64,000 bases of DNA from Pegea sp. RAD2-039 (lineage: Eukaryota > Chordata > Thaliacea > Salpida > Salpidae): assembly GCA_034620365.1 (NCBI GenBank), contig JAQGEQ010000179.1:1054001-1118000 (forward strand), given 5' to 3'. Within the stretch, counting starts at the first letter, position 1. Each line of letters starts with the position of its first letter. Under the pieces are notes generated by a model. That model was not told where the DNA came from, made no database searches, and saw nothing but the letters and a program-made list of their open reading frames with translations. Shown here one piece after another: positions 1 through 64,000 of the stretch. Both the position numbers and the translations under genes were made by a program.

Positions 1-2
1 GA

Positions 3-3000
3 AACATCACTTTGAAAGCTGTTATGGGTCTCAAGTGGGTTTCATCAAAGTGCCCCAGAAGCAAATTTGTTTGCAAAAGTGATGATGACATGTTTGTAAA
101 AATTCATCAAGTCTTCCACACTCTTCTTCAACCTAGTATGACGTCACTAGTGTAACGATGCACAATTTATTTTAGCATTCGTTGCCAGGCACACCTCATA
201 AGAAGCTTTTGTTATGTAGAGTTACCACAAATTCACCAGTTTTACGTGAAGGAAAATATCAAGTTCCAATTAATTTATACAACGAATCGATTTGGCCTTC
301 GTTTTGCTTTGGTGGTTTCTGGATTGCAACAACTGACGTCATCATAAAGTTTTATGAAGAATCGTTGCTGATTCCGCAGGTGGTTGCTAACTAGTCACTT
401 GGTTACTAACTGGTCACTTGGTTGCTAACTAGTCACTTGGTTGCTAACTGGTCACTTGGTTGCTAACTAGTCACTAGGTTACTAACTGGTCACTTGGTTG
501 CTAACTATTCACTTGGTTACTAACTAGTCACTTGGTTACTAACAAGTCACTTGGTTACTAACTAGTCACTTGGTTGCTAACTAGTCACTTGGTTACTAAC
601 AAGTCACTTGGTTACTAACAAGTCACTTGGTTGCTAACTAGTCACTTGGTTACTAACTAGTCACTTGGTTACTAACAAGTCACTTGGTTGCTAACCATTC
701 ACTTGGTTACTAACTAGTCACTTGGTTGCTAACTATTCACTTGGTTACTAACAAGTCACTTGGTTACTAACTAGTCACTTGGTTGCTAACTAGTCACTTG
801 GTTACTAACAAGTCACTTGGTTGCTAACTATTCACTTGGTTACTAACTAGTCACTTGGTTGCTAACTAGTTACTTGGTTACTAACAAGTCACTTGGTTGC
901 TAACTAGTCACTTGGTTACTAACAAGTCACTTGGTTGCTAACTAGTCACTTGGTTGCTAACTAGTTACTTGGTTACTAACAAGTTACTTGGTTACTAACT
1001 AGTCACTTGGTTGCTAACTAGTCACTTGGTTGCTGACTATTCACTTGGTTACTAACTAGTCACTTGGTTACTAACTAGTTACTTGGTTACTAACTAGTTA
1101 CTTGGTTGCTAACTAGTCACTTGGTTACTAACAAGTCACTTGGTTGCTAACTATTCACTTGGTTACTAACTAGTCACTTGGTTGCTAACTAGTCACTTGG
1201 TTACTAACTAGTCACTTGGTTGCTAACTAGTCACTTGGTTGCTAACTAGTTACTTGGTTACTAACAAGTCACTTGGTTGCTAACTAGTCACTTGGTTACT
1301 AACAAGTCACTTGGTTACTAACAAGTCACTTGGTTGCTAACTAGTCACTTGGTTGCTAACTAGTCACTTGGTTGCTAACTAGTCACTTGGTTACTAACAA
1401 GTCACTTGGTTGCTAACTAGTTACTTGGTTGCTAACTAGTTACTTGGTTGCTAACTAGTCACTTGGTTACTAACAAGTCACTTGGTTACTAACAAGTCAC
1501 TTGGTTGCTAACTAGTTACTTGGTTGCTAACTAGTCACTTGGTTACTAACTAGTTACTTGGTTGCTAACTAGTCACTTGGTTGCTAACTAGTCACTTGGT
1601 TGCTAACTGGTCACTTGGTTGCTAACTAGTCACTTGGTTACTAACAAGTCACTTGGTTGCTAACTAGTTACTTGGTTGCTAACTAGTCACTTGGTTGCTA
1701 ACTAGTTACTTGGTTACTAACAAGTCACTTGGTTGCTAACTAGTCACTTGGTTACTAACAAGTCACTTGGTTGCTAACTAGTCACTTGGTTGCTAACTAG
1801 TTACTTGGTTACTAACAAGTTACTTGGTTACTAACTAGTCACTTGGTTGCTAACTAGTCACTTGGTTGCTGACTATGGTTGTCAACTTGGTTGTGGTTAA
1901 CTAGTCACACTTCACTTGGTTGCTAACTAGTCACTTGGTTGCTAACTAACTTGGTTGTGGTTGCTAACTAGTCACTTGGTTGCTAACTAGTCACTTGGTT
2001 GCTAACTAGTCACTTGGTTGTCACTTGGTTACTAACAAGTCACTTGGTTGCTAACTTCACTTGGTTGCTAACTAGTCACTTGGTTGCTAACTAGTCACTT
2101 GGTTACTAACACTTGGTTGCACTTGGTTACTAACTTGGTTGCTAACTAGTCACTTGGTTACTAACAAGTCACTTGGTTGCTAACTAGTCACTTGGTTGCT
2201 AACTAGTCACTTGGTTACTAACAAGTCACTTGGTTGCTAACTAGTCACTTGGTTGCTAACAAGGTTACTAACTTGGTTACTAACAAGTCACTTGGTTGCT
2301 AACTAGTCACTTGGTTGCTAACTAGTCACTTGGTTGCTAACTAGTCACTTGGTTACTAACAATAACTTGGTTGCTACTTGGTTGCACTTGGTTACTAACT
2401 AGTCACTACTTGGTTGCTAACTAGTCACTTGGTTACTAACAAGTCACTTGGTTGCTAACTATTCACTTGGTTGCTAACTAGTTACTAACTAGTCACTTGG
2501 TTGCTAACTAGTCACTTGGTTGCTAACTAGTCACTTGGTTGCTAACTGGTCACTTGGTTGCTAACTAGTCACTTGGTTGCTAACTAGTCACTTGGTTGGT
2601 TACTAACTAGTCACTTGGTTGCTAACTAGGTCACTTGGTTACTAACTAGTCACTTGGTTGTTACTAACTGGTCACTTGGTTGCTAACTAGTCACTTGGTT
2701 GCTAACTAGTCACTTGGTTACTAACAAGTCACTTGGTTGCTAACTATTCACTTGGTTACTAACTAGTCACTTGGTTGCTAACTAGTCACTTGGTTACTAA
2801 CAAGTCACTTGGTTGCTAACTATTCACTTGGTTACTAACTAGTCACTTGGTTGCTAACTAGTCACTTGGTTACTAACTAGTCACTTGGTTGCTAACTGGT
2901 CACTTGGTTGCTAACTAGTCACTTGGTTGCTAACTAGTCACTTGGTTACTAACTAGTCACTTGGTTGCTAACTAGTCACTTGGTTGCTAACTAGTCACTT

Positions 3001-3698
3001 GGTTACTAACTAGTCACTTGGTTGCTAACTGGTCACTTGGTTACTAACAAGTCACTTGGTTGCTAACTAGTCACTTGGTTGCTAACTAGTCACTTGGTTG
3101 CTAACTAGTCACTTGGTTACTAACTAGTCACTTGGTTGCTAACTGGTCACTTGGTTACTAACGAGTCACTTGGTTGCTAACTAGTCACTTGGTTGCCAAC
3201 TATTCACTTGTTTACTGACTAGTCACTTGGTTGCTAACTAGTTACTGACTATTCACTTGGTTACTAACTAGTCACTTGGTTACTAACAAGCCACTTGGTT
3301 GCTAACTAGTCACTTGGTTGCTAACTAGTCACTTGGTTACTAACTAGTCACTTGGTTGCTAACTAGTTACTTGGTTGCTAAGAAGTCACTTGGTTGCTAA
3401 GAAGTCACTTGGTTGCTAACTAGTCACTTGGTTACTAACTAGTCACTTGGTTGCTAAGAAGTCACTTGGTTGCTAAGAAGTCTCGTGTTTTTAGTTGTAT
3501 TTGGATGATGTTTTTATAACCGGAATTATAAGAGAGAGAATCGGAATAAAGCAGAAAAGAGTTTCAAGAGTCAGTATGTTGTTCTGTCACGGAAAAGGAG
3601 ACCCAGAAAAGGTTTTAGAAATGTGGAAGACTCGAAATTTGAAAGACGGAAGTATAATGATAAATAAAACCAGAATTAATTTTCTTCAATGCGGATAA
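3..3698 (+). CDS. beta-1,3-galactosyltransferase family (GT31), 3' part
   Basis: A Golgi type II glycosyltransferase of the B3GALT family, which transfers galactose (or GlcNAc) from a UDP-sugar in beta-1,3 linkage. The gene enters from the left edge, so its N-terminus and membrane anchor are outside the window. The first exon reads NITLKAVMGLKWVSSKCP and then the metal-binding DDD in KSDDDMFVK (codons 81-89). Exon 2 (176-379) carries WPSFCFGGFWIATTDVI, matching the family YPPxCSGxGY block. Exon 3 (3495-3698) begins LYLDDVFITGI, matching the EDVYVG block, and ends at TAA 3696-3698. The exon 2/3 junction is clean: CAG|GTGG donor, TTTTAG acceptor, phase 0. The intron is 3.1 kb of minisatellite. 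The exon 1 end is uncertain: a donor at 136 breaks the frame, while one at 150 keeps frame but leaves a 26-nt intron. The exact donor/acceptor sugar cannot be told. Confidence 0.82.
380..3494 (+). repeat. 19-bp intronic minisatellite, about 160 copies
   Basis: A tandem array fills the last intron of the galactosyltransferase gene. The main unit is 19 bp, GGTTGCTAACTAGTCACTT, with common variants GGTTACTAAC and AACAAGTCACTT. The array starts immediately at the 5' splice site and runs to about 15 bp before the 3' splice site. Units are highly alike up to about 1870. Between about 1870 and 2660 they are scrambled by small deletions and duplications, and they become regular again afterwards. On the gene strand every unit contains CTAAC or TACTAAC, which matches the branch-point consensus. 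No spacers, so it is not a CRISPR array. Confidence 0.97.
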
Positions 3699-4094
3699 AT
3701 GTGTTTTCAATTTATTTTAAATATTATCTCTAAGAAATTGTTTGATTTTGTTTATAAAAACCGTGAAAATAAAACAAAATTTACAAAAGTTAAAATTTGA
3801 TTTTATTCAAGAGGTACTGATAAATTAATTATTAGCAAAGTAATATAAAACATAAAATATAATCTAAAAAAAATACAAAAAATTGTTACAAATTACTTGT
3901 ATTTAGTCACATGCACAAAAAACTAAAATAGCGCCAACACGGAAATGGCCCACACAGACCTAACTACTTCAAATTCATCACAAAAGTTGTTAGAAGATTT
4001 CATTGTCAATGACATCATGATAAGAAAGTTTTAATAGACAAAATTAAGTTAGTTTATCTGTTAAAAGTTTGTACATGATTTAATGAAGGGGTGT
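3699..4094. other. intergenic spacer between convergent genes
   Basis: AT-rich spacer between the stop codons of the galactosyltransferase (+) and the lamin (-). AATAAA-like polyadenylation signals are seen near 3768 on the plus strand. No coding sequence is recognised. Confidence 0.7.
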
Positions 4095-6981
4095 TTACAT
4101 GATGATGCATTTATTATCCTCTTCAGCATTTGAAGTTTCGTGAAGCAAATCTGTTCGTTGTTTCTTAGCAGAGATTTCATCTCTCATCTACAAAACAAAT
4201 TGTTGTTAAATAGAAGCAGAAACGATGGCAGCGACCTCTAGTGTTTGTTGAGTTACCACAACTCTCTTTCGCTTGCGTTTAGCTCTTGCTCGGGTTCTAG
4301 GACCTTCTTGCATCGGACTTGGAGTCAATTTAAGTCTGAAATAGACCAAATGTCAAAACACGTGTAAGTTACTTGGTTGGACTTAGCAACATCGAACCAA
4401 CAACAAATATTTGTAGTGTTTGAAGGTGTTGAATAAAACCAAGTTTTGACTCAAATTAATTTCAAAAATAATCGAAGAATAGCCGTGTTTGGAGGTTGAA
4501 GGTGCTGAGGAGTCGTGTTTGGAGGTTGAAGGTGCTGAGGAGTCGTGTTATGTGGTGGAAGGTGCTGAGGAGTCGTGTTTGAAGGTTGAAGGTGCTGAGG
4601 AGTCGTGTTATGTGGTTGAAGGTGCTGAGGAGTCGTGTTTGGAGGTTGAAGGTGCTGAGGAGGCGTGTTGGGTGGTGGAAGGTGCTGAGGAGTCGTGTTT
4701 GGAGGTTGAAGGTGCTGAGGAGTCGTGTTTGGAGGTTGAAGGTACTGAGGAGTTTCTACCGACCTGCTTTCTTCTTCTTCCAGCAACTTCCGATAAACAG
4801 AGATCTCTCCATCTAATTTGACTTTAATATCAGCAAGCTCTTCATATTCTTTTTCCAAATCTCTCAATGTCATACACAACTCTTCACGTTCTTCTTTTGC
4901 TTCTTTTACAGATTTCTCACGGATCTGTTTTTCCATTTTCACCTCAGATTGAAGTTCATTAGCCTCATTTGTTAATCGGTTGTTCTGTTGATTGATGACA
5001 TGATTAGAAGCTGATGACATCAGTACATGCTGATGACGTGATTAGAAGCTGATGACATCAGTACATGCTGATGACGTGATTAGAAGCTGATGACATCAGT
5101 ACATGCTGATGACGTGATTAGAAGCTGATGACGTCAGTACAAACCTCAGCTTGCAGCTTCAAAATGGTTTCATTCATTTTAGCCGATTTCACATTTGATG
5201 ACGTCATCTTTTCGAGAGCTTTTGCGTATTCGCTTCGAGTCGATTCCAAATTCGATTTCAAAATTTCGATCTTTAACATTCGAAAGATCTATTTGAGATA
5301 TAGTTTTAGATGAGGGAGATTTACCTTCTCGGTGAAATTATCAGTGAGGTCTTCTTTCAACATCTCAACATCTTGTTCGTGTCGATCGCGAAGATCTATA
5401 ATTGTTGCTTCGAGACGTTTCTCGTATTCAGCTTTAAAAGTTTCTTCATTTATTGAAATATTTTTCACTTTTCGAGCCTCGTGAAGTTCCTATCAAGATG
5501 ACGTCAGTACGCGATTACGTCACGAAAGATTGACGTACTTGAGAATAAATTTTTTCCTTAAATTGAAGATCTTCCCGTAGAGATTGAATCTTATTTTCAA
5601 AGTCAACTCTCATCAAAATCTCTTCTTGAAGAGTCTTCTTTACAGAATCATGCTCTTTTTGGAGCTCGGAATGTTTGGAAACAAGTTTATCTACAAAAAT
5701 TTTTACAAAAATGGCCTTTTACAGAAATGTTTGAACAAAAAAGTAGTAAACTAACTGTAAGAAGATTTAATTTCTTCATTATTTTTCAACAAACTCCGAA
5801 GCTGAGTATCTTTACTGTTTAATGATGCATAAACAGATTTCAGTTCTTGTTTAGAAGCGGAATAACTAGAAGTAGTTTCATCTGCCCTAAAAATAAAACA
5901 AAAAATAAACAAACAAACGAACGAACGAAAACAAGTTTCAAAACAACTTTGACTTTTTCTTCTGTTTCAAATTAACAACTGCATCTGTCGACATTTTGAA
6001 GCTTTTACAACAATCTCTGCAACTTTCTGAACGACTTTTACATTTTTGATTTTCTGCTTTTTTTAACCCCAAAAACTCGCCTTAAAATACTTCAAACCTA
6101 TCGCTAAGCCTAAACCATTCGAAGTATGTCGTTGATGTTTCTATGACATCATCACCGCTATTTGAAGCAGTAGAGAAGTTAATAAGGTCTAACAATTTCA
6201 GCAATTTGTCCGGCTTCACTGCACATACGCAAAATTTGGCGTAAAATGATGATGACGTAATCACCACGACCACACTTGCAGATATTATTGCTTGCGACGA
6301 CGTCAAAATCAAATTCTAAGTCTTGTGCAAATATTTAGGGCGGTGTCCAATATTCTTTTCTTTCGCCATTTTTGCCAACCGCAAATTGTCGGTTGGTTTT
6401 TGCATCTGCTTAATTCCCAAGTGACCCTAGAACAACCACTAGACGGCACCAAAGGACAAACTTTAAAATTTGTATCAATGACTTTAAAGTCTCTTTTAAA
6501 GTTTTGAAAAACGTTGAATCTAATTTTGCTTACTCCTTTTTGAGACTGTCAAAGCTTGATTTAAGACTCGATATTTGAAGTTGGAGATCAGCTTTATCTT
6601 TAGCTTCATCGTCCAGTAACTTTCTAGCTTCTTTAATCTCCGCTTCATAAGTTTTCTTCAAATTATCAACCTAAAGTCATAATTTAGTAAAAGTTTCAAA
6701 CAAATTTTCAAACTTACTCTACTTGTTGAATTATCCTCATAATTATTAATTTGAATCTTAAGAGTTGAGTTCTCAGCCTCCAAAGATCGAACCTTCTCTA
6801 CATAATTAGCCATTCTATTATTCAAATTAACCATTTCATCTTTCTGATACTTGTTCGAGTTAACAGAAGGACTGAGAAAAGTTGGACTTCCAATCGTTCG
6901 CCTAAAAATAATTTCATAGAAATTTGAAATCATATTTAGTTCATTCTACCTTCGATTTTGCTTTTGTTTTGGAGTGTCCAT
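4095..6981 (-). CDS. nuclear lamin lacking the Ig-like tail domain
   Basis: A type V intermediate-filament protein of the nuclear lamina. I assembled ten exons: 6981-6950, 6901-6718, 6670-6534, 5886-5756, 5690-5539, 5489-5325, 5270-5145, 4984-4764, 4335-4257 and 4187-4095. They give 439 residues in frame. The head carries a lamin-type mitotic phosphosite, SPTFLSPS. Coil 1A reads LNNRMANYVEKVRSLEAEN and the rod ends in EISVYRKLLEEEESR. The tail is short: RLKLTPSPMQ, then a basic NLS (RTRARAKRKRKR), then the CaaX box CIIM for farnesylation. The roughly 110-residue Ig-fold lamin tail domain of most animal lamins is absent. Loss of this domain is reported for tunicate lamins. A Pro/Gln/Thr repeat that looks like a tail when read through (4490-4763) is better explained as an intron. 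Skipping it gives EEEESRLKLTPSP, which aligns with vertebrate lamins. Confidence 0.92.
4485..4763 (-). repeat. 30-bp minisatellite in a lamin intron
   Basis: About nine copies of a 30-bp unit containing GGTGCTGAGGAGTCGTGTTT on the plus strand. It fills most of lamin intron 4336-4763, just inside the 5' splice site GTCGGTAG. Because the unit is a multiple of three with no stop, it stays open on both strands, which creates repetitive but probably non-coding reading frames. Confidence 0.9.
4998..5140 (-). repeat. 38-bp tandem repeat with near-palindromes in a lamin intron
   Basis: About 3.5 copies of a 38-bp unit containing GATGACGTGATTAGAAGCTG followed by ATGACATCAGTACATGC. It makes up nearly all of the lamin intron 4985-5144. 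Each unit holds two one-base variants of TGACGTCA (TGACGTGA and TGACATCA), and an exact TGACGTCA lies at the 5' splice site end. This looks like a small, early-stage version of the OCRL intron array. Confidence 0.88.
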
Positions 6982-9900
6982 CTCTTTAACCAAAAAAAAT
7001 TATCTCCTGAAAAAGACAAGCTTGCGTATGAAAAATATTATCCTTGTGAATTCTATAAGCTTTCTAATAAAGTTTATTCATTATAAACATTTATTCTAAA
7101 ATTATTTTTACTTTATCAAAATAAGATTAAAAGATACTAAAATAATTTTCATTTTACTAAAAGTAATAATACTTACAAAATAAATTAAATAGTTAATAAA
7201 ATAATAATCTAAAAAATGTTCAACTTTTGATATTAAATAACTAAAACCATCAGATTTTTAATTATTAATAAATACTTTCATTTCAATTATATAAATAATC
7301 ATTAATATATACAGACTTTTATATCTTCAAATAAGAGGGATTAGTAATAAAATAAAATAATAATTTCATATTTAATAAACTTCATACAGGTTTGGTAACA
7401 AAGAACTGAATATTCAAAAAAAAACTTATAATATTATTTATTAAAATATGTTTATTTATATTTAAATAATATAGTAATTTGATAAAGCAAAAAATAATTA
7501 GAAGAAAATTTGTTTCACAAAATTTTCTTTGGAATAATTTAATTAAAATATAAAACTAATTTCATTAAAATGTTAAAATCAAAAATATTTAATTTAAAAC
7601 CAAAAACTATTTCTGATGAAATAACTCAAAAAAGGAATTTAAAAAAATCTATTTTAGAAATTTCAAAAGAAGAAACATTCAAAATGTAATTTTGCTTAAA
7701 TTTGATTTATTTTTATTTTAAGAAAAATTTGAACTTTAAAAAGTAAAATCTTAAAACTCAACAAAAAACTATTAAAAAAAACCTAGTTAAGTCAACTGAA
7801 AAAAAAATTTCCAACATTGAAAAAAAGTAACAAATAAAATAAATTTTCGACAATTATACAATTTGATTTATCTCATAAAAAATCTTTTACAAAGATTGAA
7901 ATATTCTTAGTTAAATTAAAAAAATCAATAAAGTTATTAAAACTAAAACAAATGTGATTTAATTAAGAGTAACTTATTAGAAATAAAGAATTATAAGGAA
8001 AGCACAAAAGAGCTAAAAGAAAAAAACTAGAAGAAAGATGGCGAGGTATAAGTGTTGGCGCTTAGATTGAAATAAAATAAAAAATTGAATTTAACTTTAA
8101 TGGTCGTTTAATGTTTAAAACCGAAGTTTAGATCATTTAATTGTTGAGATACAGTTTTATTATTTACATCATTTCAAATAGTTTTAATATAAATATTACA
8201 AAAATAATATATTGATTCCTAAATTATTAAAATCAATTTTACTTTTCTAGATATTAAATAACTAAACTTTTTAAAAAGTGGACTCAAATTTTGAAATCTA
8301 ATTGGTTAGTTAAGTTTTTATACGAAACGGAATACAAAATTAGCTATAACATAAGTATACATTGACTTTAAGCATAGGCTTGCTTATCAAAATCATTCGG
8401 AATGCTCGAAAAAAATCGATGTAAAGCTTTACATAAGACTCTCCTAATTAAAAAAAAAGAGTTATTAATCTGATGCAAAAATAAGGTAAGGAGCTTACAA
8501 CTCGTTTTTCTGTAATTATGTGGCCACTTACTTTAATGGTAGTATGTTAATAACTCACAAAAAATAAAACTAAACTTTATAATTTTGCTTTAAATTTATA
8601 AAAACTGAATTTTACGGTAAAATCTTGTTGGCCAAGTATTAATTTCCAAGTTATTATAATTCTTCGGAAAAAATTAAGAAGATCATTTATTTTCGAAACA
8701 AAATTATTTTACATGAAATTTTTCTAAAATGTCATCTTAGAAATTTTATTCAAATCCAAGAAAAAAATCCAAAATTATGAAAGTCGATAGAAAAATCTAT
8801 GAAAGCTCTTTTGCACACCGAAAACCAAAGCTCAACTCGACCTTAAGATTGTACTTGAAGTTTAGCTTTTTTACTCTTTAATTTGATTTGACATTTATCT
8901 ATTTGGATATAAACCTTCGTACTAATTGTTAATTGTTTGTTTTCTCTTAAATTAATTTTTATGCACTTGCTTAAAATATCTGTGAATCACAAAAAAAAAA
9001 CGATATAAGGTTTGGAGTGAAAAGTACTTTGCAAAGCATTTTTACAGAACTTATTCATTTAATGATAATATTGTAATATTTCAAATCTAATACTAGTACA
9101 CTTATAAGTTATTGATTACATTAAAATGTTTAAATTTTTGACATAATTTTCAAAGTCTTAATATTTTTGACTTTTATGCACACATAAATATTTGATTACC
9201 GAAATGTTGTTGATATAAACTAAATAGGACTAGAGAAAGGTTTTGTATAAGTTTGTTAGCAAAGTTTTAAATTAAAAGTTATTAAAAGGTTAAAAAAAGT
9301 TTGGTGCAGATAAAAAATGAAAAAATAGATATTTGAAAAATTTTAAAGTATATGAATAAAACAATAGTTTCAGCCACAATAATTATTTCCTTTAAAGAGC
9401 TGGGCTTTAAACTTTAGAAGTTCATATTATTCTATTTAAATTTATAAAAAAATTCAGATTAATAAAGAAAAAAGAATACACTTTTCGATTCTTATTCAGT
9501 TAAAATGAATTAAGTTTAAATTAAAATAATATTTTACTCTTTGCTTAATGATAATTTAAAAATTAATTAAGATAAAAGCTTTTGTTAAGAAAATTTTTTT
9601 GTTGCTAATTTATATTTAAAACAAAAAAGTATTTATTCAAGATTTGTGATTAATGATAAATATTAATAATGTAGTTTATGTGTTACTTAAACAATAATTT
9701 ATTTACAATATAATTATACACTAATATATTCACTTAGTTTGCATTTTCTATTGTTTTATACTTTAATATTTTCCTTGTTTCAAGTAATCGCCAGCAAGTT
9801 AAATATTGAATTAAACCTATTCAGAATAATATAAAAAAGTTCTTTATAACTTTTCTACCATAAGTTATATTTCATTTTTATCTAAAATATTATCTGGTGG

Positions 9901-10870
9901 AAATTTAAATAAATTATTATCTGATACAAAAACAGTCACATGATGATATGCTATGAAGGTTGAAAAATCAAAAGTTTTCAACTTACAAGTAATAAAAATG
10001 TTTTTTGTCAAGTTTTATTTTTTAAATTTTATTCAGATTTATTGTGAATTCACGCAAATTTCTTTATGAAGAACCCAGTTATAAATAAATTGAAAAAAGT
10101 TGCTGGAAGTCATATATTGATTTTATTTTTTCTAAATTTTTTGAAGCTGAAAGTTTTTTTTTACTTTATTTTGAGCTTAAAGCTGAAGATATTGCAATTA
10201 AAATTCGTTTTCATTTTAATTTAGAAATTAATATTTTTTTTTTTAAAATGTTCATGATATACTTTAATAGATGGGTTTATTTTTAAGGAAATATGTTGTA
10301 ACAACACAAAATAATTCTGTGAAAATATTTAACTCCATTAAGTTTTGATATTTTGTAAGTAGAAAAGTTTTTCTTAAAAATCTTTTTATAATTTTTTAGT
10401 TTTTACTTTGATTTATTTTTGTTTTAAATAAAATAGAAAACAAATTGATTTCAATTAGTAAGAAGTAAGTTTGGAAACTTATAAAAGATTTTTTGAAATA
10501 AATATTTGCATTAATTTAATCATTTTCATTGAAACTAACTTTAAATTGTTTAGCTTCAATCTAAAAACCAAACTGAATTAACATACTCCCATAAAAATGT
10601 TAGAAAAATAAATTCATCATTTTAGCAGTTTTGAAACTTATCGAAGCGTATCGAAGCTCTGTAATATAATCAAGCAAAAAAGATGATTTGGTTTTTGACT
10701 TCTGTTTTTTCAGACAGTTTCATTTTTTGACTCTGTAAATATAAAGAAGTTTGAAGTTTTTGTAAATTTCGTTTCTTAAAAATTATGATAAGAAATATTT
10801 TTGTAACTCTTTATTTTTTTCAAAGCTATACATAAAATTATTGTTTTAACTTTTTTATACAAAATTTGGG
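6982..10870. other. AT-rich intergenic desert
   Basis: About 3.9 kb of very AT-rich sequence with poly-A and poly-T runs. I see no convincing exon, RNA gene or tandem repeat, and no TGACGTCA. The 5' regulatory region of the lamin (toward 7000) and of the small membrane protein (toward 10,870) must lie here, but I cannot point to promoter elements. Confidence 0.6.
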
Positions 10871-11732
10871 ATGTGTTTGTTTGTTTGGTTTCTTTTTCTT
10901 TTTGCAACATTTGCTGAGGTAAGCTACAAAATTTCGTTAATTCAATAATTTTTATACTTTTCATATAAAGAAAGAAAATTTAAAAACTTTTCATAATTTG
11001 TATTTAAGTGAACGTTTATTTTTCAAATTTATAAAAAAATCTTATTTTTAATTTTTAGGGTTGTTTTGATGAAAATGGTGTGGCCTACAACTGCCCAGGT
11101 TAGACATTTATTACTTTATTTACTTCCAGATCAACATTTGTACGTATCAATTAAATTTCCAAAAGTTAAAACTAAAAATTATTTAATTTTTAAGTAAGAT
11201 CTGAAAACTACTTTTTACAGACAAATAATGATTTTTTATTAGTTTTATTTGAATTGAAAACTTTTTTGAAATTTGTTAAACTTTTTCTTTTCAAATAAAA
11301 TCGAAACGAAAAAAATAGTTAAATATAATTTTTTCGTATAACTTTATCGTCAAGAAATTTGTTTTTGTACAGATACCTATTTGTGTTGTGCCTCTGAAAA
11401 GTGCTGCTACGATTTGAAGAAGTATATTGGTAAAGTCAAAAGATAAATTTGGAATTTTTTATTTAATCCTTCTCTTATAGCTCCATGGATAACTTTGATC
11501 CTTATAATCCTTATTTCAGCTTTTTCAATGATTCTCTTTTGTTTGAAAGTTCATGGTATAAATCTCAGATCAAAGGTAAAACTAGTTTCATTTAAATCTG
11601 AAATTAAGTTTATTTTTTCAGACAGCACATCCAAAACATTTTGCTTTAAATGAAATACATCATTTAAATGAAGATGTTTATTCGATTAAGACATCTTCAA
11701 AAAATTCAATAAATTTCAAACTAACAAATTAG
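10871..11732 (+). CDS. small Cys-rich single-pass membrane protein (WBP1/VOPP1/Shisa-like)
   Basis: Five exons (10871-10918, 11059-11098, 11373-11429, 11481-11575, 11622-11732) give an in-frame protein of 116 residues. It starts with a signal peptide, MCLFVWFLFLFATFAE, followed by a short ectodomain with a paired-cysteine pattern (GCFDENGVAYNCPDTYLCC then EKCCYDLKKY). Next come one transmembrane segment (WITLILIILISAFSMILFCL) and a short cytoplasmic tail. This signal peptide, CC...CC and TM layout resembles the small Cys-rich adaptor families WBP1/VOPP1, CYYR1 and Shisa, which often regulate trafficking of other membrane proteins. Assignment to one family is not possible by eye. Splice sites are canonical and all phases agree. 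Confidence 0.75.
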
Positions 11733-12337
11733 TTTCTGAAAATGTTGAATAAAATTTCTTTTATATTTTGTCTTTTATTTAAAGAAAGCTAAAAGAATTT
11801 AGAAGAAGTGAGGTTTAAACTCAATTAAAAAGTTTGATAAAATCTGATTACTTTTCCATTAACTGCTAAATCAAATTTTACATTTATTGAAAGTTTTAGA
11901 AATAGTTATTTGGTGTAAAGTTTTTATAAAAGTTAGATATATTTCTATTTCGTTAATTCAAAATAAAAATTGCTGGTACAAATATTTCTTTTAATATTTC
12001 AGTAAAATCCAAGTTTTAGTTGAACTTTATATTTTAAAACAAAACTTTTTTAAACAAAAACTTTTTTTAGCCAACAATAAATACAAAGAAAGTATGTATA
12101 AAAAAGCTTTTACAACTAAATTTTGTGTCTTGAAATAAGTTGTGAAATTTGAAGTTTCATTAAAATTTTAGTTCAGTTTAGCTAAATACAATTCCGTCAT
12201 TTGTTGAAAGTCATTTTTTCGAAAAAATTATTTTGTAAATAAATAAAAACGTTGAAAATTGTTTTTTAAATATTTGAAAAAAACAGTAAATTTAATTGAA
12301 ATAAAATATTTAACAGTCGATTTTGCGAACTAATAAA
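11733..12337. other. AT-rich intergenic spacer
   Basis: Non-coding AT-rich sequence after the membrane-protein gene. A polyadenylation-like AATAAA follows the stop near 11750. Nothing else is recognised. Confidence 0.6.
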
Positions 12338-13963
12338 ATGATAATTAATAAGAATCAAATAATTTTGTTGCTTAGTTTGTTAATATTTCAAGTTAATGGA
12401 TTCAATGTATCCCAGAAGTAAAACTGCTTAATCTTAAGAGAAGAGCCTATTTTGGATATTCGATGAAATTCACTGATGAAAAGTAAATAAAAATACATTT
12501 TTCTTCAATCAATAATCAATTTATTAAAAAAAATTCTTCCAAAAATTTGTAGGAATCTTTTAGTTGGTTCCCCTCACTTCAGTGAAGACAAGTTCAAAGG
12601 TAAAAACAAGTTTAATAGACAATTTATAAAAAGAAAAACTTTTTTTGAATTTGTTTCGAAGTTGTTTTTAAAATGTTCTTTTAGGTTCAGGAAATATTTT
12701 CGAGTGTTCCTTTAAAGAAGTTTTTAAAATAAAGTTGAATTTTAAGGAAATTTCTTCATCAATTTTCAACGTTGAACTTTCATCTTACGATCATTTTGGA
12801 GTTACAGTTTCTGGAAGTAATCAAGTTTGTCTCAGGGTTCATACACAATTGAAAACTTCAACAAAATCACTTTTACAGCAATGTACGGTTCATTGTATTC
12901 TTGAAATTAACAATTTTCTTTTTCTTCCTGGAATCAGTTTCAAGAAGCAATACAATTGGATAGAAAATTTAAAATTGAAAAAAATTGGTTAACAAATGAG
13001 TAGTGAAAAAGAAAAGTTGAAAATATTGATTTTCACCTGATTTTTGACCTGATCTTTCTGCTGGATGGTTCTTCTTTATTAAAAAATGGATTCCAAGGTG
13101 CTTTGAGATGGATTGAAAAGATGTCAAAGATACTGATGTCTCAACTTTCTTCTCTTCGAATAGGACGTTCAAATTCTCTTCGAAGTATGGTTTAAGATTA
13201 AATAAAAAATTAGATGAAATTTGTTTGATAATTTTACAGAAATCTGATCAAAACAGAAATCATTTTAGGAGATTACAAAGACTTAGAAGATTTAATCGCA
13301 AGTTTCAACATTTAAATATTAAACTGTAGAATAGCTTTAATGACAATAGAAAGAAGTTTCCTGTTTTTGTTCATTGTTTTTTGACAATTTTGATAAATAA
13401 ATTTAAAGTTTTTTTGAAAATTAGATCTTTCTTCAGAAGAAGATCGGAAAAGTGAAAGTATTAGGTGGAGGAGCTTGCACAGATGAGGGGATGAGGACTA
13501 TTGTTCAAAATGTTAATTTACGATCCAATCCAGAAAAAATCCGAATAATGATCCTACTAACGGATGGAAAGTTAGTTTCAAAAGTGATTTTAAAGCTTGT
13601 AACTTTCTGATCTTATAGAGCTGATGCAGGGAGCAATATCTCTTCTACGTCTAAAGATTTACACAGCTCTCAGATCATCACATTTGCAGTTGGAGTTTTA
13701 GGGGCTAACTGGGAAGAATTAAAAGTCGGTTTATGATTGGACGATTGAAAATGTTGATGTATTATTTGCAGCAAATCGCGAATGGGTTCGAAGAAAGAGT
13801 TTTTGAAGTTGAAAGTTTTGAATCCTTGAATTCCATTTCATCAGAATTTAAATCTCTAATAAAGAAAATTCCGAAAGAAGTTTCGAATCCCACATCTTCA
13901 AACTTTTTGGGGTTTTCACAGTTTGGATTTTCATCTTCTTCATCAGTAAGTTTTGATGGTTAA
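12338..13963 (+). pseudogene. I-domain integrin alpha, N-terminal part only, probably broken
   Basis: Integrin alpha chains are cell-adhesion receptors. This one begins with a signal peptide (MIINKNQIILLLSLLIFQVN) and GFN, the usual mature start. FG-GAP propeller sequence follows: YFGYSMKF, then LLVGSPHFSED and GNIFECSF. An inserted I/vWA domain comes next: FDLIFLLDGSS with the DxSxS MIDAS motif (about 13046-13075), GGGACTDEGMR with the MIDAS threonine, and MILLTDGKADAG and IITFAVGVLG. After it the propeller resumes (FSQFGFSSSS) and stops. The remaining blades, leg domains, TM and tail are missing, and no continuation is visible before the tubulin gene at 14,764. Two exon junctions, around 13184/13240 and 13300/13440, could not be joined in frame, so a frameshifted pseudogene is likely. 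Introns are tiny, with one of about 29 nt (12988-13016). Confidence 0.66.
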
Positions 13964-14763
13964 GATTAAGAGAGAAGGGTGAATAGTTGAGAAGAAGAAG
14001 AAGATAAATATCTTTTAATAATCAAAAGAATTTTTTAAGATAAGTTGTCAAAAGATGAAACTTTTGAAATTCAAAATTTGTGAAATGTTCTAAAAATGAA
14101 AAAATCAGCTTTTTTGCAGATTTTCAAAAAATCAAATTTTGTCAAATTGTGAATTTGATTGTAAAAGAAAATTAAAAGAATAAAGCTGAACTAATAATTA
14201 TTAAATAACATAAATAATTAGTTAAGTTGAAAAAAAATAAATTTTCAATTTCAGTTTGTTTATTTATTTTTTCTTTATATTAATTTTAATTTAATAATTT
14301 TAATAAATCAACCAATTTTTTCATTTAAAGTTTCTTACTTCATATGAAAAATTCTAAATTAATTTTAATGGTTGAATTTATTTTATAAAAATTGATAAAA
14401 ATCCAAATTTCCTGTAAACAAATTTGAAGAAAATCGAAAAAGTTATTTTTAAAAGATTTCAAATTTATTTTTCTAAAAATTAATTAACTTGTATTTTAGT
14501 ATTTTGCATTTGTATTTCATATTAGATATTTATTTTCTGATTTTAACAGTTTTTACCTAAAAGTTTTTTTGAAACATTTCAAAATTGCTCAACTGCTGTT
14601 GTTTTTCACATTTTATTCAATGAAAAAATTTCAGTAAAAATGTTGAAATCAAATGAAAAATCAGCAAAATTATTACAACAAATTATCTATAAAAGCAAAG
14701 TAACAATTAATTGTTTAAATTTTGGTTCAGACTCTTCATAAAAATTGTCTTTAACCTTCTAAG
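13964..14763. other. AT-rich spacer upstream of alpha-tubulin
   Basis: About 800 bp of AT-rich sequence. I searched it for missing integrin exons (FG-GAP blades, TM, GFFKR tail) and found none. It presumably contains the promoter of the tubulin gene. Confidence 0.55.
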
Positions 14764-16477
14764 ATGTCGTCTCTAAATTGTGATGTCAGTTAATTTTCTT
14801 ATTGTGATTTATCTAAGTTATTGAAGTCAGTAAAAAGTTGATATTTTCAGAGAGAAGTTATTTCAGTTCACATCGGGCAAGCTGGTTGTCAAGTTGGTAA
14901 TTCATTGTGGGAATTGTATTGTTTAGAACACGGTTTGAGCCCTGATGGTCGATTTATTGAAGCAGATAGCAACCAAAGGGCGACTTGTGGGTCATTTTTT
15001 CACGAAACTTCGAAAGGAAAGTTTTGCCCCAGAACTATTTTCTGTGACCTTGAGCCAACCGTAGTCGGTGAGTTTAAAATATTTAAAGAAAAACTTTTGA
15101 CAAGTATTTTTTTAAAGATCAAACTCGCCAAAGTAAATATCGATCCCTTTATCATCCAAGTCAGCTGATGAGCGGGAAGGAAGACGCTTCTAATAATTAC
15201 GCGCGCGGTTTCTATACAGTTGGGAAAGGAATGATTGAACCATTAATGGATAAGTTACGGAAGATGGTAGAACTGTGTTCTGGACTTCAGGGGTTTATGA
15301 TCTTTCATTCATTTGGAGGAGGAACTGGATCAGGTCTTTCTGCTTTATTGATGAAAAATCTTCTCGAAGAATTTGGGAAAAAATCAAAACTGAAATTTTC
15401 GATTTACCCCTCACCTCAAGTAAGTGAAGAAAAGTTGAACTTTGAACTTTGAACTTTGAACTTTGAACAGATTTCTTCAGCTGTAGTAGAACCTTACAAC
15501 TCTGTTTTTACAACCCACAAAACTTTGGAACCAACAGATTGCAGTTTTCTTGTTGATAATGAAGCTATTTATGATATCTGTGCTAAAAAATTAGATGTAC
15601 CAAGACCTGATTATAATAATCTCAACCAAATATTCGCTCAAGTCGCATCATCAATTACTTCATCACTTCGTTTCAAAGGATCTTTAAACGTTGATTTGAA
15701 TGGTAAAATATATGATTTAGAATAAGAAAATTAAAATATTTTCATTTCATTTGCAGAATATCAAACAAATTTAGTTCCTTTTCCAAGAATTCATTTTCCT
15801 CTTGTGTCTTATGCACCGATTCTTTCAAAAGAGAAAGCTCTTCATGAGAATTTGAGTGTACAAGAGCTGACGAACGCTGTATTCGAAGAGTCAAGTCAAA
15901 TGGTGAAATGTGTCCCGAGTAATGGGAAATACATGGCTTGTTGTATGTTGTATCGTGGTGACGTCCAAGCCAATGACGTCAACCAAGCAATTAATCACGT
16001 GAAACAGAAGAAACACATCAAAGTAAAATTTCAAATTGTCTTTTAAGTTTTTTTTAATATTTTTGCTGGTAGTTTGTTGATTGGTGTCCAACTGGTTTCA
16101 AAACTGGTCTCAATAATGAGGCACCTTTGGTTTTACCGGACAGCGATTCCGCCAAAACTTCGCGAGCTCTTTGTATGTTGAGCAACACGACTGCTATTCG
16201 TGAAGCTTGGTCTAAAGTCAACTCAAAGTTTAAACAGATGTATAAAAGAAGAGCTTTTGTTCACTGGTTGGTTGTTATTATTTTATTGAATTAAAAAAAT
16301 AGGAAATTGTTAACTAAATACTAGAAGGTAAATCTAAATACATTTAAATTAAACTTCAGGTATGTTGGTGAAGGAATGGAAGAAGGTGAATTTGATGAAG
16401 CCTTAGAAGATTTAATAACATTAGAAGATGACTACAAAGAAATTTCCCAATCTCTTCCTTCTGATGTAGAAATCTAA
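14764..16477 (+). CDS. divergent alpha-tubulin without an acidic C-terminal tail
   Basis: Seven exons (14764-14784, 14851-15067, 15118-15419, 15471-15702, 15757-16022, 16073-16266, 16360-16477) encode 449 residues. It keeps the tubulin core: [16 protein letters not shown], the GTP-binding [22 protein letters not shown] with the alpha-type catalytic Glu, and WCPTGF. It is unusually divergent. The N-terminus is predicted as MSSLNCD before REV. The loop that carries acetylatable Lys40 reads [15 protein letters not shown], with no Lys. The C-terminus ends [13 protein letters not shown], with neither the Glu-rich tail nor a terminal Tyr or Phe. The polyglutamylation and detyrosination sites are therefore gone. 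Exon lengths of exons 3-6 match those of the neighbouring tubulin exactly, so the two are tandem-derived paralogues now in convergent orientation. Confidence 0.92.
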
Positions 16478-16588
16478 TCTTTAATTAATCTCTTATATTG
16501 TAAATAAAATATAAAAAAGAAATTTGTTGAAATTTATTTGTAATTGAAAGAACAGATGAATGCTTAGAAGAAATTAGATGAGAAAAAT

Positions 16589-18376
16589 TTAAAATTCATC
16601 ATTTTCTTCATCTTCTTCGACAAATGTGTCTTCCCCAACTTCCTTGTAATCCATTTCAAGAGCAGCAAGATCTTCACGAGCTTCTGAAAACTCTCCTTCT
16701 TCCATTCCCTCACCAACATACCTAAAAATATTTTGTTTTATTCCAATTATCACTAGTGAGTCAACTAACCAGTGAACAAAAGCTCGCTTGGCGTACATCA
16801 AATCAAATTTGTGATCAAGACGAGCCCAAGCTTCAGCAATAGCTGTTGTGTTGCTCAACATACAAAGAGCTCTTCTTATGTTGGCAAGATCACCACAAGC
16901 AACAGTTGTCGGAGGCTGAGAGTTGATTCCAAGTTTGAAACCAGTTGGACACCAATCAACAAACTAAATTTCAAACTTTTAAGTCATCAAATCTTTAAAT
17001 CCTTATCAACTGACTTGAATAGTTCTTTTAGTTTTGATTGAAGCAATCGCGGAGTTAACATCTTTCGCGATAACGTCACCCCGATACAACATACAACACG
17101 ACATATATTTCCCTGACAATGGATTGCATTTTACCATTTGACTCGAAGGATCGAAACACGAATTGGTGATTTCTTGAATGCTAAGACTTTCATGAAGAGC
17201 GTTTTCAGCTGAAACTACTGGAGCATAAGTTGCTAATGGGAAGTGGATTCGTGGATAAGGAACCAAATTTGTCTGAAATTCTAAAAACAATATTGAAACA
17301 TAATTTACATTTCAAAAAAATCACCTGTTAAATCGACGTTTAAAACGCCTTGAAACCGAAGCGACGCTGTTACTGATGAAACAACTTGAGCAATTAATCG
17401 ATTCAGATTTAAATAAGTTGGCATCCCAATATTGAGCTTGTGACGACAAATATCAAAGATGGCTTCATTGTCGACCATAAAAGCGCATTCAGAGTGCTCT
17501 AACGTGGTATGGGTGGTAAGAACTGAATTGTAAGGTTCCACAACAGCAGTTGAAACCTAATTTGAATGTTATTAACAACAAAAATCCTTTAAAGTGAAAA
17601 AAACCTGAGGTGAAGGGTAAATAGAGAATTGAAGTTTTGATTTCTTCCCGAAATCAATTGACAGTCTCTCCATCAACAAAGATGTAAATCCTGATCCTGT
17701 TCCCCCTCCAAAGGAATGGAAGATCAAAAATCCCTGAAGTCCAAAGCAGGTTTCACTCAACCTCCGGATCCGGTCGACAACTTGATCTATAAGCTCTTTG
17801 CCGGTTGTGTAGTGACCACGCGCATAATTGTTTGCGGCGTCTTCCTTCCCACAAATTAATTGTTCCGGATGAAAGAGCTGACGAAAAGGTCCACTCCGGA
17901 TTTCATCTAGTAATCAGATTTTAAATGTGATTTTAGGATTATTTACTTATTACCAACAACAGTTGGTTCCAAGTCCACTAGAACCGTCCTGGGAACAAAT
18001 TTTCCGTTTCCGGTTTCATGAAAGAAGGTGCCGAATGAGCTTTCATCATTTAAAGGACTTTTTTCATCAATTTTTCCGTCAAAGTTAATTCCGTGTTCTA
18101 AACAATACAATTCCCAGCAAGAACTACCAACTTGACAACCAGCTTGCCCGATGTGAACTGAAATAACTTCTCTCTGAATAGAAAAAAAAAGCAGTTTATG
18201 ATAAATTGATATTCTATGAATAAATGAAAAATAACTGAAAAAATTGACAAGTTTTGAAGTCTTTAGAAAGAAAATAAATAAATTTATTCGACGATTTATC
18301 GAGTTTTTCAACTTTCTGAGCTGTTAATTAACTTAACTAAGTTTACTCATCAAAAAATAGAAATTTTCTTACCATT
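16589..18376 (-). CDS. alpha-tubulin
   Basis: Seven exons (18376-18374, 18173-17954, 17906-17605, 17556-17325, 17280-17015, 16963-16770, 16721-16589) encode 449 residues. Exon 1 codes only the initiator ATG before GTAAGA, the intron position also found in vertebrate alpha-tubulins. The body is conventional: [62 protein letters not shown] and [15 protein letters not shown]. The acidic tail [10 protein letters not shown] ends in Phe rather than Tyr. A lysine at position 39 sits in the Lys40 loop. It dimerises with beta-tubulin to form microtubules. Stop codons of the two tubulin genes are only about 110 bp apart, tail to tail. Confidence 0.95.
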
Positions 18377-20067
18377 TTACAGCTTGATGCTTTATGTTGT
18401 TCAAGCTGTTTGAAAAATGATTAAAATGAATTTGTACGTGGCACAAAAGTCAATGACAAACAAATTGCAAAATAACAAATAAGTAAACAGATAATTTGTT
18501 TGTCTTGCTGCATAAAGTTAATCAATCACTTCGATTTTTAAATATCTTTTCAAATTTAGATGTTGAAATTCTCATTTAAATTTTTTTTTGACTTTTAACT
18601 AAAAACATAATCACAAATGTTTTATTAAATGATCTTATTTTTTAAATGTTTGGTAATATTAAATGAATTACAACGATAAGCAAGCTTAGAAAAATTATAT
18701 TTTCATAAAAAACTTTGAAAAAATGAAACTAAATTCAGACTTTATAATAAAGATGACAGTATGTTTTCAAATTAATATTTGGTTAATTAATAAAAAGTCT
18801 TATCTAGAAGTTCTAGGAAATTTTTCCTTATTTTGAAAGTTATTTTTTAAAGCACAAATTTTAAAAGATTAATCAAAGTTGTTTATCTTTAAATAAACTC
18901 CAAATTGAATCATCAACAAAATTTTAATTTGTTGATTTTCATCAACAACACAGTTTTTCTTTTATTTATGAAATATTTTTGTTTCGAAACTCTCCATTAT
19001 CTCCTTATCTAAAATCCACCTTGTTTTACAATCTTGATGTTTTGTGTTTACAGATAATCGATTAATAATTTTTGTGTTGTTTGACTTATAACTTTTTTAT
19101 ATTCTAATTCAATCAAACCATGAAAATAAACCTTTTGAAGATTTGCCTCCAAGTAAACCTTGTTCTAAGCCAAAGCAGCTTGAATTGTTTATAGAAAATA
19201 CCAAAAACAATGAAAGGCAGAAAGATGAAGAAAATGACTATAATCCAACTCAAATAACTCTAATTTTTCAAAGTTTCATCTAATTTTGAACAGAAATAGA
19301 TAAAAATTAGAAACTTAGTTGAATTGAAACCTTTCGAATCTTTTTGTATAGATTTTTGTTTATACGGGTATTTATCATCTTTAGATATTAAAACAAATCT
19401 TTCAAATCCTTGAAGACATTCTCCACATTTTGAATCTCTTTTTTGTTTGCATCTTCTTTTGGTTTTTCAATTTAAATCTTTATAATTCTAAAATAAGCGT
19501 TAAAAATCTTTAATTCCAAACCACGTGACTGCTTACAGCACATGATTTGCACAAATTAAAACTGCTTCAAGCTGAATATACTTCTGAAGGGCATTTAAGC
19601 ATTTTTTACAAAATCATTTAAACCAAACCCATAACTCTGCAAAAAATATTTCAACATTTTTTTCCAAATTTTTATTTCAAACCCATTCCTAGAGTCTCAA
19701 AACCTACTGGACAGGTGAGGCACTTTTGGTAAACCCCTTTTTTGTCTCTGTTTCAACTCAAGTAGAAGGACTGTCAAGCAATCTAATGACCAAATTGAAA
19801 TGAATTAAGTTTTAATCGATATAGTAATTTCAACTTTTTATTTAAACTTATCGATTTTTTAAAGTATTTTATTAAAGCTTTTAATAAAACATTTTGTTTA
19901 TTGATAACTTTGATTTTATTATAAATTATTTAATTTTATTTATTTTTTACAAGTTACCTTGATTTGAAGTAATATCAGAATTATTCCATGTAAAAAACTT
20001 TTCAATTCATTTTTATTAAACTGAAACAAACAATTCAAAGAATCAATTAAAAAAATTGTTTTATAAC
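18377..20067. other. AT-rich intergenic region
   Basis: Non-coding AT-rich sequence upstream of the minus-strand tubulin. One stretch at about 19,104-19,290 (+) is open and reads like protein (PPSKPCSKPKQLELF), but I find neither a matching start nor flanking exons, so I do not call a gene. No TGACGTCA and no tandem array. Confidence 0.5.
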
Positions 20068-20307
20068 TTAGTATGCTGATGTCTCAACTAAAGCATTTGT
20101 TTCGATTTTGAAACTAATTTCAATCCCAAATTGAATCACCGGGCCGTCTGGATCGGTTTTTTCACGGTTGAAATTGGGAAATACATTTCCACCGAGTTTC
20201 GAGAAGAAAGCAACTGAAAAAATATGAAGAACAATTGAAAGTAGTTTTTAACGTGATATTTTGCAAATGACAATTTCTAAAATAAACAAAAATAAAAAGA
20301 ATTTCAT
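20068..20307 (-). CDS. small two-exon secreted reading frame, unknown
   Basis: Exon 1 (20307-20253) starts with a signal-peptide-like MKFFLFLFILEIVICKIS. It joins in phase 1, across a 39-nt GT-AG intron, to exon 2 (20213-20068), which ends at TAA. The total is 66 residues. Exon 2 includes GGNVFPNFNREK and GPVIQFGIEISFKI. This resembles the first strand region of Cys-loop ligand-gated channel ectodomains (pattern RPxFxxGPVxVxVGIxI), but no further exons with the Cys-loop or TMs are visible downstream to 18.4 kb. It could be a truncated receptor relic or an unrelated small secreted protein. The reading frame is higher in GC than its surroundings, which supports coding. Confidence 0.45.
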
Positions 20308-22852
20308 GTTTTAATTTTTAAATCTGTTTAAACCTTAAAAGTTTAGATAAAAGTTTTAAATCTATCTATCTATCTATAAAACATGATTCAGTTTTATGAT
20401 TTTCAGTTTTATTTGATCAATTATAAATTTAATAATCTTAAATGAAAACAAAGTTTTTTTTATAAAAAGAACAAACTTGTTTGAAAATATTTTTTGTAAA
20501 CCTTGCAACTTTTCACATTTTATAGGATTTGAAAAAGGTTGTTGGTTCTCTTTTTGCAGAGACCTATTTGTATCTTTTTTCTCATGTTTTTTTTAAATTT
20601 TATTTTATTTCTAATTTTACATTTTTATCAAAACTATTTTTGTTGTCTTAAGTTGGAATCTTATTACCAATTTCAACTTTCAATTTGCTAAGTTTCATAA
20701 TTTGAAGCAGTAAGTTGACTTTTTTCTACTTGAGCTTTTGTTATAGTCAGTGTTGTTTTTAACACTACAAGGAATATTATTCAACTAATGTTACATAGAA
20801 ACCAGTTAATTTGCTCTTCCATTGCTACCTATGATGACGTCATCACTGAATATATATCGTCAAAATGGTTTTTAAAATTTTTAAGAAGTTTATAATAATG
20901 GGAAAAGGCCTTATAAGAACTGACATTTATTGAATTATTTATAAAAAATCTTACAAACTGTTTAAAGATGTCTTATACAAATAAATTTGAATTTTCAAAT
21001 CTTATATCATAAATACAAATCTAAAAATCTAAATGATGAAACATTTTAAGAGATCATTTTATTGACTTCCAAAATTATCCTATCTATGATTTTAATAAAT
21101 CAACAACATTAAAATATTGTTTAGAAAATTGAGACCAAAATGTTGGAAAAGTCATATAATAGCTGAAAAAAATATATACATTTTTTGGTTTCTCTTCTTA
21201 TATGTCTTCTAAGTTTAAGCTTCTGAGAAAAGCTTAATCATCTTTAGCAATGAATTGAATAATATAAAAACATAATATCATTTTTTAATGTGATTACTTT
21301 TTTTAATATTAACTTTTTTTAATTTTACATTTTTGTAATATATTTCAGCAACAATTTTTTAAATTTCTATTATCTTATATTTATTGATACTTCCTTCCAA
21401 TTAAAATTCTTTAATGTAAAATACGTAATTTTTTATCCTGTCTGGTTTATATTCTATCAATATTTATGAAAAGTTTTTATGGGAGATTTAATAAAGTTAT
21501 TTAATAAAAGTTATCACTGCAAATACTCATAAGATATAAAATACTACCTTAAAAATCATCTTTGCGAGTGTGAAAATCTCTTTGCAATGAGCTACTAATA
21601 GTTCTAAGAGACGAAATATCAACTTCTTTATCTGAGAACCAAGCTTACAGAAGACATCCAAAGTTTATTTAGAAAACAATATATCACATTAATTATTTTC
21701 TAAAATTATTTAAGAAAAACTCTAATTTCTTTCAATTTATCTGATGTTATCTGCAAACGAAGCAAACGGAAGACATCCGAGCTGTTTGCTTTGTTTTCAT
21801 GCTCTATCTTTGAACTTCAATGCACTTCAATAAATTTTGTTTTGAAATCATCATTTCATAAATTTTTTAAAAAGTCATACCGAAGATATTTCAGCAATTA
21901 ATTTAAAAGAATAAAGAAACTTAATTTATAGAGCTTTATATTTAAATTCTTATGAAATTTATCCACTTTTGTGTCAACTTAAAAAAAAACTTTTAAAATG
22001 CTTACTGTTTTAAAGTATAAATTAACAATAACTAAATTTGTAAAGAAAAAAAAACTTACATACTTACCAAGCCATGAGACACTTAGCTTAAATAATCAAT
22101 TTATCAAATAAGAAACATCCGAAAGTAACTGCCAGTAGCAAATAAGTCATTTTATAGTAAAGGAAAAAACTCGATAAATCAAATATGCGAAGAATATACG
22201 AGAAATCAAATAATACAAAAACTTCACGGCTAACAATCTTTAACAAATATGATAGAAAAAAAAGATGTTAAACTTTAAGAAAATTACTATTTTTTTAAGT
22301 TAGCTACTTAAAAGATTTAAAAATTAAAGCAATTTTATTAAGATACATTTTTGTACTTTCTTCTTTGTATTAAAAACATTTCTTAATTTTTGTCTACTTT
22401 CAGGCAAAATAATTAACATTTTCTTTTATATGAATGTTTAAAAACAATTTAAAAAGTTTTCATTTTATTTTTTGATGTACAATTTTCATTCTGTTCTTTT
22501 ATTTATTGTTTCGAAAAGATGTAATTTTTAAGTTAACTAAATATTTACTAACTTTTTTAATTTCTGTAAAACTTTTTTATCTTAACTTTTTTAAAAGTAT
22601 TTTTTAAACTTAACTGTTTGTTAAATTTAAAAAAAAACCAAATTAAATATTTATAATATCTGTTTTGTCTTTTCAACATCAATTTTTTAAAGCAAGTTAA
22701 AATTCTTTTAATTTTATAACTACAAATAATATGATTTCAATTAAGTTTTAAAAGATTATATTATTAATTATTATTATAAGTTTTTATTTATAGTTCTAAA
22801 CTTCAAATCAACAATTTTTCAAACATTATTACTCTAAGATTTTGTTCAAAAC
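20308..22852. other. AT-rich intergenic region
   Basis: About 2.5 kb of AT-rich sequence with a short TCTA-type tetranucleotide run near 20,360. A single TGATGACGTCATCAC palindrome lies near 20,830, isolated from other copies. No exon or RNA gene is recognised. Confidence 0.55.
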
Positions 22853-24624
22853 ATGGAATCTTCTATGTTTACCTTCAAAGTAAGTTTTGATATATTTGAA
22901 TAAAACCAATTTTTTTAAATCAAATTTATTTTTAGAGTTTAAAAAATGTTAAATTAGTTATTATGTTAATCTAGAAAAAATAATTAAAAAAACTTTTTAG
23001 ACTGAAAAATGTTTAACAATTTTGAGTAAAAAGTTGTTGAAAGCATCATCAGAAGGTGATGAAATTGAAGTGAGAAATCTACTTACTAAAGGTGCTTCTT
23101 TCATTAATGACTCGGTTAGTTTGTCAGTTTATCTTTAATTTCAATTAAAACAACAACTTTTTTAGGTTGGAACTTCAGCCCTTCATTTAGCTTCTAAAAA
23201 TGGACATGTAAATACAGCAGCTTCTCTTATAAGAGCTGGACTCTCTGTTAATTGTCAAACTAAAGTTGGAAAAACTCCTCTACATTTTGCTGTTTCAAAT
23301 TGTCATTTAGAAATGACTGAAATTTTACTAAAAAATGGAGCTGACATAAATGCTAAAGACATGGTAAAAAAATAACCTTTATTATATTTAAATAGTTTGA
23401 TAATAATTGAATAAGTTGAAAGTATTTTAATATTTCTATAATATTTAAATAGTTTAATAGTAATTGAATAATTTTATCAATTTATGAATTTGGTGTAATT
23501 TATATATTAAGATAAAATGAAGTTTTCTTCCAACTTTTTATATCAGCTGCAAATGACACCACTACATTGGGCCTGCGAGAAACAGCACATGGCCCTAATC
23601 AAACTATTGGTTGATAACAAAGCAAAAAGAAATTGTGTGAATAAGGTAACTAGTTTTATGTGAAATATCAAACTAAAAACTAAGTTTACAGTTTGGAAAA
23701 ACTCCACTTGAGCTCACAACGTCCAAATGTAACTTAGATATTGCCAGACTTTTACAACTTCCATCTAATTTCATGTCTCATTCAAATTGTCAAAGTCCTC
23801 AGCAAAGTATTGACTCATCAAATGGTTCGTTTCGAGTTTAATAAGTTTAATTAAAATAAAAAATATCAAAATTAACTCTTGAGCTTTACTTGAAACAGAA
23901 GTTTATGCTCCAGAGCAAAATTCAATCAAAAATTTAGTTGATGGGGATATCTTGGTGTTGACTGAAGCTGGGAAACGATTATTACAATCTTTTTCAGGAA
24001 GTAAAGATGAAAATAAGGTTAGAATTTACTTTAATGAAAAGATCATCAGATGTTGCTGATATAGATTTTGTCATCAAATAACCGAATGCTATCTCTCACT
24101 TCAATTAATTCCAATCATGAAGTCAATGATGAAGAAATCACTTCAATATTTTTCACATCTACAAACAGTTAGTTAATTTACATTTTCACGTGACTTGAAG
24201 TGATTTGAAGAAGTTTCGAATCAGTTAAGTGCTAAAAGCACCCCAGTGTTACTACCAGTGTTAAATAAAATTTAAAAATTTCCACCAAAAACTTTCAGAA
24301 ACAAATAAAATCTGAAAAACTAAAAGTTTAAAGTTTGACAGAATCCAATAAACGGAGATTATATGAAGATGAAGATGAGGATGATCTGAAACGACTTAAG
24401 TCAGTTAACAGAGGCTCCCCACAAAGCTTTCAACCTCACATGTGTGTAGACTTGCTGATGACGTCATCGATGCTTTTGATCAACTTCCGGTTGAGGCTTC
24501 TGATCTACCTGAAATATTCAAACGAAGATTAGAAGAGAGATTGAAAGAGAAGCAAGATCTAGAAGTATGGAGACAGCAACTTCTGGCTTTGCAACAAACG
24601 GCTGATGCTGAAACAAAAGACTGA
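22853..24624 (+). CDS. GABPB: GA-binding protein beta subunit (ankyrin partner of ETS factor GABPA)
   Basis: Nine exons (22853-22879, 23001-23114, 23166-23363, 23547-23645, 23692-23824, 23899-24017, 24065-24167, 24342-24445, 24496-24624) give 341 in-frame residues. The N-terminal half is four to five ankyrin repeats closely matching GABP beta: VGTSALHLASKNGH, QTKVGKTPLHFAVS, LLKNGADINAKDMLQMTPLHW and FGKTPLELT. The alpha subunit binds there. A basic/acidic NLS-like stretch follows (NKRRLYEDEDEDDLKRLK). The C-terminal coiled coil ERLKEKQDLEVWRQQLLAL matches the vertebrate leucine-zipper-like region (EAQKYRQQLLKKEQE), which drives tetramer formation. GABP is a nuclear regulator of mitochondrial and housekeeping genes. 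The last intron (24446-24495, 50 nt) contains a TGATGACGTCATCGA palindrome that would otherwise be read as coding. Alternatively, exon 7 may end at the TAG at 24170-24172. Confidence 0.85.
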
Positions 24625-24985
24625 AATTATTTAAGAAAATCAGTGTGAATCATTAAAAACTAATTTTCTTTATTCATTTTTGAAAACTTTTTTATTTATT
24701 TTTTGCTGAAAATTGTCTTCTAATATCATTCTGATTTTTTCTGATTTCCAAAAATTATAATTTTCACAAAAAAATTTTTGTTTTATTTTTTATTGCTTTC
24801 TAGATTTTTAGCTTTAAGTATTAATTTTGCTTTTTGTTAATTTTGAAAATCGAATTTGGAAACTCTTCTAGAAAAAGTGAGTTTATTTTTCCTATATGAA
24901 ATCCAAACTTTTTACACATTGCTAAATGGAAAAAACACAAATGAATGTTTTCAACTATAAAATTTGAAATATTAAACAATTCCAG
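24625..24985. other. short spacer between GABPB and DNAJC21
   Basis: About 360 bp AT-rich spacer between two same-strand genes. A promoter for DNAJC21 is expected here, but I recognise no element. Confidence 0.5.
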
Positions 24986-27900
24986 ATGAAATGTCATTAT
25001 GAAACTCTTGGTATACCATTAGATGCTGACCAAGCCCAAATCAAATCTGCTTATCGACGACTTGCCCTTAAATGGCACCCTGGTAATTCTCCAAGTTCTG
25101 AAGTACAATCATCCAAATGACTTTTTACAGATAAGAATCGGGAAAATCCGGATTCTGTTACAGAGCAATTTAAACTGGTTCAATCAGCTTATGATGTTTT
25201 ATCTGATCCTCAAGACAAAGCATGGTAGTTACTGATTGGCTGCTAAATAATTGCTGAATGCTACTGATTGGTTGCTGAATGGTTGTTGGTTGGTTACTGA
25301 TTGGTTGCTGAATGGTTGTTGGTTGGTTACTGATTAGTTGCTGAATGGTTGTTGGTTGGTTACTGATTAGTTGCTGAATGGTTGTTGCTTGGTTGCTGAT
25401 GAGGTTGCTAAATGGTTGTTGGTTGGTTACTGATTAGTTGCTGAATGGTTGTTGGTTGGTTACTGATTAGTTGCTGAATGGTTGTTGGTTGGTTACTGAT
25501 TAGTTGCTGAATGGTTGTTGCTTGGTTACTGATTGGTTGCTGAATGGTTGTTGCTTGGTTACTGATTAGTTGCTGAATGGTTGTTGCTTGGTTGTTGATG
25601 AGGTTGCTAAATGGTTGTTGGTTGGTTACTGATTGGTTGCTGAATGGTTGTTGGTTGGTTACTGATTAGTTGCTGAATGGTTGTTGGTTGGTTACTGATT
25701 AGTTGCTGAATGGTTGTTGGTTGGTTACTGATTGGTTGCTGAATGGTTGTTGGTTGGTTACTGATTAGTTGCTGAATGGTTGTTGGTTGGTTACTGATTG
25801 GTTGCTGAATGGTTGTTGGTTGGTTACTGATTAGTTGCTGAATGGTTGTTGGTTGGTTGCTGATGAGGTTGCTAACAATCTTTTTTAATTTTAGGTACGA
25901 TAGACATCGAAGTGAAATTTTGCACAAGCAACAATTTGAAAAATTTGATGAAAATGAAGAAGATCTTTTTCAATATTTTAATACTTCGTGCTTCAAGAGT
26001 TTTGATGACAATTCTAAAGTCGTTTTTATCTCAAACATTATTATCTTATTTTCATCTTATTATTTTTAGGGTTTTTTTGCAGTTTATGGAGATGTATTTT
26101 GCCGTATATCTCAATTAGATGAACAATTTTGTGATGATGATGAAGATTTTATTCCAATGCCCTCTTTTGGAGATAGCCTCAGTAACTATGACCAAGTTTG
26201 TTTTTTATCTGCGTGATTCTTTCTCATGTATGACGTCACAGGTCGTTCACGTATTCTATTCTCGATGGCAATCTTATGCAACAAAGTTCTCGTATGTTTG
26301 GGCCGAGAAGTATGACGTCACACAAGCTCCGAGTCGTCGTCATGCGCGAATGATTTCAAAAGAGAACAAGAAAGAGCGCGATCGCAAACGACGACAACGA
26401 AACGAACTAATTCACGTATGACGTCATCATGTCAAGTTTTGATGATTTTCTAATGACATGTGATTACGTAGGAGCTCGTGAGATTTGTGAGAAAGAGAGA
26501 TCCACGTGTAAAGAAGCACGCTGAAGAGAAGAAAATTTTGAATGAAGTACAAAAGCAGAAAAACGAATCAAAGCGACTTGAAGCTCTTAGGTTTGTAACT
26601 TCAACCCACAAAAAGTTGATAAAAAACAATATATTGCTGGTTTGAGTAGAAATAGGACAATGACTCTTATAAACTTCCTCAAATGCTGTCAATTGAAGAA
26701 ATCTGTTGAACATTGAAATTAATCGACTTTCAAAAAAACTTTTTTATGTTCACGACTCAAATGTTTAATTTGAACTAAAAAATTATTTTAAAACCTCCTA
26801 GTAACCATCATAAGTGATTTCACTTGCTTTTTCTTTACAATCTGAGAAGTTTCCAAATTTAAAAACTCCTTAACGAATTTGCGAAAGTTAAAATTGAAAA
26901 GATTAAAAATTAAAAAAACTTTTAAATTGTAAAACTCATAAGTTTTCCCGCCATTTCGCTCACCACAAACAGCAGATTTTGAAACGTTTTTATATACAGC
27001 GGCAAACCTTCGGTAGTAAACTTACTTGGCGGTGACCTTACTGTGATCAGGCAGACAGTAGGTCCAGAGTGAGGGAGGCTTGACCTCTTGACCTCTGCGA
27101 TTGTTCCAAACGTGAACAACTCGGCCGTGTAATTTATGGTCGTAGGGGGCAGCGTCCGCGCGCCTCCTCTTTGCCCAGAAGCTAATCTATTATAATCCCA
27201 AGGTTACTAGGAGCGACTTAAATCTTCATAATAATTCGGTTTTCTCAATCTACTTTTAAGGATTTAATCTTCGCTTATCATTCAATCGCTTTAATTTTCG
27301 ATAAATCAGTGCCATTTGGCCGCGAGATGGACGAGGGGTTAAATCGGTTGATTGTTACTCCATTATGCTCTTTAAGCAGTGATCTTAAGCATGATACGAG
27401 CTAACTATTGGTACGTAAAGCCACTACTTTGTGGTTGCTTCAGGAGAAGCAAGTGCTCTAGGAGTGAACCCAGGCTGAAAATTTTCAATCTCCTGACTTC
27501 GGTGACTTGATAACATACATCTCAAATATTCCCGTAGTGTTGGTGACTGAAGATATTATCTAGAATTCACAGATGTAGGCGATCCAGGATATCAATATTC
27601 TTCACCTTACGCGGAGTTGATAACAGCACCTGGCATAAACAACAAAAAGCTTCATCAGAAAATAAAAATTATTTTTGCACCACAAACATCAAACTTAACT
27701 ACTTTTATATTATCTGAAAACTGTACCGTGGAAATGCGAGCGATGATTACTGACAAGGATGAGCATTGGGTTCAGAACATTTATGTTGACTCTTTATCCT
27801 AATGAGCTCTGCGCCTATATCAATAAACGTAAAGGTTTTGTCTTAAACCTTTCCCTTTAAACATCAGAAAGCGATTGGAAGAAGCGGCGTTCTACGAAGA

Positions 27901-29160
27901 ACAGAACAAACAACTTCTGCAAGATGAAAATGAGAAATTAAATAAACTTGAAGCAAGTTTAAAGGTTCGTAGCTGAAAAAGTGTGCTGGTTGCTATGCGA
28001 CGGTATTAAGTTCTTATTTGTTAAAGAGATAAGTGAATTGTTGCTAAGCAGATAGTAATTGGTTGCTAATTGGTTTATTGCTAGGTTGAGTATGGATCAG
28101 ATGGAAGCGATGAAACCATCGAAGAAGATGAAGACGATGAAGAAAGAGATTATGAAGAACTTTTCTGTGTTGCTTGTGGAAAAAATTTTAAGACATCGAT
28201 GCAGTAAGAAGCGCGAAGCGTCTATCTTTATTCACGTGTGACGCAAAGTTGATTTTAGATTAAAAAATCATCAGAAGTCAAAGAAGCATCGCGAAAAAAT
28301 GAACGCCTTGAGAATCGAAATGATGAAAGTGAAAAAAGATGAAGAAACCACTCTAAGTAAGTCACGTGGCCGATTGTTTACTAATGGCTGCTTACTGAAT
28401 GGTTGTTTGATAGCTGCTGATTGTTTAGTGATTGGTTGCTGGTTATTTGTTAGTTGTTTGCTGTTTGGTCACTGATTGGCTGCTGATTAGTTGTTACTAA
28501 TTTTCAGACTTTAAAGATGAGATTGGAGAAAATTCAGAAAAGAAAAAAAAGTTGAAAAAAAAGTTGAAAAAATTAAAAAAAAATAAAAACTTTGTGTCAT
28601 TTCAATCTGAAAACTTTTTTGGAAAAGATCAATCACAGGATGAAGATGAAGATCAAACAAAAGCTCAGGGTGAAGATGAAGATCAAACAAAAGCTCAGGG
28701 TGAAGATGAAGATCAAACAAAAGCTCAGGGTGAATATGAAGATCAAACAAAAGCTCAGGGTGAAGATGAAGATCAAACAAAAGCTCAGGGTGAAGATGAA
28801 GATCAAACAAAAGCTCAGGGTGAATATGAAGATCAAACAAAAGCTCAGGGTGAATATGAAGATCAAACAAAAGCTCAGGGTGAAGATGAAGATCAAACAA
28901 AAACTCAGGGTGAAGATGAAGATCAAACACTTTCAAAAGTTTCTTCAATTGATCCTTTTAGTAAAGAATCAAACGATATTTCTGATAAAAGATTAAAAGT
29001 TGAAGGTGAGAAGAAGATAAAGAAGAAAAAAAGAAAGGAAAAGAAAAATCTTTTGAATGAAAAAGATCAAAGTAAATGTTTAACTTGTCAAAATGTTTTC
29101 AAAACTAGAAACCAACTTTTTAAACATCTTAAAAAATCCGGACATGCGTCCTTGAGGTGA
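24986..29160 (+). CDS. DNAJC21: DnaJ homologue subfamily C member 21 (ribosome biogenesis cochaperone)
   Basis: Ten exons (24986-25082, 25131-25224, 25895-26018, 26070-26195, 26242-26415, 26472-26590, 27868-27964, 28085-28203, 28259-28356, 28508-29160) total 566 in-frame residues. The J domain opens with [16 protein letters not shown] and has an HPD split across exons 1 and 2. The family-specific middle part follows: [20 protein letters not shown], then a charged helix with [19 protein letters not shown]. Two C2H2 zinc fingers are present, [13 protein letters not shown]...KNHQKSKKH and, at the C-terminus, [18 protein letters not shown] with SGH. This is the JJJ1/DNAJC21 architecture, which acts with Hsp70 on cytoplasmic maturation of 60S subunits. 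Oddities: intron 2 is a 670-nt minisatellite, intron 6 (26591-27867) contains a U1 snRNA, and exon 10 has ten copies of a 10-residue acidic repeat. One intron begins GTATGACGTCATC. Confidence 0.94.
25225..25894 (+). repeat. 33-bp intronic minisatellite in DNAJC21
   Basis: About 19 imperfect copies of a 33-bp unit (GTTGCTGAATGGTTG then TTGGTTGGTTACTGATTA) fill DNAJC21 intron 2, starting at the 5' splice site. Units alternate TACTGATT and TGCTGAAT, both resembling branch points on the gene strand. Related GGTTGCT/TACTGAAT words recur without regular period in introns 7 (27965-28084) and 9 (28357-28507) of the same gene. Confidence 0.95.
27018..27170 (+). ncRNA. U1 spliceosomal snRNA
   Basis: U1 snRNA base-pairs with 5' splice sites. 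The 5' end AAACTTACTTGGC corresponds to the canonical ATACTTACCTGGC. Stem-loop I is ACCTTACTGT...ACAGTAGGT, enclosing GATCAGGCAG, close to the U1-70K loop consensus GATCANGAAG. Next come CTCTGCGATTG, a stem-loop III (TTGTTC...GAACAA), the Sm site AATTTATGG (27131-27139) flanked as in human U1 (TGCATAATTTGTGG), and a terminal GC-rich stem-loop IV (27142-27170). The stem-loop II loop lacks the U1A-binding ATTGCAC. Length is about 153 nt against about 164 in vertebrates. Position 9 is U instead of C. The gene lies in sense orientation inside DNAJC21 intron 6. It could be a functional variant gene or a recent pseudogene; all stems appear preserved. Confidence 0.85.
27171..27867 (+). other. unexplained higher-GC segment downstream of U1, inside an intron
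   Basis: About 650 bp with markedly higher GC than the surrounding introns. It contains a perfect hairpin TTGCTTCAGGAGAAGCAA near 27,437. From about 27,570 there is an open stretch reading [17 protein letters not shown] followed by [13 protein letters not shown] and ending NIYVDSLS at 27,802. I do not recognise the peptide. It may be the rest of an inserted segment that brought the U1 gene, or a mobile-element fragment. Confidence 0.4.
28634..28929 (+). repeat. 30-bp coding repeat in DNAJC21 exon 10
   Basis: Ten near-identical copies of a 30-bp unit encode the decapeptide [10 protein letters not shown] (variant [10 protein letters not shown]) in frame within the acidic linker between the two zinc fingers. 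It is open on several frames, so the other-frame readings here are artefacts. Sequence identity between units suggests recent expansion. Confidence 0.95.
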
Positions 29161-29689
29161 TGAGACCCTCGGTGACATCATCAATGGTAAAAGTTGCTGT
29201 TTAGGTTAATAAATTATTTCAAAAACAAAAATACTGATTAAAATAATTATCAAAATTTTACAAAAGACAATTCAGAAAATTTGTCAAAATTTATTTTTGA
29301 AAGGTTCATGGTTTAAATAAACATAATAGCAGCCAGGGGTTTCAGAATATTCTGGAAGTAAACCTACTACTATAAGGATCTTGTCATTAACTTTTTCATT
29401 AGTTGAGTTTACCCAAGTTTGTCCAAATGACTTTTTTGCTAATATTGCCCTGGTACCAAAGGAAGAGGACAGTTATTGGTAATAGTTTTCCCAGGGCGTT
29501 GGTCCTCATCACCTCTTGTCTTCCTCTTTATTCTCTGTTGGTTTACCCACAAGGTAGTTGACTTCAGGAATTTCTTCTTTAGACATCCGCACGTCTACTG
29601 ATGCAGATATGAATCTACTTTTATAGCTTTGTGGTTTTGAAGCTAAAGCATTCCAAGAATCCAGCTTTTATACCCATATTTGTCGGAGC
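29161..29689. other. intergenic segment with a strong hairpin
   Basis: Sequence between DNAJC21 and the LINE 3' end. At 29,442-29,499, GCCCTGGTACCAA pairs with TTGGTA and CCCAGGGC, interrupted by a bulge. It could be a structured RNA or the terminal repeat of a small element. No coding sequence is recognised. Confidence 0.4.
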
Positions 29690-32600
29690 TTTTTGGCACC
29701 CGGGCATCTCCAGGCTTAAACATTGTGAATATTTTTCTTAAAACTTTTCTTCATCTAAAGTTATATAAAACAATCTATATAACATTTCTATAAAGCATTA
29801 TACAAATATCAAATATTTTGAACACCTTCATCATTCACTTATTCAAATATTTTAATCAACTGAATTAATATCAAAAATATATCGAAGGGAAAAATTTGTT
29901 TTAATAAAATAAATCATAAAAAACATATTAAAATATAAAAAGATTAAATCATTTTACTTATTAATAATTTCATTTCTAAAGAACTAATGGTAAAGAAAGC
30001 ATCAAACTGAAAGTCAATTAAATTGTGGATAATTTTAAAAATAAGAATTAAATCGCATTTAATCCGTCGAATTTCCAAAGTATCTAAATTGAAGAAGCTA
30101 AGACGATGTTTATAACTATCATATTTAATATTAAGTTTCCTACATACCAATCTCGTAAATGTTGCCTGAACAGATTCGATTTTTTGTTATATCACTAAGT
30201 TGATATGACATCCATGCATTGGACTCAAGTCCACATTGTATTCAAGAATTGGACGTACGTTCAATTTGAAAATATTGATAAAGAAGTATGAATTAAAGGT
30301 TCTTTTAATAAGGTAGACAAGGTTGAATGATTTTACAAAGATTTTGGAAACATAATTATGCCATTTAAAGGATTAGATGATAAAGTAATGTCAAGGTCTA
30401 GGACCGAAGATACTCGTTGAATATAAAATCTATTGATGGATTATTGGTTCAAGTAATTTATAGCTGGTTTACGAGAAAAAGTTATAAGTTCAGACTTTGT
30501 GGGTTGGATTCTGAGCTGCAAGTTCATAGACCAGTTTTCTACAAAGTGTAGTGCAGCTTGAAGTTTTGAAGGATTGCAAGATAATAGCTTGATGTCATCT
30601 GCATACACAAACACACTGACATCATCTACTGCTACTAGTCTTCTGATGAGGTCTTCAATGAAAATTAAAAAGAGAAGGGGACCCAGAACGGAACCCTGAG
30701 GAACACCACTAGTGATTTGACTAGGAGTAGACAAAAATCTTTCTACACGAGTTTGTTGGGTTCTACCTGACAAGTAATCTTTAATCCACTGTAAGATAAA
30801 GCTGTTGATTTTTTAATACATTAATGAGCTTGTTGTGTGTGGGACAGAATCAAGCGCTTTTGCAAAATCGAGATATATGATGTTACAGGGACTTTCATAA
30901 TGGGCTGCTAGCTCATTAAGAAAAGTGAGATGCTGAGTCAGGGAAGATCTCCGTTTCACAAAGGCAGATATTAAATGGTGCTCTGTCATGTGATTGTGAA
31001 TGATATGCACTTGAGTTCTGTAGATAACTGAAGTCAGCGAAACTGATCTGTAGTTAAATGCGGTGTTTCTGGAACCCTTTTTATGAATTGGAATAATAAG
31101 AACTTTCTTCCAAATTCGTGGAGCTCTTCCTCGCCTCAGAGTTATGTTAAAGAGTAGCGATAAGGGTAGTGATAAAGAGGAAGTAGTTTTTCTTAAAAAC
31201 AAAGCTGCGATCTGATCTGGGGTGTTGGAAACTGATGATTTTAAAGAAGAAATAGCCTTAGCTACCATATCGACCATTATGTCAAGATCTACCATCTCAG
31301 AGACATTTGTACGAATGTCAGAGAATGGCAGGAAAGAGTATTGCCATCATCGGTTATAAAACGCTATTAAGTTGATTGTTTAGCAACTCAGCTTTATTTT
31401 CTGGTTCCATCACAAGCTGGTCGCTGTTAACAATTAGAGGAGGTATTTGAGATCTCGCCTTTAACTTGTGATTTATGAAACAAAAAATGTTTTCTTGCCA
31501 GGTGAAGATGGCTGCACTTTCTCTTCCTAAATAGAAATTAGAGATAGATGTCTTGTAAACTATACAAAGATCTTTGTACAGAGATTTGATGGAAGGGTCT
31601 GCTTTAGTTTGTTTGCATAGGAGGTTTTTTAGATGTTGTAAGTTTCTTAAATATTTGAGCAAATGTGGTTTTTTATTGACTCGATAAAAAGGTATGAATT
31701 TTTCGATTGACTCTTTAACGATGTTAGTAAACCTTAAGTAAATAGTATTGATGTATTCGTAAGAGTTGAAAACAGAAGTCCAGTCAACATCTGATAGAAA
31801 TTTGTTTATACCGTTATAATTTCCACGATAAAAATTCTGTTTGCTTGAAGTTTTAACGTTCATAGAAGAAGCTTGATGAAGCTTGAATTCAATCATGTTG
31901 TGATCGCATGTCAAAGCAAAAGGTTCTTTTTGATCAACGTAGATAATGTCCTCAGAGTTGATGTGATAAGAAGATCCAAAGTATTATCACTAACTCGGGT
32001 TGGAAAAGTAGCCATCTGAAATAGGTTATTGGCATCGAGAAAGCTTAGAAAGGCCTGACTTAGAAAGGGTGAATTAGTATTATCGCTATTGAAGTTAAAC
32101 GATTTTTCAATAAATGCTAAATTCGGGTTATTCCAATCAATTTTACTAAAATTAAAACCCCCTAAAATAACTCAGGACATACAACATTCTTCAAAACCTT
32201 CATAAAGGCCTTAACATTAACCCCGTCATTAATATTAGAGGGTGGTATGTAGGTAGATACAAAACGAGAAAGTTTGGACTTTCAGTAATGAAAATCGAAA
32301 GCGATAAATCCTGGAAAACTAATGGCATCGATTTGAATTATAGAGATCTTAGGTGCAAGCAACATTTTGTAAATTACGCAAACACTACCGCCTCTATCAT
32401 ACTGTCTGTTATAACGCAAAACACAAAAAAGATTACTTTCAACTAGAAAAGAATCAGAATACAACGGTTTCAACAAAATTTCAGTAATAAAAACAAATGT
32501 GAAATCTTAGGAATGCAAAAGAGTTTTCAATTGGAAATTTTGTTAATAATCGACCGCGCGTTGAAGAACATACCTAATGTAATAAAAGAATTGTCTTTTT

Positions 32601-33720
32601 GACACTTTTGAGATTTGATGATACGTAAATTGATATCTTGGGCTGGAAGGATGGTATTCACAATTGTGTGTGGAGAGAATGTGAAAAAGAAGATTTGGGA
32701 CCAGTGGTCATTTGCCACTTCCGTTTTTTGAAAAAAAAAACCTTGACAACTCTCAAGGCCCATGGTGGACCTCGAACTTCGTATTTGAAATCAGTTGGTT
32801 GTTCCTTCTGATTTCGGTTATATGCCTTTTTTAGAGGACACTTATTTTCTAAGCGATCATCTTCACACATATCATGTGCTACTCTAATACGCTCGAATTT
32901 TTTGTCAAGCCTTAACTTATACAGTTTAGCAAGAAACTTTGGTTTGTTCCAACTTTCCTTGAAAGGACACTTTCAACGGTCTTTAATGATCTGAGCTTTT
33001 TACTCCAAGTCTGGTCATTGATATCTTTGGAATGTCCACAAAATCAAGGCTTTGAGAGCATATTTGATTAAAAAACTTACTGTCATCATCCTTATCAGTC
33101 TCAGACATTTAAGATGATGACATTGTTTTCTCTGTCCTCACGGTCTAAAGTGAGTTTTTTGTGCGTGTCGGTGACCTTCTTGACAAGAAGCTGCACAATG
33201 CTAGCATTTTGTCGGAACCGGGATCACCGATCACCGAAGCCCATGTAACAGGTTTCTTTGTAGAGGCATCCAGTTCATCCATTAATTTAGACAAACTAGA
33301 AATTTTCTCGTTGATCTTGGCAAAATCGTTGCCAATTTCAGTTATAAATTTGGCTAATTCAGCGGATATAGATTTGCTGATATCGTATAATAGGTTTTGA
33401 ATTAAAATTTGAGAAGATAGATATTATGTCCATGGTTCTACATTTAATACAAAACTATTTAAACCCCATTTGCTTCAACTGGCTGTTTTCAAATATTTCA
33501 TAAATGTTGTTGCTCACATCACTACAGGTGAGATGAAAGCAGGAGAGGCATTTAAAGCATTCAATTACCGGAACTTCACCAGAACAAATTTTATTGCAGG
33601 ATTGGCAATCACCATTGCAAGCTTGTTTTGATAAAGTCGGTTTGTCAGAACTTTTCTGTATACTGGAACGTAAGATCTTGCCACTTTTATTTGGATCCAT
33701 CATAGTTTTTACTTTAATGA
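29690..33720 (-). mobile_element. decayed non-LTR retrotransposon (CR1/L2-Jockey type)
   Basis: Read 5' to 3' on the minus strand. ORF1 starts at about 33,703 with a PHD-like zinc finger (CNGDCQSCNKIC...CFKCLSCFHLTC) and ends in the typical VRGPPWALRVVK (about 32,770). The endonuclease starts FFNARSIINKISN (about 32,530) and continues YDRGGSVCVIYK and GGFNFSKIDWNNP. The reverse transcriptase has PIHKKGSR (about 31,080), SGVPQGSVLGPLLFLIF and the catalytic VYADDIKLLS (about 30,600). The C-terminus has YKHRLSFFNLDTLEIRR (about 30,100). Several frameshifts and stops break the ORFs, so it is not autonomous. The 3' end is placed near a GC-rich block ending at about 29,690 and is approximate. Confidence 0.9.
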
Positions 33721-34629
33721 AATATTTTTAGTGTCATCAACCCAAATAGTTCGAATCGATTTCTTATTCAGATAGAGTAATTTATCACAAGTAATATACA
33801 AATCACTTCCTAAAAATAACTTTATCACAACTTATAAGCACTATTCAACAGAATATAACCTATAACCTTGTTCAAATAGAATCAACTTCTGAGGGATTTT
33901 TAGCTCCTTACAAATCCAATTCGTTGCAGAGTGCACAGGGACGTTTTTGGCTTATGAAGATAAGTTTGTAAATTTTTAGATAAGGTCTTTTAATTCTCCA
34001 TGAGAGAAGAGAGAGGTGGTGAGATTGATTTGAAATGGCAGCCACGATTTGAAATGGATATCTAGAAGTACCCTGCTAGAGTTATCATGATCTAGAAGAA
34101 ATCCGAGGTTTTCTTTGAGGGATCTAACCAGATACCCAAATGCGAATGAACAGGATTTTGATGTTCACTAAAGACGATCTAATAAAGAAGATAGTCCTCG
34201 ATGGGTTTCACAAGTGTTACAAGGAAGAATCTCGATGACGACATCATGACTAGAAAGGAAGAAGATGAAGAGAGAGACGAATCTAGTGTGCAGGTTTCAA
34301 ATAAGGATATGAAGATGAGCTTTGATGGTTTGGGTTCCAGAAGTGGTAACGTCAGACCGAAAAGTGAGATCGGCGTTCCAACAGATCATTTAAAGGTGTA
34401 CCTCTAAAGCATTATGGTTGGGACTAATTGTTGCTGATAGCAATAACTATAGTGGATATAATACCCACAATGTGCAATCTTTATTGTTCGATCCAATTAT
34501 TTGATTGGTGAAAATGTGGTATAACAGTAAACTATTTTGCCGCTAATGTAATAGTGTTGAACTTCATTCTCATAAAAATCGTTGACCTTCGGTAAAAGAC
34601 TGTGTTGCAGTAGCGCATATCGTTAGTAT
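33721..34629. other. LINE 5' flank / unresolved sequence
   Basis: About 900 bp between the two LINE copies. It probably includes the 5' UTR of the minus-strand LINE and degraded sequence from the plus-strand copy. A 69-codon open frame (34,201-34,407) has no recognisable domain and I do not call it. Confidence 0.4.
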
Positions 34630-35085
34630 ATTTATCATTGTTGTTTTTTATTAACTTGAATAAAGCTCGATATAACAAGTCATTATCATTACATCTTAAT
34701 AAACCCATATTACTTGGTACGTTAATCAGAGCAAATTTCTTCTCATATCGCACAATTAGTACATGGAACCAGCTGCCATCAGACATTGTCATGTCAGAAT
34801 CACTTCAAGCAGAAGTTAAACAGTTATAATATTACCAGCATTCTCATTTCTAAACTGTGAATTTTTCTCTTTTTTATATTATTAACATTCTATGTAATTG
34901 TTCATTGTAATATGTTTTGAGGATTTCTGAAATACCATGTGTTAAATTTTTTGCTTTCTATATTTCTAACTTAATTATATATAATAATTATTTATATATA
35001 TAAAATTATTTGTGGGAATGTGTGTTAGCGAGAGGTGCTCTTTTCAGGCACCCTCCTACGCGTTTGGTGTAATAAATAAATAAAT
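34630..35085 (+). mobile_element. 5'-truncated LINE 3' end
   Basis: The open stretch 34,638-34,829 ends RANFFSYRTISTWNQLPSDI, the conserved post-RT C-terminal motif (FFSxRxxxxWNxLP) of CR1/Jockey-type LINEs. A 3' UTR follows, with the hairpin-forming GAGAGGTGCTCTTTTCAGGC and the simple tail TAATAAATAAATAAAT at about 35,070. Everything 5' of the last part of ORF2 is missing, as expected for incomplete reverse transcription. Orientation is opposite to the larger LINE. Confidence 0.85.
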
Positions 35086-35504
35086 TGTCAAATACTTTAA
35101 ATCAAAATTTATAAACTTGTAATTTTATGAGAACATTTTTATAGAATATAAGATGTAGTTAAAGGTAGTTTTTTAGAAAAGTTTGAATTCATAAAAAGAA
35201 TATTTTTTTGTTTTATTTTTGTGATCAAAAAACCTTTATTCAAAAAGATGACATTACAAATCGCTTCCTGCAATTGTTTATTTTTTTGTTATCATATTTT
35301 GTTTTATTAAATTGAAATAAAAGTTGTAAAAATATCATAGAAATCAAATTTCTTTTAAGTTTTTAAAATTATCAAAACAGTCATCAAAATGTTAAATTGC
35401 CGAAATGAGTACAAAAAAGTTTTCAAACAGATCTTGTTACAAACATGATGACATCATCGCTTCGTGAGTCAAATATCTTAATAACAATTTCAAAACAATT
35501 TCGT
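35086..35504. other. AT-rich spacer
   Basis: AT-rich non-coding sequence between the LINE tail and the 3' end of the 14-3-3 gene. It is likely the 14-3-3 3' flank. Nothing else is seen. Confidence 0.5.
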
Positions 35505-36441
35505 TTACATTTTTGACCAAATCTAAAATAAAAGATAGATATTTTTCAATTGTGAAATTCTTATTTTTCTTTACTTTCACATTCTCCGTTAAAATTGCAA
35601 TCAATTCTTCAAGATATTCGGTTGCCGATTCATCGGATGAAGACTCACAACAACTTACAGCTTTATTTAACGCCTATAAAACTCTTCAACAAATGACATC
35701 ACAAGAGCGCAAACTACAAACCTTTTGAGCTACGTCACAAGCCCCAGTGACGTCACACATCACCTCATACAGGAATACCGCGTAATTGAGGGTCAATCCG
35801 ACATTTAGAACCGAAATCGGTTCAACTTGTTCCAATAACTTCATTGCTGCCTGATAACAACTCATCGACCTGTTCGCGTACTCTACGCGCGCTATGACGT
35901 CATCATCAAGTGACATCACTACTGTTTTCTCACCTGAATGGATTAGATCATCAGAAACTTCTGCAATATATCTGAAGTAATCTGCTTTTATCTTGATGTA
36001 AAACGCGCGACTTTCTATATCGATTTGATGACGTTGTAGCTTGTCATCAACTAAACGAACAACTTCGTCGACTACTTCGACTAACTCATCGAACACCTTA
36101 AAGCGAAACTTCTTAGCTTGATTACGTCATAGACGTATTAACCTGTTGCTGATATTGGGCAGCGAAATGTTGATCTTCAGGATCTAAGGTGAAGTTGTGA
36201 TGAAGAATTTTCAAGGAATTCCTCAAAGATCTCACGTAAGATTTATAGCTGATTGAAAAGAGATCTCTCTGAAAAGAACTTCGATAAAACCTTGAAATTT
36301 TTTTTACAAATTTTAGACCTGCCACTCATTTAAATCATAATCAACTTTTTCCATAAACTGTTTCATATAACATCTCATATCTTTCGGCCTATTTGTAATT
36401 TCAGCCAAAATGGCCATATGTAAACACTCTTCAGCTTCCAT
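35505..36441 (-). CDS. divergent 14-3-3 protein
   Basis: Phosphoserine/phosphothreonine-binding adaptor, normally a dimer. Six exons: 36441-36319, 36268-36143, 36096-35934, 35882-35722, 35673-35581 and 35522-35505. They give 227 residues, against about 245 usual. Family blocks: MEAEECLHMAILAEITNRP (dimer helix), RDLFSISYKSYVRSLRNS (Lys and Arg of the binding groove), AFYIKIKADYFRYIAEV (the Arg-Tyr pair), VGLTLNYAVFLYEV (groove Asn) and a short end LTENIWSKM matching RDNLTLWTS. The phosphopeptide groove residues look conserved although overall identity is low. A 51-nt segment (35,883-35,933) is open in frame, but it has GT-AG ends and no counterpart in other 14-3-3s, so I treat it as an intron; it contains TGATGACGTCATA. 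Confidence 0.88.
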
Positions 36442-36982
36442 CGAGACAAAATGACTTCGAGAACAACTTTCAGAAATTATATCTCACCACAAGATGACTC
36501 ATTCTCACTAAGATGACGTCATCAAGTTGTGAATGAGTTTTAGATGATGTAAACTAAATAGATGAACAGCCACTGACAGTTTTGTTAGTTTATCAGTTAA
36601 TCATTTAAAATTATTTTGAGTAAATTTGATTTTCTTACAAGCCATCATCAAATCAACCATCAAAGCTTCATGGGTTGTTTCGAGTCTTTAAACTACTATC
36701 GAGTAAAAAGCTGGATGTTGTAAGATGGATTGAAAGTCAGGATCACTTGATGTTGATGAAACTTGTAATTTTGTTAAATATAAATTCTTCTTATTTATCT
36801 CATCAAGTAGACAAATTTTAAGGTTTCAATCAAATTTATTGAATGATTTGAAGAATGATAATTTGATAAAGAAGCAGCATATTGAATAAAAAGGTTCATC
36901 TTCAAACGATGGAAAGATTCTAATTAATTTCCAAATTAAATAAATAGAAGATTTAAGGAGGTAGCTAAGGATCAAAAAAAGA
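36442..36982. other. spacer between OCRL and 14-3-3
   Basis: About 540 bp upstream of 14-3-3 and downstream of OCRL on the same (minus) strand. It contains an exact TGACGTCA near 36,512, upstream of the 14-3-3 start, where it could act as an ATF/CREB-type promoter site. No exon is recognised. Confidence 0.5.
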
Positions 36983-39900
36983 TCACTTTTCATACATTCC
37001 ACATCTAAGGAAGAGCTCAACAAAGTCCACAGATTTTGATTTCCAATTTTGAGAATGAATCATCGAAGTAGGAACAGGGAGGATCAAGCAACCAAAGATC
37101 TCCGCTGAAGACAAAAAGATTAAGAAGAAGATTAAGATCTGAGAATAATGAAAAGGAAGATGAAAAGATGGACACAAAATCTCACCAATCAATTTGTGAG
37201 TTAACCCGTTGCTTGGGTAATTTGGAAGTTCTCTTAAATAAGTGATCAGATATTGAAAGACATTTTGATGTCGGCTTGGAAGTCTCTCAATCACCTGTCA
37301 ATCACGTGATTAGTGATGTACACACGTGATTAGCTGACCTTCTACCTCGTTTGCTGCATCTTCAGGATCAGATGAAGATAAAGCATTGATACAAGATTGA
37401 AAGAAAACTCCTGGGATGATAGGTTTCGGGAATGATTCGATAAGGATCAAAAGAGCTTCAGCAACTGAATGAGAAGATCCCGGAAGTGAGAGATTTGTGT
37501 ACGAAGAAGATGAATCCATAAATTCCCGGATGGCTTGCACTTCTTCATGAAGTCCAGGTTGTTGAAAAAGATCTTCTTCTTCTTTACATTTGACGTAGAG
37601 ATGATCTATTAACATCCAGAGCTCTTTAGGAACTCCGACTTGCGTCTGAAGATCTTCTTCATTAACTTCGGTGAATTGTTGGATTTCAGCGGGAGTGTAA
37701 GTACTAATTGGCCGCGTCATTTGACATAAAACATCGATGTCTGTTCCGAAGCAGCTTGGCAAATAGTTGGCGGTGACAGATATAAAGAAATCTTTCCCTG
37801 AAGAATGAGATCAGGTGATAAGAGCATCATGTGAAAATGAGGATCAGCTGAGATCAGATAAAGATTAAATAAAGGTTAAATAAAGATTAAGTAAAGATGA
37901 AGATCAGATATATTTCCCACCATTATTAAGATGAAGAATTAAAATATCGTCTAAAATATTTTGATTTTTTGGTAGAGATCCAAAATTCTCTCTTGTTATT
38001 AAAATTTGCATTTCAATTTCAAAACTCTCATCTGTAAACAAACGATGATTCTACTATAAAATGTTGACATCATTATTGAGATGACGTCACTATTATATGA
38101 TAAAGCCAACAGCATGTGATGACGTCATTTACCTGGCATTAATAGCGCACTCTTATGAATGATATCAAGCCACAAAGCAGATATCCGATGTGAATCCGGC
38201 TTTGCGACAAAATTAAATCGACAAGGGGATTTCCCCGTGTTTGTAATCGTTACGCTTCGTTGAACTTCCATCGAATATTTCACAGATCCGAAATCAACCT
38301 GAAGTCAGTTGTATAAACAGTGATGACGTCATAAACGCAATAGTACCATATGTCGACTGATGACAGCCGAAGGAAGAGTTTCATTTTCCATTTTATCGAG
38401 GCGACGCCATTCTTCTTCAAGAACTTTTTTGTATCTCACTTCATCAATTACTTTCACCTGTATCACATGATCAGTTGACGTCACAACACACGATCAGTTG
38501 ACATCACAACACACGATCAGTTGACATCACAAAACACGATTAGATGACATCACAACACACGATTAGATGACATCACAACACACGATTAGCTGACCTCACA
38601 ACACACGATTAGTTGACGTCACAACACACGATTAGATGATGTCACAACACATGATTAGCTGACATCACAACACACGATTAGATGACGTCACAACACACGA
38701 TTAGTTGACGTCACAACACACGATTAGTTGACGTCACAACACACGATTAGATGACGTCACAACACACGATTAATTGACATCACAATACACGATTAGATGT
38801 CACAACACACGATTAGATGACGTCACAACACACGATTAGATGACATCACAACACACGATTAGTTGACGTCACAACACATGATCAGTTGACGTCACAACAC
38901 ACGATTAGCTGACGTCATAACACACGATTAGATGACGTCACAACACACGATTAGTTGACGTCACAACACACGATTAGTTGACATCACAACACACGATTAG
39001 CTGACTTCACAACACACGATTAGTTGACGTCACAACACACGATTAGTTGACATCACAACACACGATTAGATGATGTCACAGCACACGATTAGCTGACGTC
39101 ATAACACACGATTAGTTGACGTCACAACACACGATTAGCTGACTTCACAACACACGATTAGTTGACGTCACAACACACGATTAGATGATGTCACAACACA
39201 CGATTAGTTGACGTCACAACACACGATTAGTTGACGTCACAACACACGATTAGATGACATCACAACACACGATTAGCTGACGTCATAACACACGATTAGT
39301 TGACGTCACAACACACGATCAGTTGACGTCACAACACACGATTAGATGACGTCATAACACACGATTAGTTGACGTCACAACACACGATTAGCTGACTTCA
39401 CAACACACGATTAGTTGACATCACAACACACGATTAGATGATGTCACAGCACACGATTAGATGATGTCACAACACACGATTAGTTGACGTCACAACAAAC
39501 GATTAGTTGACGTCACAACACACGATTAGTTGACGTCACAACAAACGATTAGTTGACGTCACAACACACGATTAGATGATGTCACAACACACGATTAGAT
39601 GACGTCACAACACACGATTATTTGACGTCACAACACACGATTAGATGACGTCACAACACACGATTAGCTGACGTCACAACACACGATTATTTGACGTCAC
39701 AACACACGATTAGATGATGTCACAACACACGATTAGATGACATCACAACACACGATTAGATGACGTCACAACACATGATCAGTTGACATCACAACACACG
39801 ATTAGTTGACGTCACAACACACGATTAGTTGACATCACAACACACGATTAGATGATGTCACAAAACACGATTAGATGACATCACAACACACGATTAGATG

Positions 39901-42900
39901 ATGTCACAACACACGATTAGCTGACGTCACAACACACGATTAGATGACGTCACAACACACGATTAGCTGACGTTCACAACACGTCACAACACACGATTAG
40001 TTGACGTCACAACACACGATTAGATGACGTCACAACACACGATTAGATGACGTCACAACACATGATCAGTTGACATCACAACACACGATTAGATGACATC
40101 ACAACACACGATTAGCTGACGTCACAACACACGATTAGATGACGTCACAACACATGATCAGTTGACGTCACAACACACGATTAGTTGACGTCACAACACA
40201 CGATTAGTTGACATCACAACACACGATTAGATGATGTCACAACACACGATTAGATGACATCACAACACACGATTAGATGATGTCACAACACACGATTAGA
40301 TGATGTCACAACACACGATTAGTTGACGTCACAACACACGATTAGATGACGTCACAACACATGATCAGATTGACGTCACAACACACGATTAGTTGACGTC
40401 ACAACACACGATTAGCTGACGTCACAACACAACACACGATTAGTTGACGTCACAACACACGATTAGTTGACGTCACAACACAACACACGATTAGTTGACA
40501 TCACAACACACGATTAGTGATGTCACAACACACGATTAGTGACATCACAACACACGATCAGTTGACGTCACAACACACGATCAGTTGACGTCACAACACA
40601 CGATTAGTTGACATCACAACACACGATTAGATGATGTCACAACACACGATTAGATGATGTCACAACACACGATTAGTTGACGTCACAACACACGATTAGA
40701 TGACGTCACAACACATGATCAGTTGACGTCACAACACACGATTAGTTGACGTCACAACACACGATTAGCTGACGTCACAACACAACACACGATTAGATGA
40801 CGTCACAACACATGATCAGTTGACGTCACAACACACGATTAGTTGACGTCACAACACACGATTAGCTGACGTCACAACACAACACACGATTAGTTGACGT
40901 CACAACACTTGATTAGTTGACGTCACAACACATGATCAGTTGACGTCACAACACACGATTAGTTGACGTCACAACACACGATTAGTTGACATCACAACAC
41001 ACGATTAGATGACGTCACAACACATGATCAGTTGACATCACAACACACGATTAGATGACGTCACAACACACGATTAGTTGACATCACAACACACGATTAG
41101 ATGACGTCACAACACACGATTAGATGACATCACAACACACGATTAGTTGACGTCACAACACATGATCAGTTGACATCACAACACACGATTAGTTGACGTC
41201 ACAACACACGATTAGTTGACATCACAACACACGATTAGATGACATCACAACACACGATTAGTTGACATCACAACACACGATTAGATGATGTCACAACACA
41301 CGATTAGATGACATCACAACACACGATTAGTTGACGTCACAACACACGATTAGTCGACATCACAACACACGATTAGATGACATCACAACACATGATCAGT
41401 TGACGTCACAACACACGATTAGTTGACGTCACAACACACGATCAGTTGACGTCACAACACATGATCAGTTGACGTCACAACACACGATTAGATGACATCA
41501 CAACACACGATTAGTTGACGTCACAACACATGATCAGTTGACATCACAACACACGATTAGTTGACGTCACAACACATGATTAGTTGACGTCATAACACAC
41601 GATTAGATGATGTCACAACACATAATCAGTTGACGTCACAACACACGATTAGATGACGTCACAACACACAATTAGCTGACGTCACAACACACGATTAGAT
41701 GATGTCACAACACACGATTAGATGACATCACAACACATAATCAGTTGACGTCACAACACATGATCAGTTGACGTCACAACACACGATTAGTTGACATCAC
41801 AACACATGATCAGTTGACATCACAACACACGATTAGTTGACGTCACAACACATGATCAGTTGACATCACAACACACGATTAGTTGACGTCACAACACACG
41901 ATTAGTTGACATCACAACACACGATTAGATGATGTCACAACACACGATTAGATGACATCACAACACATGATCAGTTGACGTCACAACACACGATTAGTTG
42001 ACGTCACAACACACGATCAGTTGACGTCACAACACATGATCAGTTGACGTCACAACACACGATTAGTTGACGTCACAACACACGATTAGCTGACGTCACA
42101 ACACAACACACGATTAGTTGACGTCACAACACATGATTAGTTGACGTCATAACACACGATTAGATGATGTCACAACACATAATCAGTTGACGTCACAACA
42201 CACGATTAGATGACGTCACAACACACAATTAGCTGACGTCACAACACACGATTAGATGACGTCACAACACACGATTAGATGACGTCACAACACACAATTA
42301 GCTGACGTCACAACACACGATTAGATGATGTCACAACACACGATTAGATGATGTCACAACACATGATCAGTTGACGTCACAACACATGATCAGTTGACGT
42401 CACAACACACGATTAGATGACGTCACAACACACGATTAGATGACATCACAACACACGATTAGATGATGTCACAACACACGATTAGATGACATCACAACAC
42501 ACGATTAGTTGACGTCACAACACACGATTAGTCGACATCACAACACACGATTAGATGACATCACAACACATGATCAGTTGACGTCACAACACACGATTAG
42601 TTGACGTCACAACACAACACACGATTAGTTGACGTCACAACACATGATTAGTTGACGTCATAACACACGATTAGATGATGTCACAACACATAATCAGTTG
42701 ACGTCACAACACACGATTAGATGACGTCACAACACACAATTAGCTGACGTCACAACACACGATTAGATGATGTCACAACACACGATTAGCTGACGTCACA
42801 ACACAACACACGATTAGTTGACGTCACAACACATGATCAGTTGACGTCACAACACACGATTAGATGACGTCACAACACAACACACGATTAGTTGACGTCA

Positions 42901-45809
42901 CAACACATGATTAGTTGACGTCATAACACACGATTAGATGATGTCACAACACATAATCAGTTGACGTCACAACACACGATTAGATGACGTCACAACACAC
43001 AATTAGCTGACGTCACAACACACGATTAGATGACGTCACAACACACAATTAGCTGACGTCACAACACACGATTAGATGATGTCACAACACACGATTAGAT
43101 GATGTCACAACACACGATTAGTTGACGTCACAACACATGATCAGTTGACGTCACAACACATGATCAGTTGACGTCACAACACACGATTAGATGACGTCAC
43201 AACACACGATTAGATGACATCACAACACACGATTAGATGATGTCACAACACACGATTAGATGATGTCACAACACACGATTAGTTGACATCACAACACACG
43301 ATTAGATGACGTCACAACACACGATTAGATGACGTCACAACACACGATTAGATGACGTCACAACACACGATTAGCTGACGTCACAACACACGATTAGATG
43401 ATGTCACAACACACGATTAGATGATGTCACAACACACGATTAGATGATGTCACAACACACGATTAGTTGACATCACAACACACGATTAGATGATGTCACA
43501 ACACACGATTAGTTGACATCACAACACACGATTAGTTGACGTCACAACACACGATTAGTTGACATCACAACACACGATTAGATGACGTCATAACACACGA
43601 TTAGTTGACGTCACAACACACGATTAGATGATGTCACAACACACGATTAGATGATGTCACAACACATGATTAGATGATGTCACAACACACGATTAGATGA
43701 CGTCACAACACACGATTAGATGATGTCACAACACACGATTAGATGATGTCACAACACACGATTAGATGATGTCACAACACACGATTAGATGATGTCACAA
43801 CACACGATTAGATGACGTCACAACACACGATTAGATGACGTCACAACACACGATTAGATGACGTCACAACACACGATTAGCTGACGTCACAACACACGAT
43901 TAGATGATGTCACAACACACGATTAGATGACGTCACAACACACGATTAGCTGACGTCACAACACACGATTAGATGACGTCACAACACACGATTAGCTGAC
44001 GTCACAACACACGATTAGGTTATGTCACAACACACGATTAGATGATGTCACAACACACGATTAGATGACGTCATCAACTTACGTAAATTGTAAACAGCGA
44101 GCTAATTGGTTTGTGATCACTCAACCGTAATGATGGATGATCACGATAATTGATTTGTATGACGTCATCACCGCTACTTCCATCTTTGAATGATCGTTCT
44201 TTCCATAGGATCCGATCACACCAAGCAGGTGCTCTACACTTTTCACTTGTGTCCCAAATATCCGTACCAGGATCATATTTGTAAGTCGGCCGAAAATTCA
44301 AACTTCCTTCTTGAAAACCTCCAAACACGTGACACTTTGCCCGTTCGCGTCGCAACTATCAAATTTTGACGTCATCAACTCAGTTACAGCGATCATGTGA
44401 TCACCTGATCGTATTGGAAAAGATTATGAAATTTTTGGTCATGTGACCATTGACGTATAGTCGAAGCTGCGATGCCATCGATTCGATAGTTTAAATCTCC
44501 CATCCAAAACAAAATACTGTTAATGACGTCATAGTAATCGAAAAACCAGATGATGACGTCATTAACTTACTCATGATCGTAAATAGAAGAAGTATAAGAT
44601 GAGAATACCATTCTAGAGCTGATATCATGAAAATCCTGATTCCTTCTAGCAACATATTCAGTGTGAGCAGCTAAATGTGAATTAATTACACAAATTGATG
44701 AATTGAAACATTCAAATCGAATCCCAACTCCTCCCTTATTACCCTGTACAAATTTGATGACGTCATCAACATCGAGAAGAACTTACTGACCATTTTGCCG
44801 AGAAGTCCAGTTCCAACCGAACATGTTGAAATATTCTTCAAATATTTTACATGATTTTCAGTTGTAAGACATAATAACATCATCCCAATTAAACGGATCA
44901 CTTTCACCTATTGAATATGACGTCACAAGACATCACGCCAGATGACGTCATCACTTACAACTCTGTAATTAGTGGGTAAAGATTTAAGAACTTGTTTAAT
45001 CCACTCTGGTTCTTTATTAGATTCAGCAAATACATAAGATCCTTTGGATAAATCCAATTCCTGAAATCTACATCAAACAGTAATGTCAGTATCGCGATGA
45101 TGACGTCACCACCATCTCACCCGATAAAGTAAAGATCGGGAGGATCAGGATTTGTCATCAACCAATCAGATAAATCTTCACTTGGTGATTTTCCGTTTAC
45201 ATTCCATGAACCGATAAACACACTACAAGTGATGACATCAGTGACGCAAGTGTAATGACGTCATCACATACTTACTTGATTTTCTGTTTGTTTGTATATT
45301 CATGCTGTCGTTTGATGAGAAACATTTGAAGTAGCTCTTCCCTGTTTATTTGCTCCTTGACATAAAATGCAGATCTGCTTTGATTGGCTTCTACTGGTCT
45401 GTTGGTGACGTCATTAGTGATGACCTCATAGCATAAGTATGCTATACCTTTGATGTAGAATCTGTTGATGATCGAGACTTGTCATCGAGTAGGATTTGTG
45501 TTTGATGATGTCATCATTGATGTCATCAGATGAGGTAGACAACATGGAAGTGTGTCTTTTAGATGAATGTGGATTTGAAGATTGATCTTCTTCTTGTTCA
45601 TCTTTATTAGCTCTTTCAGGATAGACTCTTGGTGGGAGATCCTTGGATGTTGAGATACCTCCAGGAGGTGGGGGAGCTTTTCTGAAAGATTTTGGAAGAT
45701 CAGGAGTTTCTGTGATTAAAAATTCCGAATTTGATAAAATTGGATCAAACTCCTGAAGGATTAGAGATGACAAAAGATCTTCAGTGACATCATCTACATT
45801 TGATTCCAT
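36983..45809 (-). CDS. OCRL: OCRL/INPP5B-type inositol polyphosphate 5-phosphatase
   Basis: Removes the 5-phosphate from PI(4,5)P2 and related lipids on endosomes and Golgi. Fourteen exons (45809-45448, 45398-45276, 45222-45121, 45067-44959, 44907-44791, 44743-44571, 44516-44405, 44355-44083, 38457-38347, 38298-38133, 38031-37921, 37797-37346, 37294-37186, 37104-36983) sum to 813 residues in frame. Catalytic motifs: FIGSWNVNGKSP, FQELDL, INSHLAAH, WMGDLNYRID, PAWCDRILW and LSDHKPIS. The ASH domain (VDFGSVKYSMEVQRSVTITN) and RhoGAP-like domain (NYLPSCFG, PKELWMLIDHLY, LFQQPG, NHSVAE-like HSVAEALLILIESFP) follow in the OCRL order. The N-terminus is short and I see no PH domain. Intron 8 is a 5.6-kb minisatellite. 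Nearly every intron carries TGACGTCA or a one-base variant. The catalytic exon has a small insertion, GDDVIQ, encoded by the palindrome. OCRL and INPP5B cannot be distinguished here. Confidence 0.94.
38463..44065 (-). repeat. 5.6-kb 23-bp intronic minisatellite carrying TGACGTCA
   Basis: About 240 copies of a 23-bp unit fill OCRL intron 8 (38,458-44,082) almost end to end. On the plus strand a unit reads ACACGATTAG[TAC]TGACGTCACA plus ACA. Most units contain the full palindrome TGACGTCA. Others carry TGACATCA, TGATGTCA or TGACTTCA. Five-base (ACACA) slippage and higher-order blocks of several units recur. On the gene strand each unit contains ACTAATC or a variant, which resembles a branch point. 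Confidence 0.97.
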
Positions 45810-47429
45810 GATCAAAAAAATCAAAAATTCCAGAAGTTTTTTGAATATTGAAAAAAATTTAGTTTTTCTTATTAATCAAAAACTTGAAAATTTAAATAAA
45901 AAATTCAAATGGATTTTTTAACTGTTTTTAGATAAACATCAAAAGATTTATTTAAAAAAATTAAACTAAACATAAATAAATCAAAATTAAATTGGAAAAA
46001 ATAATAAACCAAAAATAAATTTAAAAGTTAAAATTAAAAATTGGCAATGTTATAATAATCAACAATATTTTGTTTTAAAGTCTCAATTTAATTGTTTATT
46101 AAAACTATTTGAAAAACTTGTGTTAAAATAAGAATATAAAATTTTTAAATTAAAATTGTCACTAATTTCCCATTTCATAAATATTAAAAGATTTTTTAAA
46201 GGTTAAAAAATAAGATAATTAAACATTTTATAAACTTTAAAATATTTAGAAATATCTTCTTTATATTTAATAGATTTTTAATTCTAAACTACAAAATATT
46301 CAGAAATGCAAATTAATTTATCAAAAGTATAAGCTTTCAATAAGAATTTATTGAATCAAAAATTTTATAAAAATACTTTAAGTTAGAACTAATATTTTTT
46401 AAGCATTTTTTGCAATCTAAATACATTCAAAATAAATTGTAGAGATTGTAAAAATCTTCAAAAATCTTTTTATTTTTATAATATTAAAATTTAGTATTAC
46501 AAATAAATAAAATAAATTTGTTTAAGATTGAAAGAAACAAATACAAGGAAAGGTACAAAATTGGCTTTTTACTTAAAAAGTGTCCCCAAAAATGTTTAGA
46601 AGTTATTTAAAATAAGCTAATCAAGAATTAGATTGAAAAAATCACTTGGTTATAAATATCTCAATCAAGTTCAAATAAATTTTCTTTTTTACCAAATATT
46701 TTAAAGTTTGATCAAATTGTAATGTAAGCTACTTTTTCTATGTTTTTGACTAAAATATTTTATTTGAATACAATATTTCAAATACACTCTAGCAGTTTTT
46801 ACTATTTGCTCACAAACCAATAATTTTTACTTTGCTCATATATGAATGCAACTAAATGAGAACAAGCAATTATAAACTGGTTCTTAGCAACGTCTTGACT
46901 GAATTTGGATTGATTTTAAACTGACTCAGAGGTAAACAGAGTAAAATATAACTTTGAAATTAACAATTTTTGTTGTAATCTATAAGCTGCTACAAATCGT
47001 TTTAAAAACGTTTTCGACATATCAGCTTAGAGAAAAAATTTATTGAAAAATTTAGAATTATATTTGAGAAACTTTTATTAAAAAATAATATTGAAATCTT
47101 GTACTTTTTTTTGTAAAATATACTGAATGCTATCAAAGGTTAGAAGATTTTAATATTGTAAAATTCTGAACTTACTTATAACTACTTTCGGTATTACGTT
47201 ATATTTGTTCCTATAATTTTTTGGATAGACATCGCTATCATTGGTAGTTTTTGTCGAAACCTAAGTTTTAGTAAAAAATTTTTTAAAACTTTTTATTTAT
47301 TGATTAGTCAATTTAATAGAGTTCATTGAAGTTTGTAAACAAAATGAATCAAATCTTGTGAATGATTCTGTTACCACTTATTTGGACATTTTTACAGCTA
47401 TCGCAACATCAAGGATGAGCTAACTCGTA
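45810..47429. other. AT-rich intergenic region
   Basis: Upstream of OCRL. Very AT-rich, with no exon, RNA gene or tandem repeat recognised and no TGACGTCA. Confidence 0.55.
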
Positions 47430-48500
47430 TAACCAAATTTTGTTTCTTATTTTATACAGAGGTCTATCTATTGTATAATACAGCCTGTACTACATAATCT
47501 ACCAACTAACAACGCTTATGAAAAGCTTTCATGATTCAGTTTTACATCCCATATTAGTAAAAACTCTCAGATTGTTGTTCATCACCTTATGATTCTGGAA
47601 ATTTAATGCTCTTTGCCAACAATACCAAACTTTATAGTACTAAATCAGTTACTCTTCAATCTTCTTTGGTAACCACTAATCTACGGCTTCAATCGAGACA
47701 ACTCAAGGTTTAGTTTACCGACAAAGGTTTCCATCAGCCAATAAATAAACCTTCAAACGCTAACCTAACATCATTTGACTTTTATCTAAACAACAATAAA
47801 ATTTACCAATATCAGGTCATTAAAGACCTGGACATCTATTTAATGACAACACCTCTTGGAGACGCAAAACTTCTAATTTAAAACTGGAGTTGTAACCTAG
47901 TAAGCAGTCATCAACCGTACTGGCAGCTACGATGTCAGCTGGGGGTAGCTGCATCAGTCCTTCTGTTCCACTTGATACCTTGTTGGTGTTGAGAGTGGAA
48001 TCCTACTGCATGGGCAACTATTGAATCTCCATAAGTTCTAACTTGGCTTCCAACATGGTCGTTCTCGACCAAAGCAGGCCATACTACTACTACTTCATAA
48101 GAAACTGTCAAATCTATTAAAACCAGAAATATTTGGACACTGTAACAACGTTTCACCTCATAAATCCGTCCTAATTTAAAGTTCAACTCTTCTGTGTGGA
48201 GTCATCATATTGAAAAGCTTGAATTTGTTGGAAAAACATGTACTACGAAAGCTTCTCTTATATGTGGCATACCTTTTCTTCATACAAACGCTTCCTCTAT
48301 TTACTTAATATCAAGCTCTTGCAATATCGACGTCTTTCCTTCAACCTCGTACTACTCAGAGTTTTGTCATTCAAAATTAACCCATTCAACAATTTTGATA
48401 AAACTAGTAGCAGCTAACCACGGTTTAAAATTTTCTTACTGACTCTATCTTTACATCAAAATCTATAAGCTGTTTTGAAATTGTTTTTGTGGGCTGCAGT
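47430..48500 (+). mobile_element. highly decayed LINE relic
   Basis: Scattered reverse-transcriptase remains on the plus strand. LMLFANNTKLYST (about 47,605) matches the LxFADDTKL catalytic block with both Asp replaced by Asn. VIKDLDIYL (about 47,820) matches the KDLGI block. Stops and frameshifts are frequent. Older than the 30-34 kb LINE. Boundaries are approximate. Confidence 0.6.
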
Positions 48501-51500
48501 TTCGTCTCTTTTCTTATTTTGTTGTAATGGATTTTAGATTCAGAATTTTTATTATTTTTATGCAGTCTTAGTATTTTTTCTATATTAATTATTATAAACT
48601 GTGATACTTAATACCTTTTCGTTATCTTTTTGCTCAAATTGTTTTTGTTTGCTATAAAAGTTGTATAATTTGTTATTTAAAGCCACGAATTAAATGAAAT
48701 CACGAAATTTAAAAGCAAATTTTGTGTTTCCTGATTTTTTATGCCTAAATATACTTTCCTTAAAATAAAATGAATTCTAAAGATGATTTGAGTACAATAG
48801 ATTTTCAAATTTGTTAAATTTGTATAAATTCATCATCTTATAGATAGACAGATTTTAAACAAATTCGTTATGAAATTATGAAAAAGAAATTTTAAATATC
48901 AAAAATGTTTTTAAAACAAATAGCCAAAAGATTTTTGAAAATAGACGCAAAGGACAAAATTGAAAACAAAGCTGTATATATCTGTAAATAATTATTAAAA
49001 TGAAACAAGTAAATATGTTTAAAACATTTCTTATTAATTGGAAATAGATTGCTTACATTTAGGTTTGTGAAATATTCAAATAATATCAAATTTGTAAAAA
49101 AAATTCTTCTTTTATCTTTTTAAAATCAGAAAATCAAATGATTTTCCTTTTTACAAGATTTTAAAATATTCTGATTATTTTATTTCAACAACTATTTTTT
49201 ACTCCCTTCAGTAAAAAGCATTGAAATCAAAATTGTTTGTAGATTTTTAAAATTTCTATTTTTATGAAATTTTATTTAATAACTTTGCTGAAAAAACCTT
49301 GGAAATTAAACAAATATTTTTTACTTATTTATTGAAAAAAGTATATTAGCATTTTGCTAATTATTTTATATTTATTATACACGTATTAGAAAATATTATA
49401 ATAAAACGATAGTAGCAAATACAATGTATCTATTATGGAGTTATCATCATATTAGTATTACTTTTTTATTATATATTTATATCATTGAGATAAACTTAAA
49501 CTATTTATATCGATATTATCTGTATATATTTATTTATATTTAAAATTGATTTAAATGAGATAGTTCTTACTTTATGTAGAATTTATTTATTGAACGTTTT
49601 AAACGTTTATTTCTAAATGTTTAAATGAGGTTTTCTTTAAGAAAGTTTCTTATGAATTGCTATAAAAGCTTCTAAAAAAAGATAGTTTTGATTAAAATAA
49701 TTTGTCCATCTTTTTTTTGAAAATGTTTTTAAACTTTGATTTTAGAAGATTCAATTAAGAATTATCTTCAAAATGTTCAATATTTGACCGTTTTTTTTTA
49801 TTAATTTTGTTATAATATAATTTTGAACTTTTAAAAAGTTTTTTGAAGTAATAGTTTTTTTCAAATACAAATTTCAATCAACTATTTTTATTGAACTTAT
49901 AAAATTTTGATTATCTAAAATGTTTTTCAACATTTTATTGCATTAATTTGTTTTTTACTTTATAATATTTAGAAAATATTTTAATAGATAAGCTTTTAAT
50001 GGTTTAAAAACAGTTTGATAACCATCAATTGGCTTATATATTAGTTTATAATAACGAACAATTCATCGTAGAATTATTTAAGTTAAAATATTGAAATTTG
50101 AAAAGTTGAAAAAATCTTAATGCGAGAAAATTGAATTTTGAAAAAATTGATTTTCTAAAAAGTTTCAAAATTTTTTTATCGAAATTTGAAGTTTAAAGTT
50201 TCTTTTTCAGATTAAAATTGAGTTTTAAAAAAGATAATAAGTTTGAACAGAAAGAACTTCAGATTTCAGTTTGAAATAAGATAGAAAAGAAGATTTTCTT
50301 CAAATGTTAATTAAATAACGTTCAAAGCTGTTTGTAACCAATTTGTTGTTTTAAAGAAACTTTTTTTGGTTTTGTTGATTCAATTTCTAAGATTAGATAA
50401 TGATATCACAACACGAAGAGAAAACCCAATTTTTTTACATTTCTTATTCATTTAGCAAATAATTTCTAAGAAAAATTTTAATTTGATTTTTGAAACTTTT
50501 TTAATTGCTTTACTTCCAAAATTTATTTAATATTTTTGAAAATAAAGCATAATAAAATTCTCTTCTACTTTATTTAGTTTCCTAACTTAGATTTTTAAAT
50601 TATTCTTTTAATTACTAAAGCAATAAATTGAAAATTGTCCAAAAATAACAAGTTCATAAAAAATGTAAAAGTTGAAAAAGAATTAAACAAAAAATTATGA
50701 AAATTTGAAGATATTTTTCAAGAATTTAATAAGTAAGAAATATTCGAAACTTTTTAATTTTCCGCTAGGTGTCGACAGTGAGTGAAAGTAAATGTGTTCA
50801 CGAGTAAACAGAGATGAAGTTACCGAAGCATGACGTAGCAGAAAGGTCTCGGCATAGAAGCCGTTTGTACACATTAACAACTTTTGAGTAGTACAAACTA
50901 TTTTATTCAATTTTATTCACAAAATTTTGTACTTCATTTGTAGGTTTCAGATTTAATTGATTATTTAATTGACGTAGTTGATGATGTCATCCTTAGATGA
51001 GAGTTTGAAGTAAATTGTTGAGTGATGTAAACTCTAAAACAGAAAAATTTCGATTTAAGTCTAAAATTTAGAAGAAAAATTAAAAAAATATTTATAAATT
51101 TTCAACTAACATCTTATGCAGCAAATTTAAATTTTGTTGATTTAAATTAATTTCATTTACAATAAAAAATAATTTAGATCGATTTCATCAATTATTCAAT
51201 TAATTAATTATCTGAAAATTTTTTAATCATTTTTCAAATTATTTAATTTTTTGATTTCAAAATTTGCAAAAAAAATTGTCAGCGAAACTTCTAAAAATAT
51301 TTTCGACAAAAAAATCCTCATACAAAGATCTTAAGAAAACTTATTGTAAACCGCTAGAAATTTAGTTGTTATGACGACAACTGACCAGTAATTGATGACG
51401 TCACAAACGTTTTTTGCAGCTTTCAATTTAATTCTTAAAAATACTGCAAAAAAACTAAAAATTTTCTTTTTTTTTAATTGTTGTTCTTTTTCATCGCAAT

Positions 51501-51512
51501 TTCAGTTTCAAG
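48501..51512. other. AT-rich intergenic region
   Basis: About 3 kb of AT-rich sequence up to the EVA1C start. Nothing coding is recognised. A higher-GC patch at about 50,770-50,890 has no recognisable product. The first palindromes of the dense EVA1C cluster appear from about 51,396, just upstream of the start codon. Confidence 0.5.
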
Positions 51513-54500
51513 ATGTTCTCATTACGTTATCACTTCCTGTGTTACGTCATCATTGCTCTACTATTTACCACAATCACAATGACGTCATCAGACGACTTTT
51601 ACACAGGTTTATTTTTGTTTCTATTGATGACATCACTAGTTGGTCTTAAAAAACTTTCAATTTTAAATAATTTTTGGTCTTTTTGGGTTTAATTGAGAAT
51701 CTTTCAAAGCTATTGATGACGTTACAGCTCGATGTCGAGTTATGACGTCACAAGCAAACAGCTGATTCAACTTTTACTAAAACTTTGTATGACGTCATCA
51801 AATACCAACTGGCTAATTCGATTAATCATTGGTTGCTATGACAAAAAACGACTGATGGTAACGTCGTTGTTACAGCTTACATCGCGACCATGATGAGAGA
51901 TCGCGTTGCAAGCGCATGCAAGCACCAAACGCTGAAAATTCGATGTCCCACGATGACGACAATTGCAATTCAGGTGATGACGTCACACAGCGCTCTGTTT
52001 TTGCGATTTCGGCGCCAAATTTCACGTTTCGCTGATTTTCGATGATGCATGAAAGTCGAGATGAAGTTCAGCTTCAATGACGTCACAACTTTGAGAGTTT
52101 AAAATCAATTCTGAAGCTTTTGGTGACGTCATCGCTATTTGTGACGTCATCGTAATAATTTTTTGGTGACTGGTCACGGTTGAGTAATTTGTGTAAATTA
52201 AGCAATAGAGCGGAATAGAAGGTCACTGGAGTGTGACGTCATCATTGAAAACTTGAATTTATGACGTCATTTAAGCATGGTGTTTTACAGAACGCGATGT
52301 ATGGAAGAAGATCATCTTCTAATAATCTGTGTATTGGACCAAGTTCTTCTGATGAAGATCAAATACTCAAAATATCAAATTGTGAAGCTAAGACTTCTGA
52401 AATTGTAAGTTGCCAAGCAACCAGCTTCTAAAAAGATTTTTAAAGGTTTAAAAATTGCTTCTTCATCTTATCCAAATCATTATAAATATCTTTTGGGGTG
52501 GTTAGAGATCAACTGATTCATTTCATTTTATGAAATCTATTTTACGTTTTGATCATAAGATCGTGTTCCAAAGATCTCTTTCTAAAATCAAGAAGATTTA
52601 AATTAAAAAAAAAACTTCGATGTAAGAGATTCAACTTTAAAGATCTCGACTTTTCTTCATTCTCAGATTTGTTTATCTTCAAACAACAGTTTTAAGTTTT
52701 TGAAATTAAATCTGAAAATTTGAAACTTTTAACTTTGAAAAGGAAATAATCAAAAACTAAAATTGGATTTCTTGAAGAGCAATCTTCAATTAACTTGATA
52801 TCGTCACGTGATAGTCGATAAAGTGCTCGTGACGTCATCAAATCTGTTGAGTTTCGATAATTTGCTATAATCGATTTTATCTTGAAAAAGATTTATTTAA
52901 AATGGATCGTGCGCTTATGACGTCATTGATCGTGTTTGAGTGCGTGCTTCTCCAAATGGATGTATTTCGTTGGCTCACGTTCGTGACGTCATCATCAATA
53001 GCTTCGAGCGACTTTTCAATTGTCGATTGTTGTGATGACGTCATCAAATTTCCGCTTCAATGAGCATCGTAAATGAAATCTTTTTACCATAACGACCTTG
53101 AGTTGCTGATGACGTATTTTTCGCAATTTAACAAATTTAATGCCAACGCGGCTGTCTGTGATTGGATACTCAAAATGTATAGAAGCAGGCCACGTGGTTA
53201 TCATCTTAATCAGCAATGTTGAAAAAGTTGGCCGAGTTTAGTTGAAAAAACTCCGGCTGAAAGTTTGAACATTTGGAATTAGTTTAATTTTGGCTTTATG
53301 TCAATTTGGCTTTTGTAGGCGATCAAAAAATCTTCTACAAAATATGAGACACACTTAAAACAGATTTTGTGTTCCTAAAGACACTCAAAGTATCTCTCAT
53401 TAAGATTTCAGTTTCTTGGAGTAAATCAAATAGACTTTTTTCATTTTTACCTCTAAATAAAATATTTAAAGATTTGAAACTAATTGATGACTTGAAGATT
53501 ACAAAGTGATGAAGAAGTCTGTGATTTGCTACTACTTCATCTAGTATCATCATAAAAACTTTGATTTAATCTAATTGATTGATCTAAAGTAAAAGAGAAG
53601 AGTTTCATAAAAGGCAGATGAGTCGATTTAGCATCTTCACTTGTAAAAACTCTTCCATGAAAAACATTTTAGAAGGGCGACAAGATGTCTTCAAATTTTT
53701 TTTAGATATTTAGTTGTTGAAAATTGTGACAGGAAAATATCAAAGTTTTTTGCGATTCAACTTTCTTCTCGTTTTACATAATAACTTTACTGTGACGTAA
53801 TCAGTGGTGTGACGTAATCGCTGTTATGACGGTATAACTAATTGAATGCAGAAGACTACGATGGAATGTAATGAGAAGAGGTATTGTGAGCTTCTAGTAC
53901 ATCCTAATGTTTTTGGAGGAGACCCTTGCCCTAATTCTACTGAGTATCTTACAATCACTTATAAATGCCGATTAAGTGAGTTTTTATCATCTTCTGATCT
54001 TTATCTTCTGGTTTTCATCTTCTAACCCTTATCATCAGATCTTTATCTTATGATCTTCATCTTTCTATCTATACTTCTGATCTTTATTTTCTGATCTTCT
54101 AGTTGTAGACGAAATGAAGACTCGTTCAACTTGCTCTGGAACAAATCTTCGTCTTCATTGCCCTCAAAGAATCCAAAATAAAAAGATTCCTTACATCATT
54201 ACCATCTATGACGTTACAAACCTACAAGACGCTGAATGTGACACGAAAACACTTCCACCAACCATGTCATGTGAGATTGACGTCATCACCGCTTACATAA
54301 TGATGACGTAATCGTTTGTAGATTGTGAAGAAGCTCACGAATTTTTGATGAAATTGATTTCAGAAAAATGTCAGAGGAGGACGAGATGCACAATTTTGTT
54401 GCCAGGCGATCTCTGCTACAGTTCCGTTCGCGTCTCTTACGCTTGCTGTAAGTGACGTCATCAGTTACTGTTAATTATTGTGACGTCATCTGTCAATTTA

Positions 54501-57500
54501 TCAATGTTTACTGATGTAAGCCAGTGGGTTGTCACAATAACCGCTAGGTGGCGGTAAAGGGACAGAAAAAGTATTTTTACTCTTTTAACAAATCTAAACT
54601 TTTTTTTAAATTTTTTTTTCGAGAAAAAAATTTTTGGATGAAAATTTTAGGTCGTTGAAAATGGAAGAGAAAAAAGAAAGAACTTTTCTAGACTTCAAAT
54701 TGTTCGTTATCGCGTCCAAAACGCTATTTGAATGTTCTTTAACTTTGTTCTTCATTGAGGTTTTAGTAAAAGCCAGTAGATGCCAGAACACAGTTGATGA
54801 CGTCATCAGTGACAACATCAGCAGTTTGGAAGACTGCAGAAAATGAGAGTTTTTGAATTTTAGTATTGGTGAAATAACAAATGTTTGACGTCATTTTAGA
54901 GTTGTTGTAACAATTGTTGAAACTATTACGTCACGAATTTGCGATAATCGTTTCCCATGACGACGTCCGGTTACTTACTAGATGGTGTGTTCAACCAACT
55001 GTAACAATCACTTGCAAAAGTTCGCGCGTTTCTTGTACACGTGTGTCTTACTACTGAGTGTCAGCTAGTGGATGTTTGGTGAGCAATGACGTTCTTTCAA
55101 GTGTGATGTCATCAGTGAACACTTTTTTCAAAAGTGATCAAAGTTATTACGAGAAATAAGATAAATTTTTGGCCGGAAATCATTCATCTGAAGCATGCAG
55201 ATGTTGAAAAAGTTGTCGATCTTAAAAATATGATATAAGATGACTAATCTTCTTCTGATCTTCTTCTGATCTTCTTTTGATCTTCTTCTGATCTTCTTCT
55301 GATCTTCTTCTGATCTTCTTCTGATCTTCTTCTGATCTTCTTCTGATCTTCTTCTGATCTTCTTCTGATCTTCTTCTGATCTTCTTCTGATCTTCTTCTG
55401 ATCTTCTTCTGATCTTCTTCTGATCTTCTTCTGATCTTCTTCTGATCTTCTTCTGATCTTCTTCTGATCTTCTTCTGATCTTTCTCTGATCTTCTTCTGA
55501 TCTTCTTCTGATCTTCTTCTGATCTTCTTCTGATCTTCTTCTGATCTTCTTCTGATTTCAATATCTTCTTCTGATCTTCTTCTGATCTTCTTCTGATCTG
55601 GATCTTCTTCTGATCTTCTTCTGATCTTCTTCTGATGCTTCTTCTGATTTCTTCTGCTTCTTCTGAATCTTCTTCTGAATCAGGCCAAAAGAAAAACTCG
55701 TTGGGGTAATTGAGAAGCTTAACGTTTTAGTAAATTTACCTGAAGACCACGTTTTCTGCCAAAACAGGCCAAAAGAAAAACTCGTTGGGGTAATTGAGAA
55801 GCTTAACGTTTTAGTAAATTTACCTGAAGACCACGGGATATTTAATTTGACAGAATTTTTTTGTAGATTTCCTGTTCGATTTCCAAAGTCCTTTTTTTTG
55901 CAGCGAAAAAGTGAAAAAATTTTGTTTAAAAAATTTGCAAAAAAAAAAAGGAAAATTCCCGAAAACCACAATTATGCAAATTATTTTTTTCATTTTGTTG
56001 CAAATTTTCTGTAATAGAAAATTGTTTAACCAACCAGAAAGCGACAGTTAAAATTCTTATCATAAAAAGTAATTTAAAAAATTCCGGAAAATTGAGAATC
56101 AAATCTTGTTTGAAATGAGTCGAAAAACGTTAACACTTTTTTCATGTGATACTCAACTTTAGCATGATCAGTGAAGCTGAACGAAGGACTTTTCAGAAGA
56201 GTTAATAATGAAAAACGAAAGATAGAAGTTTTAGAGAATTTTGATGAATAAGCTGTTCACATCTTTTGCTTCTTTTTTTCTTTAGTTTTTGAAAGGATAA
56301 TTTTTTTTATTGATTAAGAATAATTTTGATGAAAACAGTTTTTAAATTTCAAATATTACTTAAAATAGAATTTTATTAAAAGTTAAACAAAAAATATTTC
56401 CTTGAAAAAGATGAAGGTGATGATTAGGTCAACATTAAGATCAGGTGAAAGGGTGAATCACGTGAACATATTAAAGATCAGATAAGATAGATATTAGAAG
56501 AAGATCAGAAGAAGATCAGAAGAAGATCAGAAGAAGATCAGAAGAAGATCAGAAGAAGATCAGAAGAAGATCAGAAGAAGATCAGAAGAAGATCAGAAGA
56601 AGATCAGAAGAAGATCAGAAGAAGATCAGAAGAAGATCAGAAGAAGATCAGAAGAAGATCAGAAGAAGATCAGAAGAAGATCAGAAGAAGATCAGAAGAA
56701 GATCAGAAGAAGATCAGAAGAAGATCAGAAGAAGATCAGAAGAAGATCAGAAGAAGATCAGAAGAAGATCAGAAGAAGATCAGAAGAAGATCAGAAGAAG
56801 ATCAGAAGAAGATCAGAAGAAGATCAGAAGAAGATCAGAAGAAGATCAGAAGAAGATCAGAAGAAGATCAGAAGAAGATCAGAAGAAGATCAGAAGAAGA
56901 TCAAAAGAAGATCAGAAGAAGATCAAAAGAAGATCAGAAGAAATTATTAGTTAAAACTTTTTTTAATGTAGAAAAAATCTGTTTTAGTTAAATTGAACAA
57001 AATAGTTTGAAAAACTCTTAAATCTAATTTTTAAATTAATTCAATTTGTTTGAAAAAATAAAGAATATTTGACATCGAATTGAAGATCAGAGAAGTTTCA
57101 AGACTTACAAGTTCGCTGAGACGTTGTTGATTGAACCATTGAACGATTGCTACAACATAATAAGGACCCCAACAGATGAGGAAAGTGATTGTGATAAAGA
57201 TTGTAACAAGTTGGGATAGACGTTTCGCTCTTTCTAGACTTTTACGAACTAAACTTTTTCGCTGAGGCGACGTAGAAGTTTGCATGTTCCGAAATCCAGC
57301 TGAGCGAAGTTCCGTTTCTACTCAAAACACGAATTGAAACAAATTGATTTTGAAAATGAGTCAGACCGCGCGCTCTTTTAGCCAATTTGCTGATCTTGAA
57401 CGCTATGATGATGAAGCAGATGATGATGATGATTACAGGAAGAATAAAAGTCATCATGAAGGTATAGAAGAGGAAGATCTTTCTCTTCTCTTCTTCCAAG

Positions 57501-60500
57501 ACATTAAAATCGACGCATTGAACAATTTGTTGTTGAGGACAATTACAAGGAAAAGGTTTATACTGACTCACTTCAAACACAAAAGACTACAAAGTGCAAA
57601 AATCAATTGATGATGATTAGGATCAAATGATACTTACAGCTGGGATTGAACCGATAAAAATCTTATTAATATGATTTTCGTTTTTATTCAGCTTTTTCGA
57701 AATTAGTTTTTGTTTTAGTGAATAATTACTCAAGCGGAAAGCGTATAAATAAAGCTGATGATGACGTCACGTAACTCGTCAAGATAACATCATCAGTATT
57801 AGTTTTCAGAAGAAGTTGTTTTTAAATGAAATGTAATTGGTTTAAATAATTTGAAAAATGGTTCTAAGGGATTTGAGATCTGTAATTAAAAATTAATCTT
57901 TAATTTTCAATTTGAAGTTTGATGATGTCACGTGTGACCATGTCACGTGTGATTAAAAAAAAGTTTCAAAAGAGGAAGTAAAATATTGTTTTGATTCTAG
58001 ATTTATATGTGATTTGTAAAAGTTGTTTTTAACAAAATTCACAAACCTCAAATAGAAACTTTGTTAACATCATCTTAAGTTGACGATGTCATCTGATTGT
58101 TTGGAAAATTTTCAAGTTGACAATGAATATTTCAGTCAAAAACAAATTTCATGTTTGGAAAAGCTCCTAAAAATGTTTTGTTTTTCTGACATCATTTTCA
58201 ACTTACTTAGGCTTAGGTATGTTAATTATCCGATTTGATGACGTCACAAAAGCTATATCGTTTAGTTTGAAAGTTGAGTTTTGAAAATCTTTTGGCTTTT
58301 GGAAATTTTAGTTTTAGTTTTGTTGAAAAGAATTTTAATGACTGTTGTGACGTCATCACAAATAAATTGTGACGTCACACCTTAGCGATCGAGGCTGGCG
58401 CTTCAACTGTGTTGTATAGCGTCGATGACGTCATAATAGAATGAAAAGAGACCAGCTACTTTATTATTCGTTTTGTTTTTCTTTTTCATTTAAACTTCAC
58501 TCAAATACAAATCGCAGCAACAATTTTTTTATTGGAATTTTCAGAATTTTTTTTTATTTAAATTTTGTTTTTGTTTTTTTCTGTTGTTTTGATGTCTCTC
58601 ATCTCCTTAGCAACCAAACATATGATTCAATGATAAGTGGAAACATCCTTACAAATCGCTAAGCAACGTCTGTGTCACGTCACATCGTGATGATGACGTC
58701 ATGATTCTTTGTTTGACTTTTAACCTTTTTTCAGTGCCAGAAAAATTTTTGACCAAGAATCGACCCGATCAAGTTTACAAGATTGTTCGAGAATCAACTA
58801 CACCACCATCAACTACGTCATCATCTACTACGCCATCATCTACTACGTCATCATACACTACGTCATTATATACTACGTCATCAACAACGAAATCTTTTTC
58901 AGGTTTGCCATAAAATAAATTGCTTCTTGACGTCATCGCTGTTGTGACATGACGTCATTGCATGTTTTCCATTTCTTCATCTAATGGAAACGTGTAAATG
59001 GCGTCATTGTCATCGTTACCATGGTGACGATCACTACGAATGTAATCAGATGATGATGATGTCATCTTCACTGTTCGTTGAGAGTTCATTTCAATGTAAC
59101 CACCAATCGCTGATGTTGTAGGATTAGTTTTAAAATCTGCTGAAGATGTTATTAGATCGCGTTTCCATTTCACTGTGACGTCATCAGAAACTTTGTCGTA
59201 AGGAAAATAGGTCATTGGAGCAACTGAAAAATAGCGCATGATGATGTCACTAGTTGATGATGTCACTAGTAGATGATGTCATTCACCGTATTCCAATGAT
59301 GATCTAGTTGATGTGGGTTGGTCTTTGTTCTTCATTGGTGTCGGAAAGCGACCTCTGCTGGTCAGCTGTAAATGATGACGTCATCAAAAATTGCTAATGA
59401 CGTTGTCAAGAAAATCACCTGGTCATTAGCTGCAATTATCTGAGATTGGTTTCCTTCTTCATCAGTAACTACAACTGTGATATGATGACGTCGTAACTGT
59501 TGATGACGTCACTAATTTAATGCTTCTTTTCATGATGATGTCACTAACCGTATTTGTCGTTGGTTGACATGTAATGACGTCATCAGTAGCAACGCGTTTT
59601 GGTCGTCGACGGCTTACGACGATAGTAATGAGAACGATGATTGCAATTACGACAAGTGACGTCATACACACGACCACAAGAAGTATGACGCCATCATTCA
59701 CTTGCTTCTTTTCGTTACATTTGGTTTCCATGACAACCGACCTTTGGCATTTGTTCGACACGCGACAACTTACAACTTTAAATTGAGATGACGTCATCAG
59801 CTGTGACGTCACAATTGGCAGCCAGTTAGTGCTCGAAGTTTCTTCAAGACACAAATCTTCTGGATGCTCTATCAATTCTGCACCAGTGACGTCACAAGCA
59901 ATTGTGAAGTTTCTTGTTGAGCTGAAACCGTACAATTTATGATAATGAGGTCATCATAATGTCATCGTAAGACTGACGAATCACATGCAGTTGAAGAAGT
60001 TTGTTGGATCAATAAAGATTTGATCTTAGAAGTTGGGATTTTAGATGAACAAATGTTTGAACAAATTTTTTCTGATCTTGTACAATCTTCTTCACACTTC
60101 TTCTCCTTCTTTTCAATTCCTTTTAAACTTTTTCCGGGACATAATTTACTTAGCTGGTTGTTAGGTGACAAACATCTGTTGAAATATCGATGGTTGTCAT
60201 GGTCACGATGACGTCACGCGCGCTTCACCTTCTAACTTGGAATTTGTTGCCTTGACAATCACTTTGACACTTGGTGACGTCACTCCATGAGCTCCATGAC
60301 GACGTACACGCTTTAGTGACGTCACACTTGGTTACACGTGTTAATTGACAATTGTGATTGGTCGAACAAACCCCTGAAGTCTAATGGCATCATAAAAAGG
60401 TGTTTTGGGCGTTTAGGGTGCTTACTGTGAGAACCCCAGAATGACAATCCCCTCTACAAGCGGTTTTGACGCGAACTTCGAGATTTCCGGAACACGTGAC

Positions 60501-62445
60501 CGGAAATGAACAATTTGTGAACTTCTCGATCAACACGCAGCCTGTTTGGAAACACTCACTGTCGCAAAGTTGCGTTTTAGGGTGATTTGAGGGCAAAAAG
60601 GGCATTTGTTGATCACCTTACTGTTCGACCAGTACAATCCCGAGTGCATGTGACGTCATTAATCGAAGTTTTACTATTTGTTTGTTGCCAGGCAACAGAT
60701 GAAAAAAATAAAAGTAAAAAAATGGAAAAATAGAATTTTGACTTCATTTTCCAATCGTGCTAAAAAGTGATTTCACGTTGATGACGTCACTACAAAAAAC
60801 GAAAACACAAAACAAAACTACAAATGTTGAATAATTGCTGACGTCACTATGACAAAGCTGTAACTGGTTAACTGAAAACTGAAAAATTTAAATTTTTTTC
60901 TAAACTTCTTCAAACCAAAAACTTTGAGCTCTGAAATGTATTAATATTCTTTAAAACTTGCTGATTGGTGATGACGTCACGTGTTGTTGATGATTCAAGT
61001 GCAATAGTGACGTCATCACCGCTATCTCATCTCTACTTCCGTTTTCAATAAATAATCACAATAGACAAATAGTGACATCATCCTATCGACTTTTTAAGCA
61101 ACAAATTACTAATGACGTCATCACTGCAGATACCTTCTCGACAAGAGACAGCGATTGGAGTTCGACTTCGAGTGACAGTGAAGTGATCAGCGCTCACCGA
61201 ATGCCGTCACTTAGCAACACATCGAGTTTCAACTCAACTACGTCATATCTTCTTGCGCAGCTTAACCCTCCTCTTCATTTCATCACCGCAATGATTTCAA
61301 TTATCAACTACATCGAAGGTGTGATGATGTCATCACTTCATGACGTCATAGTTTGCTATTTTTCAGAAAATTTGGATCGTATTCTGATGGTGATCTTTCT
61401 CACTACTACGATCTTTCTCTTTTTTATCGTCATCTTCATCTTCTTCCACTACGAAGCAAATTGTTGTTCAAAGACCCAAAAACGAGAAAACACGAAAAAC
61501 GATGGTAAAGCGATAAGTGTGACGTCACAAGAAGCAGGAGGTGAAACAGAAAGTTTGTTGGGGGCAGAAGAACAAATTCCAGTTAGAAACCGGATGGGGA
61601 GTATCTGGTGGAAACAGCTAAGACGTTTCTGGTGTCAGTCACGGTCCAGTGAACGCGGCACCGAGCTGATGGAGCGAAACTATCGTGTTGTAAATCGTCG
61701 CGATTCAAGTAGCGATGCTGAAAGCGATTTTAATGATGCATTAATGACGTCACCAGCGGAAGGGAAAGATGAAACGCGTTATAGCGCTTTCCCGGTTAGT
61801 TCAAATACTTCGCGTTTTGATGATGACGTAGCAAGCATCTATGAGTTCCCTGATAATCCATCAAGTGTTGTTGCTCTGACGTCACCACCTCCATCAATGA
61901 CGTCACCAACACGCGCTTACACAGCCTCTTTCTTTCCTACAACTGCTGTTGCTAATGGCAACCAACAACGTCTTCATCTATATTCACGTGATCGCGTTCC
62001 AATTGCAATAAATCGACTTTCGCCGCGCGATCCGCCGCCCTTCCCAACTTCTTCACGTTACAAGCCTCATCCCGAAGTGATGACGTCGCAATCGACACCG
62101 AAAATCACTCAAGCATATCCTTACCATCGTACTTCACCTTACGTCACGACAACGGGTCATTTCCGAAACACACAAAGTGTTTTATTACGTCATCATCCCT
62201 CGCACTCAACATTTACTTCTTACGTCACACAGCCTGCAACACCTCGACACGAATCGACCACTTTCGTCTCATTACGTCATCACACGTCACAATCAAATCG
62301 CGATTCGAATAGCGAACGACGTGGCTCCTTTTACGACAATTCGCTGCCGCGCGATTCGCCTCTTTATGAATATTGTCAACGACAAGCCGCAACTGTTCGC
62401 CATGAGCTTCCTGGGACTCGAAATCTCAATCAATACTTCTCCTAA
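51513..62445 (+). CDS. EVA1C: EVA1C-like receptor with two SUEL lectin domains and a long cytoplasmic tail
   Basis: Type I membrane protein; EVA-1 proteins are SLT/ROBO co-receptors in axon guidance. Nine exons: 51513-51606, 51876-51973, 52291-52404, 53852-53975, 54103-54270, 54322-54447, 58735-58902, 61130-61318 and 61367-62445. All phases agree, giving 719 residues. A signal peptide (MFSLRYHFLCYVIIALLF) is followed by SUEL domain 1 (ACKHQTLKIRCPTMTTIAIQ, NAMYGRR, FGGDPCPNSTEYL) and SUEL domain 2 (CSGTNLRLHCPQRI, EKCQRRTRCTILLPG, VSYAC). Then come a Thr/Ser-rich stalk (ESTTPPSTTSSSTTPSST) and a TM segment, ILMVIFLTTTIFLFFIVIF. The cytoplasmic tail of about 330 residues is much longer than in human EVA1C. 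Two minus-strand genes sit in introns 6 and 7. Intron 8 (61,319-61,366, 48 nt) is stop-free and in frame. Confidence 0.87.
55246..55680 (+). repeat. 11-bp minisatellite, arm 1 of an inverted pair
   Basis: About 38 copies of the 11-mer GATCTTCTTCT, nearly perfect, decaying at the right end, within EVA1C intron 6. Read on the minus strand the array is open in several frames (KKIRRRSEED type), which is an artefact of the repeat. Confidence 0.96.
55681..55834. repeat. direct duplication, 84-bp period
   Basis: A block of about 70 bp starting CAGGCCAAAAGAAAAACTCG and ending ACCTGAAGACCACG occurs at 55,681 and again at 55,765, identical by eye. It adjoins the 11-bp array and separates it from the AT-rich spacer. 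Confidence 0.93.
56496..56941 (-). repeat. 11-bp minisatellite, arm 2 of an inverted pair
   Basis: About 40 copies of AGAAGAAGATC, the exact reverse complement of the array at 55,246-55,680. The two arms, each about 440 bp, are separated by about 815 bp and could pair over their whole length as a hairpin or cruciform. The array also lies directly downstream of the GPCR fragment. Confidence 0.96.
57109..57691 (-). pseudogene. class A GPCR fragment (TM4-TM6)
   Basis: Three exons (57691-57638, 57586-57341, 57299-57109) encode part of a rhodopsin-like receptor. KIFIGSIPA lies at the end of TM4, and ECL2 has PFPCNCPQQQIVQC. TM5 is IFLFYTFMMTFILPVIIII. A basic third loop with a 41-nt intron follows, and TM6 ends LICWGPYYVVAIVQWF with the CWxPYY motif. 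The TM6-ECL3 sequence resembles the GnRH/AKH/vasopressin receptor group, but this is only suggestive. I find neither TM1-TM3 (with DRY) upstream nor TM7 (NPxxY) downstream, where the 11-bp array begins. It is probably a relic, unless exons are very distant. It lies antisense inside EVA1C intron 6. Confidence 0.6.
58955..60747 (-). CDS. single-pass receptor with a TSP1-type Cys-rich ectodomain
   Basis: Eight exons (60747-60617, 60558-60435, 60380-60229, 60175-59978, 59921-59549, 59496-59419, 59365-59287, 59223-58955) give 467 in-frame residues. A signal peptide (MKSKFYFSIFLLLFFSSVA) leads a Cys-rich ectodomain with one clear thrombospondin type 1 repeat: SSWSSWSDVTKCQSDC, FQVRRC, KLCPG, KKCEEDC. 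Similar diverged CxxxC modules lie on either side. The TM segment is VILLVVVCMTSLVVIAIIVL, followed by RRRPKR. The cytoplasmic tail is Ser/Thr-rich with a few Tyr motifs (GGYIEM, AIYTFP). I do not recognise an orthologue. The gene is complete and nested antisense in EVA1C intron 7. Since EVA-1 is a guidance co-receptor and TSR proteins are often guidance or adhesion receptors, a related role is possible but not shown. Confidence 0.75.
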
Positions 62446-64000
62446 TGAAGAAGTCATTGTTCAGTCATCTTCGTTTGATGACGTCATCACACTTACCTCA
62501 TCAACTACGTTATCACCAGTTTGATTTCATTTCTTCTTACTCATTCAATCATAGTCACGTGATAGATCGCTTTGAAGATGACGTCATCAACAACTATCTT
62601 ATCAGGTGGTATTTTTGCTGCTAATAAAAAAATTGTTTCCAGATTTTCATATTTTCTGTAAAATTACTCATTTTGATGAATTGAAGAAGCGATGACGTCA
62701 CAACTTCGCGTATTTTGGCTTCCTACCTTTTTCTGTTTTTTTCTTTTTTCTACTTTGTCCATTTGCAGTAAATTATTTGAATTTATTAAAAAATAAGTTT
62801 TTAAAATATTTGAAGTTATTTTAGCATCGAATCAATGAAAAAGATGGCCACAGTTTGTGCCATCGTCTTGTGACGTCATCAACCAGGAATTTTATGCAAC
62901 AGAGTTTTGTTTGAAAGTTTTTAGGGAGTAAATATGAAAGTGAATTGAGAAAGATAAAATTTATTCAAATCTTAAAATTGATGTTCACCCAACCATGAAA
63001 AGTCATATTCAGGGTTTGATTGAAGTCAGATTGAAAAGCGCCATTTCAGTCTTCAGTCTTTCAATCATCTTGATCGAGATTTTTAGCTGAAAACATTTTA
63101 TTCTCACGCTGATGACGTCATTTATTTGAACGCGAGCTAACACATGAATTATTTTTGTTTAAACAAACTCCTGGCTTGGTGTTTAAAAAATGTTAAAGTA
63201 AATAAAAAAGAAAAAAGAAAATTTATTTTTGATAATTTGAAGTTAACTGTGGTTTGTTGTAATTGAAAATAAATAAACTTTTTGAATCTTAAAATTTTTG
63301 AGACTTTAATATCAAATGAAAAAAGTAATTGAAAGTATTCAACGGGTTGAAATACTTCTAAAAACTAAATTCTATTTTAAAGTTTGAAGTTCAGCAAAAT
63401 TGGAGAAATTAAAATAAATCATATAATAAATAAGTGTTATTAGCAAACCATAAAATGTTTTTATAAATTAAAAAATATTAACATGTTAAAAAAAAACTGG
63501 ACATTTTTTCAATAAGTTGAAACTTTACAAATTTTTTTCTCTAATTTTTTATTCTGTAACTAAAAACTTCTTTAATATCTTTTTTTTTGTATTAAATAAG
63601 TTTTTAAATTTTCTACCAAAATTTGTCAGTAAAGATTGAAAATTGTTTTTGATTGAGTAAAAAACGTCACAAAATTTTATATTTCTTTTTGGCATCTTTC
63701 TCACGGTAAGTCGCTAGATAATTTGGCTTTTTTAAATTTTGTCGCTATGGTAATTGTCTGGATAAAAATTTGAAGTCAAGATTATTGAATAAAATTTTCT
63801 CTTTTAGACTGTAACCACCAAATCTCATCAAATGTTGTTATATCAATTGTATAAATCCTATATAAATACAGAATACACTAATTACTTTTAGTTCTTATGT
63901 TCAATTCAGAAATAAATGTTATAATTTTGTTACTATTTGTTTTATTATTTTTTTCTATAGAAGTTCAAATGAAAAATTGAAAATTTATTTAAAAATCTGA
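62446..64000. other. EVA1C downstream region
   Basis: TGACGTCA sites continue to about 63,114, and the sequence then turns very AT-rich to the window end. No exon or RNA gene is recognised. AATAAA-type signals occur but none can be assigned. Confidence 0.5.

Follow-up and report, generated by a model that had tools for sequence, protein, structure and literature searches.

The palindromic octamer TGACGTCA, the full CRE/ATF sequence, is present in this genome in extreme excess and with little regard for coding status. In the 105.7-Mb assembly, we counted 27,792 copies versus 969 of the reversed octamer (tandem arrays included), a ratio of ~29, and found no published account of such an excess of TGACGTCA in the literature searched. 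We tentatively suggest that the octamer is held by a weak, pervasive fixation bias, largely blind to annotation, with selection for collective binding in the germ line as its most likely source.

Abundance and exactness of the octamer

The window, i.e. the whole 64-kb stretch of DNA that was analysed, contains 223 exact copies where ∼1 is expected; dinucleotide shuffles of it (n = 100) gave a mean of 1.16 and a maximum of 5. A 23-bp tandem array accounts for 142 of these, 54 lie in 51396-63121, 16 are non-array copies within 35.4-45.5 kb, and 11 fall in other places (Table 1). A preliminary description had claimed extreme density, with ∼70 copies outside arrays and most of them in two clusters. 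Both the window and the genome bear this out: 70 of the 81 non-array copies lie in those clusters, and the genome-wide count, a check it had proposed, is far above expectation rather than near it.

Table 1. Positions of TGACGTCA clusters, arrays and motif-bearing frames in the window
Feature	Position	Strand	Remarks
Small cluster	5129..5506	.	3 copies; adjoins 38-bp array of related words (4993-5141)
Lone copy	15974..15981	.	In an inferred intron, with a tubulin exon call on each side
Small cluster	26231..26426	.	3 copies
14-3-3-like exon	35695..36126	-	Two copies, at 35748 and 35895
Second dense domain	35748..45413	.	16 dispersed copies flanking the 23-bp array on both sides
23-bp tandem array, unit CACACGATTAGTTGACGTCACAA	38464..44078	+	142 exact copies
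Inositol 5-phosphatase (OCRL/INPP5B-like) exon	44104..44232	-	Copy at 44160
Dense domain of dispersed copies	51396..63120	.	54 copies, spread over exons, introns and spacers
Open frame	59468..59935	-	Six copies; coding according to both exon callers; no Pfam match
483-codon open frame	60994..62442	+	Seven copies; no Pfam match

Density and neighbour counts were made on a 214-kb sample, comprising the window and 18 other loci, from which tandem arrays had been masked; the genome-wide counts keep the arrays. Three of the loci (L016-L018) were picked as dense. Another 20 stretches were chosen by position, of which five fell past contig ends and 15 were obtained, one of them (L001), despite its round coordinate, sited where copies were already known. 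The masked sample holds 178 copies versus 1.4 expected, giving TGACGTCA the top z-score among all 256 palindromic octamers. The sampled dense domains reach ∼190 times expectation, although these domains and L016-L018 were selected on motif content, so that absolute densities there do not represent the genome average.

The octamer is also strikingly exact. Half-sites TGAC and GTCA abut in 178 cases, while each spacing from 1 to 8 occurs one to five times, and 84.6% of GACGTC hexamers genome-wide (27,792/32,848) lie within TGACGTCA. Eleven of the 12 one-letter neighbour classes stand at 0.6-4 times expectation, and the other, CGACGTCA, at 7.4 times on five places; the largest class is the CpG-loss variant TGATGTCA. 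A purine precedes the octamer and a pyrimidine follows it, the latter in 93% of 250 symmetrised flanks (125 copies), with left and right flanks varying independently of one another. The longer symmetric context described earlier as usual is seen often but is not the rule: of 178 sampled copies, 93 lack any symmetric extension and 20 extend by at least 3 bases per side.

Other words are enriched as well. Genome-wide, TGATGACGTCATCA occurs 1,972 times versus 0, and TCACGTGA 4,614 times versus 237. Enrichment of TCACGTGA is about equal outside and in dense domains (12- and 15-fold), so this word does not mark the domains, an observation that counts against the explanation we favour. Within dense domains, TGACGTAA is enriched 6.8-fold, and the unrelated word GGTTGCTA 11-fold on nine copies, versus 1.5-fold outside. 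One study, in its available part, describes GACGT with either C or A next to it as acceptable to ATF-type proteins, TGACGTAA being such a variant (PMC4362205), and the genome contains 12 stretches matching bZIP sequences. Taken as sequence features, these properties favour recognition of TGACGTCA by a bZIP dimer.

Dense domains and the tandem array

The distribution of TGACGTCA is strongly patchy, ranging from 0 to 20 copies per 10-kb stretch across the 15 stretches; the 14 picked blind, i.e. without L001, contain 40 copies in 140 kb. Density increases with GC content (rho 0.55) and with CpG o/e (rho 0.61) over 105 blocks of 2 kb, after exclusion of blocks having >600 masked bases. Copies are thus concentrated in GC-richer, CpG-retaining domains. 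GC and CpG also climb toward each copy (only 10 copies are truly isolated in that test), but 231 control octamers, matched in composition and likewise centred on CG, largely reproduce the climb. We therefore rejected a local conversion or hypomethylation footprint at single copies and restrict our claim to the domain-level difference in GC and CpG. That no footprint of single sites stands out from the controls weighs against the explanation we favour, as does the lack of phasing: of 10 periods tried, two gave p just <0.05, as chance allows.

Within the 23-bp array, we analysed the units of exactly 23 bp, leaving out 18 of the 236 cut. Of the 218 units, 127 retain the octamer and 84 have TGACATCA or TGATGTCA, reflecting CpG loss. 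The octamer enjoys no protection here, its CpG being among the most variable positions, and this too tells against the favoured explanation.

Copies in coding DNA

In the dense domains, an exon caller blind to the motif gave 2.26 copies/kb for coding sequence and 2.22 for non-coding sequence. The 31 exonic copies compare with 1.53 under synonymous shuffling (300 shuffles, maximum 6). An earlier caller, trained on motif-bearing frames, gave 2.68/kb and 44 exonic copies, and a small spliced gene finder predicted poorly and was left out of the counts. The 15 stretches chosen by position gave coding and non-coding densities of 0.37 and 0.30 copies/kb; the corresponding values were 2.50 and 3.07 for L016-L018, and 6.57 and 4.82 for 51.3-63.2 kb of the window. 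These values agree with the earlier statement that copies occupy introns, spacers and exons of unrelated genes; as coding and non-coding densities are similar overall, its suggestion of an intron splicing element is not supported as the main role. There may be an extra intron effect, since in one gene picked for density, introns carry 14 copies in 1,203 bp versus five in 1,686 bp of exon. Similar exon density is unexpected for ordinary regulatory sites, and to that extent is also awkward for the explanation we favour.

Three conserved domains have motif codons in place of aligned residues, with no gap in the alignment: a KCNT-type channel, the INPP5B-like phosphatase and the 14-3-3-like protein. 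In the last of these, CDVT (copy 35748) aligns gap-free to ASPD/NSPE of solved 14-3-3 proteins, and the second copy (35895) encodes DDVI in an inserted stretch missing from them. The DDVI codons of the phosphatase copy (44160) align with KNIT, the aligner placing a 9-residue insertion upstream. A genome search for a paralogue of the 483-codon frame, in which motif turnover could be followed, returned only the frame itself.

Flanking sequence of dispersed copies

Self-comparison of the masked sample gave 39 aligned pairs, of which two involve the motif, and both are gene duplications (one is a tandem exon duplication, the other a tubulin paralogue). The lone copy at 15974..15981 has no counterpart in the aligned adjacent tubulin paralogue. 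Across 26 adjacent copy pairs, flank sharing is no greater on average than for random copies. The preliminary description had inferred from a lack of flanking homology that the copies are not one dispersed transposon, and named placement of all copies in one transposon family as the contrary outcome; sampled flanks do not align in this way. Within the sample, we thus rejected a transposon, MITE or introner on the basis of the self-comparison and the aligned exonic replacements. Head-to-tail arrangement applies to the 142 array copies, and among the other 81 is seen only in short local tandems. It appears that dispersed copies, at least in part, arose where they stand through successive single-letter changes and not by the spread of a repeat.

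Possible explanations

The explanation we favour, at rather less than even confidence, is that, in germ-line cells or the early embryo, an ATF/CREB-class bZIP dimer binds the TGACGTCA sites jointly. Such binding would keep whole domains open and unmethylated, with the result that a new copy at any point in a domain would be slightly favoured. We base this on the genome-wide excess, the exact octamer with abutting half-sites and bZIP-like flanks, the near-equal coding and non-coding densities, the aligned replacements in three proteins, the rise of density with GC and CpG o/e, the enrichment of TGACGTAA and GGTTGCTA in dense domains and the presence of bZIP sequences. A scaled advantage of ∼4 per site, equal to the log over-representation relative to one-letter neighbours, would suffice. 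A broader proposition, which we hold a shade more cautiously still, is that this may be the first animal highly iterated palindrome: an octamer recognised by bZIP proteins and promoting its own fixation, by biased conversion or repair or by collective chromatin binding, strongly enough for exons to be rewritten genome-wide.

The main rival, somewhat doubtful in our estimate, is a by-product like that envisaged for highly iterated palindromes, in which a protein or mark recognising TGACGTCA directs a bias of mismatch repair or gene conversion that over-transmits the octamer at no benefit to the animal. Its palindromic, exact form and the small part that coding status plays in its placement would fit. 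So would one set of ankyrin units, otherwise diverged, that share a sharply bounded tract of ∼150 bp, one base different, enclosing a motif-bearing intron; this conversion-like tract is, however, a single case. Conversion should remove a motif that attracts breaks, not add it, the independent flank preferences suggest protein affinity, and enrichment of GGTTGCTA in the same domains does not fit either. A published model, in its available part, does produce gross over-representation of highly iterated palindromes without selection for function (PMC4390886).

We regard as unlikely that the copies are ordinary CREB/ATF promoter or enhancer elements, unusually numerous and clustered. TGACGTCA is the canonical CRE, and introns are denser than exons in the one dense gene. 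Moreover, one published study, in the portion at hand, saw CREs in Ciona without promoter-position bias (PMC1796609), and hence promoter-distant sites need not surprise. However, coding density approximates non-coding density and copies change the sequence of the three proteins above. Exonic copies argue against promoter or enhancer function as the only role; together, similar coding density and aligned replacements argue against a transposon and fit promoter CREs alone poorly.

Less likely again is that the sites act as M26/CRE-type hotspots of meiotic recombination to which an Atf1-like protein binds, in which case frequent conversion would have left the GC-rich domains behind. The bZIP pair Atf1-Pcr1 binds M26, itself a CRE-like heptamer (PMC9775316), and the fission-yeast sequence ATGACGTCAT also creates hotspots in budding yeast (PMC3534124), as far as the accessible text of each goes. 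GC-rich dense domains and the ankyrin tract are in keeping with this. Against it, the same partial sources report that some fission-yeast CREs are not hotspots (PMC9775316) and that natural breaks in budding yeast show no significant correlation with the M26 motif (PMC3534124), and our controls mostly match the local GC rise.

That a transposon, introner or expanded satellite left these copies behind is hardly credible: the array, the short motif-bearing tandems in two introns and just past the stop codon of one L018 gene, and the 14-3-3-like copy in an inserted stretch are compatible with it, but the self-alignments of the sample, its dissimilar flanks and the gap-free exonic replacements are not.

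If confirmed, selection or bias on TGACGTCA would mean that a DNA-level motif shapes protein sequence at very many exonic sites of this animal, with consequences for the interpretation of dN/dS, codon usage and 'conserved' motifs. Cyanobacterial highly iterated palindromes would then have an animal counterpart, and their unsolved origin could be tested in an organism with sex and recombination, in whose populations and pedigrees selection, conversion and repair bias leave distinct marks.

Comparison with known systems

TGACGTCA shares with the CRE an identical octamer, exact half-site spacing and R...Y flanks. Even its top neighbour class, TGATGTCA, corresponds to the change most often seen where other mammals differ from a human CRE, according to the part of the source available (PMC1796609). 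Unlike known CREs, its copies number in the tens of thousands and extend into exons. M26 of Schizosaccharomyces pombe is described in the accessible text as a mutation-made hotspot (PMC9775316). M26 and TGACGTCA share the ATGACGT core, which a bZIP pair recognises in that yeast. Pairing-centre and dosage-compensation motifs of nematodes and flies are short, densely clustered and recruit a DNA-binding protein to whole domains. TGACGTCA domains resemble them in the dense clustering of a short motif, but differ in having exonic copies at similar density.

A further likeness is to HIP1 (GCGATCGC) of cyanobacteria, an octameric palindrome far above expectation that is not a transposon and occurs in coding DNA. 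Little regard for coding status is a defining feature of highly iterated palindromes, and TGACGTCA displays it in the dense domains together with extreme genome-wide excess, upholding the earlier comparison with HIP1. The hosts differ, cyanobacteria versus an animal with a large eukaryotic assembly; in the latter, matches to CesA (cellulose synthase) and GH6 lie together on one strand of one contig, an arrangement that probably points to a tunicate, judging from the available part of PMC7464555, in keeping with the tunicate origin that the preliminary description presumed. A DNA methyltransferase that recognises an internal sequence would be a further hallmark of highly iterated palindromes; the genome contains 11 stretches matching DNA_methylase, which are at most candidates for such an enzyme. 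Finally, unlike HIP1, TGACGTCA is the CRE sequence.

Abundance of the octamer

The full CRE/ATF octamer, the 8-bp palindrome TGACGTCA, occurs 223 times in the window, compared to a shuffle mean of 1.16 and a shuffle maximum of 5. Most copies lie in the 23-bp array (142) or in the interval 51396..63121 (54), with 16 around the array and 11 elsewhere. Across the assembly (105.7 Mb, 387 contigs; tandem arrays included), we counted 27,792 copies versus 969 for the reversed control, the same letters read backwards. The extreme density claimed in the preliminary description is thus borne out at both scales. The longer word TGATGACGTCATCA occurs 1,972 times genome-wide versus 0 for its reversed control (arrays again included), and GACGTC 32,848 times versus 12,196; 84.6% of all genomic GACGTC fall within the octamer. 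Array masking in 15 stretches of 10 kb costs 2 of 47 copies of TGACGTCA, so arrays seemingly do not make up the bulk of the genomic copies. In 214 kb of masked sequence from the window and 18 loci, three of them picked as dense, 178 copies were found where 1.4 were expected, the top z-score among all 256 palindromic octamers. Second by z-score (15-fold) is the E-box-type palindrome TCACGTGA, which resembles a bHLH site and numbers 4,614 genome-wide versus 237 for its reversed control.

Relation to repeats

When the masked window and 18 loci were compared with themselves, 39 aligned pairs resulted, only two of which carry TGACGTCA: a tandem ankyrin-exon duplication in L017, a locus picked for high motif density, and the tubulin paralogues. 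Hence the earlier view that the octamer is not one dispersed transposon holds in this sample. For adjacent copies 12–40 bp apart (26 pairs, masked), mean flank identity was ∼0.32, versus 0.30 for random pairs. A dispersed repeat as the source of the sampled copies is contradicted by these flanks, which share no homology. Of the 218 units analysed in the 23-bp array, 127 carry an intact octamer, and in most of the others its CpG has decayed; the array therefore looks like a separate, ageing object.

Units ATCTTCTTCTG and AGAAGAAGATC of the two 11-bp arrays are mutual reverse complements up to rotation, and an 84-bp tandem duplication adjoins the first of these arrays. One contig of the assembly carries, on a single strand, GH6 matches as well as partial CesA matches that fall under the curated cut-off of the CesA family; this combination suggests that the animal is probably a tunicate.

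Arrays and other features of the window
Feature	Window position	Detail
19-bp tandem array, unit TGGTTGCTAACTAGTCACT	381-3476	162 copies; unit contains GGTTGCTA
Two diverged tubulin genes	14846-18323	opposite orientation
U1 spliceosomal RNA gene	27018-27169	
Reverse-transcriptase fragments	30441-31983	several frames; probably LINE
23-bp tandem array	38464-44078	142 exact TGACGTCA
11-bp array, unit ATCTTCTTCTG	55247-55678	
11-bp array, unit AGAAGAAGATC	56496-56942	

Anatomy of the octamer

TGAC and GTCA half-sites abut (spacing 0) in 178 cases in the masked 214 kb, while each of the spacings 1–8 is seen in 1–5. In a 196-kb sample comprising the window and fifteen 10-kb stretches (125 copies of TGACGTCA), one-letter neighbours occupy 111 places in total, compared to 43.5 expected. 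The largest neighbour class is the CpG-loss form TGATGTCA (37 places versus 9.3 expected), found genome-wide at 11,070 places versus 2,673 for its reversed control. The octamer is flanked by Y in 93% of cases, next mostly by C, A or T, and then mostly by A. Pairing of T and C across the two flanks is near that of independent draws (46 TT, 54 TC and 9 CC of 125 copies), and 93 of 178 copies are without any symmetric extension. Judged from sequence, independent flanks are what is expected of a dimer of two half-site readers, not of a hairpin or inverted duplication. The flanks presumably resemble the known preferences of ATF/JDP2-type bZIPs. In the dense domains (regions selected by motif content), TGACGTAA is enriched 6.8-fold (14 copies versus 2.06). 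This enrichment matches the recognition of GACGT followed by C or A that the available text of PMC4362205 gives for ATF-subfamily proteins.

Copies in exons and introns

A first exon caller had been trained on motif-bearing frames, with a risk of circularity, and a motif-blind caller was used instead. In the dense domains, it gave 31 copies in 13.7 kb of coding sequence (2.26 per kb) and 129 in 58.0 kb of non-coding sequence (2.22 per kb), the callers being crude and introns and spacers being pooled as non-coding. Exonic copies averaged 1.53 under synonymous shuffling (maximum 6 in 300) and 0.26 under codon-order shuffling; frames that stay open for 150 codons or more by themselves hold 25 copies versus 1.41. 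The 15 stretches carry 0.37 copies per kb of coding and 0.30 per kb of non-coding sequence (7 and 38 copies); the corresponding densities are 6.57 and 4.82 at 51.3-63.2 kb of the window, and 2.50 and 3.07 in the density-chosen loci L016-L018. The first caller's exonic copies occupy the two frames that avoid a TGA stop (21 and 23), and most of the motif-bearing frames scanned had no match in Pfam.

In the alignments of three proteins, the motif codons replace other residues and open no gap at the motif: SDVI takes the place of EELV in a KCNT-type channel, CDVT that of ASPD in a 14-3-3-like protein, and DDVI that of KNIT in an INPP5B/OCRL-type phosphatase, where the aligner puts an adjoining 9-residue insertion upstream. 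A second copy in the same 14-3-3-like exon falls in a stretch absent from solved 14-3-3 proteins. Given these gapless replacements, some copies at least appear to have been born by substitution, altering the protein.

The L018 gene, whose adenylyl cyclase catalytic domain is confirmed, carries the motif in 8 of 11 hand-read introns (14 copies in 1,203 bp), compared to 5 copies in 1,686 bp of exon; one acceptor in the intron list is 2 bases short of AG, and the frame as read by hand seems to change within exon 1561-2110. In this one gene, from a density-chosen stretch, the motif is clearly denser in introns than in exons, an observation that argues against strict indifference to annotation. Short tandems with motif-bearing units of ∼20–23 bp lie in two of its introns and just past the stop codon.

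Patchiness and base composition

Counts in the fifteen 10-kb stretches were 7, 5, 0, 0, 5, 0, 2, 1, 1, 1, 5, 0, 0, 20 and 0, with a variance slightly under 9 times the mean; fourteen stretches were chosen blind at round coordinates, and the first, L001, falls where copies were already known. In 105 2-kb blocks from the window and 18 loci, density correlates with GC (rho 0.55) and CpG observed/expected (rho 0.61). With the motif removed, blocks lacking copies have GC 0.28 and CpG observed/expected 0.66, compared to 0.37 and 1.05 for blocks with at least 4 copies. Germ-line methylation, we infer, affects CpG-poor DNA and spares the CpG-rich domains; DNA_methylase matches are found in the assembly.

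Seven of these have uninterrupted frames of 832-873 codons (C57:819728-826344, C249:1740707-1742050, C32:10146-38173, C52:9209-10639), two of them on contig C57 in opposite orientation ∼5 kb apart. These long-frame methyltransferase candidates look intronless or element-borne rather than like ordinary DNMT genes.

Strength and possible origin of the proposed bias

In the 196-kb sample, TGACGTCA stands at ∼100 times expectation and its neighbours together at ∼2.6 times. If mutation, bias and drift are in balance and mutation rates are equal, each site would have a scaled advantage of ∼3.7, the log of this ratio. In magnitude, an advantage near 4 corresponds to weak selection, or to biased conversion, in a large population; it could operate in exons under weak protein constraint. 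Two readings fit an excess that is affinity-like, substitution-driven and largely indifferent to annotation: selection favouring collective binding, and repair or conversion bias.

From the sequence evidence, we lean tentatively towards the former. An ATF/CREB-class bZIP would bind collectively and keep domains open and unmethylated, and selection would favour its sites. We do so because bZIP sequences are present in the assembly (12 matched stretches) and because GGTTGCTA, presumably an RFX half-site, also gathers in the dense domains (11-fold on 9 copies, versus 1.5-fold elsewhere). Enrichment of TCACGTGA is nearly equal in dense domains (15-fold) and outside (12-fold), a pattern that speaks for multiple binding-type words across the genome, not for a domain effect, and makes collective binding slightly weaker as an explanation.

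Recognition-guided repair or conversion bias, with no benefit to the animal, is the main rival and strikes us as somewhat less likely. In its favour, a sharp-edged tract of ∼150 bp in L017 (about 3290-3440 and 4806-4957), within which lies an intron with the motif, probably records gene conversion: two ankyrin exon-intron units that have otherwise diverged differ there by a single base. Control octamers argue against a local footprint of conversion or hypomethylation, since the gradient of GC and CpG around them nearly equals that around copies.

Comparison with known systems

None of the titles and abstract openings listed reports that TGACGTCA is over-represented in any animal genome, tunicate or other, and a full-text search found no paper containing TGATGACGTCATCA; most subscription papers lie outside the scope of both searches. 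The HIP literature has a model of the repair/conversion-bias kind (available text of PMC4390886). In Ciona, according to the accessible part of PMC1796609, CRE is without positional bias near start sites; the species profiles there are normalised, and hence silent on CRE excess in Ciona either way. The same part of that source puts the human CRE count at 25% of expected.
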